Source of the DNA: Agapetus fuscipes
Taxonomy: Eukaryota; Arthropoda; Insecta; Trichoptera; Glossosomatidae
Reading direction: 5' to 3'
DNA: 64,000 nucleotides
NCBI GenBank assembly: GCA_951799405.1
Contig: OX637345.1
Coordinates: 10,230,001-10,294,000 of the forward strand
Shown: positions 1-64,000 of the stretch, piece by piece
Numbering within the stretch: position 1 is the stretch's first letter
Layout: each line of letters opens with the position of its first letter
Made by a program: the position numbers and the translations under genes
Notes under the pieces: model-generated
What the model saw: the letters and a program-made list of their open reading frames with translations, nothing else
What the model was told of the DNA's origin: nothing
Database searches by the model: none

Positions 1-1424
1 GTCCGGATACGCCACCTGTCATCTTCAAATACAGGTCCGAGAATGCGACGAAGCATTTTGTTCTCAAAGACCTGGAGAGATTTTTCTTGTTTTTGAGTCA
101 GACTCCAGGCTTCGCATCCGTACAACACAACTGGCCGAACAATGGAAGTGTAAATCTTGAATTTTGTGGAGCGGGATAGCCATTTTGAGCACAATAGCCC
201 TCTAAGGCCAAAAAAAGCATTATTGCCGGAGTGAATTCGGGCATGTAATTCTGAGGATAGGATATTTTTGTCATTTATAAGGGTACCCAAGTATTTGAAT
301 GAATTGCAGTTCTTAAACTTGTAATTATCTACATTCAAATCTTCTTGAATATCCCGCCGCGCCACAGGCAAGTATTCAGTTTTCCCCTCATTAACTCTCA
401 ATCCTATCCTCCTTGCCATTCTCTCCATTGGTAAGAAGAGTGCCCGGAGCTGTGCAGCGTTCTCTCCCAGAAGCACCACATCATCCGCATATCCCAGCAG
501 CCTAATGGTACTTCCTATGGTGATTCCACCATACACAGGTTTGGTTTCTCTCACAACCTTTTCTAAGGCTAGGTTGAAGAGCAATGGAGAAAGGGCGTCA
601 CCCTGCTTTAGGCCTGAACTGATCTCAAAGGGATCCGAGACCTGTCCCTGCAGCAGTATTTGAGCTCTTGAATTTTCTATGGATATCTGAACCAGTTTGA
701 TGAGTTTTCCAGGAATTCCATAGTCTCGTAAAACGCTCCACAGCCCCAAACGATGCACTGAGTCATAAGCAGTCTTGAAGTCGACAAAAAGGCAATGAGT
801 TTCTTGAGCATATTCCCACTTCTTCTCTAATATTTGCCTCAAAGAAAAGATCTGGTCGGTTGTGCTCCGATTCCTTCTGAAATCTGCTTGGTACTCTCCA
901 AGAGCACATTCAGCATATGGCATAATTCTTCTTACCAGAATATTAGACAATATTTTGTATGCCGCTGGAAGAAGTGAGATACCTCTATAATTAGAGCATA
1001 GCATTTTGTCTCCTTTTTTATGTATTGGACACAATAGTGCAACTTTCCAGCTATCTGGCAGTACCTCATGTTTCCAAACATCCTGATAAAGACCCCACAG
1101 AGCATTTTCTAAGGCTTCTCCGCCACATTTCAGTAACTCAGCAGGGATATCATCGTTTCCAGGAGCTCTTGAGTTCTTTAAACTCTTAATTGCCTGTACT
1201 ACCTCATCTCGACTTGGTGGAGGAACTTCGGGTTCCACCGTGAGAACTCTAGACGGTTGCAAAGGATTATCCGGACTCTCACCTCGCAGCAATCCAGTGA
1301 AATGATTCTTCCACACATCAAGTATTTGATCTCGATCAGCAATGATGTTTCCCTGTTCATCCTTTATCTGGCTACCACGCTGTTGAAATCCACACTTCGC
1401 CTTTCTGACGGAATCAAAGAATTT
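1..1424 (-). mobile_element. LINE-X: non-LTR retrotransposon reverse transcriptase, runs off left edge
   Basis: Reading the minus strand from about 1424 down to 1 gives a continuous reverse transcriptase: the NYRGISLLP motif, a FVDFKTAYDSV motif with the first catalytic Asp, [19 protein letters not shown], then [10 protein letters not shown] near 480-491 (catalytic YADD), and the thumb/connection region with [12 protein letters not shown] and [12 protein letters not shown]. The product copies element RNA into DNA at the target. The 3' end (GRPR-rich tail) lies left of the window. Positions 1 to about 690 are the exact complement of 49474-50163 wherever I compared them, so the two copies are very recent relatives. 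The clade was not assigned. The 5' end is abrupt at 1424, where a different repeat begins. Confidence 0.9.
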
Positions 1425-2484
1425 TCTTGATGACTAAAATTATTTTTTAGCGTAAAATCCGTAGGAAGTAGAATGTCGACCGATTATTTCTAAAATAGTA
1501 ATAAAAAATTTCTAAGTAAAGTATCAAAGTCTTAATCTAAATTAAAGTTGCAAAGATATATATCATTTCAGATTCATATTAAATGCATTCCCACAAGCAC
1601 ACACATAGAAGTTGAACATAAGCCCTGCAACTTTTGCCGACCTTCCCAGAAACAGGGGTGACATTAGCAAAGTGAACCATCTTTGTACAGTATGGGTGGT
1701 CAGCTTCATACCAACCTATAAGTCAAGGAATGTGTTATTAACAAATTGTTGATTGCAAAAAATAATATTTATTTAAAACGTAACATGGAAAATATTCACT
1801 GCGAAAATGTTGCGTATCACTTGCTGACGTAATTCAAAGTAGTAGAGAGTGTTTTTTGTAGCTCAAAGCCAGCGCGGTATAGGTCCGCTTTCGGCGAGCT
1901 CCTGAGAGCGAATGGAAGATAATAGGAAAAGCATGCAATATAAAGCCATTTGTAAAATTATAAAATAAATAGATCTTATGAAAAATAAAATTTGAAAAAA
2001 ATTACAAGTAAACTTAAGATTCTATTTTTTAATATTTGAAAATTATTGGTCAGTGGTCACAAAAAACGATTTTTTGAGATTTTATTTGGAGATACAATAC
2101 ACACTTTTTTTAAAGTTTTTGCTTCTAGATTTTTTGTTTTATTCCAGTTTTCTTAATCTCAATCAAACTTAAAATCACACTACAAACTAAAACAGGATAT
2201 TAAGTGTATTTGTAATTTTTTTTCAGATTTCAAAATACCACCAATTTACAGAAAAACTGGTTCAAAAATTGTATGTTTTCCACTTACCGCAAGAAGGTGT
2301 TGGTAATTTTTATTTTTTCAAGTAATAAAAGCGTTTATAGACATAATATATTATTTGATGCATATTGCAAATGAAATGTTTAACTAACACTTAAAGTTAT
2401 CAAAATTTTGTATTTGTCCATATTTATTGAAAAAAAACCACGTCAAAAACTGTGTTTTTGAGAAATTTCCTAGCACCCTCTTAA
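1424..2484. repeat. 1.06-kb interspersed repeat, copy 1
   Basis: This block reappears in the same orientation at 53339-54401. Both copies start at TTCTTGATGAC and end at CTAGCACCCTCTTA. The outer parts match closely while the centre (about 1840-1960) is diverged. No coding capacity is visible. A minus-strand SINE-A copy lies inside both. Sharp shared ends indicate a mobile unit or a copied segment; no clear terminal inverted repeats were found. Confidence 0.8.
1537..1733 (-). repeat. SINE-A copy
   Basis: The strand-reversed element runs from the CTTGACTTATAGG end (right) to the TTGCAACTTTAATTTAG end (left), with the conserved core TTCACTTTGC and a GTCACCCCTGTTTC-like block. It lies inside the 1.06-kb repeat. 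Confidence 0.75.
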
Positions 2485-3293
2485 TGAAAGCTCCATTACA
2501 AGGATATAAAAGGATCTTTACAATAATATCATTGTCCTCTTGTACCTTCTGCTTAGTTTTCACACTCTTCTAAGAGCTCGATCGCATTTAAAAATGAAAT
2601 TTTAAATCTAATGTTTACCTACTAACTAAATGCGGGCCTCAATGTTATTACTTTGACGAGTAAAATGTCAAAAACATCCTTTCTACCCCTCGAGATACAA
2701 CTCACCGGCAAATTGGCTCATGAGTCTTCTCTAATGAAAAGAATCGAGGCGAGACCTTACCGTTTATGGTTTTTTTTGACATATTGGAAATTATAGAAGA
2801 TTTTTGTCTATGGGACTAATCGGAATAGCAGCAAAATTGCTAAAATTAAGAAGTATTTTATTAAAGAAAAACGAAAGAAACTCATTGATTTTATTAGTTT
2901 AAAGGTCGTAAAGGCATTACAGCGCCCTCATTTAGCTGTCATCTAAATTCAGTTTGAGCAGTGTATGTCTTTATGGGGATCTATGAAAACTTTATTACGC
3001 TTTGTCAGGCAATCCATAGAAAAACTGCTTGAATGAGTTGTGTGGAAAAAGAGTGTAGCAGTACCTATATGGGGATATATATGTTAGCTCTCTCGTGGTT
3101 TGTCTGGCAATACCATACATTTTGGGACCAAAACCATAGATAAACTAGGCTATGTGAAATCAGGTTACAGCCATTACACACTTGACGCTGTTGCCACTAT
3201 TCTGCCCAGATTTTCTGTAGTTTTTTTTCTATTTCTTTCTCTAGTTTATTTTAACTTCGCACATAATTTCATCCAATGTCGTAATAATTACAG
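2485..3293. other. Intergenic / intron sequence 5' of ZnfA finger exon
   Basis: AT-rich sequence with no recognisable gene or repeat. It presumably is the intron upstream of the ZnfA finger exon; no first exon like those of ZnfB and ZnfC was found here. Confidence 0.5.
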
Positions 3294-4609
3294 CTGGCAG
3301 TTGTGAGGGGGATCCAGTCCAGGTGGATCATGTGTGTCATGCCTGCAGCTACAAGGTCAATCAAAAGAAACTCTTGAGGATCCACCAGTTGTTCACTTGC
3401 TGCAAGCTGGAGCACACATCTGAATGTGTTACCGTCCCGGGGACAAGCAAGAGCCACCATCACAGACACACAACCTCAGGGAGTGGGCCAGCCACCTCAA
3501 CAGATCAACAATTAATGAACACTCAGACCAAGGGGAAAGGTGCCGTCATCAAGTCAAACAAGATCAAAAATATTTGTACTGTAAAAAGTTCTAGATTTCA
3601 TTCATGTAATGAATGTGGATACAAGTGCAAAAACAAAAATAATCTCTTGAAGCACACAATAATACACACAGGAGAAAAACCTTTTGCATGTGATGAGTGT
3701 GATTTCAAATCAACAAGATTTTTTTGTGTGGAAAACCATAAAATAAGACACAGAGCCGATAAACCATTTGTTTGTGATCAGTGTAACTTCAAGACCAAGT
3801 ATATAAACTCATTAAGAAGACATAAAGCAGCGCACACTGGATTGAAGCCTTTTGCATGTGAGCTGTGTGATTATAAAACTTCAAATCAAGCAGTTTTGAA
3901 AATGCACAGACTGATACACATCGATCATAAACCGTTTGCCTGTGACCAGTGTGATTATAAAGCTAAGTGTGCAAGTAACTTAAAATATCATCTTTTGGGT
4001 CATACTGGTAGAAAGCCATTCTCTTGTGATCAGTGTGACTATAAAGCTCTTACATCGTCAGATGTGAAAAGTCACAAAATAAAACACAGTCGACATAAAC
4101 CATTCGCGTGTGAAGAGTGTGATTATAAAGCTGCCAGATATTCAAGTTTGAAAATACACAAATTAACACACAATGTACAAGAAACATTTAATTGTGATCA
4201 ATGTGCTTATAAATCGGTAAGAGATTCAAATTTGAAAAAACATAAATTAAAACACAATGGACAGCAAACATTTGAGTGTGATATGTGTGATTATAAAACC
4301 ACAACATTAACAATTATGAAGAATCATTTATTTAAACATACAGGACAAAAGCTATTTACTTGCGATCAGTGTGACTATGTAGCCAGGACGTCATCAGATA
4401 TAAAGAAACATTATTTCAAGCACACCGGAGAGAAACCATTTGTGTGTTATCAGTGTGATTACAAAGCAGCAAGATATTCAAATATGAAAAGGCATTACTT
4501 AACACACTCTGGAAAGAAAGCATTTGCTTGTGATCAGTGTGATTATAAAGCGTCAATATATGCACACATGAAAAGGCATCATTTAAGGCACACAAGACAG
4601 AAGCCATGA
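3294..4609 (+). CDS. ZnfA: C2H2 zinc-finger protein, finger exon (12 fingers), 5' exon not seen
   Basis: A probable nuclear DNA-binding protein. The exon starts after a TTACAG acceptor at 3291-3293; with a phase-1 intron the frame runs through CEGDPVQVDHVCHACSYKV. It has an N-terminal degenerate C-x2-C finger (HVCHACSYK), a low-complexity spacer (ECVTVPGTSKS, HHHRH, PATSTDQQ), then 12 consecutive C-x2-C-x12-H-x3-H fingers from about 3600 to the stop at 4607-4609, most with TGEKP-like linkers and the FACDQCDYK signature. The degenerate finger and spacer are nearly identical to those of ZnfB, and the spacer recurs in ZnfC, so the genes are paralogues. No first exon with acidic SUMO-like motifs was found to its left, so it lies beyond the window or is lost. 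Targets cannot be read from sequence by eye. Confidence 0.88.
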
Positions 4610-4834
4610 TTGCCTTACACGTGTCGTACATATGTCAATCACAGCTGAATGGCACTTAGCAAGCCATCACCATCAGATTTGCTACAGAGACTACAATACA
4701 CAGCTGACTAAGGGAAAACAAGCCTCACTAGACCTCTTTAATTTGGAAAGCAGGAATATATCCGTGTATCAATATACAGCTCTGGGGCTTGCGGGGGACA
4801 GAAAACTTGTTAGGTTGGTCGTTTTGTTTTAAAA
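4610..4834. other. 3' flank of ZnfA
   Basis: No feature recognised beyond likely 3' untranslated sequence of ZnfA. Confidence 0.4.
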
Positions 4835-5246
4835 ATTTCACTTTGTTACATAGATTTCATCTTGGTTTCAGTAGCCTGGAGGCAAGACGGAATGAATTTT
4901 TGATAGTTCATTTTATGCGCTTGATTCGTGGTGAGATTTGTAATCCCGCTCTTCTGGGACAAATTGATCTGTATGTTCCCGACAACTATTGTAGGCTACG
5001 TGAGCATAGACTATTGCTACTCCCAAGATGCAGGACTAACCTACCTAGGGTTATGACTGGGCTATGCTCAATGAGATCTCCTCTTCGGTTGATATCTTCC
5101 ACCTGAGTGAAAATCAGCTTAGACAGAGTCTTCCGTTTCTCCTAAGCTGATTTCGGTTACTTATGAATGTTGTTAATTATTGTATGTATTAGGTTTAACC
5201 TGTCATGTACTATAATGTGTGAAAATAAATCTATCTATCTATCTAT
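4835..5246 (+). mobile_element. 3' end of a Jockey-like LINE with ATCT tail
   Basis: The open frame to 5106 contains SLEARRNEFLIVHFMRLI and GQIDLYVPDNYCRLR, matching the usual C-terminal end of Jockey-type reverse transcriptase ORFs (SLE.RR...LIVH pattern). It is followed by a short 3' UTR and a CTAT/ATCT microsatellite at about 5230-5247. The element is severely 5' truncated, which is typical of LINE insertion. Confidence 0.75.
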
Positions 5247-5247
5247 T

Positions 5248-5470
5248 TAATCTTCAATGAGGCACTCAAAACACAGTGAAAATAAAAACTATTTTGTTTC
5301 ACCAAAAAGTTATTTTTACTTAACTATTTATTTTTCTTCAATTATCTGTATGATATGGATTTAATATTCAATGAGGCACTCAAAATGCAGTGAAAATATA
5401 ACCTATGTTGTTTAATCAAAAAGTAATTTTTACTGAACTATTTATTTTTCTTCAATTATCATTATGATTT
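5248..5470. repeat. Tandem duplication of a ~112-bp unit
   Basis: Two consecutive units each contain TCAATGAGGCACTCAAAA and CTATTTATTTTTCTTCAATTATC at matching offsets (period about 112). Units differ by scattered substitutions. Non-coding. Confidence 0.85.
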
Positions 5471-5807
5471 GTAATTTAAAAATATTTTTTAGAATATGAA
5501 GAATGACTGAGAGAATGTGATGGAAGGAGCTCCAAATTTTTTTTTTCTTTGATGGTGCTAAACAGGTTATCCTCATTTCAGTGCACCCTCTCAGTCATCA
5601 ACAAGATGGGAGGAACTCTTTCACCATGGATTTAAAAGGTGTCTAAATTATATTGAAATATTTCAATCTTTGATTTGTTTATGAGTTTAACACTCCGAGT
5701 TAAAGGATGCTGTATCAAGATGTCAGTGCAACTCATCGGTACATGAAATAAATCATGACTTGCCCCCCATTATAGTCATTGGGCATGTACAACCTGAAAC
5801 CCTCCAA

Positions 5808-5885
5808 GCGCCCTTGGGGTGACATTGAGCTACGAAACGGCGCTGATAAAGAAATCATCATCAAGAGATGATTTCTTTATCAGAA
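5808..5885 (+). repeat. LINE 3'-tail fragment with terminal hairpin
   Basis: GCGCCCTTGGGGTGACATTG followed by AAACGGCGCTGATAAAG matches the 3' tails of the CR1-like LINEs near 29210 and 56045. It ends in an inverted pair (GATAAAGAAATCATC / GATGATTTCTTTATC). Confidence 0.65.
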
Positions 5886-6139
5886 AATTATGAGAAAATT
5901 GATGGCAGAAGGGAAAAGCTAGTGGCATGAGACTTGCATAGATTATATGGGTCATGTTCACTAGTGCAATGTATGTGAGAAGTGGACATTCTGCCTTCAT
6001 ACACAATTTCTCGCCTCCAGGCCAAGACGGTGCCCTGGCCAGTCATTTATTGTCAATGTTATTATACCTAGGGATAAGGCATTTTTTTTAAACAAGCGCA
6101 AGTTTGTTTCCCGTTGTGCCCTATTGATAATAATTTTAA
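5886..6139. other. Unannotated intergenic sequence
   Basis: No gene or repeat recognised. Confidence 0.4.
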
Positions 6140-6775
6140 CCCTAGGGGGCCTGCACATGGTTCTTTGGGTGTGAAGTTGTGGCTCTTTAGCTCCATACGC
6201 AAAAATTAAAATTGATCTAATCGATTTAGACCAGGCCTGTCCAACATTTTTTTCCGAAATTGCATGCCTACACCCCCCCCCCCCCCCCCCGACGTTATTT
6301 ATTGCTAGTATGCATAAGAAAGTTGGTTTATTAGTTTGTTACATTTTTTGCATAAGAAATTTTTGACTTTTTTTGTATAGATTTATTTTTAAGGTTTTGT
6401 TATTTTTTATATTTAAATGTAATTTATTATTCATATTCCTTGACTTATGGGTTGGTATGAGGCTGACCACCCATACTGTAAAAAATGGTTCACTTTGCCA
6501 GTGTCACCCCTGTTTCAGGGAAGGTCGGCAAAAGTTGTGGGTCTGATGTTCATTTGAGGTTTGGATTTTATTTGTAAGTACACAATCAGCATTTGTAAGC
6601 GCGAACTACACGTGTTTGTTTGTGGGCATACATCTGAGAGCTTTGAATGAATATATCCTTGCAACTTAGATTATAGATTATAGATGCTGTGGCTCTTTCC
6701 ACACTTTCAAATTTGAAAATTGTAATTTTTGGCTCTTTCGACTCAAAAGGTTGCCGAACCCTGCTCTAGTTCAAT
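6140..6775. mobile_element. Non-autonomous hAT-like element of the GGCTCTTT / GGTTGCCGA family
   Basis: The left part has GGCTCTTTAGCTCCATACGC, the middle has a C homopolymer (about 6276-6292) and GACGTTATTTATTGCT, and the right end has TTTTTGGCTCTTTCGACTCA then AAAAGGTTGCCGAACCCTG. The same order recurs at 43195-43755. A SINE-A copy is nested inside. hAT membership is inferred from the CAGGG..GCAACC-type end. Confidence 0.6.
6436..6680 (+). repeat. SINE-A copy nested in the hAT-like element
   Basis: Full-length-looking copy from TTCCTTGACTTATGGGTTGG to AACTTAGATTATAGATTATAG. Sequence to its left (6305-6435) is also shared with 8221-8365, so the repeated block is larger than the SINE-A unit. 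Confidence 0.8.
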
Positions 6776-6935
6776 ACATTTCATTTTGTGATTATTAATT
6801 CATAAAAAATAAAATCTGATGAATTTTTAATTGATGTTGTTTCTGTTTTTGGCCTGGCAAAAATAGGTTGGTAAATTGTATTCCTCTTCTAATCTAAGTT
6901 GCACAGATATGTAACATTGGAGATTTACATTATAT

Positions 6936-7020
6936 GATGATGATGATGATGATGATGATGATTATGATGATTTCCTTATAAGCGCCGTTTCGTAACTCAA
7001 TGTCACTCCAAGGGCGCTTA
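6936..7020 (-). repeat. GAT microsatellite and inverted LINE 3' tail
   Basis: GAT repeats at 6936-6972 are followed by TAAGCGCCGTTTCG and CCAAGGGCGCTTA, the reverse complement of the CR1-like LINE tail. The microsatellite is therefore the LINE's terminal repeat. Confidence 0.65.
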
Positions 7021-7094
7021 GTATTTTACTGGGCAAAGAAAAATGTCTTCCTCCTCCTCTTTAGGTCCTCAATCGTCTTAGACCTCCGGATTTC

Positions 7095-7302
7095 TGGTGC
7101 ATATGCATTCTCACAAGCAGATACGTATAGTTCGCGCTTGCACATGCTGCATGTGAACCTACAACATAAAAAGCCAAATCTCAGACAAACTTACGCCCTG
7201 CAACTCTTGCCGTCCTTCCCTCAAACGGGTGGCATTGGCAAAGTGAACCATTTTTTACAGCATGGGTGGTCAGCCGCATACCAACCTATAAGTTAAGGAA
7301 CT
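7095..7302 (-). repeat. SINE-A copy
   Basis: Reverse orientation, from ACCAACCTATAAGTTAAGGAA on the right to a CTCACAAGCAGATACG block on the left; the GATTA tail is missing. Confidence 0.8.
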
Positions 7303-7490
7303 TGGACAATAAATTACACTTTAAACAATTAACATATAATTACAAAATTATAAATATAAGTACTTTTATTAAATCTTCACAAATTTATTTTCAAAAAGTA
7401 CCTCATATCAACTAAATACTGTTCTGTTACTGGAAGAGAATGGAGTAAGGATTACAAGTAAAGGTATGAAAACATATGATTATTTTAGTT

Positions 7491-7728
7491 AAAAGTATGG
7501 CGGCTGACCACCCATGCTGTAAAAATGGTTCACTTTGCCAATGTCACCCCTGTTACAGGGAAGGACGGCAAGAGTTGCAGGGTGTATGTCCATTTGAGAT
7601 TTGGTTTTTATGTTGTAGGCTGACATGAGGCATGTGCAAGCGCAAACTTGTACATGTCTGGTTGTGAGAATGCTTGTGATGTGAATCTCCAATGTAACAT
7701 ATCTTTGCAACTTAGATTAGATTAGTAG
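7491..7728 (+). repeat. SINE-A copy, 5' truncated
   Basis: Starts inside the GCTGACCACCCATGCTG block and ends AACTTAGATTAGATTAG. It forms an inverted pair with the copy at 7095-7302 across a 190-bp gap. Confidence 0.8.
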
Positions 7729-7823
7729 ATGGAAATAAATGTTATTTTCGGACACTGGCGCCTCTGATCTTTCGGCAACAGTAAAGATCTTATTGAACCG
7801 GATCTTTGCCCTCTGAAATTACT

Positions 7824-8655
7824 TTAGGGATGGGCACTTTTGATATACCTATAGATAAAATACCGACATTTCTGAAAAACATATCGGTCGCTGGCAGGGA
7901 ACGTCTCAAAATTTCGGAAAAATTATCTCGACGCGGGGGTTGTTCGATAATGGAGGGGAGGGGAACCACGCAATTTACCTGGTATTTTTTTTTTGCTTCC
8001 AAAAACAACCGCTGGAGCAAGGAAGATAGAAACGCATTTTAAGGAAAAATGTCGTTATAAACTCGATATTGGTACCTACCTACTCCCAAAACCATATCGA
8101 TATTTACAAAAGTGATATAATAAAAGGAGAGCTTGTATGAAAAAGGTTATGGACTATGGATGAAATAAAAAAGTATGCAAGGACAGGAAGAAGTGGCGGC
8201 TAATCTGCAATGCTGATTTGTAATGTTGGTTTATTAGTTTGATACATTTTTTGCAAAATAAATTTTGACTTTTTTGTATAGATTTATTTTTTGTTTTATT
8301 ATTTAGGTTTTGTTGTTTTTTTTTTTTATACTTACTTAAATGTTATTTATTACTCGTATTCCTCGAGTCTCGACTTAAAGGTTGGTATGAGGCTAAACAC
8401 CCATACTGTAAAAAATGGTTCACTTTGCCAATGTCACCCCTGTTTTAGGGAATGTCGGCAAGAGTTGCAGGGCTTATGTTCATTTGAGGTTTGGATTTTA
8501 TTTGTAAGCACACAATCAGCATTTGTAAGCGCGAACTACACGTGTTTGTTTGTGGGCATACATCTAAGGGCTTTGAATGAATATATCCTTGCAACTTAGA
8601 TTATAGATATCGGTACATAGGTACTTTTGGATATCGATATATCGCCCATCCCTAT
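7824..8655. mobile_element. TIR DNA element with TAGGGATGGGC ends, carrying nested insertions
   Basis: The left end TAGGGATGGGCACTTTTGAT and right end ATCGATATATCGCCCATCCC are inverted. Internal ATATCG-rich sequence at 7885 and 8090 fits the family. A LINE-Y scrap (about 8135-8205) and a SINE-A block (8221-8612) interrupt it, so the original element was much shorter. Superfamily not assigned. Confidence 0.65.
8221..8612 (+). repeat. SINE-A copy with flanking block shared with 6305-6680
   Basis: GGTTTATTAGTTTGATACAT and TTTTGTATAGATTTATTTTT precede the SINE-A core, as at 6305-6435. The tail is AACTTAGATTATAGAT. The two 380-bp blocks are thus copies of one longer unit. Confidence 0.75.
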
Positions 8656-9124
8656 AAAGATCGAATTTTGAATTGAAAAGCGTTGTTTATAGTTTCAGAC
8701 CCCGTTCACAAGTATTTTGCTACTGGTTACCCTGTTTTATAATTCGGAAGCCATATTGTAATCGATCTATGGTACGCGGAATGTATGGTTATGAGGAAGG
8801 AGGAAGGGGAAGAGGTCGTTTTTTAAACTGAAATCAGAATGAGCGTAAATAAATTTGAATTAATAATTTATATTTACTGTTATTCATGTAAAAAAAGAGT
8901 TTAAGCGCCAATAAACTTTATTTTGTTTAGTATTTATTAAATTGCTCATTTTTTATTAAAAAAAAACTGATGAAAAAATATTTTATAATGATGGTTGAAC
9001 TGTGTGTAGGATTTGCGCAGCGATAACAGCCATAACCACCCCACACGCCTGCTTGGCGCCAGTCGGCCTCAAACGTCAAGCGGTCAAGCGTATTTGAAAT
9101 TAACTGTTTTATTTTCACTATTAT
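8656..9124. other. Unannotated intergenic sequence
   Basis: No gene or repeat recognised; AT-rich stretch around 8880-8960. Confidence 0.4.
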
Positions 9125-9410
9125 TGAAGAGTGCAGAGAGTAATGAAATCAAGAAGACTCCAGTGGCCGGACACGTAGCATGTGCAGAAGACTCCAGGAT
9201 CATCAGAACTGTCTTGGATGGTGCCCCCTCAGGTGTTAATCACTTGGACGTCCAAGGATGCGGTGGGCAGAGAACGTCGAAGCCAACGCCGAAGTTTTGG
9301 GAGTACGGCGACCATGGAGGGAAGCAGCACAAGGCAGAGTGGTGCAGGTGTCCCTGAGCCTTGTAGGCTGTCGGCTGATGAGCCGAAGAAAGTGAAATTA
9401 AAGTGTATAG
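9125..9410 (+). pseudogene. Decayed LINE-X 3' end
   Basis: Nucleotide-level match to 50210-50470, including AAATCAAGAAGACTCCAGTG and the GATGCGGTGGGCAGA block that encodes the GRPR..RWAD tail. Indels break the frame (for example one base lost in CAGTGGGCCGG). Confidence 0.85.
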
Positions 9411-10007
9411 ATTTCATATTATAAATATTTCCGGTCCTCAGGCCATCATCAGGGGACAATCATCAGGGATCCAAAACTTTTGCAAGAAATAGTACAGAAT
9501 GCCAGTGTCCTTGACAATATAGACAGGTGCCTATTTGATTGTTTACCTACTAAATTTATTTTTGCCATATCATTTGTGTTTATTACATTGAGGTTTTTTT
9601 ATTTATTTTTTTCTTTACACAGTGTGTATTTTTGTGATTGTATGACTAATCTTTCTAGAATAAATAAATATTGTGCAAAATACAAGACGTGTTTTATTTT
9701 GATAGCTTTAAAGCAATAATAATAATATTAATAAATAATATCATGGCAGATAATAATATATGATTATAGTGGTGTGAGTGTACCCGCGTGCCGCGTGTAT
9801 AATACACACATGCATACAAGATCATAGTCCAATACGCAGAATGTATGGAAGGGAAGTAAGAAGGCGAGGAAGGGGGGTTTCGAAGTACGTACCTACCCCT
9901 AAGCCATAGAGTAGCTTCTCTAAGTACCTATATACTCTGTGGTTTCAGCCTGTGGTTTCAGCTGGTTTCAGCAGGAATCCGTGAAGATTGTATACGATTT
10001 CATTATA
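9411..10007. other. 5' flank of ZnfB first exon
   Basis: AT-rich to about 9780, then more balanced. It contains the putative 5' UTR and promoter of ZnfB, but no convincing TATA or initiator was identified. Confidence 0.4.
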
Positions 10008-10443
10008 ATGGATTGTAATAATATTAAGCTAGAGCCCCTCGTAGATGGAGAATGTTATGAGTGGTCTGTTGGTGCAGCAGGAATGACGCCAGGATACGGA
10101 CTAGATGGACTAGACGTTGTTGATAATGTCATCAAGCAGGAGGCTGAGACACAGGCTGAGATGTGTGAGGAGGAAGAGTGGGGAGCAGGTGTTGATCATC
10201 AGCATCACCACCAGTTGGCTTCTGGCATGAAGCTGCAGGAGAATGATAATATGGAAGTAAATAAGTGGGGAGTGCATGTTGACTTAGCTGCAGTAGAGGA
10301 AGAGCCGGAATACGGAATAGACATCGTAGAGAGTGACATCAAGCAGGAGCTTCTAGACAGAGTGAAGCAAGAGTCTTCATGCTGTGGGGACGCAGGTGCT
10401 GGTGTAGGGGTGAGGCTGCACACTCTACCCACAACACAACAAG
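10008..10443 (+). CDS. ZnfB exon 1: acidic N-terminus with SUMO-like motifs
   Basis: The start ATG is at 10008-10010 (MDCNNIKLEPLVDGE). The start was chosen because ZnfC's exon 1 opens the same way (MSHNVKLE). The segment is strongly acidic (EEEEW and EEEPEYG) and has IKLEP, IKQE twice and VKQE, all fitting the psi-K-x-E sumoylation consensus. There is a HQHHHQ run. It ends at a CAACAAG/GTGACG donor. Confidence 0.8.
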
Positions 10444-13400
10444 GTGACGATGCTTGTATAAAACTTACCTACTTAAAAGTTTATTAATCTGTTACGTAAG
10501 GTCTGCGGTTAAGGTCCGTTGTGTATTAACAGTTAAATACAATAAAATAGTGTATTTAACAGTAAAATACAATAAAATAGTGTATTTAACAGTAAAATAC
10601 AATAAAATAGTGTATTTAACAGTAAAATACAATAAAATAGTGTATCTAACAGTAAAATACAATAAAATAGTGTATTTAACAGTCTCCTTTGGGATGAAAA
10701 AACTTGTAAATCACAAAAATGTACCCTTGCTTTAGATATTGGCCCATCTAATCACATTGATAACCGGGATTTGTTACAAATACAAAGTGTGCGATGTTAC
10801 AGCACTTATGTTTTTTCCATTTTAACAAATAATGATGGCTTGTTACAGCACTGTTTTGTGATCTATGGTACTTAAAGGTTTATGAAATTTTCAACCCAGC
10901 GAAGAGCAAATTTCAAAATATACTTAAATGGTATATTTTTTGTGCTCAGCCGGGATTAGACCCTCAACCTTCCATTAACGAATCTGAAATGTTACCACTG
11001 GACTACGGACCGGTTGATTCACATACACTACTGACTGCCGGATAGAAAAACATAGACAAAGTGGGCAGAATGCGTCAAGTGTGCAATGGCTGTAAGGCAT
11101 TATTGAAGTAATTAACCGTTCATGTTGTTTAAGAATAGATTGTGGATAACATAAGTGGAGCCAAAACTAGCTAAATGCATTGAAGCATTCTATGAGACAA
11201 TACTGCCAGCAAAACCAAAGGACTCATTATATCTTATCCTTAATTATAATACCCTACGCGGTCATCAATCGCTTGGAGTTTGATTTTTAAATGATAAAAA
11301 TCATCTACTCTCGGGAATCGAATACGAGACCTCCCGCGCCGGAAGCAGTGACTTTGCCAATTGCGCTATCCCGCGACTCTGCAACACGTCAAAAAAAAAA
11401 ACTTATCAACTATAAATTAGAACGGACACGAACCTAATTTAATTTTAGCTGACTTCCATAATAAAATAACATAGAGGCGTTATCCATTTTTGAACAAATA
11501 CTTACTAAATAAAAAATTAAAACAATTAACACAAATTAAATTTTACAATTACGTAAAACAAATTATAAATAAATTGCACAGAATCTGCACTCGACTTTCT
11601 TGCATAAATTAACCCACTGTATGACGTATGTAAAGCTAGAATCATCTACCAGCTTATGCAGTTTCAATGAAAATATAATATATCAATAATAGATCAATTT
11701 TATTCCACTGCGGTGTGTACCTGCATACTCGTACAATATGGAAATAGCCATATAAATTCTTAAGTGAATAAAAAAAATTTGGATGATTTATTTGGTGAGC
11801 GCCGTTTTGTATAAATCACACCTCAAGAGCCCTCTGCGAGTTGGTCTTCTCTGTAAAAAGCACCAATTACACAAGAAAGATCCTTGACTTATAGGTTGGT
11901 ATGAAGCTGACCACTGTACTGTATCCTGCCGCCGTTCCACTAGGGGTGGCCGGTACCTCCGCAGATGCGCCTCCACTTTTTTCTGTCCTTACAAACCACT
12001 TTCATTTCCTCAATATTTGTTACCTTTTTCATACATACTCTTCTCTTATTCTCACTCTGCAGATTCCATTATTTCGCAATCTCACCTAACCGTTCTTTCC
12101 TCGGCCTTCCCCTTCCGCGCTTTCCTCTGACATTTTCCAAAAACGGCTCCAAGAATTTTTTTCAAATTTTCAGAGTTCTAATCTAATCTAATCTAAGTTG
12201 CAAAGATATGTTACATTCGAGATTCACATTACATGCATTCTCACAACCAGACACGTACAAGTTCGCGCTTGCACATGCCTCATGTGAACCTACAACATAA
12301 AATCCCAATCTCAAATGGGCATACACCCTGCAACTCCCTGAAACAGGGGTGACATTGGCAAAGTGAACCATTTTTACAGCATGGGTGGTCAGCCGCATAC
12401 CAACCTATAAGTCAAGGAACAACAGTTTTAAGAACAAATTATAACAATGAGGTCGGAACATTTCTGAATTTGGAACTATTTTCTCAGCTAGGAAACGTCA
12501 GTCTTTCATAGGACTGCCGTCCTTAGCAGCCAATACTTATATGCCTTTTCCCTAGCAATCCGGATGTGTGACAACAAAAGTTTGTCTATGTCAATTCATG
12601 TGTGGTACTCATTATCAAAATTATTTTGATAATAGTAGCAAAATGTTATAGGTTGCTAAGGATGGCACACAAGACTGACGTTTGCAATAGTTTTTGAGTA
12701 AATATGGAAAAAGTGTGTTCTTTGATTTGATTAAAATTTAATTCATTTAGTAGTTTCAGTTTTTCCATATTTACTCAAAAACTATTGACATTATAACAAA
12801 AATGTTAAGTACGAAACCTTAACAATGTATAGTTCTGTAATTAAAAAGCAAAAACAAAATTCCAAAATACAGCACACACGAAAAAAAAGCTAAAAATGTA
12901 AAAAAAACGAGTTTTTTTTCAATATTTTTTTGTGGTGGCAATTCTTAAGTTATATATTTTGTTTAAGTTTTATAATTAAGATAAAAAAATAATAAACATG
13001 CTTGATTTATTTCATTACTGTAACTATTTTGCTAAGACCATAAAGTGTAAGAAACAAAAACGGCAGATTTAGCTTTATAACACGCCTTAAGGTTGCAATG
13101 AAATATAAACTCATATCAAATGCATGTCCACAAACAGGCACGTGTAAGTTCGCGCTTTCGAATGCTGAATGTGTACTTACAAATTAAAACCAGATCTCAA
13201 ATGAACATAAAACCTGCAACTCTTGCCGACCTTCCTTGAAACAGGGGTGACATTGACAAATTGAATTATTTTTTACATTTTGGGAGGACTGAGGAATGCG
13301 ATGAAATTGAGATAAGACTTAATGAAACAAGAGTGGAGGTCGTGAAAGAATTTGTTTATCTGGGAACATCGATAACTCCATTTCTGGGAAGCAAGTTTGA

Positions 13401-16400
13401 GTCGAATGAAAAAAGAATTGGAAAAGCGCGCTTGTAGAGGAAGAAGTGTAATGGGAACGATTGGAAGAATTGCAAGAAATAGGAAACTTACGAAGAATAT
13501 GAGATCGGCGGTCCACAATAGCATATTGGTTCAACATTGATGTATGGAAGTGAGGCGTGAACAGTTAATGAATGTAAGCTGAGTAAAGTATGTACGGTTG
13601 AAATGGCTTACCTGAGAGCAATGGCTGGAAAGACACTGAGTGATAGAGTACGTAATGATGAACGAGTGTGGTATAAAAGATAATATGAGAATGAAAGTAC
13701 AAAAAAGTACAATGTGATGGTTCGGACATCTCAAAAGAATGGATGATGAACGACTAACGAAGAAAGTGTACAAAGGAAATGTCAGAGGAAAGCGCGGAAG
13801 GGGAAGGCCGAGGAAAGAATGGTTAGACCAAATAGGTGAGATTGCGAAAGAATGGAATCTGTAGAGTGAGAATAAGAGAAGAGTATGTATGAAAAAGGTG
13901 ATGAATATTGAGGAAATGAAAGTGGTTTGTTAAGACAGAAAAAAGTGGACCCCTAGTGGAACAGCGGCAGGATACAGTACAGTGGTCAGCTTCATACCAA
14001 CCTATAAGTCAAGGATCTTTCTTGTGTAATTGGCGCTTTTTCCAGAGAAGACCAACCTCGCAGAGGGCTCTTGAGGTGTGTTTTAAACAAAACGGCGCTC
14101 ACCAAATAAATCATCCAAATATTTTAAGAATTTATATGGCTATTTCCATATTGTACGAGTATGCAGGTACACAATGCGGTGGAATAAAATTGATTTATTA
14201 TCGATATATTATATTTTTATTGAAACTGCATAAGCTGGAAGATGATTCTAGCTTAACATACGTCATACAAGGGGGTTAATTTTTGCAAGAAAGTCGAGTG
14301 CAGATTCTGTGCAATTTATTTTTATTTGCTTTTAGTTTTTTCTTTTGTTAAAAGACTGAATTTTTTTTAATTTCTTGTACAAAAATGGCATTTTTACACA
14401 AGAAAACTATGTGCAATAAACACATTGCCATAATGTTAAGCGGTTGGGCTGCGTAGCAGCCAGGGGCGGCGCCCCTAGTTTTATATATAACTCTTATTTT
14501 TTCGTCTGTGTTATGGCCTAGGGGGCCAAGCGGCCGATCTTTCTAGCGTATTTGGAATAGAATAACGTTGGTTCGATTCCCGCTTGGGTCACTTGACTTT
14601 AACTTTGACCCTGGTTCAACAGATGTTATTGGGTAATTATTAATTAATAATTCATTAATACAAACAATAATCAATTATTAATTCATTAATACAAACGATA
14701 ATCAATTATTAATTGAAGATATAATACCTGTTTCTGGTCAGGCAGAATAGGTTGGTGAATTGCATTCCTCTTCACAAATCTATTTTCTTTTTAATTAAAA
14801 AAAATAATAATACTCTTGTACCACAACTCATAAGGCAAGCTCCTTTTTTTTCTCATAAGTCAAAGAATTTAAATCAAATTTGATTTGAAAATTTTGAGCA
14901 AAACTTTTGATGCAGGTTTCTTTATTTTAAAATAAGTCATGGCAATACTCTTGCCAATGTGCGTCTATGGGTTGCCGTATGAATGAAAAAAAAATGATTG
15001 TGATTTTTTCGGTAATGGAAAGGAGAACCAAAATATAATGTTCCACAATAAATAAACCAAGACATTGCTGTAAAATAAAATACATAGAGCACTGCTTACA
15101 CAATCACATTTTTGTATCAAAAAATTACAACAAATAAAAAAGCAAAATATTTTAATTTGTTGCAGGCTCAATCATGCAAAGTAAAAATTTTCAATACGAA
15201 AATTGATACTAATATTCTTAGTAGTAAAAAGGTTGATATAAAATACTAGGCTACAATTCTTAAAATTCAATAAATCTATTATCTTTAATCTAAGTTGCAA
15301 GGATATATTCATTTAAAGCTCTCAGATGTATGCCCACAACCAACACGTGTAGTTCGTGCTTACAAATGCTGAATGCGTACTTACAAATAAAATCCAAACC
15401 TCAAATGAACATAAGCCCCACAACTTTTGCCGACCTTCCCTGAAACAGGGGTGACATTGGCAAAGTGAACCATTTTTTACAGTATGGGTGGTCAGTCTCA
15501 TACCAACCTATAAGTCAAGAACACCCATAATAATCAATTTCTGTCTTTTCCAAAATATTAATAATACTTAATTACTTAAAGAGATCACCTCCACGTAATA
15601 CCAACTAAATATTTTGTTATGAAAATTGAATATAACATTATTAATTTTTAAAACTGAACAAATTTCAAAACTTAATTTAAATCGGATATTTAACGAACCG
15701 TTTAGAGAGAACTTACATCATTCTCGACGTTTCGTCAGCGAAGTAGCCGACGTCTTGAGTACTGGTTTCAGTCAAAGACAATGATATAATTAGTGCCGTG
15801 TGTACAGGTAACATAGTACCATCTAGTGACGTGGAATCCAAACAAAATGAAAGTGGAATGTGTAACAGCCTAAACATAATTACTACCTTCGTTCAAAGGT
15901 AGGCAGTGATTTGTGACAATAGTGTTTTCAAATTCAGTTCATCCTCAGTCGTCGTGCAGAGAGGATGTTCTCCTGAAGACGTCGGCTACGTCGCTGACGA
16001 AACGTCGAGAATGATGTAAGTTCTCTCTAAACGGTTCGTTAAATATCCGATTTAAATTAAGTTTTGAAATTTGTTCAGTTTTAAAAATTAATATAATAAT
16101 TGTAAAAATGTCAAAACGACCGTAATTCTAACTTAAACCTAACTATAACATTATTAAGTCATGTGCAGTCCACTGTACAATGTATTTTCATATAGATTGC
16201 CCTTTTCTTAGCTTTAAAAAATAGGAAAGCTACAGGAGAATCATGATTTTGAATGTTATATTTACAGATGACTTTTGTGAGAGGGATCCAGTCCAAGTGA
16301 ATCATGTGTGCCATGCCTGCAGCTACAAGGTCAATCAAAATAAACTCTTGAGGATCCATCAGTTGTTCAGTTGCTGCGAGCTGGAGCACACATCTGAATG

Positions 16401-18033
16401 TATTACCGTCCCGGGAACAAGCAAGAGCCACCATCACAGACACACAACCTCAGGGAGTGGGCCAGCCACCTCAACAGATGAACAACTAATAAACCCTCAG
16501 GCAAAGGGGCGAAGTGGGGTCATCAATACAAATAAGGACAAAAACAATTCAGTCTGGTCATCTTTGAAAAGCCTTGAATTTGCACAAGCCAATCCTAAAC
16601 CATTTGCCTGTGACCAATGTGATTACAAATCACGAAAAGCATGTGATTTGAAATCTCATAAAATGACTCATACGGGATGTAAACCATTTGCTTGTGATCA
16701 GTGTGATTACAGGTCATCGTATTCTAAGACTTTAAGAAAACATCAATTAACACATACTAGTGATAAACCATTTGATTGTGATAAGTGTGATTTTCAAACA
16801 GCACATGCATCTTCGTTAAAAATACACAAAATGAGACACACGGGATATAAACCATTTGCTTGTGATCAGTGTAATCATAAAACAAGGCAAAAGGGTTCTT
16901 TGAAAGCGCATAAATTAGTTCACAATGGATTCAAACCATTTGCTTGTAATCAGTGTGATTATAAAACAACGCTAAAGGGTTCTTTGAAATTACATAGATT
17001 AATTCACACTGGATTAAAACCATTTGTTTGTGATCAGTGTGATTATAAATCAACACAAAAGAGTAATTTGAAATTACATAAATTAGTTCACACTAGATTC
17101 AAGCCATTTGCTTGTAATCAGTGTGATTACAAATCAAGGCAATTGTCTGCTTTAGGAAGCCATAAAATTAGACACACTGATGAGAAACCATTTTCTTGTG
17201 ATCAGTGTGATCACAAAACTAGATTATTGTCAACTTTGAAAATTCATAAATTATCCCACACTCATGATAAATCATTTGCATGTGACCAGTGTAATTATAA
17301 AACAACACGAGCGTTGGCTTTGAAAAGTCATAAAATGATACATGCAGAACAAAAACCATTTGCTTGCGATCAGTGCAAATTCAAGTCTAGGCATGCATCA
17401 GCTTTGAGAGCCCATAAACTGACACATTCTGAATATAAGCCATTTGCTTGTGATCAGTGTGATTACAAAACTATTATTAAAGGAACCTTAATAAAACATA
17501 AAATGATACACACGGGACATAAACCATTTGCTTGTGATCAGTGCAAATACAAAGCAAGACTTTTGGGGACTTTGAAATCCCATAAATTAACACACACTCA
17601 AGATAAACCATTTGCTTGTGACCAGTGTGATTACAAATCGATACAAAGGTGTGCTTTAAAATCACATAAAATGACTCACACCGGACTTAAACAATTTGCT
17701 TGTGATCAATGCAATTACAAAGCAAGACAGTTGAGGACTTTGAAATGTCATAAATTAACTCACACTCAAGATAAACCATTTGCTTGTGACCAGTGTGATT
17801 ACAAGACTTTTAACAAAGGACTTTTAAAAAACCATAAGATAGTGCACTCTGCAGAAAAAAAATTTGCTTGTGATCAGTGTGATTATAAAGCAAAGCTCTC
17901 AGGGACTTTGAGAACCCATAAATTAACACACACTCAATACAAAGCATTTGCTTGTGACCAGTGTGATTATAAATCTACACAAGCGTCAACTTTAAAAAGG
18001 CATAAAATGTTACACTCCCGAGTTAATCAATAA
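10008..18033 (+). CDS. ZnfB: two-exon C2H2 zinc-finger gene, 17 fingers
   Basis: The coding sequence joins 10008-10443 to 16268-18033 and totals 2202 bases, an exact multiple of three (733 residues plus stop). The intron is phase 1: exon 1 ends CAACAAG before GTGACG, and exon 2 begins after a TTTACAG acceptor, closing the codon as GAT. The product is an acidic N-terminal region with three SUMO-consensus-like sites, a degenerate C-x2-C finger, the shared spacer, and a 17-finger array. It is a probable nuclear DNA-binding regulator; its target is unknown. The 5.8-kb intron is filled with nested repeats. The joining is inferred from phase, splice signals and the same architecture in ZnfC. Confidence 0.82.
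10522..10683. repeat. 30-bp minisatellite just inside the ZnfB intron
   Basis: About five units of 30 bp built on ACAGTAAAATACAATAAAAT followed by AGTGTATTTA. Each unit has complementary ends (AAATAC / GTATTT). The array starts about 80 bp after the exon-1 donor. Confidence 0.9.
10870..11037 (-). repeat. SINE-B head, tRNA-derived
   Basis: Reverse orientation. It contains CGGGATTAGACCCTCAACC (a degraded B box region) and ACCACTGGACTACGGACCGG (A box region), followed by the ATACCATTTA-like linker and the GAAGAGCAAATT body. The 3' tail is missing. Confidence 0.8.
11290..11385 (-). repeat. SINE-E: tRNA-derived head
   Basis: The minus strand reads GCGGGATAGCGCAATTGGC (A box) and later GTATTCGATTCCCGAGAG (B box). 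The spacing fits a tRNA-derived promoter. It is not a functional tRNA gene, because no clean acceptor stem is present. Confidence 0.6.
11574..12160. repeat. Left arm of a large inverted pair
   Basis: This ~590-bp arm is the reverse complement of about 13750-14325. It contains, in order, unique sequence (CAGAATCTGCACTCGACTTT), a minus-strand SINE-B tail (about 11780-11870), the 5' tip of SINE-A (about 11876-11925) and the 3' end of LINE-Y in minus orientation (11945-12160). Confidence 0.85.
12175..12417 (-). repeat. SINE-A copy with GATTA tail
   Basis: Reverse orientation. It begins with TCTAATCTAATCTAATCTAA (the GATTA tail) and ends CCAACCTATAAGTCAAGGAA. A short internal deletion removes the CTTGCCGTCCTT segment. 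Confidence 0.85.
12430..12791. repeat. Repeat block ending in a 28-bp inverted pair
   Basis: CAATAGTTTTTGAGTAAATA near 12685 is inverted at about 12764-12791, giving a potential hairpin. The upstream part (TCGGAACATT, CCCTAGCAA, TGCTAAGGAT) is loosely shared with 38155-38400. Confidence 0.6.
12792..13084. other. AT-rich intron sequence
   Basis: Long A and T runs; no gene or repeat recognised. Confidence 0.5.
13085..13280 (-). repeat. SINE-A copy, degenerate
   Basis: Reverse orientation with GCATGTCCACAAACAGGCAC and GAAACAGGGGTGACATTG. The CTTGACTTA end is lost where LINE-Y starts. Confidence 0.75.
13285..13960 (+). pseudogene. LINE-Y: decayed C-terminal part of a non-LTR pol gene
   Basis: Translating with frame changes gives EFVYLGTSITP, then GTIGRIARNRK, MYGSEAWTVN, RWFGHLKRMDDERLTKKVY and GRGRPRKEWLDQIGEIA. 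These are the segments after the catalytic YADD in this LINE type. Several frameshifts and stops show it is dead. The LINE-Y family recurs at 37640, 38857, 57600 and 8135. Confidence 0.85.
13750..14325. repeat. Right arm of the large inverted pair
   Basis: Mirror image of 11574-12160: LINE-Y 3' end, SINE-A tip (CAACCTATAAGTCAAGGATC), SINE-B tail (GAGGGCTCTTGAGGTGTG), then GAAAGTCGAGTGCAGATTCT. The arms differ by scattered substitutions, so the duplication is not recent. Confidence 0.85.
14520..14775 (+). repeat. SINE-D: tRNA-derived head and AATTATTAAT-rich body
   Basis: AGCGGCCGATCTTTCTAGCG and a B box GGTTCGATTCCCGCTTGGG form the head. The body has CTTTGACCCTGGTTCAACAG and a CTGTTTCTGGTCAGGCAGAA end. 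A minus-strand relative lies at 47840-48055. Confidence 0.7.
14776..15284. other. Unannotated intron sequence
   Basis: AT-rich; no gene or repeat recognised. Confidence 0.4.
15285..15525 (-). repeat. SINE-A copy
   Basis: Nearly full length in reverse: TTAATCTAAGTTGCAAGGAT on the left to CCAACCTATAAGTCAAGAAC on the right, with the complete GAAACAGGGGTGACATTGGC core. Confidence 0.85.
15637..16098. mobile_element. Fold-back element with ~115-bp inverted arms
   Basis: The left arm (about 15637-15756) contains CGAACCGTTTAGAGAGAACT and CGACGTTTCGTCAGCGAAGT. The right arm (about 15978-16098) is its inverse, with CGACGAAACGTCGAGAATGA. The interior is about 220 bp and non-coding. It ends 170 bp before ZnfB exon 2. 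A decayed half copy lies near 34999-35130. Confidence 0.85.
16268..18033 (+). CDS. ZnfB exon 2: 17-finger C2H2 array
   Basis: After the acceptor at 16265-16267 the frame reads DFCERDPVQVNHVCHACSYK (degenerate finger), then the shared spacer (ECITVPGTSKS, HHHRH). From about 16600, 17 successive C-x2-C-x12-H-x3-H fingers run to the stop at 18031-18033, each 28 residues from the next. The FACDQCDYK/S opening is almost invariant while the helix contact positions vary, as expected for an array duplicated finger by finger. Linkers vary (TGCKP, TQDKP, TGLKP). Confidence 0.92.
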
Positions 18034-18377
18034 AAGAATCTCAATAAACATAAACTTAATACATTTTTCATGGTTTGTGTATTAACACTGAAAATTCATG
18101 TTTGGAAGACTTGGTTGAATGTTTTTTTTACTTTCGTTTTTATTCTCTCTTTTTCAGTACAAGTTACAGGTTACAAGTTTCTCTGCCCACCAGGCGTAAT
18201 GAGATAAAATGTTTGCTTTTTATTTTATTTAAGTGCTTGAGATTTATGACTAAATTTGTGTTGGCCGGTGTTTTGCCGAACGCCGGCCAATCAGCGTGCA
18301 GGGTTAAGTTTTGTCATGGAGTTCGGCGGGCGGCGAAATCCAGGGCCTTCATTAATTGAGTGTGGCGTATCAATATT
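18034..18377. other. 3' flank of ZnfB
   Basis: Possible polyadenylation signal AATAAA at 18043-18048, soon after the stop. A short inverted pair (TTGGCCGG / CCGGCCAA) lies at about 18259-18292. No other feature. Confidence 0.4.
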
Positions 18378-18977
18378 ATATCGTCGCTGCACGTAAAATT
18401 TGACTTATGTGAAAAATTTACGAAAATGAGTTTAATACATGAATCTACTCAGTTTTTTCCGCTCTATCATCTAAAATAAGATTTATGTAAAATAAATGAA
18501 TTTTTCACTAAATAAAAAACGAAGTATGTTTTTGTATCCAAAATCATGCCCGCAAATATGACCTATGTGACGACTGCGCACATTAGTCATATTTTAGCGT
18601 GCGCCATTTTGAATCTGCGGCGACATTACTCGAATTTAATAAGTCTTTTCGCTAGTGATGTGAAAAAAAAACTTTAAAAATTTTCATACTTGACATGACA
18701 AATGACTAGTACCTATGAAATTTGACTTATGTGACGAGTTGCGTGCGCGCCACATCATGTAATATGATGTATGTGCACTTTTTTATTAATAGAAGGATAA
18801 GTTTTTACAAAATATTGCGAAAAGCACATTGAGGATATTTAAAATACTCAAATCTATCATCTTTGTGCTAAAATATTGGTAAAGAATTAAAATTAAAACA
18901 TTAAAACAGTTTTTTCTTGTTTTCTCAAAACAAGGTATATGTCACATAAGTCAAATTTTACGTGCAGCGACGATATG
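18378..18977. mobile_element. 600-bp TIR element with ATATCGTCGCTGCACG ends
   Basis: The left end ATATCGTCGCTGCACGTAAA and the right end TTTACGTGCAGCGACGATAT are near-perfect inverted repeats of about 35 bp. Internal copies of ACTTATGTGAC and its complement lie near 18560, 18730 and 18950. No transposase, so it is non-autonomous. Confidence 0.85.
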
Positions 18978-19349
18978 TGTGAATTAAAAAAAAAAACAGT
19001 GTTTGAATAAAAGAAAAGTTTTTTGAAAAACAAACCAATAAACTTAATAGATTAAAATAAAAAACATGCTTAGTTTTCATTTATATAAGTTTTATTTGTG
19101 TATTACACGACCAGTTTTGGGAGAAGCAGTACCTCCTACTGCAAACATCTATGGCAAAAAACTGATACGCAGGGATGCAAGAATAACACAAAATCTCGAT
19201 TTATGTTTTTTTTTAATAAAAATGAATATCGCTGAAAACAAATCAAACACAAAAAATAAATAAATAAAATACCTTCTGCTGGAAAACATGAAAAAAGTAC
19301 TTAAACATAACAAAAAGCATCTATAACTTTTAAGTTGCTTAGGTTACAT
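18978..19349. other. Unannotated AT-rich sequence
   Basis: No gene or repeat recognised. Confidence 0.4.
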
Positions 19350-19484
19350 CTCATTGAGAATCATGATGACTGATATTTTGTAGTTGTTGAAAAAAGTGCA
19401 TGAAGTCGACGATGCGCCTTCCCTCGACCTTGTATGCTGGTGCTGCACTCGCCGCATCCTCTTTTTCAACAATAAATGTATTCT
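19350..19484 (-). pseudogene. Exon-like fragment of a transposase-domain protein
   Basis: The minus strand has a TTGCAG acceptor at about 19485 followed by an open frame containing AAPAYKVEGRRIVDFMHFFQ, then a stop. GRRIVD..FF is, from memory, typical of the N-terminal region of insect Mutator-like transposase-domain genes. No other part of such a gene is recognisable nearby. Identification is tentative. Confidence 0.35.
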
Positions 19485-19860
19485 GCAACATACAAAAATA
19501 ATTTCAGCATTTTAAAGTTTGAACCCATTCGATACTAAGAAAATACAATTACTTTCTGCATGAAATTTCTATTTTTTCTATGGTGTCAATAATTTTCATT
19601 CTTTTTTTGAAAAAAATGACGATTGAAACATAAACATTATCATCATTGTCTCACATTTGCGTTATTTTGATAACCCTTCACTTGCCGAGAATTTTTCAAT
19701 TGTTTGTTCTTTTGTTTAGCAATCCACCAAACAAAGATTTTGATGAAGCAATAAGTACTAGTGTCACCTAAAACTTTTACACAGACAATTATAAAGAAAG
19801 ATCAAAGAACATCGTTAGCGCCGTTTTTGAGATAATCGCATTGTCCGGTCGAAAATCGCA
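19485..19860. other. Unannotated intergenic sequence
   Basis: No gene or repeat recognised. Confidence 0.4.
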
Positions 19861-20178
19861 TGTCCGGTCGATAGCTCAGTTGATAGAGCATTCTACCCCG
19901 TGAGCTCGGGTTCGAATCCCACCGAGGAGGGTGTCAGAAATGATTTCCTATTTCGGTGTTTATTTCAAACCCCATAATAAAATACCGGCAAGGTTTACTG
20001 CGCCTTCACAAGAAATGAGTACCAGCCCCCTCGGGAGCTAGGAAACCCCCACTTCAACTAAAGTGGTTGGCGTAAGGCCGGCCCCCTTACCTGTAAAAAT
20101 AAATAGATTCAACTCGCCACATGCGACCCCTTCGGGGATGACGCGGCAAGAAGTTACACTATATGTGTAGCTTAGTTG
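19861..20178 (+). repeat. SINE-C full copy, tRNA-derived
   Basis: Head with A box (CGATAGCTCAGTTGATAGAG) and B box (GGGTTCGAATCCCACCGAGG), then a body with GAGTACCAGCCCCCTCGGGA and GCGACCCCTTCGGGGATGAC, ending ACACTATATGTGTAGCTTAG. It matches 50580-50909 closely. The tRNA part shows a pol III promoter rather than a functional tRNA. Confidence 0.9.
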
Positions 20179-20689
20179 CGTTTTTTTTTTGCGTTTCGTT
20201 TCCATTTGAAATTTTCATCTCTTGGCCTTGGGAAGGCATGTTGAATTTTCTAAAAAAAAAACACACATATTTATGTTTATATTAACTTTCGTTAGAACAA
20301 TGTGGGAAGTCTTTCAAAATCAGTTCTTCTTGTGTTGTAGAATTTCCCCTAAAAAATCAAATCATATGCTTTGAAGCTCTACAAAGTTTATCATATCTTT
20401 AAAAAGATACAAATTGAAGGTGACATTGTAGGCTCTGGCTACACCTTACAAAATAGTGACAGAAATACAGGTTATAGAATATTCATTTTTTTTTTAACAC
20501 TATTTAACATTATAAAATATGAAGTTTACAAAAAAAATATGAAAATAAAAGTATTTCCATTTCAAGGATAAATCAGTGAGAAATAAAATACACATAATTT
20601 TTATCATATTTAAAACAACTAAATTGATGTTTAACTTTAATTCAGAAAATTGTATTTATTATAACAAAATACTATTTACCCTTCTCTTA
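20179..20689. other. Unannotated AT-rich sequence
   Basis: No gene or repeat recognised. Confidence 0.4.
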
Positions 20690-20855
20690 CAATATTTTCT
20701 TTGACAGCAGTGGTTTGTTATCGAGTTTTACGGTTTTTCTTAGCTCAGATTGTGTAGAATTTGATTCATAATACAACTGCATGAAAAAGTCATATTTGAC
20801 AAGATTGGCGTATACGATAAACAAGAACTGGGGGAGCGAAATACGTCTTATACAC
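20690..20855. repeat. Truncated MITE of the CAAGAACTGGGGGAGCG family
   Basis: CTTAGCTCAGATTGTGTAGA and ACAAGAACTGGGGGAGCGAA match 23101-23355 and 52408-52654. Only one end is present. Confidence 0.75.
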
Positions 20856-22853
20856 GAATATTTTACAAACATTTCACGCAGCCCTGGCAGCACCACAAAA
20901 AATTTTTTAAATCAAAAATCTATCCAAAATAAAAGTAAAAATGAAGAATAAAAGTTTTACTCACGATTTATTTCAAAAATATTGGCACCTTTTATATTTT
21001 GGTATCAGAGAACTCAAAATTTTACACTTTTTTGACATATTTTATAGTGCTCGCAAATTTGACGTGCGTCCAGCTCGGATGATAGCTCACGAGTGACAGA
21101 TAAATCCCCTAGCCGCGGAATTTGCATCAATTTGTATGGGAAAAAGCAATTAAATTTGAAATATATATTTTTTACATTCTTCCGGCTCAAAATAACAAAA
21201 TTTAAGACTCTAGATTGATATAACAAGTTAAACTACAGGTCAGTTTTTTTTAAATTTATTTTGTTTACCGTGGATACCAAAAAAAACGTCCACAATAACA
21301 CACTTTTTCATGCAATTTTGAGGAAATGATAATCTTGGGATTCTTTTTTTGTATTGTGAAATATTTATTTTTACAGTTTTAGCACTCTACAAAAATAAAT
21401 AAAGACATGTTCTAAATAATGTAATTTTTTAATTTTTATATATTCCATCGTTTGTATGCTTAAGTACATCCCAAACATCATCCGTTTTCTCTCAAACGCA
21501 GAGGCCCCCCGTTAAGTGTTTTATCTTCACAATTATTTTAATAAATAATTACTGGTGACGCATGAATAGCGTCATCTATTTTTATTTTAATTAATTAGTC
21601 TAAGAAGCGAATTGTCATATTGGTCTGTTACAAACTGAAATAAAGGTGCAAATAAATCGCAAGATGGCAATATCAACTTTTTTGACACAATTGAGCGACG
21701 TGAAACTAGCAATGGATTGAAGACTTCCATTTCCGTCGTGTTCGCAAGGAGACACGTTTTTATATGTCTCTCGACCGATTTGAAATTTAACTGTAAAAAT
21801 CTGTGAGTGAGTGTGATTGTTTTACATATAACTTGCAAGTGTGGCAGTTTGTGAACAGAGCTAAGCACCACAAGATCCTGAGAAAACGAGCATCATCTTG
21901 GACCAGCAGCACGATTTGAGGTGAGTGGCGGTCCTTTGATTTTCGCTTCTTTGGTACGGGAAAGTCGTCCAACATTGAAAGCCACCTATTGAAGGTTGGC
22001 TTTTGTTTGAGAGAGAAAATACCATAGGCACTAGATCTATGTATTTCATATCTCGCATTGGAGAATACGTTGCAGTTTCTCCATTTGTTGTTTTTTTTGT
22101 ATTTATATACTCCCTGAGGGGCAAAACTTACACCTTGCCCCTCCAATTACTAACGTTTTTGATGATGTCGATCATCTTCAGGTAAGAATAAAAATAAATA
22201 TTTAAAAGTGTCATTTGGTATAAATGACATTTAGAATTTTTATTCTAAAGTTATATAAAGTTTAACTCATGGATTTTCACAGTTTTAAAACACAAACCAT
22301 GCATTTTTTAAATTATTTTTTCTCTGTTAATAAAACAAATTGTAAGTTTATTTTATCAAAAAATACAATTTACTAACAAATAAAAAATATATTCCTCAGC
22401 GACATGATTGTAATCACAATAAACCTACTTGAACCTTATTCCTCTTTTATTGTACCTCCACTCTGTAGATTGTACCTACCTCTGTGTTCAAGGCTTAGAA
22501 GCGAAACCCACCTCCTTATATCCTGAGGCAGAGAAAAAGCTAGTGCGCGGGGAAGTATATATCCCCGTTACACTACAAGAAAGATGAGTCCGTAAGTTCC
22601 GGCTACAATTTTTGGATTCCAGATAATCGGAGATTTATTTAATTCACGGCACTGCCAATCCATACACTTGTATAGTTGTATAGCAGAAATGATAAATGTA
22701 GTACACTGTACAGTGCACTTCAGTATCTTACTAAACTACCTGCATAATAGGTATTGTATTGAAATTATGATGCTCTGTACAGTCCCGCCTGATGACACCA
22801 CGAATATTCCACAAATTTCAAATATTCTGAGGCCATTGTTTTGAATTTCAATG
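20856..22853. other. Low-feature region with unidentified minus-strand open segments
   Basis: Minus-strand open segments at 21587-21871 and 21787-22146 can be read almost continuously with one frame change (RWLSMLDDFPVPKKRKSK and CDLFAPLFQFVTDQ), but match no family I recognise. They may be a decayed transposon gene. The rest is AT-rich. An inverted pair GGGGCAAAACTTACACCTTGCCCC sits at 22118-22141. Confidence 0.3.
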
Positions 22854-23100
22854 TTACCAACCATGGGCGTACCCAGGAAGAGGCAGGGGGGGGCAACGCC
22901 CCCCCTCCGGAGCTAAAAAAATACCTAAAGCGTGATTAATTTTTTTGCTGGAATTTATAATTATTGAAATAACCATTATAATCAAAATAAATTGTACAGT
23001 GGATTTCACATGACTTTAGAGCATAAAATAAGGTTGTGTCCAATTTTCAAAACTTCCCCCCCTAGTTTTGATCCTGGGTAGGTACGCCCTTTTTACCAAC
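22854..23100. mobile_element. Non-autonomous hAT-like element with 8-bp target duplication
   Basis: TTACCAAC at 22854-22861 and again at 23093-23100 flank inverted ends ATGGGCGTACCCAGGA and TCCTGGGTAGGTACGCCC. An 8-bp target duplication fits hAT. The interior has G and C homopolymers and no ORF. Confidence 0.75.
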
Positions 23101-23355
23101 TCGCTCCCCCAGTTCTTGTTTATTGTATAGACCAATTCTGTCAAACGTGACTTTTTAATGCAGTTGTCTTAAGAATCAAATTCTACACAATCTGAGCTAA
23201 GAAAAAACGTAAAATTCGATAATGTGAGAGTTGTTTTAAATATTTTTAAAGTCAATTTCCTGTTTTCATAAGACACATTGGTCCAGTACACATGCAAACA
23301 TTGCTCATGGAAAATTAGCTGAATGGTCTATATCATATACGGTAAACAAGAACTA
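23101..23355. mobile_element. ~255-bp MITE with CGCTCCCCCAGTTCTTGTTT ends
   Basis: The left end CGCTCCCCCAGTTCTTGTTT and the right end GTAAACAAGAACTAAGGCAG are inverted. The same unit is at 52408-52654 and half of it at 20690-20855. Non-coding. Confidence 0.8.
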
Positions 23356-23557
23356 AGGCAGCGAACTGTGTGCAATGCCCTTCTAGTAGATGGGTGTGGT
23401 GCAGGTAGAGTATGGAGGCTCACGCACTAACACACCGACTAATGCATTAGTACTGTGATTAGGTTATACAGGCCCTTGCACTCTTGACCACGCCCCTTGT
23501 GTCGTCACGCCGGATAGGCCATAGTACTTTACATTATTTATTACTTATACTCTTTAA

Positions 23558-23640
23558 AGCCTAGTTCGCACAAGGCGACTAATTAGTCGAATAGCGAGTA
23601 ATTTAGTGGCTAAACGTGTGCGAACCACAAAAAAATAGTC
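23558..23640. repeat. Short inverted-repeat element
   Basis: AGTTCGCACAAGGCGACTAA on the left and TAAACGTGTGCGAACCAC on the right are inverted at the outer ends (GTTCGCACA / TGTGCGAAC). About 62 bp between outermost matches. It abuts the gypsy remnant. Confidence 0.55.
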
Positions 23641-23689
23641 TAGTAGTTTAGTCAATACTCCAATTATCCAGACGACCATGCGCCAGTGA

Positions 23690-24547
23690 CTGCAAACATT
23701 GCAGCAGGATGTAGGACAAGGTAGCAATTGTCCAAAGGACGACCACTGAAGATGAGGACTGGCAAGATGAGAAATTGGCGCAAGACCAACTGAATGATCC
23801 GGACTTGAAGTATGTGATGGAATGGGTGCGAGAAGGAGAAAGGCCAACCTGGGATAAACTCGCCCCCTTATCACCAACTGTCAAGGCTTATTGGGCTCAA
23901 TGGGGATCCATAGTGACAGAAGGAGGGCTTCTGAAACGAAAGATCGAGAAGGAAGATGGCACACTTAGAAGGAAGTAAACCCTCGTTCCGAGGAGCCGAG
24001 TACCGGAAATCCTTGGACTGCTTCATGGAGGAACTTCTGGAGGACATCTAGGCGTTAAGAAGACGCTGGAGAAAGTGAAAGAGCGATTTTACTGGATCAA
24101 CTGCAGCGAAGACGTCAAAGATTGGTGTCGAAAATGTGTAACCTGTGCAACGGTCAATGGACCGCAAAGGAAAAGGCGAGCACCGATGCGTCAGTACAAT
24201 GTTGGCAGCCCCTTTGAAAGAATTGCCATCGACATAGCTGGCCCATTCCCTACCACTGAGAAGGGTAACAAGTACATCATGGTGGTAATGGATTACTTCA
24301 GCAAGTGGGTGGAAGCAAACGCAATCCCTAACCAAGAGGCCGTAACCGTGACTGAAGTTCTAGTTACCGAATTTATCAGTAGGTTTGGCGTACCCCTGGA
24401 ATTACATTCTGATCAGGGAAGGAACTTTGAAGCTGCTATCTTCCAGCAAATGTGTGAGCGGCTAGGGATCTACAAGACCAGGACCACTGCGCTTCATCCG
24501 CAGTCTGATGGAATGGTGGAAAGGATGAACCGTACCGTGGGGAGGTA
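23690..24547 (+). pseudogene. Gypsy pol: integrase N-terminal zinc and catalytic domains
   Basis: The frame holding 23775-23978 continues after a single TAA (23976-23978). The N-terminal zinc module is visible as LLHGGTSGGHLG (two His) and WCRKCVTC (two Cys). The catalytic triad is Asp in IAIDIAG, Asp in HSDQGRNFE and Glu in MVERMNRT. The last two are separated by exactly 35 residues, so this is a DD35E integrase with all catalytic residues intact. The enzyme inserts retroelement cDNA into chromosomes. The frame ends at a TAG (24546-24548) created by the pogo insertion. Confidence 0.92.
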
Positions 24548-25906
24548 GGGGAAAGGTGGGATACTTGATCCCGCGGGATACTTGATCCCCATTCGATTTT
24601 GGCGCTCCTAGGTATTTTATCACTGTTCTGTTGGTACCATTGGGTAGCGACCATAATGTTACCTTTGTTTTGCCAAATGACCGTTACCTCTGAAGAAGCG
24701 TAAAAAAATAATTAACATTTTTCGATTTTGTAAGGTTCAGACTTTTTTTTACGCGTGCCATGTAAGTTTTATACATTTTTATTCATGTACTTTATGATTA
24801 TTCTACATATATTGTTGAAATGTATGTGCTTTTAGCAACAAAATACCATAACATCAATTTAGAAATGCAAACTCTTCTAACCTAAATTTTTCACTTTTTG
24901 AAAAAATGACAACCGGGGGATCCTTGATCCCTAGAAGTGGGGGGATACTTGATCCTGGGATCAAGTATCCCACTTCAAGTTAATTTTGAAGTCCACGCTT
25001 GAAATAATTAATTTTATTCACGTTTATTCTTTCAAATGCCGTGTAAGTACATAGCAAAAGAGGGAGCCAGAAAAAGAGAATTCCACGGGATCCTCAGCAA
25101 GCTGAAGCGGCTGTGAATGCTGTGAGAAATGGGGGGAGTTTTTAAGTGATCGCTAGGCAGTTTGGCATGAATGTCATGCCTTCCAGATAGCAGCAGTGAC
25201 TCTGATTTCCTTTCACATGATGAAGATTATTGACGACACCGAATCAAAGCCTGAAGACAAAGTTTTAGTCAAGTTAAGTCAGTTTAGCCAAAAAAACAGT
25301 CAAGTGTTTTGTTGGAAAAGTTTTGACTCAAAAGGAAAGTACTTTCAAAGTGAAATTTTTGAGAAGAAAGGATCTAGTGGGCAGTTGTTTCACTTTTCCA
25401 ACAGTAGAAGACATTAGCGTAGTCAGAAGCGCAGACATACAAAAGCTGCCACAGCCGTGCGGCAGACAGCTGGTATTATCAACTTTAAACAAAAATTTCT
25501 TGCAAATGCTTAGTAAATTTTAGTTTTTACTCAATAAAGAAGTTTATTTTGATTTGTATCATAATTTTTTTTTAATTTCCCTTAATAATTGGCTATAATT
25601 ACTAATGCTATCTTTATGGGTGGGATACTTGATCCCGGGGATCAAGTATCCCTCATGGGGGGATCAAGTATCCCTCATGGGGGGATCAAGTATCCCTCAT
25701 GGATAGGGATACTTGATCCTTGGGAGTTTTTTACAAGAACTGATGTAGTACATTGGATCTTCACGACAGTAGTTTTATTTGGATGCCAAGTGGTAGGCGA
25801 TGAACCAAATTATGAACATGGAGCAAAAAAATAACAAAATAACTTCAAGGGTCTGAGATAATGGATGAAAACTAAAACAGGGATCAAGTATCCCACCTTT
25901 CCCCTA
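24546..25906. mobile_element. pogo-like DNA transposon inserted in gypsy integrase, TA target duplication
   Basis: The element proper is 24548-25904, flanked by TA at 24546-24547 and 25905-25906. Its ends, GGGGAAAGGTGGGATACTTG and CAAGTATCCCACCTTTCCCC, are perfect inverted repeats of at least 20 bp. TA duplication and a pogo-type ORF remnant place it in Tc1/mariner-pogo. Removing the element with one TA would leave the integrase frame uninterrupted at this point, so the insertion postdates the retroelement. Confidence 0.9.
25030..25523 (+). pseudogene. Remnant pogo-type transposase
   Basis: Around 25085-25160 the reading IPRDPQQAEAAVNAVRNGGS followed by ARQFGMN resembles a psq-type helix-turn-helix found at the N-terminus of pogo transposases. 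At 25323-25523, VKFLRRKDLVGSCFTFP and DISVVRSADIQKLPQP resemble the C-terminal end of the same family. The DDE catalytic core is missing, so this is an internally deleted, non-autonomous copy. Confidence 0.65.
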
Positions 25907-27074
25907 CTTAGCCAAAGTAGTGTCTAGCCATCAGCGGGACTGGGACCGACATCTTCCTTTGTTTTTATTGGCTTACCGGTCGGCTGTTCAGGAAACGACG
26001 AAGAAAACTCCCAGCAGCATACTGTTTGGGCGAGAAATGCGACTTCTTTGCGATCTCAAATTTGGCTGCAAACCAGGCGAAGACCTAGCCGGGGAAGACT
26101 ATGTGACAGACCTTTGCAGGAGGCTGGATGACATCCATGATCAGGTCCGCATGAACATCGGGGAAGCCAGCGATCAAATGAAGGAGCGCTATGACACCAG
26201 AGCTGACAGCATGGGGTACAAAGCTGGTGACTGGGTGTGGCTTTTTGACCCCAAGAGGCGCCAAGGATACTGTCCTAAACTTCAGCGTTCCTGGGACGGG
26301 CCGTACGAGATCTTGGAGCGCATCAACGATGTGGTCTACCGCATAAAGAAGAGACCAAACAGAAAACCAAGGATCGTGCACTACAATCGCCTCTCACCAT
26401 ACCTAGGCGATAATGATGACCAACCAGCCCAAAAAGTACGACATTGCGTCGCATCTGAAAGATCCCCAGCCTTTGAAACGTTTTGGGAGAACGCGAAGGC
26501 GGGACAGAAGTTTCGCCATGGAGTGACCACAGAAGTCCAGAAGGACTTATTTGAGGTCACTCGGGATCACACTCTGGCATGCAGTGTACCGGAAGATCTG
26601 GATATGTCTAGAGGAATTGCACGGGTCTTCCGATACAAGTTCGGAGAACCGCAACCCTCGAGCAGCCAGCAAGGAAGAGCTCTGAGACTACCGAAGGGGC
26701 GTCAACAAGCATACTGCCTGGTTGTCCCGGATTCCAGCAACCTGGAAGATGACTACAAGGCATTGTGGGACGGCCTTGTTGAGCTGCGTGACTACATGCT
26801 GGAGGATCAGCAGGCGCGGCTGGCAATACCGAAGATGGGTGGTGGCCGCGCTAATCGAGACTGGCGGATCATCCAAAGTATGATTGAGACAGTGTTCTCG
26901 GGAACCAACATCAGTGTCGTGGTGTGCTGCGAGCAAGCGCAGCCGAGAGCCAGTGGGGAGAAATCCGTGGACTGCCACTTCTTCCTGACCACAGGGTGTC
27001 GACGTGGATCAGCATGCCCATACCAACACAGAGTCAAGACTGTTCCGGGACGAAACAGTCTAGGTGGGGGGTAG
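25905..27074 (+). CDS. Gypsy pol C-terminus: integrase end, macro-like domain, CCCH zinc finger
   Basis: From 25920 the frame gives 384 residues. Residues 1-165 are the usual gypsy integrase tail (FLLAYRSAVQETT, TPSSILFGREM, GDWVWLFDP, W.GPYEILERINDVVYRI, VHYNRLSPYL). Residues about 209-338 do not belong to a standard integrase: HTLACSVPEDLDMSRGIARV, YKFG, a LVELRDYM helix and LAIPKMGGG..RDW..IQSMIETVF resemble macro domains of the OARD1/TARG1 type, which bind or hydrolyse ADP-ribose esters. The catalytic Lys and Asp I remember for OARD1 seem replaced (Ala in the GGGRAN loop), so binding without hydrolysis is possible. Residues 352-370 form C-x7-C-x5-C-x3-H, a CCCH finger usually tied to RNA binding. 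The stop is directly followed by the LTR. The macro call is a pattern match by eye. Confidence 0.8.
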   Translation, partial: YLAKVVSSHQRDWDRHLPLFLLAYRSAVQETTKKTPSSILFGREMRLLCDLKFGCKPGEDLAGEDYVTDLCRRLDDIHDQVRMNIGEASDQMKERYDTRADSMGYKAGDWVWLFDPKRRQGYCPKLQRSWDGPYEILERINDVVYRIKKRPNRKPRIVHYNRLSPYLGDNDDQPAQKVRHCVASERSPAFETFWENAKAGQKFRHGVTTEVQKDLFEVTRDHTLACSVPEDLDMSRGIARVFRYKFGEPQPSSSQQGRALRLPKGRQQAYCLVVPDSSNLEDDYKALWDGLVELRDYMLEDQQARLAIPKMGGGRANRDWRIIQSMIETVFSGTNISVVVCCEQAQPRASGEKSVDCHFFLTTGCRRGSACPYQHRVKTVPGRNSLGGG

Positions 27075-27466
27075 TGTTATGTAAATATGAAATATAAATA
27101 TTTAAAATAAGTAGGTATTAGTTATAGGAATTCTGTATTGTATTGTGTGGGTAGGAATCATAGAATAAAATACGTGCAGCATCGAGAAATAATAATTACT
27201 ATGCCTTTCTGGAACTGTCAAGCAAATATAGGTCTAGATTGTACTGTTTTAAAGAGTATAAGAAGGGTGCCAGTGGCTTGCAGAGCGAGCAGTATCATAC
27301 GAGATTTACAAACACATAGAACTAACTTGATCAGTGAACAGAAACCAAGTGGAATAGTCGAGAAAGCTTTGTGAAAATAAATTATTTAAAAGTGTAAAAT
27401 AAACAACTGTATAAGAATACCTGTGTATTTTAATTTGAAAGACTTTTGAACCCTAATTTCGTAACA
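27075..27466 (+). repeat. Gypsy 3' LTR, 392 bp
   Basis: Begins TGTTATG right after a G-rich polypurine tract (GGTGGGGGG) and ends CGTAACA, giving the TGTTA..TAACA inverted tips expected of LTRs. A TATA-like GTATAAGA lies near 27257 and AATAAA signals near 27380-27405. No 5' LTR is in the window for dating. Confidence 0.85.
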
Positions 27467-27486
27467 ATATAATGTAGGTATACAAA

Positions 27487-27790
27487 GAGATGGTATTACC
27501 ACACACTACAGAACAGACGGCTACCAAATTAGGGGAGCTTCAATTGGAATGTTTAAGACATCCCCCATACTCTCCGGACCTTGCTCCAACAGATTATCAT
27601 TTTTTTCGAAATTTGGATAACTTCTTGCAAGGGAAAAAATTCAACTCCAATGGGGCAGTCCTAACCTCCTTCAAAGATTGTATTGATTGTCATCTGAATG
27701 GTTATTTTCATAAAGGGATCAATTAACTACCTATGAGATGGCAAAAGGGCATAGATAGCTATGGACATACTTTGATTAAATAAATATATT
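27487..27790 (+). pseudogene. mariner transposase C-terminal fragment
   Basis: HPPYSPDLAPTDYHFFRNLD followed by FLQGKKFNS is the hallmark of the mariner DD34D catalytic region, where the last catalytic Asp is in the APxDYH motif. The N-terminal two thirds are missing and the tail is broken by stops after 27726. No inverted repeat ends were found. Confidence 0.88.
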
Positions 27791-28664
27791 AGATTAACAC
27801 ATCCTTTGCGGGAAACTAGTTAACTCGTCATACACCTTTTTATAGTAACGTGCGGGAGACGTGTAAACTCGTTTCGTCGCACCTAGCGGTAGGGCGCGGG
27901 AAACTTGTAAAAACGTGGCAAAAAATTAAAAAAAAAAAAAAATTAAAAATATAAAAAGGTGAAAATTACAATCCGGTGAGGAACTGGGAGAAATTATGAC
28001 AGTGAAATGAATTCCGATGATGATTTTGAGGATCTTTTGTCGGACAAATCTCAAGATTTGGGCTGGATAAACTTGGAAGATGAGCCCTTTCTTTCTGAGT
28101 GGCACTTTCTTAACACGTTCGCGGGCGAAACGGTTATAGCCACTCTATGAGCTTGTCTAGGACTGGACGTAACAGTAATAGCCGTAGTGATAAAACGTTA
28201 TTACTAGGGACGAAACGACTATTTCTGTTAGAACTTGCATACATGTAGCATTCGTGCGTCCCTACAGAAATCCAAAGAACACGGCAATAGCGGTTGCGTC
28301 CCTGGATGTCAAAAAAAAAATTATAATAAAAATACAATTTGAGATGATGAAATAAGTGTGTTTTTTCTAGCCTACTTCACATTGCGTGTGTCCCCGAACG
28401 TGTTAAAAATGCCATTGATCCAACTCCAACAGAAGATTCAGATCCTCAAGGGGCAAGAGAAGAGGAAAGCTTGTCATGGGGAAATGTGCCCAAAGTATCG
28501 AGGATTCCTTCACTGCAAATCCAGACCTTTCAAAAACTGCTGCGGCTGTATTTCAAAGCCAAGGTGGAACAGAACTCATGGCGCACAACCTGGTCTTTTC
28601 AAGTTTCTTTTGGAGTGCTGTTGCCCCATGGTTTACTGTGTGCTTTTAAGTCTACTATAGATCA
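27791..28664 (+). pseudogene. Unidentified, possibly transposon-derived coding remnant
   Basis: An acidic open segment at about 28015-28108 (DDDFEDLLSDKSQDLGWINL) seems to continue after the TTAA element at 28408 as PTPTEDSDPQGAREEESLSW. Acidic N-termini like this are common in piggyBac-type transposases, but no diagnostic motif is visible. The reading breaks near 28665 where a LINE starts. Confidence 0.3.
28109..28407. mobile_element. TTAA-flanked piggyBac-like MITE, ~299 bp
   Basis: TTAACACGTTCGCGGG on the left and CCCGAACGTGTTAA on the right give inverted ends (CACGTTCG..) next to TTAA on both sides, the piggyBac target signature. No transposase inside. Confidence 0.75.
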
Positions 28665-29300
28665 GGAGATGTTTACCATCGGGAGCAGTCAAGACCCTGG
28701 TTAATGCCTTTGTGATGTCACGAGTTGACTATTGCTCAACGCTGTACCTACATAGAGGTCAGCCGAAAAAGCAGTTCAATTGTCTTCGGTCTGTGCTGAA
28801 TTCAGCGGCAAGACTCATATTCGGGATGTCCAAATTTACTCGCATTACTCCATTGTTAGGGAAACTGCATTGGCTTCGTTTTCCGGAGAGGGTGGTCAAC
28901 CGCGTTTGTCTGATGATATAGTACGTGTATAAGGCTGTAAATGGTACAGCCCCTTCATATTTGGCTGACATGTTTACACCCGTTGAGAGGGATTTGAGGC
29001 GCCAAACGCTCAGATCTGCAGGGGATGGCGTGGTGGACTTGGTCCAGCCACACCGTCAGACACGCACTAATTTTGGGGACCATGCTTTCCGGTTTGCGGG
29101 ACCAATGGAGTGGAACAGACTGCCACCTAATGTGAGGAAGGCAAAGACTGTTGGTGTCTTTAAAGGAGCACTAAAGACACATCTTTACAAGAAATCTTAT
29201 CCGTGATTTGAGAGGGCCCTTGAGGTGTGACACACACAAAAACGGCGCTCTTCAATTATGTGTACATTAAAATAAATTATCCTTATATATATATATATAG
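28665..29300 (+). mobile_element. CR1-like LINE 3' end with microsatellite tail
   Basis: Open frames give [56 protein letters not shown] and FRFAGPMEWNRLPPNVRKA, the conserved region after the RT of CR1/L2-type elements. One in-frame TAG (28919-28921) interrupts it. The 3' UTR, GGCCCTTGAGGTGTGACACA with AACGGCGCTC, is shared with SINE-B. A TA repeat ends it. Severely 5' truncated. Confidence 0.9.
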
Positions 29301-29301
29301 G

Positions 29302-29538
29302 ACCGGTCCGTAGCTCAGTGGTAACACTGTGGACTCTGAATGGGAAGGTTGTGGGTTCGATTCCCGGCGGAGCACAAAAAATATACCATTTATATTTTCA
29401 AATTTGCTCTTCGCTGGGTTGAAAAATTCATAAAACCTTTACCAATGACCAGTCACCAAAGGTCCATCCAGCCTTACAGCAACTGGGTCTTGCTTGAGAA
29501 TTGGCGCTTTGTAGCGACGACGATCAAGCTCGTAAAAA
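29302..29538 (+). repeat. SINE-B copy lacking its 3' tail
   Basis: tRNA-like head: ACCGGTCCGTAGCTCAGTGG (A box) and GTGGGTTCGATTCCCGGCGG (B box). The body has TTTGCTCTTCGCTGGGTTGA and TTGCTTGAGAATTGGCGC. It is cut at about 29538 where SINE-C begins. Confidence 0.88.
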
Positions 29539-29800
29539 GGTCGATAGCTCAATTGGTAGAATGCTTGCATTCCATGCCGAGAGCAAGGGTTCGATCTCAA
29601 AGGTTTACTCAGCCTTCACAAGAAATGAGAACCAGCCCCCCCCGGGAGCTGGGAAACCCCCACTTCAACTGAAAGTGGTTGGTGTGAGGCCGGCCCCCTT
29701 ACCTGTAAAAAATAAATAGGTCCCGAAGCGCCACATGCGACCCCTTCGGGGATAACGCAGGCAAGAAGTTACACTTTATGTGTAGCTTAGTTAAGTTTTT
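29539..29800 (+). repeat. SINE-C copy
   Basis: TCGATAGCTCAATTGGTAGA and GGGTTCGATCTCAAAGG form the head; the body has GAGAACCAGCCCCCCCCGGG, GACCCCTTCGGGGATAAC and ends ACACTTTATGTGTAGCTTAG. It lies head-to-tail behind SINE-B. Confidence 0.88.
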
Positions 29801-30054
29801 TTTTTATAGTAATTAAGCTTGTAGATAATAAGTAAAGTAATAAGGTAAAATAATTACATTTAGGAATAAAGGGTAACTATTAACAAGTAACTTAGAATAA
29901 GACTGTTTAATTTTTAAGTTTAATTGCACAAATAATTAAATTTATAATTTTTTAAGACCCATTTACTGAAAAAAATACAAATTCAAATAAAAAGCTATCT
30001 AGCTACAACTGTCATTCTATTTTTTTTTTAAATAATATAAATAGACATAGTTAT
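29801..30054. other. AT-rich unannotated sequence
   Basis: No gene or repeat recognised. Confidence 0.4.
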
Positions 30055-30362
30055 AAAAATGACTTCCCGTCCTGGTGTTTATTTCAAAACCCATAATAAA
30101 AACCGGCAAGGTTTACTCAGCCCTCACAAGAAATAAGTACCAGCCACCCGGGAGCTGGTAGCCCCCTCCTAGCTCCTGAGGGGCCTGGTACAACCCCACT
30201 TCAACTGAAGTGTTTGGTGTGAGGCCAGCGTCTTAGCCGTAAAAATAGATAGGTCCCAAACCGCACATGCAGGCAAGAAGTTACACTATATGTGCAGCTT
30301 AGTTTTTTATACCTCAAGCGCCTTGCCCTCTACGACTTAGTCGTTGCTATAGAAAGCACCAG
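30055..30362 (+). repeat. Headless SINE-C plus short SINE-B-like tail (minus)
   Basis: The SINE-C body starts at GGTGTTTATTTCAAAACCCA and ends ACACTATATGTGCAGCTTAG. Positions 30312-30362 (CCTCAAGCGCC.., GAAAGCACCAG) resemble an inverted SINE-B body. Confidence 0.7.
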
Positions 30363-30929
30363 TTTTTGCAATGCTGCACAGTGTTTCGTCTAGAACAAGC
30401 TAGCTGGACATAAACGACTTTCTAATTTCTCTAAATAGATTTGTAATTAGTGTAATGAACCCTTTGTAGGTAAGGATTTCAATAATTTTTAATGGCTTAC
30501 ATTCCATATTAATTACATACGATAATCCAAAGTGCAAAGTTAGGTGAAAGCTGAATTTCGTGCTTTACTCAGTTACGATTTTGCTGTGCTTTCGATAAGA
30601 GCTCCAAGTTTTATTCCTATATTTTTTTCAAGTTTTAGTGATGGCGTTTGTTGTTCAAGATATGTTCTTTTTTTTATTAAAAAAAAAATTAAATTTATTT
30701 GTCCAAAGTATATGTAAGTACATTCAGAATTAAAAACAAAAAAAAACCTTTTTTTTTTCTTCTTTTTCAACTTTAATCGACATAAACTTATAGTGACGCA
30801 CTTGTACCCCTGCTAATTTTTTAATATGTTTTAGCTGCACTATTTCACTATTTCACTTTACAAAAATATAATTTTTAGGCAGCACACTTCGGTACATCAA
30901 TGTTTTTTTCTTTTTTTTCAGAAACCACA
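30363..30929. other. Unannotated AT-rich sequence
   Basis: Long T and A runs at 30665-30770; no gene recognised. Confidence 0.4.
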
Positions 30930-31400
30930 CACTCGCTTTCGAAAATGATTTTTTTTGAGGAATGGCGTAAATTTTCAAAAACTGATCGGAATATTGGATT
31001 ATTTGATTTCATATCGAATAAATTTGGGTTAACTGATATAAGTAAAGAATCAAAAAGGGATATTCAATTGAAAATAGCCTATTTTTCATCAAAAATATCA
31101 GAGGGATGGCTGTCGTCAGGCGAACATTTAGAACGCTTTATGAACAAAAATAAAAACTGGTTGGAGGAGACAGATTTAATATTTGACGTCTGCCAAAGCA
31201 TCCCTCAACCTCAAACGTCATCTGATATGAATGTTGGTCCAGGAAGACCTCAAAAATTCTCGGTGTTTTTTTTGAAAATTTGTCTTTTAAAGGAAATGAA
31301 CGTCGAGTGGAAGACCTTTTTTCGGCGTAATCTGACAGAGAATTTATAACGGCTGCAGAGTCTGCTGTGCGTTTATCTGGTCAACGAAAGCTAGCAACTT
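30930..31400 (+). pseudogene. Decayed transposon-type ORF, N-terminal part
   Basis: Open from 30900 to 31349. The frame has EEWRKFSKTDRNIGLFDFI, GWLSSGEHLERFM and GPGRPQKFS. Just after a T run at 31265-31271 the homologous reading moves to another frame (FKGNERRVEDLF, then FITAAESAVRLSGQRK). The GRPxK..RRKVEDL arrangement recalls a widespread, poorly named family of insect repeat proteins. A C-terminal piece of what may be the same gene lies at 32810-33060. Confidence 0.45.
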
Positions 31401-31482
31401 AAATAAAAAATGTTAGTGAAAGTCCAAAACGTTTTTAGGAGACCAAAAGTTTAAAAAAAAATATATATATGTCATTTGTCAT

Positions 31483-31752
31483 GTATGTTCCTTGACTTAT
31501 AGGTTGTTATGCGGCTGACCACCCATACTATTACAAAATTGGTTCACTTTGCCAATGTCACCCCTGTTTCAGGGAAGGACGGCAAGAGTTGCAAGGCTTA
31601 TGTTCATTTGAAATTGGGTTTTTATATTGTATAAATTTGAACATGCGGCATGTGTTAGCGCGAAATTATACATATCTGCTTGTGGGAATGCATTTAATAT
31701 AAATCTTAAATGATATATATCTTTGCAGCTTAGATTAGATTAGATTAGAATA
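31483..31752 (+). repeat. SINE-A full copy with GATTA tail
   Basis: Starts GTTCCTTGACTTATAGGTTG and ends CAGCTTAGATTAGATTAGAT. It contains the complete core TTGGTTCACTTTGCCAATGT. Confidence 0.9.
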
Positions 31753-32142
31753 AAACTAGGGCAGTGGAAACAAGTAGGCAATTAATACATGAATTTAAAA
31801 ATCTCTGCATTAGAACAAGAAAGTTTTATAATAGTCTTTTTCTACTCCCATTTGGTAATTTACTAATTACAAAACGGCTAACGCAATCACAATGCCATAC
31901 ATTTCTACACCCGTTGCATAATGTTACATTATGCAACCGGTAACCGTATTAAAATGAACATGTGCGCATGCGCATTGTCAGAATTGGAACCATTTTTTAA
32001 TTTCAAATGTCAACCTTGTATGGGGGTATGAAGACCTGTCAATCCAAGATGGCCGCAAGCGATCAGCTGATTAGGCTTCATACAATATTAGTGATATTCG
32101 GTAGGTAGGAATTACCGTGGTGATGAGACTTTCAGCCCTGTT
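31753..32142. repeat. Palindrome and half of a ~170-bp MITE
   Basis: GTTGCATAATGT / ACATTATGCAAC forms a near-perfect palindrome at 31911-31935. Positions 32025-32142 match the right half of the MITE at 46866-47037 (AAGATGGCCGCAAG, ATCAGCTGATTAGGCTTCAT). Confidence 0.7.
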
Positions 32143-32329
32143 CAGATGAAAATAAATAAGTATATTTTATGTGTAGAGTCAAATAAAAATTGTTAATAGT
32201 GCTAAAATTTATCGAATTTATTTATCGGATTGCTCCAAATAAAGCTTTCCTTTTTTCAATGGAAAATAAAAGGCTTGAAAGGAAAACAATACAAAAAATT
32301 TCACCGCAAAAAATAAACAAACTCAAAAA

Positions 32330-32560
32330 GTTACTTGGTTAATAGGTGAGTATGAGGTTGATCACCTATGCTGTACAAATTTGGTTCACCTGCCAATACA
32401 ACTGCAGGGCATATGTTTATTTGAGTTTTGGGTTTGAATGTTTAAGCTTATATGCAGGATGTAAAAGCGCGACCTTATACATATGTGTCGGCTTGTGGGC
32501 ATGAATTCAATATGAAACCTAAATATAATTTATTTTTACAACTTAGGTTAGATTAGATAA
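32330..32560 (+). repeat. SINE-A copy, diverged
   Basis: CTTGGTTAATAGGTGAGTAT to AACTTAGGTTAGATTAGATA. The CACCCCTGTTTCAGG segment is deleted, so it is an old copy. Confidence 0.75.
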
Positions 32561-32689
32561 TCGAAGGGAATGATAAATCACACGTTTTGACAAAGGTAAG
32601 GTTTTAATTACTTCAAATGGACGAGTACATTATAATGACTATTATTCACTATTTTGTTAATTCTCTCATGGTCGTAGAAAAAGTATTGT

Positions 32690-33060
32690 ATGCCACTGCA
32701 CGTAATTAGTCTTTGTAACACTCGTGCTTTCTATTGTGCCATGAGGCGCAGCCGAATGGCACAAACTAGCACTCGTGTTAAAAAGACCATCATTACTTGG
32801 CAGTGGCATAAATAACTATTATTCTTGGTATTGTATGCCAGCCACTGTACATAAAATTTGTGTCCATAGTACAGAAGTGATAAAAAAAGCCTTTGTACCA
32901 ATAGGCCAGCTTTCTGAAAAGGCGCAGGAAGCTCGCAATGAAAGTTGTCGTAGGTTCCGACAGCAAAATACGAGAAAAAGTTAACGAATTGCAACCCATC
33001 AGGATTTAATGTACATGTTTATTATAACTTCTGGTCTATTAGTGAATAGTTAAAGAGACA
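32690..33060 (+). pseudogene. Decayed transposon-type ORF, C-terminal part
   Basis: The frame WYCMPATVHKICVHSTEVIK, then FVPIGQLSEKAQEARNESCR with RRFRQQNTRKS, a stop, and RIATHQDLMYMFIITSGLL. The GQLSE.AQEARN block is one I associate with the C-terminal end of an abundant insect repeat protein family. It likely belongs with 30930-31400, the two parts being separated by SINE-A and MITE insertions. Confidence 0.5.
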
Positions 33061-33263
33061 TACCAAATAAAAGGGCAGATCAATAATCTGCAGAGGTTTT
33101 TAATTCATTGTGGTTCCTAGTTTTCTATCAGAAACATCACACAAGCAATGTGTCAAGTTGTGAAGAATTTTCTGAACATGATGGTTTTAATTCAAATTCT
33201 GATGACTAATTAGCTGCCATTATAAAACTTAATTATTGTAAAGTGAATGTTACTTGGTACTTG

Positions 33264-33565
33264 GACCGGTCCGTAGTCCGTAGTGGCAACACTTCGGCCT
33301 CGTAAATGGAAGGTTGTGGATTCGGATCCCGGCGGAGCACAAAAATATACCATTTATATTTCGAATGTGCTCTTCGCTGAGTTGAAAAATTCATAAACCT
33401 TTACCAAAAGACCGGTCACTGAAAGGTCCATCCAACCTTACAACAACTGGGTCTTGCTTGAGAATTGGCGCTTTCTACAGCGACGACCAAGCTCGCAGAG
33501 GGCTCTTGAGGTGTGATACACACAAAAACAGCGCTCACCAAATAAATCATCCTAATATTATTATT
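33264..33565 (+). repeat. SINE-B full-length copy
   Basis: tRNA-derived head (GACCGGTCCGTAG, GTTGTGGATTCGGATCCCGG), body, and complete 3' tail GAGGGCTCTTGAGGTGTGAT with CAGCGCTCACCAAATAAATC and an ATT microsatellite. The tail matches the 3' UTR of the LINE at 28665-29300. Confidence 0.9.
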
Positions 33566-34520
33566 ATTACTTGAAAATATTTATGTACCTATATGTAACT
33601 AAAACTTAATAAACCTTCAATAGTTCTTACATTTCTTTTAGTAACTTTTTATGTATTTGATTTTATTATAGATTGTCATGCATGAAATATGGGTGTGTTT
33701 TTTTAATTTCTTTGGTTTTTTATTAAGTGTTTAACGATACAGCTTTTTGTAAAAATATATTTAAAAATATGTAAAAACATATTTATATTTTGTATTTTTA
33801 GGTCTTAATTTCCACTAATTTTTGTTGATTTTATAGATTAAATAATCATTTCAGGTTTTATTTTAATTCATGCATGTATTTAATGTGTGTGCGTGTTTTT
33901 TAATGTCTTAAATAATGTATCAAATTGTATTTTTTTTTTTTTTAAATATAATTTAAAAAAAAAGTTTTTTTTTTCTATTCTGCAGAAGATAAATATTTTT
34001 ACATCTCATATTCCTTTAATTTTCATTGATTTTATCAAAACATACATAAATAAACCGAATTCCATCCAAAAACAGCCAAAAATAATTTTGTCCAGCTAGC
34101 ATGTTCTAGACGAAACACTGTGTGCTGGAGGGACATTTGGTGAAGGCAGATGATTTTTTAAACTCAGCTAAGAGCTTATTCTATAAAAAATATTGTGCTC
34201 AACCTTTTGAATAGTCTTCCTACACTTTTATAACTCCTTAACTCCTGCTGTCTTAATTCCTAGATTTTAAGGTTTACCTGCCATCTTCTCTCGCCTTGCT
34301 ATGGAGATGTAGTAAGTATTCCACCAAAGGTAATAAAACAAAACTGTACAGTTTTATTTTTTTATTTGTAGGTATGTATGAAACCCATTTCAAATAATCA
34401 GATTTGACTAAACGAAGGTTCAATGAAAAGAGGTGTTCTTGATTCCAAGATTGGTAAAAGAGGGCATTGAATTTTATTGATTGTACAGGCATCGTTCATC
34501 TTAAAAGATAAAATTAAAAA
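33566..34520. other. AT-rich intergenic sequence
   Basis: Very AT-rich with homopolymers at 33930-33975; no gene or repeat recognised. Confidence 0.5.
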
Positions 34521-34640
34521 CAACTTTGAGTATATTTAATTAATTCCACAATCGTTTTCCCAAACAATTGAACCACCTGATGATGCAAACAGGTGGGTTG
34601 CGAAACCGGTTGTGGAATTAATTAAATATACTCAAAGTAA
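34521..34640. repeat. Hairpin MITE, 29-bp arms
   Basis: CTTTGAGTATATTTAATTAA with TTCCACAA is inverted at 34609-34637. The loop carries a second inverted pair (CCACCTGATGATGCA / CAGGTGG). Confidence 0.85.
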
Positions 34641-35177
34641 TCGAGATCACTGAAATTTACAGACATCCTAATTTTAACAGAGATGAAAGTTTTTGTAAGA
34701 AAATGTTCAAGCACAAAAAAAGAAATAAATAAGTGAATTAAAACTATGTTTTATCCATTTGAATTTTTAAATAATTAAAGTTTTAAGTTGTCTAGTATTT
34801 GGAAACCAGAACTTACTTCACTAATTAATCCGGTATCTAATTTTTGCTTCAAAAACAAAGACACAATCAGCTCAGTGAGTATGTACAACATAGTGCAAAC
34901 TATTGAGATTGATTCAAATAAAAAAAAAAGATAATCATTGTTGTAAGCCCTATCATAATAATTATAGTCTACTCACAAGGGTACATAATATTAAAGTTTG
35001 TGATATATTAGAATCAGTTCATCCTCAATTGTCATCCAGAAAGGGTGCTTCCTGAAAACTCTGGCTACGACGCCAACAAAATATCAATAATAATAAGTTC
35101 TCTCACAACAGTTGGTAAAATATCTGAAAAAATTTAATTAATTTTAATTTATAAATGGTTTAAAAGAGTTCAAACAG
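34641..35177. other. 3' flank of ZnfC with a decayed fold-back element
   Basis: Positions 34999-35130 (CAGTTCATCCTCAATTG, CTACGACGCCAAC, AAGTTCTCTC) resemble one arm and part of the interior of the fold-back element at 15637-16098. Nothing else is recognised. Confidence 0.5.
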
Positions 35178-37549
35178 TTACTTTGCTTTAACCCTTTTTG
35201 GTGCTGAGTGAGTTAGTCTGTGCCTGCGTAAATGTGATGCATGGGTGGTTTTATAATCACACTGAAGGCACTCAAAAGGTTTGACTCCAGTGTGAGTTAA
35301 TTTATGACGCTTAACAGCCGACAGATTGCGGGCTTTGTATTCACACTGATCACAAGCAAACGGTTTATCACCAGAATGAATATACTTGTGAGATTTTAAA
35401 TTGTGAGAAAAGACAGTTTGAAAGGGGCATTCATCACAAGTATACACTCGTGAAACATGCGTCAACCTATGTGATTTGAAAACGGCGGCTTGATCCGTTT
35501 TGAAATCACACTTATCGCATGAATATACTGTGTCTCCGCAGTGTGTTAGCTTGTGACTTCTCAAATTTGATGAATGGGTAGTCCTATAGTCGCACTGATC
35601 ACAAGCAATCGGTTTAATCCCACTATGTATTAATTTATGATATTTCAGGTATGATGAGTTTGAGGCAGCATATCCGCACACATCACAAGCATAAGGTTTG
35701 CCACCATAATGAGTTAATTGATGTCGCTTTAAATGATTCTTAGTTTTGGTAGTGAAATCACAAGCATCACATGCAAATGGTTTATATGCAGAATGAATCA
35801 ATTTGTGTCTATTTAGATGGGATTTGTGAGTTGTTTTAAAATCACACTCATCACATTTAAATGGCTTATCACCAGTGTGCCTAAGTTTATGAATTTTCAA
35901 CTTGCTGTAATAGTTAGTTTTGTAATCGCACTGATCACACGCCAATAGCTTTATACCAGAGTGGACCGCCACATGATTTGTAAAGCATCTATGACTGGAA
36001 GTGCTGTATCCACACAGTTCACAAAGATACAATTTCACTTCTGACGGGAACATAGCAGTGTGTTTACGAATGTGAGCTCTTAAGAACGGGCGTTTATTAG
36101 TTTTATAATCACACAAATCACAAGATAAATATTTGACTGGGTTGTGTTTTGCCATGTGGCAAGCAAGATAAGCCAAGATAGTAGTTTTATAATCACAATT
36201 ATCGCAATACAGAACAGATGGCAAAATTTTTGAGTGATTTGACATGTGATCTTTCAGTTGGGACATGTACATGCTTTTAAAGTCACACTGATCACAGCAA
36301 AACTCTATTATACTGTGTGTTACCATGTGCCTGGCTAGGTGAGACATATTCTTTGTTTTATAGGCACAATTATCACAGCTAAGAAGTTTAGGTGGAAGTT
36401 TTTTCTGACGAACTTTAGTGTGAGTTAATTCATGTCGTTTGAGATGGAACGAACGAGCTGTTTTATAATTGCATAAATTGCAGGAGAACGGTTTTTCACC
36501 CGAGTGCTTTCTGTGGTGAATTGTCATTGTTGAAGAATGTTTACTTGTAAAACTACATTCACTGCACGAGTAACGGCCTGCCTTTTTATTTTTATAGTGC
36601 TTTCTATGGGCTGATGTTTTTAGATGACTTAACATTTCTTTTAGATTTTCATTATCTGAATGTGTATATTGATCAGAATCACCATCAGAAACATTTCTTT
36701 TATAAGTAGTTAAGTGCTGAGAAAGTTTGTGGGTAGCTTTATTATCAGAAAAATTTGTCAGATTTTCTGTTTCATAATTACAATCATCAACTTTACAAAT
36801 AAACTCATTTTCTTCAGGTTTTGTATGTGTCATTGTGTGTCGTTTTAAATGCGATGTGCGTGCACTTTTGTAATCGCATAGATGGCAGGTAAACGGCTTT
36901 TCCCCAGTATGCTTTCTACCGTGTACAGTCATGCTTGATGCATCTTTACTAGTATAATCACATTCACTGCACAAATACAAGCCTGATTTTTTATTTTTAA
37001 GTTGTCGTTTTCTTTTCAAGTCTTTTGTTTCAAAATTCTCATCATTTGTGTGTGATGATTGATGCGTTTTTAAATCTTCAAAGAAATCAACAAATTTACT
37101 AATGGAGAGAGTAGATGGAGGAGAAGCTGATGCATCAGAAACGTTATTTGTGTCACTGTCTGGTTGAGTTTTTAAGTCTTTTATCATCTCATCTATTTCA
37201 GGATCACTTTGGTCCGAGGAATCTGTGTCCTCATCAGTGTGATTCAACAGATGTTTTTCTAAATCTCCTATAACTGTTGTCGTATAAACGCACTCATTAC
37301 AAGAATACAGTACGGTATATTTTGATGCAAATGATCTCTTTACTTTTCTCATTGTAACATTTTTTTCTTTCTTATTCTCTTCTTGTTGATTGGTTGATGT
37401 ATTTTTATATTCTTTTGTTTTCATAATTCCGTGTTCACTTCTGTTGTAAGTGTTGATTAGTTGTTGATCTGTTGAGGTGGCTGGCCAACTGTCTGAGGTT
37501 GTGTGTCTGTGATGGCGGCTCTTGCTTGTCCCCGGGACGGTAACACATT
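35178..37549 (-). CDS. ZnfC exon 2: spacer and 19 C2H2 fingers
   Basis: After ECVTVPGTSKSRHHRHTTSD comes a charged linker with one finger (YSCNECVYTT..H..H) and acidic stretches (DTDSSDQSDPEID), then two finger pairs that resemble each other (YLCSECDYTSK.., YSCSECSFTSK..), a degenerate FICKVDDCNYET unit, and a near-continuous array to the stop at 35178-35180. Linkers early in the array are long and irregular; later ones are TGDKP/SGIKP type. The paired early fingers suggest an internal duplication of about 150 residues. Confidence 0.92.
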
Positions 37550-39612
37550 CTGTAAAAACAGAATGCAATACATCATTGGTCTTTCATTAAAATTAAGGGG
37601 AAAAAAGAAAAACAGGAAAAACTCTGAAGGATCTCTATCCTAGGATCTCTTAGGAATGAATGGGTAAAGAAAGAATGTAATTTGAAACAGGATGTGATAG
37701 TTAAAGTACAAAAGATTGTGAGGGCATGTGGAAAGAATGAATGATGATAGACTGACAAAGTATATGTACAGAGGAAGTGTGAAAGGAAAAACGAGATAAG
37801 GGATGACCGAGAAAAGTATGGAGTGATCAGATTGAGGAGATTGTGAAAGAATGGAATATATAAAGTGAATGTAAAACAAGAAAATGCATGAAAAAGGTGA
37901 TGGATATGAATGAATTGAAAGAGGTATGTAAGGATAGGAAGAAATGGAGGCGGCTCTGCAGAGTCTCTGGCCACCCCTAGCGGAATGGCGACAGAGTTAC
38001 AGTTACAGTAAGAGGAGTAACAGGCTGTAGATGAGGTACATTAAACATAGGGTCTGTCGACACACAAGACTACCAAGACTTGCAAAAGCCTACTATAAAT
38101 CTGACATTATCAATCATTTGAATTTCCACTCCCTTCGCCTCGTTGACAATTACAATGAGATCGGAACATTGTTAAATTTCTAACCTTTTTCGTCATTTTC
38201 CCTAGCAACCTGGCCGGGTGCCGACACAACTTTTGCCTTTAACAATTCACGTGCGGACCTCATTTGACGATAATAAACTCACCACATGAATTGCCACGGA
38301 CAATATTACTAGAGCCGGGTTACTAGAGAAGAGGTAAGCTAATATTGGTTATTGTTTGCTAAGGATCTCAGATGTATACAAATGACATTTGCCTGCCAAG
38401 AAAAAAGTTCCAAAATCAAATCTGTGCTGTATTTTTGAAATTGAAAGATTTTTTTCGACCAAGCTCGCAGAGGATTCTTCGAGATTTCTAATCTAAATCT
38501 AAGCTGCAAGGATATGTATCATTTGAGATTCATGATATTAAATGCATTCCCACAAGCAGACAAGCATAATTTCGCGCTCAAACCGCATGTAGACCTACAA
38601 TATAAAAAACCCAATTCTCAAATGGACATAACCCTGCAACTCTTGCCGACCTTCCCTGAAACAGGGGTGACATTGGCAAAGTGAACCTTTTTTTACAGTA
38701 TGGGTGGTCAGCCTCATACCAATCTATAAGTCAAGGAATACAAGCAATTAATTACATTTGAGTACAAAAAACAAGTACTTAAATACTAAGCAATTAAACA
38801 GTAAAAAATTAAAAAACTACTACTTAAACATATTCTATAAAAAAAAGTGATTTTTTTTAAAGCCTCAGCCTTAAGCGCCAGCATTACAGATAACCGCCAT
38901 TTCTTTCGGTCCTTGCATACAACTTTCATTTCATTCAGAGTCATAACCTTTTTCATACAAGCTCTCCTTTTATTATGACTCTGGATATCCCAGTCATTCG
39001 CTATTTCGGAAATTTGGTCCATCCATACCGTTCTCGGTCTTCCTCTACCACGACATCCATTTAATCTTGCAGCATATACTTTCTTCGTCAGTCTTTTCTC
39101 ATTCATTCTCTCCATATGACCAAACCATCTAAGCATACTTCTTTTAATCTTTACTTTCACACTTTCTCTTACACCACATTTCTCTCTTACAAAATCATCC
39201 CTCACCCTATCACTCCGCCTTTTTCCAATCATACTTCTTAGGTAGTCCATTTCCACTGTATGGACTTTACTAATCTCACTTTCACTCACCGTCCACGCTT
39301 CACTTCCAATTTGATTTGAATTGAGATTTGATTCTCACTAAAACAGCGCTCACCAAATAAATCATCTAAATATTAATTCACGTAGAATATAAATACATAT
39401 GTTGTCAGCTTACCTTGCGCGGTATTATGGTTCCTCACAAATCTGCTCCTCCGCGACATTTTGTTGACTGAAGTCTCATTATTGAAGTCTGTTGTTCCAA
39501 GTTCAACAGAATGTTCCTTCTTGATGCTGTGCAGGATTTCTGTTTTTGCGTCACACTCTGTAAAGTGGACGCACTCGTCTTTTATCAATTCTAACTTTAC
39601 GTTATGAGACAT
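35178..39612 (-). CDS. ZnfC: two-exon C2H2 zinc-finger gene, 19 fingers
   Basis: On the minus strand exon 1 (39612-39414) ends CAAG before GTAAGC and exon 2 starts at 37549 after a TTTTTACAG acceptor. Phase 1 closes as GAA, giving the join into ECVTVPGTSKS. The product is about 857 residues: a short N-terminus with VKLE and IKKE SUMO-like sites, the shared spacer, an acidic Ser/Thr-rich segment and 19 canonical fingers plus one degenerate finger. It is a likely nuclear DNA-binding protein. The intron (37550-39413) holds two LINE-Y fragments and a SINE-A. Unlike ZnfA and ZnfB, the degenerate HVCHACSYK finger is absent because the acceptor lies inside the spacer. Confidence 0.85.
37640..37990 (+). 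pseudogene. LINE-Y 3' fragment in the ZnfC intron
   Basis: The plus strand carries GAATGATGATAGACTGACAA, AAAGAATGGAATATATAAAG and GCATGAAAAAGGTGATGGAT, matching 13740-13930, with GGCCACCCCTAGCGGAATGG at the end. The frame is broken many times. Confidence 0.8.
38155..38400. repeat. Diverged repeat shared with 12430-12680
   Basis: GAGATCGGAACATTGTTAAA, TTCCCTAGCAACCTGG and TTTGCTAAGGAT occur in the same order as at 12450-12660. Function unknown. Confidence 0.5.
38490..38745 (-). repeat. SINE-A copy
   Basis: Reverse orientation, TCTAATCTAAATCTAAGCTG to CCAATCTATAAGTCAAGGAA, with complete core. It lies in the ZnfC intron. Confidence 0.88.
38857..39310 (-). pseudogene. LINE-Y 3' fragment, better preserved
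   Basis: The minus strand is open for 167 codons: [60 protein letters not shown] and KVMTLNEMKVVCKDRKKWR. This is the C-terminal domain after RT, with the RWFGH and GRGRPR motifs. It is the cleanest LINE-Y piece in the window. 5' truncated. Confidence 0.88.
39338..39375 (+). repeat. SINE-B 3' tail scrap
   Basis: AACAGCGCTCACCAAATAAA then TCATC, identical in order to the SINE-B end near 33535. Only the tail is present. Confidence 0.7.
39414..39612 (-). CDS. ZnfC exon 1
   Basis: Start ATG at 39612-39610 (MSHNVKLELIKDECVHF). An upstream in-frame ATG at 39684 exists but precedes a low-complexity stretch. The 66 codons end in phase 1 at the CAAG/GTAAGC donor. VKLE and IKKE fit the sumoylation consensus, paralleling ZnfB exon 1. 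Confidence 0.75.
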
Positions 39613-40196
39613 TTTCAAATTATAATAATTACAATGAAAATTATAATAAAGAAAATGACAGCTCAATTTTGTAATAACAATCAAATCACTCCATCACTCC
39701 TGTCAGCAGACAGGCAGACAGTGAACCCGTGAACCAAGCTGCACAGCCCAGGTGCTGAAGTGCTGTGAACACAAGCAAAAATTCCCGAAGTGTAAGATTT
39801 TTATTATTGCTCAAAATTTATTTTATAAAACTTTGGATTTCGTTACAATTTTACATCAAATCTTTCTAAAATTACATCATTTACCTTCCTGTCATTTTTT
39901 TAAATTTAATTGATAAGAAAAATATTTGAAAAACTTCGAAACAAAACAACACAGTTTTATATTGAAAAAGTAGGGAAATTTGAATCTTAGTTCACGTAGC
40001 TGGCTAGTTGTCCATACAGATCTTTTTGGAATCGGATCATTTGGAACCTAGAGAACTAGAATACTTGACACTGGCGCCCCTGCTCTCCGCGGGATTCGCC
40101 AAACAGAAGAAGAAGAAGAAGAACCTAGAGAAGGAATGATTAGCAGAAGTAACTAATAACTTCTCGCCGCGTTTTACCCAAATATGTGACGATTGG
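39613..40196. other. 5' flank of ZnfC
   Basis: Holds the presumed promoter; no TATA box assigned. A GAA microsatellite is at about 40107-40122. Confidence 0.4.
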
Positions 40197-40410
40197 AAAC
40201 CATTTATTTTTACAGGTAAGGGGGCCGACCACTTTTTGAATTTCCCAACTCCCAAGGGGGCTGGTACTCATTTATTGTGAAAGGTGAGTAAATCTTACTG
40301 GTATTTTATTTTGGGTTTTGAAATAAAAACTGGGACACCCTCCGTGGGATTCGAACCCAAGCTCTCGGTATTGAATGCAAGCACCCTACCATTTGAACTA
40401 TCAACTAGAT
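40197..40410 (-). repeat. SINE-C copy
   Basis: Reverse orientation with TTTTTACAGGTAAGGGGGCC at the left, GTGGGATTCGAACCCAAGCT (B box) and ACCATTTGAACTATCAACTA (A box) at the right. Confidence 0.85.
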
Positions 40411-40669
40411 TTAGGAAAAAATATAAAAGTAAAATGGGAAAGTGCATAAAATAAAAAATAAAAAAATTTCAATGCAGGTAATGAGATTCGCACATTTATT
40501 GACATAGACAAAGTAGTGACGTCACACCGCTAGGTTGCTAGGACTGAGGCTACAAATATTTTATTTATTATTATTTGCTAAGGACCCTAGTTACATAGAC
40601 CTGTTCAATTTTTGTCCAAATTCATAAAAAAAATATATAACAGCCACATTAAAATCCAAATGTAAGTAT
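40411..40669. other. Unannotated intergenic sequence
   Basis: No gene recognised; GTTGCTAGGACTGAGG near 40535 may be a scrap of the 12430/38155 repeat. Confidence 0.3.
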
Positions 40670-40868
40670 TGTGGTTCACTTTGCCAATGTCACCCCTGTT
40701 TCAGGAAAGGACGGCAAGAGTTGCAGGGTGTATGTTCATTTGGTTTTTATGTTGTAGGTTCACATGAGGCATGTGCAAGCGTGATCTTGTACGTGTCTGG
40801 TTGTGGGAATGCATGTAATGTGAATCTCCAATGTAACATATCTTTGCAACTTAGATTAGATTAGATTA
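40670..40868 (+). repeat. SINE-A copy, 5' truncated
   Basis: Starts GGTTCACTTTGCCAATGTCA and ends CAACTTAGATTAGATTAGAT. Confidence 0.85.
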
Positions 40869-41133
40869 GTGTACCTACTCATTAAAAAGTTCAATTGTTT
40901 TAGTTTAAATATACAAGCAACTATTATTATTTTTTCCACTATCTTTCTCAATATGAATTAACCATATTTGTACAAATTATTAATCACCAACATTTCATTC
41001 AATAAAGATAAATATACAGCATGGAAAACATGAATAAGTCATACATAAATAATTTATCATTGACACAAGTACCAAACCTAGAGCTAGAACTGAAAATGTA
41101 TTTTTTGTCATTTATTCAATGTTGCCGGTCACA

Positions 41134-41289
41134 CTATTCACAACCGCCCGTTCTCTCATCGTGTGGTTCAGGCTTGGTGTTGCCTTCATAGTTTCCCTGA
41201 ATTCGCTGATTTTTCGGGTCAAATGGAGAACGGAGATGCAGTGTCGCTGGCAACCTCACACCCAGGCTCTCTATCTCATATTCCCCATC
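41134..41289 (-). CDS. SARDH: SARDH last exon
   Basis: Acceptor TTTTTTCAG; reads [20 protein letters not shown] then [16 protein letters not shown], and ends at TAG (41136-41134). The SPFDP.N.R..G block is the conserved C-terminus; about 16 extra residues follow it. Confidence 0.92.
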   Translation of the reverse strand, partial: DGEYEIESLGVRLPATLHLRSPFDPKNQRIQGNYEGNTKPEPHDERTGGCE

Positions 41290-44200
41290 CTGAAAAAACA
41301 TAGAAAGTTAGAATGTTAAATGCACTCAAATGGTTACGGTTTATTCAGCTTTCATAAGCCTCACCTGCAGGTACTCTGTGGTGACCGGAGTGTCTCTATG
41401 ATGATGTGTGACGTAGGCCACTCCAATGGGCTTGTCAAGGAAGTAGGCGTAGTCTCCTCTGCGCAGGAAACCACAGACTTCTCCGTTGCGGTAAACTGTC
41501 TCCAAACCAAACAGGGGTTTCTGGAAATGAAATTATAATAGCACATACGTGGAACCTACAGTTGAGTGGAAAAGGAAGTGGCATCCAAATATGCGTCTTT
41601 GAAACAAGCGCCAGTTGGAGTCCCGTGATAACTTTTTGAAGATATATTTGAATCTGAGTTAACAGATTCCATTGAGTTAACAGTAATTATCAATTAATAA
41701 TTTATTAAAACGGATTATTATTGATAATGTTGATACTTGTTTCTGGATAAGCAATAATAGGTGGGGCAATTACAGTCCTCCTAACAAATTTAGTTTTTCA
41801 AATAAAAAAAAAGCTCTTTTTGGAGAGCACTGTTTTATGGGAATCCCACCTCACAAGGTGGCATTCTTGCAGGATATAAATTTGAATATATAACGATATG
41901 AATCTATAACTATAAAGAAGGATGTATGTATGTATGTATGTATGTATGTATGTATGTATGTATGTCCCCTATAGACTCATAAACCGCTCATCCGATTTTG
42001 ACGAAATTTTCAGGAAACATGTAACATATTCTTAGAACGAATCCTGTGAAGTTTGATGGTGATCAAATAAACAGTGGTTCTCAATTCTCGAAATTTCAGC
42101 AACGAGGTCGGTAAATTTTGAAACCACCCAATAGAAGAAGACCATTATATTCAACTACAATACATAATCTTAGTTGCAAATATACATTTACATTAAAGAT
42201 TCATATAAAATGCATGCTCACAAATAGACACATGTAAGTTCACGCTTACAAATGCTGCATGTGTACCTACTCATAATTTAAAATCCAAATCTAAAATGAA
42301 CAACCCAGTAACTTTTACTTTACGCCAACTTGAAATGGATGTTATTCAGCTCCTGAGTGGCTTGACACTCATTTCTTATGAAGGCTGAGTAAGCCTTGCC
42401 GGTATTTTATTTTGGGTTTAAAATAAACACTGAAACGGGAAATAATTTCTGACAAGTTCGGTGGGATTCTAACTCGAGATCTCGGCATGGAATGCAATCT
42501 ATCTATCTATATCAATAAAGAAGGATGTGTGTATGTATGTATGTATGTATTTATGTATGTATGTATGTATGTATGTATGTATGTATGTATGAATGTATGT
42601 TCCCTATAGACTCATAAACCGCTCATCCGATTTTGACGAAATTTTCAGGAAACATGTAACATATTTTTAGAATGAATCCTGTGAAGTTTGATGGTGATCA
42701 AATAAACGGTGGTTCTCAATTCTCAATATTTCAGCAACGAGGTCGGTAAATTTTGAAACCACCCAATAGAAGAAGACCATTATATTCAACTACAATACAT
42801 AATCTTAGTTGCAAATATACATTTACATTAAAGATTCATATAAAATGCATGCTCACAAGTAGACACATGTAAGTTCACGCTTACAAATGCTGCATGTGTA
42901 CCTACTCATAATTTAAAATCCAAATCTAAAATGAACAACCCAGTAACTTTTACTTTACGCAAACTTGAAATGGATGTTATTCAGCTCCTGAGTGGCTTGA
43001 CACTCATTTCTTATGAAGGCTGAGTAAGCCTTGCCGGTATTTTATTTTGGGTTAGAAATAAACACTGAAACGAGAAATAATTTCTGACAACTTCAGTGGG
43101 ATTCTAACTCGAGATCTCGGCATGGAATGCAGTTACTCTACCAACTAAGCTATAGACCGGACTTTTTACAAATATGGTGGATCGATATCGGTTTGGTTAG
43201 GGGTAAGCAACCTGCGGCTCACCAGCCACATGCGGCTCTTTGGATGTGAAGTTACGGCTCTTTAGCTTCATACGCAAATATAAAAAAAACACAGAATTAT
43301 ACTTCTGATCGAAAAAAACTAAATCGTTCTGAATCGATTAACGATCTCTCCGCTACTTGTACTCGCTTTTCACCCCCCACCCTCCCCCCGCCCCATCGAC
43401 GCTATTTATTGTTGGCAAAAAAACATTTGTGGCTCTTTACAAATCCAAATCCAAAATAAGATATGTATCATTTGAGATTCACATCAAATGCATTCCCATA
43501 AGCAGACACGCATAATTTCGCGCTCACACATACCGCATGTGGAACTACAATATAAAAACCCAATCTTAAATGAACATAAGCCCTGCAACTCTTGCCGACC
43601 TTCCCTGAAACAGGGGCGACATTGGCAAAGTGAACCATTTTTTACAGTATGGGTGGTCAGCCTCATACCAACCTATAAGTCAAGGAAAAACTTTGAAATT
43701 TGTAAATTGTAATTTTTGGCTCTTCCGACTCAAAAGGTTGCCGACCCCTGGCCTAGACAAAAGTTCCAAATTAAAAAATGTTATTCAAGTATTCCAAGTT
43801 GAATTTTAGAAATGTAAGAAAGCTTTTATATCCCGCACTTATAAAAAATACGATAAACGAAAGTTCGTAGGTCACAACTAGAAGACCATATTGAAATATA
43901 TTATTATTATTAAAACCTTTTATTGAAACATACTTTTAATTAAAATATACATAATATAGTTGTTTTTTCAAAAAACGCATTTCTGTAAAATTATACACTC
44001 ACCACAAATTTAAAGATCGTTTTTTTCTCGGCGGTTAAACGTCTTTCTTCTATGTGACAATGGTCCAAAGCAACCAAAATAAACAAAATGTTTGCCTTTT
44101 ACCTAACCCGGCCGTGCGACTTACAATTTTGTTGTCAATAGAAAATGTTCCGTGTGCACTACCTAAAACTTTCACTTATTGAAATAATGGATAGAGCACA

Positions 44201-47200
44201 TCTTAAATGTGGGGAAAAAATGTGAATTCACTTGGCCGGGATAAAGACAGGACAGGGAGTCAAAAATTCAACATAAATTAAACACTTTTATGGAGATAGT
44301 TGAAAAAACACTTAAGTGCATCATATTGTATGAAGCATTTTCCCCAACTGCATACGTTTCACAGTGCGGTTACATTGAAAAATATTCCTGATTGTTTGGA
44401 ATACATTTATTTCTTCACTTTGCTCAAAGAGTATAGTGATTTTTATAGATTAGTTCTTTAATTGTATGATTATAAAATTTAATTTATTGTTTATATTATT
44501 TTCTTGTATAGGTCAATATGCATCTGACCAACTATAAATATAAAATGGTTCACTCTGCCAATGTCACCCCTGTTTCAGGGAAGGTCAGCAAAGAGTTGCA
44601 GGGTGTATGTTCATTTGAGATTTGGGTTTTTATGTTGTAGGTTCACACGCAGAATGTGCAAGTGTGAACTTATACGTGTCTGCTTGTGGGCATGCACTTA
44701 ATGTGAATTCCAAATGTAACAATTATATCCATGCAACTTAGAATAGATTAGATGAGTGACGTTACATAGCCGATTTTTTTATCTTAAATATAAATGGAGC
44801 ACCGCAATCGATTTTCCCTATGCTTGGCTCTGCTGCTTAACAGTTGTACCTAGACCTTTTTTTTTAGAAAACGTGAAGATTAACCTAGAGATAAATTGTG
44901 TGAAGCTTGATTCCGATTAGCACACTTTTTTTTTTATCCTGTTGTTTCCTCTTTTATCTGTAGAAAAAAATTGATACCACATGCCCAAATGGCGTAGTGA
45001 AACACGCCGGGTACTGCTAGTGATATATATAACTAAAGAAAGCCTTTGAACTTTCATTGATAAACATTTTTGAATTCAAAACTATTTTCTCACACAACAT
45101 CATCCTTATGCCCGCTTTCCACTGCGAGCGGAGCGGACTCCATACGGACTCCGCTCGACTAGCAACAGTAATGCCCGCTTTCCACTGCGAGCGGGAAATA
45201 GCTGAGCGGGAGCGGGAAATATGTAGCTGAGCGGAGCGTAGTGAAATAGTTTTGGCCTTCCATTGCGAAAGAGTTTTAAAAAATAATGGTATTTGCCTTC
45301 CACAGCCAACGAGCTCGACGGAGTGAGCTAGGCGGGAAATGAGATGAGTCAGATGAAAGAGTCGTTTGCCTTCCATCTACAGCGGGCTTAGCGGAGCCAA
45401 CTAGGCAACGTGACAGCTCGTTGCAGCCTACGCCCAGATCAAACGTTTTAATTATTAATAAAAAAAGTTTTTTTTTGTTTCGAAAAATAAAAAGTAATGT
45501 ATTATTTTGCTTTAATACATAAAAAGTAGATGTTAGAAATAAAACATACATTTTAATTTTTATAAAATAATATAATTTACTGTTGCTAGTCGAGCGGAGT
45601 CCGTACGGAGTCCGCTCCGCTCGCAGTGGAAAGCGGGCATTAATTTCATAGAAGTGCTTCCACCGACAGCGAGTGAGCGGAGCGGACTGAGCGAGTACAA
45701 AGAGTTACAAAAGTGGTCGTAGAGTTGAGCGAGTTTCCAGCGGACTCTGTACGGACTCCGCTCGACTAGCAACAGTAAATTTCATAGAAGTGCTTCCACC
45801 GACAGCGGAGTGAGCGGAGCGGACTGAGCGAGTAAAAATGAGTCCGCTGTGTCATGGTCTCGGCCGCTAGTTTTCAACTGACTCCGCTCCCCCGTGCCCC
45901 CCGCGCCAACCCCCGCAGTTGCATGACAGTTGCTATTACAAGAAATGTGAAAGTACCCCGCGATAAAACACATCATACATGATTTACAAAAACACATCAT
46001 ACATTATTTTATAAATTTGAAAATATTAAAATGTATGTTTTATTTCAAACATCTACTTTTTATGTATTAAAGCAAAATAATACATTACTTTTTATTTTTC
46101 GAAACAAAAAAAAACTTTTTTATTAATAATTAAAACGTTTGATCTGGGCGTAGGCTGCAACGAGCTGTCACACACTGTCATGTCGCCTAGTTGGCTACTC
46201 TGTGGGCTCCGCTAAGCCCGCTGTAGATGGAAGGCAAACAACTCTTTCATCTGACTCATCTCATTTCCCGCCTAGCTCACTCCGTCGAGCTCGTTGGCTG
46301 TGGAAGGCAAATACCATTATTTTTTAAAACTCTTTCGCAATGGAAGGCCAAAACTATTTCACTACGCTCCGCTCAGCTATTTCCCGCTCCCGCTCAGCTA
46401 TTTCCCGCTCGCAGTGGAAAGCGGGCAATGTTATTTATAGTATCTTAATAAAAAATCGCTTCTGTGTTATACACAAAACACGGAAGCGATTGTCTGTTAC
46501 TTACTTACTTACTTTGCGTGTCCAGAACCACCTATGTGAGGTGTCTCCAGTGACTAGCATTTTTCACCACTTAAGGGGCACACTGACATACGTTCAGAGT
46601 CCTGGATATCCCCGCAGTCACACAGGGTGTCGTGTCCACGGTCAAGTACCTTCAAGTGCAGGATAAACCTTTGAAGGTTTGTCCTGCACTTTGTCACCCC
46701 AGTACTGAGTCTGTTGAAAGCTTTCAAGATATTGTATGGTAGATGGTTGCCTGGTGGGAGGGTCTCCGCTGGTTCCATCCAATTTCTACCATCCCTCCAC
46801 AGTCTCAGGCGCCTCTGTTCTTGCGTGACGGTGAGCTCTTCAAAAGTGTTTATAAATGCCGTCCTGGGCTGGAAGTCTTATCACCACGGTAATTCTTACC
46901 TAACGAATATCGTTAATATTTGTACGAAGACCTGTCATTCCAAGATGGCCGCAAGTGAACAGCTGATTAGTCTTCATACAAATATTACTGATATCCGGTA
47001 GGTAAGGATTACCGTGTTGATCAGACTTCCAGCCCTGGAGTTGAGTCTGTTGGAGGCATAAGAAGGTAATGAGCTGTTTTCTGGACCTTGACGTCCAGCG
47101 TGAAGAAAGCGTATCTCTTCATGACGCCGTGTGCGCGCTGCTGCTTGACCCTCTCCTTGCCCGTGTAGTCGCCCTCCCTCCTGCAGGTGAAGCCCAGCCC

Positions 47201-50200
47201 CGCCTCCACGGGGGTGTCGTCAGGGCGCACGTCTGCGTTCCACAGGTGGTAGCCTGGACAATAAACATTCATTAACGAGAGTTGATTTATTTTTTGTTAT
47301 TATTTTTTTTCAGAGTTTTTTGCACTTATTCTTATCCTGACATACTTCGCTCAGTTCATTAATATTCCTGATTGTTTTCCCACATTTCCTTCTTTTACAT
47401 TTAATCTGTAAATCTCTAAACTTCTTCTTATTCTTGTTATAGATCTGTGATCTGTTTATTGTGGAACTCCCTCCTGTGATACAGAAGCCCAGCTGTTTTT
47501 CCATCTTTTGGGAGGGCGACCTGCTAGACGCTGGTCGTCCGGTATCTCCTGTGCTAGGACTCGGGCTATCCTTCCTTTGTTCATGCGGTCTATATGGTCC
47601 CTCCAGAACCGTCTCCTCTTCCTGCTGCATCTGACGATGCTTCAGTATCGCACATGCTTCTGATTTCTGAGTTCCTCAATCGGTCTCTCAGTGTTTGTGC
47701 AGCAATGGTGCGGAGTGTTTTCATCTCAGAATCTCTAAACAATTTTACTAATTTTACCAAGGCATTCTTTTCTCGGTCTTCCTCTTTTAAAAAAAACAGA
47801 TCTATGAAGAGTAATGCAATTCACCAACATATTTAGCCCAGCCAGAAATAGGTATTATTAACATTATCAATTAATAAATCCTAATTTAATATTTTAAGCA
47901 AATTATTGATTAATAACTAGCCAATGACATTTGTTGAACTACGGTCAAAGTTATTGTCGATAGGACATGACGCAAGCAGGGTTTGAACCGGCGTTGTGTC
48001 AATAACTCATATTCAAGTGCCAACGCCCTATCCCCTTGACCATCCCAGCGACATTCCCCTCTTGTTTCTTACATTTCCCCAATAAATATTCTTAGTCAAG
48101 CGCTCTTTCTAGTCCATTCATTCCAAATTGTAGTTAGGATACAAAAACACATTTATGTTTGTAAGTGCAATTTGAATTGCATAATATTTGTTAAATCAGA
48201 TAAGTTGCACAACCCTTCTCTGCACTGAGAGCCGTAAGTGCCCTCCAGCCGGCCTTCCTCCAGCCCGGCACTTTGCTGAGCTGCTGCAGCAGCTGGTGCA
48301 GCCTCTCCGGGGGCGCGTGCATCTCCCAGCCCAGCTCCCCTGCCCAGCCCACGCGCAGGAAGCGGCAGGAAGACAGCGCGCGGTGACTGCTCACCGGGAA
48401 CTCCTCGTTGCTCAGCTGCACGTCCAGGGCCTCCTCAAGGATGTCGCGGCTGGAAGAAAACATTGGAGCTAAAGCATAATGCAGTGTAATTTATTATTTT
48501 TATATACGAGTTATATAGTTAAAGTCTGTACACAAAATTTACTTATTTCATCCCACTTTTATTTTTGAGATCCCACATTTTTTCATATCAAGATTAGAGG
48601 TTATGAAATCATGCCCAAAGAGGGCGTTCACCACAACATATCATCATCATCAATGGCATGGTGGCGCGGTGTGGGTTTTGGCTTCCTTGACCAACCAAAG
48701 CCATTGCTGCCTATCCAACACCTTCTTCCTCAAGTTCTATACTCCTACCACACAGCAGTCTGCCACCACTTTGTCCAGCCTGCACACTATCCTGCGCTCC
48801 TTTAGGTCCTCCATCACAACCATCCCCATGAGGAGGTGACATCAGTGAGAGTGACCTTGAGCCCCAGCTGGTTGATAATCTTCTGCATGTTTGTGGGAGG
48901 TGACATCAGTGAGGATGACCTTGAGCCCCAGCTGGTTGATGATCTTCTGCATGTTTGTTACCTGTTGGGTCCCTGCAGAGCCAGGATGCCCATGTGGGAG
49001 GTGACATCAGTGAGAGTGACCTTGAGCCCCAGCTGGTTGATGATCTTCTGCATATGGCTGAGCACGTGCTGAGCAGAGAAGCCGCTCGTCACTATGTAGA
49101 AGCCCCGGCCCTGCGAGCAAATGATCATAAAAACTACTGCACAGTCAAAGAACTGTCTCTTTGATTTTCTTTTCTTTTTAAATACTCAGTATTTCTTCTA
49201 AAAATTCTAACCTCCCAACACCAATCCTACTAACACTTCCCTTAGGTCTCACTAGAACTTAGATTGTTTTTTTACTATATGAATGGTGTATAAATAAAAA
49301 ATAATGTACCTAATCGATAGTGAGGCGTAAGGGAAGTGTTTGCAGGATTGATGAATAGCTGCTTAATCTATAAATAAATTGAACAGGGAAATTATGAAAT
49401 TAGTCAATGGGAAAATTACCAGAAACTTTCAAATATAAATAAAATTAATTAACCTAATACAATTTGTTCAATTTGTTCAGATATCCATAGAAAATTCAAG
49501 AGCTCAAATACTGCTGCAGGGACAGGTCTCGGATCCCTTTGAGATCAGTTCAGGCCTAAAGCAGGGTGACGCCCTTTCTCCATTGCTCTTCAACCTAGCC
49601 TTAGAAAAGGTTGTGAGAGAAACCAAACCTGTGTATGGTGGAATCACCATAGGAAGTACCATTAGGCTGCTGGGATATGCGGATGATGTGGTGCTTCTGG
49701 GAGAGAACGCTGCACAGCTCCGGGCGCTCTTCTTACCAATGGAGAGAATGGCAAGGAGGATAGGATTGAGAATTAATGAGGGGAAAACTGAATACTTGCC
49801 TGTGGCGCGGCGGGATATTCAAGAAGATTTGAATGTAGATAATTACAAGTTTAAGAACTGCAATTCATTCAAATACTTGGGTACCCTTATAAATGACAAA
49901 AATATCCTATCCTCAGAATTACATGCCCGAATTCACTCCGGCAATAATGCTTTTTTTGGCCTTAGAGGGCTATTGTGCTCAAAATGGCTATCCCGCTCCA
50001 CAAAATTCAAGATTTACACTTCCATTGTTCGGCCAGTTGTGTTGTATGGATGCGAAGCCTGGAGTCTGACTCAAAAACAAGAAAAATCTCTCCAGGTCTT
50101 TGAGAACAAAATGCTTCGTCGCATTCTCGGACCTGTATTTGAAGATGACAGGTGGCGTATCCGGACCAACGCGGAGCTGATGTCCGTGTTTCAAGATGCT

Positions 50201-53200
50201 AACATAGTGTCGGTAATGAAATCAAGAAGACTCCAGTGGGCCGGACATGTAGCACGTGCAGAGGACTCCAGGATCATTAGAACAGTCTTGGATGGTGCCC
50301 CTTCAGGTGTTAGACCACTCGGACGTCCCAGGATGCGGTGGGCAGACAACATTGAAGCCGATGCCGAAATTCTGGGAGTGAGGGGACCATGGAGGGAAGC
50401 TGCACAAGACAGAGAGTCCTGGAGGATTGTGGTGCGGGAGGCCCTGAGCCTTCAAGGCTTATGAGCCGAAGAAAGTAAAGTAAAGTAAGTAATACAATTT
50501 GCTTTTTATTTTTTTTAAAATGAAAGGTTACAAAGTGAATGCCTCATCAATTAATAATAAAATTAATGATGTTTACGATGTCTGGTCGATAGCTTAGTTG
50601 GTAGAGTGCTCGCATTCTACCCCGTGAGCTCGGGTTCGAATCCCACCGAGGAGGGTGTCAGAAATGATTTCCTATTTCGGTGTTTATTTCAAACCCCATA
50701 ATAAAAATACCGGAAAGGTTTACTCAGCCTTCACAAGAAATGAGTACCAGCCCCCTTGGGAGCTGGGAAACCCCCACTTAAACTGAAGTGGTTGGCGTAA
50801 GGCCGGCCCCCTTACCTGTAAAAATAAATAGGTTCAACTCGCCACATGCGACCCCTTCGGGGATAACGTGGCAAGAAGTTACACTATATGTGTAGTTTAG
50901 TTGCGTTGCGTTTACGATATCAAACTGAAAACCTAAATTGTGAGATGGTGTATGTGACAGATTTCAAAGTTTCATTATTCATCACCAAACTTTTTACATG
51001 AATATTTTTTATGCAGATTTATTCAATCAACAACTAATTTATAGGACATATTATTTTTGAAGGGAAATCTCTCTACGAAATTATTGTTTATTTTTCCCAC
51101 TTACATTTCTTTATATTTGTGATATACCTACGTAGTCCTGTTGGATCTGTTGCTGGTACATGGGAGCATGAGATTTCATAAGTCATACATTTCACCCCTG
51201 TCTACCATGGGCTTCTTCAGAAGGATGGTGATGTAACTTTTCTGTACACATACTTGTACATTGCATAGTTGTTTTTCATCATAAGGTTATTTTTCTTCCA
51301 ATGAGAGGGGAAAACCTTATTGGACCCCCTGTGGTCCGCCCAGGCAAGACACAACAGTAGCGTGTGCTCCGCGTCATCATTTGCTGAGTCGCAGTGCCAG
51401 CATGCTGCAGTTGCTTCTTTTCCTATCCGGTGTTGATAGAATCCGAAACAACCGTGTTCACTCAGCATCTGCGTGAGCCGGTAGTTCAGGCTGTTTATGC
51501 TAGCTTCATGAGGCTGCCCACTATTATCTGTCTCACCTTGAAGATGGGCTCGTGCAGCTTGCCCGTGCCCTCGTCCAGCACGCTCACAGTGAGATCTGCC
51601 TCCACTCCGCCGCACTCATTCAGCGCACACGTGTACACCACTTTACTGGAAACACAACAAATAATCAGCGTCAGCCTTTTCAAACCAAACAAATTAATCA
51701 TATTTTTTATGGTTTATGTTTTAACACTGAAAATTCATTGTTAATAAAATAAATTATAAAACTTTAAAGAGTAAAGTAGTACTTTTTACGACACTGTTTT
51801 AAAAAAAAAAAATGTAACATTGAGGATTCACATTATATGCATTCTCACAAGCAGAGACATATAATTATATATATTTTTTTTATGGTTTGTGTATTAAGAG
51901 CGCTCTTGAAGATTTGTAATTTTAAAATTCGCGTTCGTTTGGTTCGTATTTCTGCCAGAGCAGCGCTCTTCACGCTGTACATAAATTCGTCTTGGCAGTT
52001 CGTTCCTATTAGGTATATTAACTTATAATATCTGTGGACTAGAAACTATTTTAACCAAAATAGACAAAGGTATATATCTGTCTCAACTTACTTACGAAAA
52101 TGGTCATTAGTAATAAAAATAACAAAGAACTTCACAGTTGCATTTCATTAGTAATAAAAATAACAAAGAACTTCACAGTTGCATTTCCATGTGTACAAAA
52201 AACTCGGCAGAACGAAAAAAAAATCTTGAATGTTGGTACCATTTCAAATAACGGCTGCGACTAGACCGAAAATAGCTAGAGTTGACAGATAACACACGTT
52301 ATAAATATTATGATCGCCAAAATTCGTGCCAAAAAACTTTATCACTCATTTCATTAAAACCACTGCAACGTGTGACAGGAGAGAAACGCAAGTGGTAGCA
52401 TGTCAATGATTTAGTTCTTGTTTGCCGTATAGACCATTAAGCTAATTTTACATGAGCAATGTTTGCATGTGTACTGGACCAATGTGTCTTGAAAACAGGA
52501 AATTTATTTCAAAAATATTTCAAACAACTCTCACATTCTCGAATTTTACGTTTTTTCTTAGCTCAGATTGTGTAAAATTTGATTCTTAAGAGATTAAAAA
52601 GTCATATTTGACAGAATTGGTCTATAGGGCAAACAAGAACTGGGGGAGCGAAGATGTATCACATCAGCAAGTAAGTTTCCGCTCCTCTATGTAATAACTC
52701 ATGGGTAGCTATGTCCCACATTTTTTCTACGCCATTTTTAATGCAATGCAGATAGGCTCAACCTTTTCAATTGTTGTATAAATTACATCACAAATATTTC
52801 ATATTTCAAAAGAGGAAAGAGCGGTACTAAAAATGTATTTAATTGTATGGGTAGACTGAGATGTGAATAAAAGATGAAATATCTATTAACTTCCTTAGTT
52901 TTATTTTATCAAAGAAATAATAGTTTCAAAATTTATATTTTTAGTAATAATAATATCAGGATGATTTATTTTGCGAGCGCTGTTTTGTGTAAATTACACC
53001 TCAAGAGCCCTCAGCGAGCTTGGTCGTCGCTAAAGAAAGCGTCGATTCTCAATCAAGACCAAGTTGCTGTAGAGCTGGATGAACTTTGGTGACGGGTCTT
53101 TGTAATGGTTTGTGTATTTCCAGTATATTAATTCATTAGAACTTTGAAAAACATGTAAATAAAAAAAAACAAGTTTTTAGTTACTCGTATTAGCGTAACT

Positions 53201-56200
53201 ACAGATGTTATGGATATGTGAAGGTTCCAAGGAATTTTATGAAAAAAGTGGTCAATATAGTGCATACACGCAGAATTTCTTAGTAAATATTTAGTTTTTA
53301 CATACTGTAAAATTGCGTTTCCTTTCTCGCAATTTCGCTTTCTTGATGACTTAAATTATTTTTTAGCGTAAAATCCGTAGGAAGTAGAATGTCGACCGAT
53401 TATTTCTAAAATAGTAATAATAAATTTCTAAGTTAAGTATCAAAGTCTTAATCTAAATTAAAGTTGCAAAGATATATATCATTTCAGATTCATATTAAAT
53501 GCATTCCCACAAGCACACACATAGAAGTTGAACATAAGCCCTGCAACTTTTGCCGACCTTCCCAGAAACAGGAGTGACATTAGCAAAGTGAACCATCTTT
53601 GTACAGTATGGGTGGTCAGCTTCATACCAACCTATAAGTCAAGGAATGTATTATTAAGAAATTGTTGATTGCAAAAAATAATATTTTTGTAAAAATGTAA
53701 CATGGACAATCGTAAAATGTTCTCGCTTCGAAAATGTTGCATATCACTTGCCGACGAAACAAAAGTTTTTTATGAGACAGTTTTAGCTAAAAAAAAAAAG
53801 TGCCGCAGGTCCGCCTTCTGTGAGCGTTGGCGCTCGACTAAGGTTTACCCCGCGAAGTATGCATATAAAAGCCATTTGTAAAATAATAATAAAAAATAGA
53901 TTTTGTGAAATAAAAAATTTGAAAAAAAATTAAACTAAGCTCAAGATTATATTGTTCAATATTTGAAAATAATTGGGCACAAATAACCATTTTTTGAGAT
54001 TTTATTCGAAGATACAATGTACACTTTTTTGTCCGTTTTTGCTTCTAGATTTTTTTTTTTAATTCAGTTTTCTTCATCTGAATCACATTTTAAATCACAC
54101 CACAAACTAAAACAGGATATAAAGTATATTTGTAATTTTTTTTTAGATTTCAAAATACCACCAATTTACAGAAAAACTGGTTCAAAAATTGTATGTTTTC
54201 CACTTACCGCAAGAAGGTGTTCGTAATTTTTATTTTTTCAAGTAATAAAAGCGTTTATAGACATATATTATTTGATGCATATTGCAAATGAAATGTTTAA
54301 CTAACACTTAAAGTTATCAAAAATTTATATTTGTCCATATTTATTGAAAAAAAACCACGTCAAAAACTGTGTTTTCGAGAAATTTCCTAGCACCCTCTTA
54401 ACACTGAAAATTCATATTTTTTTATTGTTATTCAATTAAATAACACTTTTTAAATTTCAAAACACTGTTTTATTTCACAAATCTATAATATATTTAAAAA
54501 TTATCAATTTAAAAAGTGTTATTTAATTGAATAACAATAAAAAAAAAAAAGAGACATATAAGTTTGGGCTTGCACATGTCACATGTGAACCTACAACATA
54601 AAAAGCCAAGCCTCAAATGAACATACTTTGAGTTGTTCCTTGACTTATTAGATGGTATCGTCTCTTCCAGAAGATTTGGTAGATAACTATAGGCCAGTGT
54701 CAGGCCTCCCAGTTTTATCGAAAGTCCTTGAAAAGTTGGCTGCTTCTCAAATAATGCAGTACTTACATGGATCAGACTGGGTGCTTGGCAAAATTTCAAT
54801 CAGCGTATAGACGCCATCACTCAACGGAGACAATCTTGCTTCGCATAATATCAGACTTAATTGATGGAGTTGAGGGTGGACAGCTGGCTCTGGTGGCAGT
54901 GCTCGATATGAGCGCTGCTTTTGACACTGTAGATCACTCTTTGCTCTTACAAAAGCTCACTACCTCATATGGCATGTGCGATGATTTGTTGCAATGGTTG
55001 TCTTCCTATATACATGGTAGATATCAAACTGTGAAAGTGGAAGGAAAGAGGTCATCAAGAGTACCATTGGAGTGTGGCGTGCCTCAAGGGTCCGTCCTCG
55101 GCCCGCTCTTATTCACATTGTATACAGATGATTTAGAGCAGTTTGTCATCTCCAGAGGCTTGAAGTACTACTCGTATGCAGACGATATCTTCATCTTTAA
55201 ACTCTGTTCACCTGCAGGGGTTGGACAATGTAAGCTGGACACTATAAAGTGTATTGAAGATGTGGCTGCGTGGATGAACGGAAACCGTCTGAAGATGAAC
55301 CCAGAGAAGACAGAGTTCATGTGGGTTGCATCCCCAAGAAGACAGCATCTTTTGGATATAGAGTCTTTTAATATTATGGGTGAGACCATTTAACCCCAGG
55401 ATTCTCTCAAATTCTTAGGTGTGCATCTGGATGGGGCACTTTCCATGGAAAAACGGGTATCGGGGATTGTGAGCTCCAGTTTTTTCCACCTGAGGCAGAT
55501 AAGGCGTATTCGCAGCTGCTTACCTGTTGATGCAGCAAGAACTCTGGTGAATGTGTTGGTGGTCTCAAGGTTGGACTACTGCAACAGCCTGATGCTTGGG
55601 CTTCCTAAGGTGCAACTAACAAGATTGCAGTCCGTTTTTAACACCGCAGCACAAGTGATTTTGGGAGGCAGTAGAACTGACCATGTCACTCCTCTATTGC
55701 AGAATCTTCACTGGCTGCGTGTCCCGGAGAGAGTGGAATACAAAATGTGCCTGTTGGTATTTAAATCACTCAGAGGAACGGCCCCTTCTTACTTAGCCGA
55801 ATTATGTAAGCTTGACGAGATTTTTGATAAGCGGTGCACTCTTCGCTCGGCGCAGAGTGATGCTATCAACAAGCTGAAAATGACATCTCGACGGAGCAGA
55901 ACGGGTTTTGGGGATAGGGCATTCAGTTCGGCGGGACCGTTGTGCTGGAACCGGCTGCCTTTGAAGCTGAGGACGGAAACCAGCGAGGAGCGCTTCAGGA
56001 AGGAGCTGAAGACCACCATCTTCACAAGAAGAGAGTGAGCGGTGGGCGCCCTTGGGGTGGCTGGAGCCACTAAACGGCGCCCAAAAGAAGAAAAGTCATC
56101 CAAATATATATATGGTATACATGCGGAATGTGTACTAACAAATATGCCCGCTTTTGTGCATTTAATATAAAACTTAAATGATAATATTTTTTTGCAACTT

Positions 56201-59200
56201 AGGCTAAGAGAAATAGACTATTAGTTACAGTCTACAGAGATCCTAAAAAAATCTATTTTAAGTTAGGCTGATTTATTTGGTGAGCGCTGTTTTTATATGT
56301 ATCACACCTCAAGAGCCCTCTGCCAGCTTGGTCATCGCTGTAGAAAGCGCCAATTCTCAAGCAAGACCCAGTTGCTGTAAGGCTGGATGGATCTTTGGTG
56401 ATCGGTCATTGGCAAAGGTTTTATTTGAAAATATAAATGGTATTTTTTTGTGCTTTGCCGGGATTCGAACCCACAACCTTCCATTCAGAGGCCGAAGTGT
56501 TACCACTGAACTTCGGACCGGTCTAAGCTAAGTGCATTACTTTCCTAAAAAAAACAATATGCCAGAAGGGCTAGGGTTTTAAATTAGAACCTTTTATTCT
56601 GTATTTGTTTTTATTGCTTATACATTTGTGATTTAAAAATGAAATTTGTTGTGTTATGTTCCTTGACTTATAGGTTGGTATTTTATGTTGAAGGTTCACA
56701 TGCGGCATGCGCTGGCTAATACGTATCTGCTTGTGATAATGCATAATCTGAATCCCCAATGTTACACATCTTTGCAACTGAGATTAGTTCATTTCACAAT
56801 GAAATCCTAAGCTGAGCAGGATAGGGGCCGTCCATAAATTACGTCATTGATTTTGGCCGATTTTCGACCCCCCTCCCCCCCTTACAATCATCCTATAGTC
56901 ATTATCTAATGAACCCCCCCTCCTTCTCTTGCTGTAATAATGGATGAGCTTAATAATGTTATATTACTTACATAATATTTTGTAGAAATTGGTATTCACA
57001 AGAACGACGTCACTTTTGGTATTTGTACATCATTTGCCATCATCCGCAGACCAGACTCCCCCCCCCCTTAATGCGAATGACGTAATATATGGACAGCCCC
57101 ACAGCACTGCCATTGTTTGTCTGTGATGGTTTACAGGCCTGAGTGATGTGTTACTTGGTGTCGTTGCGCTGCAGGTTGGCGGTGAATATGACATCGGCCG
57201 CCTGCTGTGCCTCGGGCCCCGTGAGGTAGAACTTGCCGTAGTAGGACATGTCAAACAGGGCGGCACTCTCTCGGCACTGCAAGGCCTCCGCCCCTATCTG
57301 GAACAACAAACTGTTCAATCTAGTTGTGCAGGATAATAACAGCTAAGTTAGATTTTTGTCAGATTCTTTATGCGGCATTCTAATGTATAGTACAGAGACA
57401 CGGACGGAGAAAAAACAAACTAAGTAAAGTAAATAAATTTAGCAGGGAAATTAGATATTGTAAGTCGATGGGGAAATTACCAGAAACTTTTGAATATAAA
57501 TAAAATAAAAGATGTTTATGATGTCAAACTGAAAACCTCAATTGCGAGATGGAGTTTGTGACGGATTTCAGATGAAACTTAAATAAACAAACTACATAAG
57601 TAAAATAAAAATGGCTCACTTAAAGAAATGACATGTAAGATTTTGAATAATAGGGTCCATAATGATTGGGCTATGAATGAGTTCGGTACAAATGTGAATG
57701 TGAGAGTAAAAGCACAAAGAAGTAAAAGCACAAAGGAGGCCTCTAGAAAGAATAGATAGTGAACAACTTTCAAAAAATGTGTATAGAGGGAATGTCAAAG
57801 GTATGCTATGAAAGGGGAAGACGAAGGAAAGAATAGATTGAAGAAATAAGCGAGATTGCGAATGACTGGAATTTGCAGAGTGAGAAAAAGAGAAGAGCAT
57901 GCATGAAGAGAGAGAAGGAATGCTGAGAAGATAAAAGAAGGGTGCAAGAATAGAACAAAGTGGAGACACATCTGTGGAGGTACTGCCGTACTGGGAACGC
58001 CTAGCAGGATGGCAGCCAAATACAAGCCAAGGCTTGGCAGTTGATAGATGACAGCATCTATCTGACAGAGGTTGTGAGGTTGATTTTATATTTTTCTTTA
58101 CTGGGATGGCAGGTAAGCACAGTTCTTACAACAGAAGAAGCCTTAATTTCATTTGACACGTCTGCAAACAGGACTGCATAAAAATATTGTATGAGGAGAG
58201 ATGAGAAAGACTCACCAGTGCGTGATGCTCAGAAAAGCCAAAAGAATGATCTCCCCTGAGCACATCCTCGTAGCGCTTTTCTGTGTTCCTAGGGTTACCA
58301 TAGTAACCACCAAAGTCATATGCTGGGACAGGAACCTGCAATCATAACAACACAAATCTTGGTTTTGGTTGTTAGAATGCCAATGCACTATTTTTAATAC
58401 ACTAGAAATAAAACATTTTTTAATGACTATCTCCATCTATGTGTGTGATGTAGAAGCTTCAATTCTGCCATAGATATAAATAAAATGATTTTTGTTTTTG
58501 GGGCTTTTAAATGCAAAATAAGATAATTAATTGGTTATCTGCAAAATGGTTTCAATAATATGCAGTTTTATTAAATAAATGCAAAAATATTTTTATAATT
58601 ATTATTTAACTTCTTTATACCTATCCGAGTACATTATGAAATGCAAAGAAACAGCTTTAAAAGTATTTTAACATAGTATTTTCACAAAAAAAAATATTTT
58701 CAAGATTATTAAGTTACTCTTTTTGGGTATTAAGATGAACCGTTATGGAAAAATTTATATTCTTTTTGACAATGTAAGTTCGGCGAAAATTGTTCGTCTA
58801 ATATCCGAAAAGTGTAATTAATCTTGAAAGTCAATTGTAACATGTAAATATGTCAAATGACCACAAATCTGATTTAAAATTAGGGAATATATAATCTGAC
58901 CCACATTTATAGGTTATTTGCTGCGAATTTAAAAATATTCACTCACAGGTTCCTTGACGTAGAAGGCGGGTCTCTCCCAGCCTGCTCTGGCCTGCATCAC
59001 GGCCCCCTCCTTCACCAGCTGGTCGTGCAGCGGCCCCCGGCTGAGCCCCCTGCCCCCCAAGTGCTCGTCAGCTGGAAACACAAGGTCGTAGTTGCGCGCG
59101 TACGCCTCGTGCGAGCGCTCACGCAGCCACGATGCGGAGGAGAGCTGGGCACGAGTGAAGCGACGGACGTCGAATGTGAACATTGGCAGAGAAGGGCTGG

Positions 59201-61689
59201 AACGGTGGACTCAGAATTTAAATCAGGCTTATATATGTGATGTCACCTGGCCGAGATAAAGACAAAGACAATAAAGAGCGTGATCATTTTAATACAAGTA
59301 GGTAGTTTAAAAAGACCCTAAAGTGCACAGTACTAAGCTTAGCATTTCCGCCTAATGTATGGGCTCACAGTGCTGTGAACTAGAAAAAATCCCTGATTAT
59401 CATGAACCCATTTACTATGGGTATTTCTAATGGGCATTCCTTGAGTTATAGGTTGGTATGAGACTGACCACGAGTACTGTAAAAAAATACCTGTTTCAGG
59501 TAAAAGTTGGCAAAAGTTGCAGGGTTTATGTTTATTTGAGGTGTGGATTTTAATTTGGAAGTAAACATGCAGCATTTGTAAGCATCTGACTACGCATGCA
59601 TTTAATATGAATTGTAAATGTTAATATATCTTTGCAACTAAGATTATAGATGGGTGATGTCACAAAACCGTAGGATAGTTTAATGTTCAGATTTGGCACA
59701 TATATAACTTACAGATATATTAATATATGTAGTATATAGATATAGTAACTGTATATAACTTAGATAAAAAGTTACCTCAACCCAGCGACTTGCTAGGGAG
59801 AAAGCTTAGTAATATTTTGTTTTCAGTTGTTAAGGACTACATAGAGCTCTAACCTTTGCCCCTAAAAAAAAAAAATTTGGCACTTGGTTCCATTATAAAA
59901 TTTGATTGATTGATTGTATGGTTGGTTGACCCTCTATGCCACCTTGGTTTTAGGGAAAGGTGGCAGGAGTTCCAAAGCAGCATGTGCCAAACTTATATAT
60001 TAAAAAATAATGAAAAAATCAACACACGCACTTCGCACAGATGCATTCTTCTATGCATCCATACGTTGCTTTTTAAAGTTCATTACAAATACTTTATGCT
60101 TTCATTAAGTAGAATAGTTGATCAATAAGACAAAAGAAGACTTCAAGACAATAAGCCAGCACACTGACCTCCCCTTGAGTACCCAGTCCGCCATCTGCTC
60201 AGCACATCCCGGGGAGAACATCATACCCGCTGAGTTGTAGCCACAGTTGTGGTAGAGACCTGACAATCATAGAGAAACAACAATGAACCAAAACTGTGCA
60301 TCCAGTATTTCTCTGAGGATTACTGATCACTATAGAAACAGATATGAGCTTAGGAAACACAAAACTGCAGTTATTCTTTCATAATCCAATTGAACTGTCT
60401 GGAAATGAAATGACACAGTTATTTCCCCCACATAAGCTATCAATGAAAACATGTCTGCGGGTCTCACCTCTGACTACAGTCTGTGCTGGTCTCACCTCTG
60501 ACTACAGTGTCTGCTGGTCTCACCTCTGACTACAGTGTCTGCTGTTCTCCCCTCTGACTACAGTCTGTGCTGGTCTCACCTCTGACTACAGTGTCTGCTG
60601 GTCTCACCTCTGACTATAGTGTCTGCTGGTCTCACCTCTGACTACAGTGTCTGCTGGTCTCACCTCTGACTACAGTGTCTGCTGTTCTCCCCTCTGACTA
60701 CAGTGTCTGCTGGTCTCACCTCTGACTACAGTGTCTGCTGGTCTCACCTCTGACTACAGTGTCTGCTGTTCTCCCCTCTGACTACAGTGTCTGCTGGTCT
60801 CACCTCTGACTACAGTGTCTTCCCCCATGAGGGGTTTGTGGTCGGGAGTGAAGGATTCGGGGCCACACACTGTGCTCTTGATTCCGGCTCTGCCAAAGGC
60901 CGGGCACAGCCTGCTGGCGCCCTCAACGTGGGACTGGAACACCTCCCAGTCCAGCTCAAACAGCTGGAACTCAAACTTCTCAGGCAGGGGCTGCAACAAG
61001 GGAAATCACATCATAATAAACAAGCCTGTAAGAAATTACTCAACCCTTCCAGTGTTGAGATTTTGTCACAATATAAGGCAATGAATGGTATCCAAATATA
61101 TTGTTTACAAGGTGAATCAGAGTGGTGAGACCAAAGCTGAATTGACTGGATTAGGTACGCCTTAACCTACCTGTTTGCGCCTTTGAGGTGACTGTGCTCA
61201 TGAAAGGGTTCTATTTAAAAATATTGTTTTATTCATTACTTCATTTCAGCTACATAATGAGAAATGAGAAGTATTCACTCCTGCATCTCATCATACAGGG
61301 AAGAATTGAGAGAATATGAGCTCCAGTTCAAAGAAAAATATCTTGGTTGAAGAACCTGAGACAGCGCAGGAGCACAAGATCCCTCTTTCGTGCTACAGTA
61401 TCCAAGGTGCAAATCGCTATGATGATTGCTAATCTTCAATGAAGAGGCACAGAAAGAAGAAGCTGGTTTACCTTGTCTATAAAGATGGGGTTTGGTTCGT
61501 AGCCGCCCATGCAGATGGAGTCTCCCTGTATCCTAAAGTAGAAGGCGTCGTCGTGGTCCCGCACATTGGGCATCCCCCTCACTCCTGCTATACTCTCTGA
61601 CACCACGTATGCGTGCTTCATCACCGTCAGAGGGAGACGGGGAGAGTCCTGGTTGGAGACTAGGCGCTGAACGTTGGTGCCCCACGCAC
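41134..61689 (-). CDS. SARDH: Sarcosine dehydrogenase, mitochondrial (last 12 exons; 5' exons beyond window)
   Basis: The product oxidises sarcosine to glycine, passing electrons to ETF through FAD and the one-carbon unit to tetrahydrofolate in the mitochondrial matrix. Twelve minus-strand exons were placed by homology, GT..AG sites and phase: 61689-61472, 60990-60804, 60259-60169, 59196-58947, 58335-58216, 57297-57155, 51645-51537, 49110-48962, 48449-48214, 47253-47087, 41520-41365 and 41289-41134. They add to 1982 bases and every phase closes, giving the last ~660 of about 900 residues. Order: end of the FAD oxidoreductase domain, the central domain with [14 protein letters not shown], then the folate-binding GCV_T-like domain. 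RERSHE.YA.NY and [13 protein letters not shown] separate it from dimethylglycine dehydrogenase. Introns hold many repeats. The FAD-binding N-terminus and any mitochondrial targeting peptide are not in view. Confidence 0.93.
41365..41520 (-). CDS. SARDH: SARDH exon, GCV_T barrel part
   Basis: 156 bases, phase 0 to 0: [20 protein letters not shown] through [12 protein letters not shown] to TEYLQ. Acceptor TTTCCAG, donor CTGCAG/GTGAGG. Confidence 0.92.
41910..43125. repeat. ~610-bp tandem duplication with GTAT microsatellites
   Basis: Copy 1 (about 41910-42497) and copy 2 (about 42516-43125) share AAGAAGGATGT, a GTAT array (41927-41963; 42532-42598), CTCATAAACCGCTCATCCGA, a truncated minus-strand SINE-A and a minus-strand SINE-C body. 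Few differences are visible, so duplication is recent. Copy 2 keeps the SINE-C head and copy 1 does not. Confidence 0.9.
43195..43755. mobile_element. hAT-like non-autonomous element with nested SINE-A
   Basis: Starts GGGGTAAGCAACCTGCGGCT and ends AAAAGGTTGCCGACCCCTGG (inverted ends). It carries the GGCTCTTT motifs seen at 6140-6775. A SINE-A in reverse (43452-43688, ends CCAACCTATAAGTCAAGGAA) is inserted inside. Confidence 0.75.
44506..44755 (+). repeat. SINE-A copy
   Basis: TTGTATAGGTCAATATGCAT to CAACTTAGAATAGATTAGAT with full GTCACCCCTGTTTCAGGGAA core. Confidence 0.85.
45106..46430. mobile_element. Nested fold-back cluster of GAGCGG-rich inverted repeats
   Basis: The outer arms 45169-45562 and about 46018-46430 are inverted copies of ~400 bp, starting GCCCGCTTTCCACTGCGAGC and ending AAGCGGGC. 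The loop (45575-46010) contains two further GAGCGGAGTCCG units with TACTGTTGCTAGTCGAGCGG ends, themselves inverted relative to 45109-45171. No transposase. This looks like a fold-back DNA element with smaller relatives inserted in it. Confidence 0.85.
46454..46491. repeat. Short hairpin
   Basis: AATCGCTTCTGTGTT and AACACGGAAGCGATT form a 15-bp stem with one mismatch. No T tract; not called a terminator in this eukaryote. Confidence 0.7.
46527..46790 (-). pseudogene. LINE C-terminal zinc-knuckle fragment
   Basis: The minus frame has [19 protein letters not shown] then [20 protein letters not shown], the CxCG..(x)n..CP ending common at the C-terminus of several LINE pol proteins. Truncated at both ends. 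Confidence 0.65.
46866..47037. mobile_element. ~170-bp MITE with ~65-bp inverted ends, 50 bp from a SARDH exon
   Basis: GGGCTGGAAGTCTTATCACC on the left and TGATCAGACTTCCAGCCCTG on the right are inverted, continuing inward through ACGGTAATTCTTACCTAACG. A half copy is at 32025-32142. Confidence 0.8.
47087..47253 (-). CDS. SARDH: SARDH exon, GCV_T barrel part
   Basis: Reads [20 protein letters not shown] through [12 protein letters not shown] to FTLDVK. Acceptor TGTCCAG; the donor is AAG/GTCCAG, weak but the only GT that gives the conserved spacing into KPLFGLE. The ADVRPDD.P.EAGL block is the strongest family signature. Confidence 0.9.
47456..47605 (-). pseudogene. LINE C-terminal tail fragment
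   Basis: Minus frame [20 protein letters not shown], then [14 protein letters not shown] and stop at 47458-47456. RMN.GRIAR and GRPPKRW are typical of LINE pol C-termini. A decayed relative lies at 63120-63260. Confidence 0.75.
47840..48055 (-). repeat. SINE-D copy
   Basis: Reverse orientation: AATTATTGATTAATAACTAG at the left, GGGTTTGAACCGGCGTTGTG (B box region), then CCCTATCCCCTTGACCATCC (A box region). Confidence 0.7.
48214..48449 (-). CDS. SARDH: SARDH exon, GCV_T folate-binding part
   Basis: Reads [20 protein letters not shown], then [20 protein letters not shown] and [18 protein letters not shown] is the conserved GCV_T folate-site motif. The donor splits the final Gly codon (G/GTTGTG). 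GC-rich compared with flanking introns. Confidence 0.93.
48824..48956. repeat. Two partial copies of SARDH exon sequence inside the adjacent intron
   Basis: GGTGACATCAGTGAGAGTGA..CAGCTGGTTGAT..ATCTTCTGCATG occurs at about 48834-48894 and 48897-48955 as well as in the exon (48999-49056). Each copy corresponds to exon codons for [19 protein letters not shown]. They lie just downstream of the exon's donor on the coding strand. Confidence 0.9.
48962..49110 (-). CDS. SARDH: SARDH exon, GCV_T domain
   Basis: Reads [20 protein letters not shown], continues to [14 protein letters not shown] and ends CAACAG/GTAACA in phase 2. Acceptor TTGCTCGCAG. LALQGP is the conserved strand after the first half of the domain. 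Confidence 0.92.
49474..50489 (+). mobile_element. LINE-X copy, 5' truncated, with 12-bp target duplication
   Basis: Open frame from upstream of 49583 to the stop at 50462-50464: [73 protein letters not shown]. The tail is AAAGTAAAGTAAAG. TAATACAATTTG flanks it at 49455-49466 and 50490-50501. Near identical to the left-edge copy, so it is young. It sits in an intron of SARDH, antisense to it. Confidence 0.93.
50580..50909 (+). mobile_element. SINE-C with 9-bp target duplication
   Basis: GTTTACGAT at 50571-50579 and 50910-50918 flanks a full SINE-C with A box (CGATAGCTTAGTTGGTAGAG) and B box (GGGTTCGAATCCCACCGAGG). This proves retrotransposition. It split an older intronic repeat related to 57420-57575. 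Confidence 0.9.
51217..51500 (-). pseudogene. LINE C-terminal fragment
   Basis: Minus frame [20 protein letters not shown] then [20 protein letters not shown] and [15 protein letters not shown], the R1-like C-terminal H/C motif (C..C..D..EH...C). It follows the SARDH exon on the coding strand only by position. Confidence 0.8.
51537..51645 (-). CDS. SARDH: SARDH exon, start of GCV_T domain
   Basis: Reads [20 protein letters not shown] through [25 protein letters not shown] is the conserved GCV_T entry. Acceptor GTTTCCAG, donor AAG/GTGAGA. Confidence 0.93.
51646..52407. other. SARDH intron, mostly unannotated
   Basis: A minus-strand SINE-A scrap lies at 51812-51868. TTATGGTTTGTGTATTA near 51879 recurs at 18070 and a related form at 51710; its origin is unknown. 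Confidence 0.4.
52408..52654. mobile_element. MITE, same family as 23101-23355
   Basis: TTAGTTCTTGTTTGCCGTAT on the left and CAAACAAGAACTGGGGGAGC on the right are inverted ends. The body is collinear in reverse with 23101-23355. Confidence 0.85.
52961..53113 (-). repeat. SINE-B tail and body
   Basis: GATGATTTATTTTGCGAGCG to GACGGGTCTTTGTAATGG. It contains the LINE-derived 3' tail in reverse (ACACCTCAAGAGCCCTC); the tRNA head is missing. Confidence 0.8.
53339..54401. repeat. 1.06-kb interspersed repeat, copy 2
   Basis: Direct-orientation match to 1424-2484, including a minus-strand SINE-A at 53452-53645. Its central part (53760-53860) differs most. Confidence 0.85.
54414..54546. repeat. Hairpin with ~40-bp arms
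   Basis: TTATTGTTATTCAATTAAAT..AACACTTTTTAAATT is inverted at 54505-54541. The ~50-bp loop is non-coding. Very AT-rich MITE-like structure. Confidence 0.85.
54550..54652 (-). repeat. SINE-A scraps
   Basis: GGGCTTGCACATGTCACATG to AAATGAACATAC in reverse, followed by TTCCTTGACTTA in forward orientation: two broken pieces. Confidence 0.65.
54655..56105 (+). mobile_element. CR1-like LINE: reverse transcriptase to 3' end
   Basis: [18 protein letters not shown] opens the RT; after a frame slip near 54755-54767 the frame gives [50 protein letters not shown] and [11 protein letters not shown] (catalytic YADD), then past one in-frame TAA (55391-55393) [41 protein letters not shown] and [10 protein letters not shown]. 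The ORF ends at 56036-56038 and a 3' tail with CGCCCTTGGGGTGG and AAACGGCGCCC follows. The endonuclease half is missing. It is dead by two lesions but otherwise well kept. Confidence 0.93.
56263..56523 (-). repeat. SINE-B full-length copy
   Basis: Reverse: GATTTATTTGGTGAGCGCTG (tail), CCGGGATTCGAACCCACAAC (B box), ACCACTGAACTTCGGACCGG (A box). Confidence 0.9.
56658..56788 (+). repeat. SINE-A with internal deletion
   Basis: TTCCTTGACTTATAGGTTGG joins directly to TTTTATGTTGAAGGTTCACA, losing about 100 bp of the core; the tail is CAACTGAGATTAG. Confidence 0.8.
56823..57099. mobile_element. MITE with GGGGCCGTCCATAAATTACG ends
   Basis: The left end GGGGCCGTCCATAAATTACG and the right end TGACGTAATATATGGACAGC are inverted (GTCCATA..TTACGTCA). 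The interior has C runs. It ends 56 bp from a SARDH exon. This end sequence is, from memory, common among insect MITEs. Confidence 0.8.
57155..57297 (-). CDS. SARDH: SARDH exon, central-to-GCV_T linker
   Basis: Reads [38 protein letters not shown] and NLQRNDT. The [11 protein letters not shown] block is diagnostic. Donor AA/GTAACA in phase 2 closes as AAT with the next exon. Confidence 0.93.
57420..57575 (+). repeat. Intronic repeat paralogous to 49371-49455 plus 50910-50970
   Basis: GGGAAATTACCAGAAACTTT and TGATGTCAAACTGAAAACCT occur in the same order in both introns. In the other copy they are split by LINE-X and SINE-C. Confidence 0.7.
57600..58045 (+). pseudogene. LINE-Y 3' fragment
   Basis: AATGTGAATGTGAGAGTAAA, AGAATAGATAGTGAACAACT and GAAGAAATAAGCGAGATTGC correspond to 13680-13870. 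Heavily frameshifted. Confidence 0.75.
58216..58335 (-). CDS. SARDH: SARDH exon
   Basis: 40 codons, phase 0 both ends: [40 protein letters not shown]. Acceptor GATTGCAG, donor CTG/GTGAGT. Confidence 0.93.
58436..58946. other. SARDH intron, no feature recognised
   Basis: AT-rich without recognisable repeats. Confidence 0.4.
58947..59196 (-). CDS. SARDH: SARDH exon, central oxidoreductase domain
   Basis: Reads [40 protein letters not shown] and [26 protein letters not shown] and GWERP are the family signatures. Acceptor CGTTCCAG, donor CCT/GTGAGT. GC-rich relative to its introns. Confidence 0.95.
59437..59652 (+). repeat. SINE-A copy, diverged
   Basis: TTCCTTGAGTTATAGGTTGG to CAACTAAGATTATAGAT; the TTCACTTTGCCAATG segment is deleted. 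Confidence 0.75.
60169..60259 (-). CDS. SARDH: SARDH exon (small)
   Basis: Reads [20 protein letters not shown] then [19 protein letters not shown] is the conserved FAD-domain end. Acceptor TTGTCAG; donor GGAG/GTCAGT. Confidence 0.93.
60453..60816. repeat. 28-bp minisatellite made from a SARDH exon-intron junction
   Basis: Thirteen units of exactly 28 bp, consensus GTCTGCTGGTCTCACCTCTG followed by ACTACAGT. The last unit (60789-60816) is the real exon end and donor of the neighbouring SARDH exon. Ten units keep the donor core (AGAG/GTGAGA on the minus strand); units at 60537, 60677 and 60761 have GG instead of GT. Confidence 0.97.
60804..60990 (-). CDS. SARDH: SARDH exon whose 3' end seeds a minisatellite
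   Basis: Reads [34 protein letters not shown] and [28 protein letters not shown] is diagnostic. Acceptor TTGTTGCAG. The donor AGAG/GTGAGA at 60803-60802 is the one that keeps phase with the next exon. Confidence 0.93.
61472..61689 (-). CDS. SARDH: SARDH exon, FAD oxidoreductase domain (most 5' exon seen)
   Basis: Reads [40 protein letters not shown] and [20 protein letters not shown]...MPNVRDHD is the conserved substrate-domain block. Acceptor TCTCTTCAG. Upstream coding sequence is not found to 64000. Confidence 0.94.
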
Positions 61690-61721
61690 CTGAAGAGAAG
61701 AAAACTTGCTCCTTGAATAAT

Positions 61722-61835
61722 ATTAGTATGAGGCTGAACCCCATGCTGTGAAAACTTGTTCTATTTACCAATGGTACCCTGTTTCAGGCAAACGCGGCAG
61801 GAGTTGCAAGGCTTATGTTAATGTGAGTTATGGTT
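61722..61835 (+). repeat. SINE-A 5' half, diverged
   Basis: TAGTATGAGGCTGAACCCCA through TACCCTGTTTCAGGCAAACG and GCAAGGCTTATGTTAATG. It lies just upstream of a SARDH acceptor. Confidence 0.7.
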
Positions 61836-62103
61836 AGAATCTATGCATGCCAACAGTGAGAAAGATAAAGATATTTAAAAAAACAAAGAGTTTTATTTTC
61901 ACAAGTTGAGCATTGATTTCACCTCGAGTACTTTCAACTTGCTAACGCCATTTTCAACTTTCAAAATTCTAAAAAGTTTTATCTATGTCAACAATATTGT
62001 GAAATACTTCTGCTATCTGTATTGTAAAAATTGAAGTTTCATGTCAGTAAAGAGAAGAATGAATTAATTAAAGTTTAAAACTTTCACTTTCATGGTTGGT
62101 GTT

Positions 62104-63053
62104 AATATCAAATAAATCGTTTTTGTGTTCTTTCGGGTTTGACCATGTTCTATTTGCAGCTCCTACATCTGCCCAAGTTTCGCTTTCACGATCTTCAAGG
62201 CGAGTTTTCAAAGCGCCGTGGTGGATTTTGTTGTCTTCGCGGACGCGTGTTGGTGTAAACTGGTTGGGAATATGTTGCGTTGTTCTCATCTTCCTTTGCT
62301 CTGTGGTGGGGGGTAGGTGTGACAGGGGTGGTGGTGGTGACGCCGGGGTAAGCCCGGGTGTGTGCGCAGACGCGTGTGCAAGTAGGGGTGCACAGGGTGG
62401 ACCCGGTCCCACATGGATAGAGACAGATAGAGGTCGCGCCATGTAAAAAGAACGCTGAGGGGAAGTGGAGGGGGTGTGTTTGCGCATGGGTTACAGTCGC
62501 GCAAGTACCAAAAAGTCCGCTAAATCGCCTATTGCGCAGCTCGCCGCCAGCGTTCTTTTTACATGGCGCGACCTCTACCTGTTTTGCCGACTGGTCGACC
62601 AAGTTGATAGAGGTAGGGGGCGATTTTACTGACCGGGGCGGCTAGGCTGATCTCCATATTTTGTTTAATTTCAGGCCTTCTTCTTTTTTGTTGAAATTTT
62701 TGTGCTGGTGGATTTCAATGGCCACTCTGTACATTCTAGAAAAATAGCCTTTGGTTTTCGCTATTAATAGTACTACTAGTGCTATAATGTACAGAGAGGC
62801 CATTGCGTCACCTCCACCCCCACCCCCCGTCACACCTACCCCCCCCCCACAGAGCGAAGGATGATGAGAACAACGCAACATATTCCCAACCAGTTTACAC
62901 CAACGCGCGTCCGCGAAGACAACAAAAACCGCCGCGGCATTTTGAAAACTTGCCTTGAAGATGTTTTCTGCTCATAAAAGAGAAATGTCAGTAGATGTGG
63001 GAGCTGCAAGTAGAACATGGTCAAACCCGAAAGAACACAAAAACGATTTATTT
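62104..63053. mobile_element. Inverted-repeat element with ~230-bp arms and a nested hairpin
   Basis: The left arm (62104-62335) has TGTTCTTTCGGGTTTGACCA and TGGTTGGGAATATGTTGCGT; the right arm (about 62810-63053) is its inverse, ending ATGGTCAAACCCGAAAGAAC. Inside, AGAGGTCGCGCCATGTAAAA (62430) is inverted at 62548-62577. GT-rich stretches flank. No transposase was recognised. Confidence 0.85.
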
Positions 63054-63119
63054 ATTAGAAGAATGAATGTTTACAAAAAATATTTAAAGACTGTTCCATA
63101 GCAGCATTCATCTTCTTAC

Positions 63120-63260
63120 TTTAAATCTATTTGTTTGGGATTCCCCTCTTGTGGTGCAGAAGACCAGATGTGCTTCCATCTTTTGGGTGGTCAGCCTGGT
63201 AAATCACCGACAACGATCATAGCTATCCTACTTTTATCTTCCCACTCCTGAATTTTCTTG
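63120..63260 (-). pseudogene. Decayed LINE C-terminal tail
   Basis: The minus strand reads PPKRWKHIWSSAPQEGNP with stops nearby, matching the end of the fragment at 47456-47605. Confidence 0.5.
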
Positions 63261-64000
63261 AGTGAAAAGATTAAGGGCCTCTTGCAATCAGACAAAAATC
63301 TAAATTAAGTGTGATTTCTCTCATCAAATAAATTTTTTTATTACATATAGGTAAATCAGTTGATGTACATCATCTTTCCTGTTCAAATTCCATCATATAA
63401 TTACCATCTTCCAAGAAATGTTTAACCGAGGTCCTTACCAGAATTAGGGGCGGTCTTATAAACATCCGTTAGTTCAATGTCGTACCAAATTTACCGAAAT
63501 ATAATATAATAGAAACGTCACATATTTTGTCTTATAACAATCCGTTAATTTTATTCCCGGTAAAAGTTACCGACAGAACTAACCGACAGCCGACCTATCG
63601 ATTAATCGCAGATACCGGTCGGTTAGTTAAGGTTTGAGGTTAGGTCCGCTGTCAAAACATTGTTTCTTAGCGGTGAGTTTTGCGTGTCATTGGACTTCTA
63701 CGCTCGGTCCTGTTGAAGATAATTTCTTCCGACAATGATAGAGAATTCATTAAAATTGGGCTGTATTAGTCGTTTTCGTATTTTTCATAAGCAACTTTAG
63801 GTTATGTTTCGTCTCTGACAGCAAACGGGTGACGTATGTTCATGAATGCACGCAAAAAATCATTGAAAATACGAGTGCATTATTGAAAACTAAGGGATGG
63901 TTAAAAAAGCTTTATAGGAAGACGATCGGTAACATCAGTCCGTAAACGTCCATCCGTAAGTTAATTGTTGAGATACTTACAGATATTTGGTCTCTCGTTT
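63261..64000. other. SARDH 5' intron or flank, no feature recognised
   Basis: No further SARDH exon or named repeat could be found. CCGTTAGTTC / GAACTAACCGACAG motifs near 63467 and 63575 may mark part of another repeat. Confidence 0.4.

What the first reader, a model, noticed from the sequence alone, without database searches (positions are those of the whole stretch)
26544..27029. Ty3/gypsy pol ends in a macro-like domain plus a CCCH zinc finger
Seen: the integrase frame runs without a stop past the usual integrase tail into ~130 residues with DMSRGIARVFRYKFG and LAIPKMGGG..W, then C-x7-C-x5-C-x3-H, and stops directly before the LTR. Known: macro domains bind ADP-ribose and several RNA viruses use them against host PARP responses; CCCH fingers often bind RNA. 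Inference: the element may have captured an OARD1-like gene to counter ADP-ribosylation-based silencing or to bind modified chromatin. The expected catalytic residues look substituted, so it may bind only.
Basis: partly seen in the sequence, partly recalled or inferred. Interest (0 to 1): 0.88.

Follow-up and report, generated by a model that had tools for sequence, protein, structure and literature searches.

The report
Jumping genes carrying an ADP-ribose domain
A family of LTR retrotransposons, known by name so far from longhorn beetles, carries at the end of its integrase a copy of a cellular domain that recognises and can remove ADP-ribose marks, plus a small zinc finger, which suggests that such marks matter in the contest between these elements and their hosts.

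Summary
The integrase frame continues into a macrodomain (26529-26924) and a CCCH finger (26973-27029) and stops directly before the inferred 3' LTR. Human TARG1/OARD1 is the best match by sequence (E 7e-13), profile (1.7e-43) and predicted fold (E 1.4e-12, TM 0.85). It is no read-through: 53 of 90 retrieved proteins share the tail at least in part, and the window's genome gave 39 other scored copies at 95-97% identity. 'May bind only' fits this copy (catalytic Lys->Pro, Asp->Ala) but not the family: 43 of 49 tails spanning both sites keep the pair, most of them near-copies from one beetle; in a smaller alignment 11 of 15 do. The substituted domain is still under purifying selection (dN/dS 0.16). 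The same genome holds a second Ty3/gypsy-like family with a TARG1-like macrodomain elsewhere in Pol, ahead of the integrase, with the pair kept; one copy has an env-like frame. What the domain does is inferred, not shown.

The parts
24075..24158 (+). end of the integrase H2C2 zinc-binding domain (the domain begins further upstream)
   Evidence: Pfam PF17921 E 3.9e-06, residues 1-28 of 24075-24545
24210..24488 (+). integrase catalytic core (rve)
   Evidence: Pfam PF00665 E 2e-15, residues 46-138 of 24075-24545
24548..25904 (.). DNA transposon-like insertion splitting the integrase (25-base perfect inverted repeats, TA on both sides)
   Evidence: 28-base perfect complementarity of 24545-24572 with 25880-25907, TA included; pogo-like nature is recalled from a translated stretch, not tested
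26298..26399 (+). integrase C-terminal (GPY/F-like) domain
   Evidence: Pfam PF22938 E 4.4e-13, residues 127-160 of the frame from 25920; the GPY/F name is recalled
26472..26498 (+). linker helix (FETFWEN; FExFM in relatives) before the macrodomain
   Evidence: predicted helix 18-26 of the model; F21 at least 90% conserved in 15 rows
26529..26924 (+). TARG1/OARD1-type macrodomain with both catalytic residues replaced (Lys84->Pro, Asp125->Ala)
   Evidence: PDB phmmer E 7e-13, profile 1.7e-43, Foldseek 4j5s E 1.4e-12 TMt 0.85, residue mapping
26973..27029 (+). CCCH zinc finger C-x7-C-x5-C-x3-H
   Evidence: sequence; zf-CCCH below cut-off in the window copy; strict motif in 39 of 54 tails
27072..27074 (+). 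stop codon of the pol frame, right behind a G-rich stretch and before the LTR
   Evidence: sequence; same ending in P0001 and, followed by TGTTATG, in 7 of 12 other copies of the family read (L011, L013, L014, L041, L042, L044, L045)
27075..27466 (+). inferred 3' LTR, TGTTATG...CGTAACA, 392 bases
   Evidence: sequence; TGTTATGTAAATAT follows the stop in the same 7 copies; no second LTR found in the window

Best explanation
A Ty3/gypsy lineage, named so far from beetles, took up a TARG1/OARD1-type ADP-ribose-handling domain, joined to a CCCH finger, as the last part of its Pol polyprotein, directly behind the integrase. Shown by computation: identity and fold of the domain, in-frame fusion, common descent with the integrase, many copies, purifying selection. 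Inferred: because it travels as part of Pol (or is clipped from it) it should reach the reverse-transcription and integration complex. There the CCCH finger would bind nucleic acid, and the macrodomain would recognise ADP-ribose put by host transferases on element proteins, on nucleic-acid ends or on chromatin at the target site. In lineages that keep the TARG1 Lys/Asp pair it would remove the mark. In the window's lineage, where both residues are gone but the protein is still selected, it would only bind, as a reader or tether.
For: TARG1 is the nearest solved relative by sequence, profile and fold. The tail is found, at least in part, in 53 of 90 retrieved proteins; in P0003 and P0037 Pfam shows protease, RT, RNase H and integrase in the same protein, in P0002 RT to integrase. 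On a thinned tree of 44 integrase C-termini one starred set holds all 21 tail rows and 2 rows without; macrodomain and integrase distances correlate (Mantel r 0.64, p 0.0002, 15 rows). Lys84/Asp125 equivalents are both kept in 11 of 15 rows of A2 and in 43 of 49 spanning tails. dN/dS of the macrodomain is 0.16 (bootstrap 0.08-0.29) between the window's family and a 73%-identical one that also lacks both residues; 0.17 (0.06-0.35) between the window copy and sister copy L042 over the tail. Residues equivalent to TARG1 Asp20, Gly43, Pro118 and Gly123 are kept in the window copy. TARG1 substrates include Asp/Glu esters and phosphate esters at nucleic-acid ends (PMC7050489, passages). A preprint reports that for an alphavirus in mosquitoes ADP-ribose binding, not hydrolysis, of the macrodomain is critical (PMC12632316, title and abstract). 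A second family in the same genome has a TARG1-like domain at another place in Pol.
Against: No activity, binding, expression or processing was tested. Two elements inside the clade (P0054, P0055) end right after the integrase, so the tail was lost, is dispensable or was gained more than once (one clade not rejected, p-AU 0.369). The catalytic lysine was replaced at least three times on the integrase tree, and the three tail families read in the window's own genome (B, C, C') have all lost the pair. Ser35 and Thr92 of TARG1 are Pro and Asp in the window copy. Most of the 43 tails with both residues are near-copies from one beetle, Aromia moschata. Of 13 copies of the window's family read, 5 do not end in the usual stop plus TGTTATG, three of them broken within the tail. 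The CCCH part of the model is of low to middling confidence (block means 51-71). Residue numbers rest on my own count along human OARD1.
Confidence: 0.5

Rival explanations
1. The tail is a targeting module from the start, like the chromodomain at the integrase end of chromoviruses: it reads ADP-ribose on chromatin or repair sites and steers integration, and hydrolysis is incidental.
For: Same place in Pol as the chromodomain of chromoviruses (recalled); the class also holds readers such as ALC1 (PMC7050489, passages); protein still selected after loss of the catalytic pair; at least three losses of the lysine.
Against: A pure reader gives no reason to keep the Lys/Asp pair in 11 of 15 rows of A2; the second family carries its domain ahead of the integrase, not behind it.
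Confidence: 0.27
2. The domain acts on nucleic acid: it removes ADP-ribose from 5' or 3' phosphates, or from bases, of element RNA or cDNA, with the CCCH finger holding the RNA; the host adds such marks to foreign nucleic acid.
For: TARG1 removes ADP-ribose from nucleic-acid termini, and a role in recognising transposon-derived RNA has been suggested (PMC7050489, passages); TARG1, DarG and SCO6735 undo thymidine ADP-ribosylation (PMC9411070, passages); macrodomains of this kind recur in phages; CCCH fingers often bind RNA (recalled).
Against: No evidence here for nucleic-acid ADP-ribosylation in this host; CCCH score in the window copy is below Pfam's cut-off; the window lineage lacks the catalytic pair.
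Confidence: 0.15
3. The domain lost any ADP-ribose role and serves as a structural or dimerising part of integrase.
For: The window and two other lineages replaced the lysine; in the tree these have the longest element branches, 1.05-1.09 against at most 0.62.
Against: Several pocket residues kept in the window copy; catalytic pair kept in 11 of 15 rows of A2.
Confidence: 0.07
4. Chance read-through or a passenger with no function.
For: The window copy itself is broken; two clade members lack the tail.
Against: dN/dS 0.16 and 0.17 with bootstrap upper limits 0.29 and 0.35; 37 of 150 scored genome matches lie in open frames of exactly 1422 residues; tail in 53 of 90 relatives.
Confidence: 0.01

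Closest known systems
TARG1/OARD1 (C6orf130), ALC1-like macrodomain class
   Same: Best solved match by sequence, profile and fold; 43 of 49 spanning tails keep the Lys84/Asp125 pair
   Different: Human TARG1 is a free-standing cellular enzyme without a CCCH finger; the window copy lacks both catalytic residues
[quoted passage not shown] 2009, seen only as cited in passages of PMC4977317)
   Same: A retroelement that took up a macrodomain
   Different: Vertebrate retroviruses with an additional reading frame, as the review puts it; here a Ty3/gypsy element, fused in frame behind integrase with a CCCH finger. The source paper is not held, so class and position were not compared
Viral macrodomains (alphavirus nsP3 and others)
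   Same: Same fold; carried in a polyprotein
   Different: Weaker structural match than TARG1 (best E 4.1e-07 against 1.4e-12); RNA viruses
Chromoviruses (Ty3/gypsy with integrase chromodomain; recalled)
   Same: Extra C-terminal domain behind integrase
   Different: No chromodomain match by Pfam in the 384-aa frame
TARG1-like macrodomains of phages and plasmids (LpeD, phage G, a Fusobacterium phage and others)
   Same: Macrodomains up to 41.5% identical to that of P0006, in mobile genomes
   Different: Annotated as genes of their own in the records fetched; the macrodomain tree keeps the 14 element domains apart (97/94)

Membership tests
TARG1/OARD1-type macrodomain | nearest solved relative by sequence and fold is TARG1 | tested here: met
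TARG1/OARD1-type macrodomain | catalytic Lys84 and Asp125 | tested here: not met
   Window copy and P0001: Pro and Ala. Both kept in 43 of 49 spanning tails and 11 of 15 rows of A2. So the window copy is a TARG1-class domain but not a TARG1-like enzyme
TARG1/OARD1-type macrodomain | ADP-ribose pocket residues | tested here: inconclusive
   Asp20, Gly43, Pro118, Gly123 equivalents kept in the window copy; Ser35 and Thr92 replaced. Their role in binding is recalled, not measured
TARG1/OARD1-type macrodomain | hydrolysis of ADP-ribose esters | not testable with these tools
   needs purified protein
Pfam Macro (PF01661) | match to the curated model | tested here: not met
   No match for the window macrodomain; 11 of 15 rows of A2 match at E up to 1, best 3.4e-06
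CCCH zinc finger | C-x7/8-C-x5-C-x3-H and zf-CCCH model | tested here: inconclusive
   Spacing present; window score 17.6 bits against cut-off 20.5; 12 of 15 rows match at E up to 1; strict motif in 39 of 54 tails
Ty3/gypsy LTR retrotransposon | order protease-RT-RNase H-integrase | tested here: met
   In relatives P0003 and P0037. An RT-containing piece of the window's own family was read by eye only (L048). The window copy holds only the last part
Ty3/gypsy LTR retrotransposon | two LTRs | tested here: inconclusive
   Only one inferred LTR in the window; LTR searches of the genome did not complete
Chromovirus | chromodomain behind integrase | tested here: not met
   no match
Errantivirus-like element (second family, not the window's) | Baculo_F-type env behind pol | tested here: met
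   PF12259 E 1.7e-37 in L047, tested in one copy only; that errantiviruses have such an env is recalled

The most novel reading that the evidence does not exclude
At least two lineages of arthropod LTR retroelements, one of them env-bearing, independently took a TARG1-type ADP-ribose eraser into Pol at two different positions, because ADP-ribosylation is a general barrier to (or guide for) retroelement replication in these hosts; repeated loss of catalysis under continued selection then marks a switch from eraser to reader.
Probability: 0.35. Interest if true: 0.9.

Novelty: new variant of a known kind. Interest (0 to 1): 0.76.

Why it matters
Macrodomains are known as counter-defence parts of RNA viruses and have been reported in fish endogenous retroviruses. 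Finding them under selection and in many copies in Ty3/gypsy elements, by name from beetles, whose antiviral systems lack interferon (recalled), would make ADP-ribosylation a candidate layer of retrotransposon control or targeting in invertebrates. It gives natural contrasts (catalytic pair kept or lost; domain behind or ahead of integrase) with which to test whether binding or hydrolysis counts. None of the (cut) database names or precomputed Pfam lists shown mentions a macrodomain.

Tried and rejected
Chance read-through: rejected. Chromodomain instead of macrodomain: no Pfam match. 'Binds only' for the whole family: not borne out, given the kept Lys/Asp pair. Host gene rather than element: rejected, since tails sit in pol proteins and host OARD1-like exons lie elsewhere. 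The first fold, from two sequences, was poor (mean pLDDT 43.4) and was not used; the second (15 rows, 78.7) was. Scans of viral contigs and genome contigs found no relative. One capture or two for the two Pol positions is not resolved: holding tail and second-family domains together is not rejected (p-AU 0.551), and that tree supports the tail clade less (73/90) than the earlier one (97/94). YN00 failed for several pairs, among them the more distant ones, where dS is near saturation; there only NG86 is given. dN/dS among near-identical copies scatters from 0.16 to 1.24 on few changes and was not used. Rows dropped: integrase rows over 90% alike were thinned from 89 to 44; 5 of 54 tails do not span both catalytic sites. 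Literature: ten searches, of which asked only about the TARG1 residues; listings with starts of abstracts were seen, passages, abstract and outline. None listed appeared to report a macrodomain in Ty3/gypsy elements, but only 15 of 50, 25 of 31 and 15 of 16 papers were listed, and most subscription papers are not held.

Full report
What is there. The frame 25920-27074 on the + strand codes for the end of a Ty3/gypsy integrase (Integrase_p58_C, E 4.4e-13), then a short linker with a predicted helix, a macrodomain (26529-26924) and a CCCH finger (26973-27029), and stops at 27072-27074, directly before the inferred 3' LTR (27075-27466, TGTTATG...CGTAACA). The integrase core lies at 24210-24488, in the same frame. 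The copy is a broken remnant: a 1357-base insertion with perfect inverted repeats and TA on both sides splits the integrase, an in-frame stop precedes it, and no second LTR was found in the window.

What the domain is. Human TARG1/OARD1 is the best match of the segment in the Protein Data Bank (E 7e-13). With a profile of 15 tails the E-value is 1.7e-43, followed by the DarG macrodomains (1.7e-09 and 7e-09; named as DarG). A model from the same 15 rows (mean pLDDT 78.7; CCCH part 51-71) finds TARG1 first among solved structures (4j5s, E 1.4e-12, TM 0.85 by target length). Pfam's Macro model does not match the window copy but matches 11 of 15 rows at E up to 1.

Not a read-through. A search with the whole frame returned 89 proteins; with P0001 these make 90. 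A local comparison finds the tail, in a few only in part, in 53 of 90; of the 37 without it, 32 end within 20 residues of the integrase match. Tail-bearers with a species name are the longhorn beetles Aromia moschata (many copies) and Molorchus minor; named ones without a tail are from the spider Araneus ventricosus; the others carry no species name. In P0003 and P0037 Pfam shows protease, RT, RNase H and integrase ahead of the tail in one protein, in P0002 RT to integrase. In the window's own genome (618 Mb, species not named) the DNA has 40 scored matches at 95-100% identity, the window itself included, among 986 candidates. A search with human OARD1 gave 150 scored matches of 995 candidates, host exons and other families included; 63 of 150 lie in open frames of 1200 residues or more and 37 in frames of exactly 1422, while 9 of 150 have a stop inside the match, one of them among the 63. 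Of 13 copies of the window's family read, the window's included, 8 end at the same stop before TGTTATG and 5 do not, three of these broken within the tail.

Descent with the element. On a tree of 44 thinned integrase C-termini all 21 tail rows fall in one supported set of 23 (96/89) that also holds two rows without tail, P0054 and P0055; a single clade of tail rows is not rejected (p-AU 0.369). Macrodomain and integrase distances go together (Mantel r 0.64, p 0.0002, 15 rows). Macrodomains of 14 elements form one group against human, phage and plasmid relatives (97/94), with weaker support when own-genome sequences are added (73/90).

Catalysis kept and lost. In TARG1, Lys84 and Asp125 are the catalytic pair (PMC9411070, passages; PMC7050489, passages, prints the second as Glu125). 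Of 54 tails 49 span both sites; 43 keep both, most of them near-copies from Aromia. In alignment A2 (15 rows, of which the window and P0001 are 95% alike) 11 keep both. The window copy and P0001 have Pro and Ala; P0007 and P0036 have Arg for the Lys, and P0036 Asn for the Asp; P0030 and P0049 lack the Asp. The fewest changes of the lysine on the integrase tree are three. In the window's genome, families B (L031-L036) and C' (L040, L043) have also lost the pair. Yet between the window's family and C' the macrodomain shows dN 0.164, dS 0.998, ratio 0.16 (bootstrap 0.08-0.29; 135 codons), and between the window copy and sister copy L042 the tail shows 0.17 (0.06-0.35; 219 codons). So the substituted domain was still selected as protein. 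Residues equivalent to Asp20, Gly43, Pro118 and Gly123 of TARG1 remain in the window copy, while Ser35 and Thr92 do not.

A second family. The OARD1 search also hit a different family (9 of the 150 rows; L019-L030 are 8 places, some fetched twice). It reads: an RNase H end (recognised by a recalled motif, NADALSRI; Pfam did not score it in the piece given), then a TARG1-like macrodomain (E 7.9e-23 to TARG1) with the Lys/Asp pair, then integrase H2C2 and core. No CCCH finger was seen by eye. Three subfamilies have macrodomain ratios of 0.08-0.13 by NG86. One copy has RT upstream and a Baculo_F-type env downstream (E 1.7e-37), as in errantiviruses (recalled). Two positions mean two insertions or one move; the macrodomain tree cannot tell (p-AU 0.551).

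How it most likely works. Shown by computation: domain identity, fusion, copy number, descent, selection. Inferred: carried with Pol into the replication and integration complex, it removes ADP-ribose from proteins or nucleic-acid ends in lineages with the pair, and in the window's lineage only binds. TARG1's substrates fit (PMC7050489, passages), and a preprint reports that in mosquitoes ADP-ribose binding rather than hydrolysis by an alphavirus macrodomain is critical (PMC12632316, title and abstract). The main rival is a targeting module for chromatin, like the chromodomain of chromoviruses (recalled).

Novelty. Fish endogenous retroviruses with macro domain proteins are on record (Basta et al. 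2009, cited in PMC4977317, passages; source not held). Ten literature searches listed no report for Ty3/gypsy elements, within the limits told under Tried and rejected. I file it as a new variant of a known kind.

Noticed in passing
L019-L030 (G000:C21:11274486, C12:10913250 and others): Second Ty3/gypsy-like family with a TARG1-like macrodomain ahead of the integrase, catalytic pair kept, and a Baculo_F-type env in the one copy examined.
   Followed up: partly
window 24548-25904: DNA transposon-like insertion, 25-base perfect inverted repeats, TA on both sides; looks pogo-like by a translated stretch (recalled).
   Followed up: partly
L016-L018 (C31:352918, C52:32994, C31:266638): Three places with a host OARD1-like exon, 44-45% to human, Lys/Asp pair kept; gene copies or assembly duplicates not told apart.
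   Followed up: partly
P0054, P0055: Elements inside the tail clade that end right after the integrase: lost tails or a second gain.
   Followed up: partly
window 27041-27074: The last codons read PGRNSLGGG here, while family B reads LFRDGTA and several relatives FRDE: perhaps one conserved DNA stretch before the LTR read in different frames.
   Followed up: no
window 27490-27726: Frame resembling a mariner transposase end just behind the LTR (recalled resemblance).
   Followed up: no
window 3245-4606 and 16225-18030: Two long frames with self-similarity at steps of 84 bases, as in C2H2 zinc-finger arrays.
   Followed up: no
window 28712-29206, 49439-50461, 54755-56035: Pieces that look like LINE-type reverse transcriptase (recalled resemblance).
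   Followed up: no
window 35181-37583 (-): Open frame of 801 residues, not examined.
   Followed up: no
fold search, viral library: Best viral structural match of the window domain is VP8 of Kadipiro virus, E 4.1e-12, 26% identity.
   Followed up: no
L001-L007: Macrodomain matches to the element domain in 93 phage records and 54 plasmid records, from close (41.5% identity) to DarG-like ones.
   Followed up: partly
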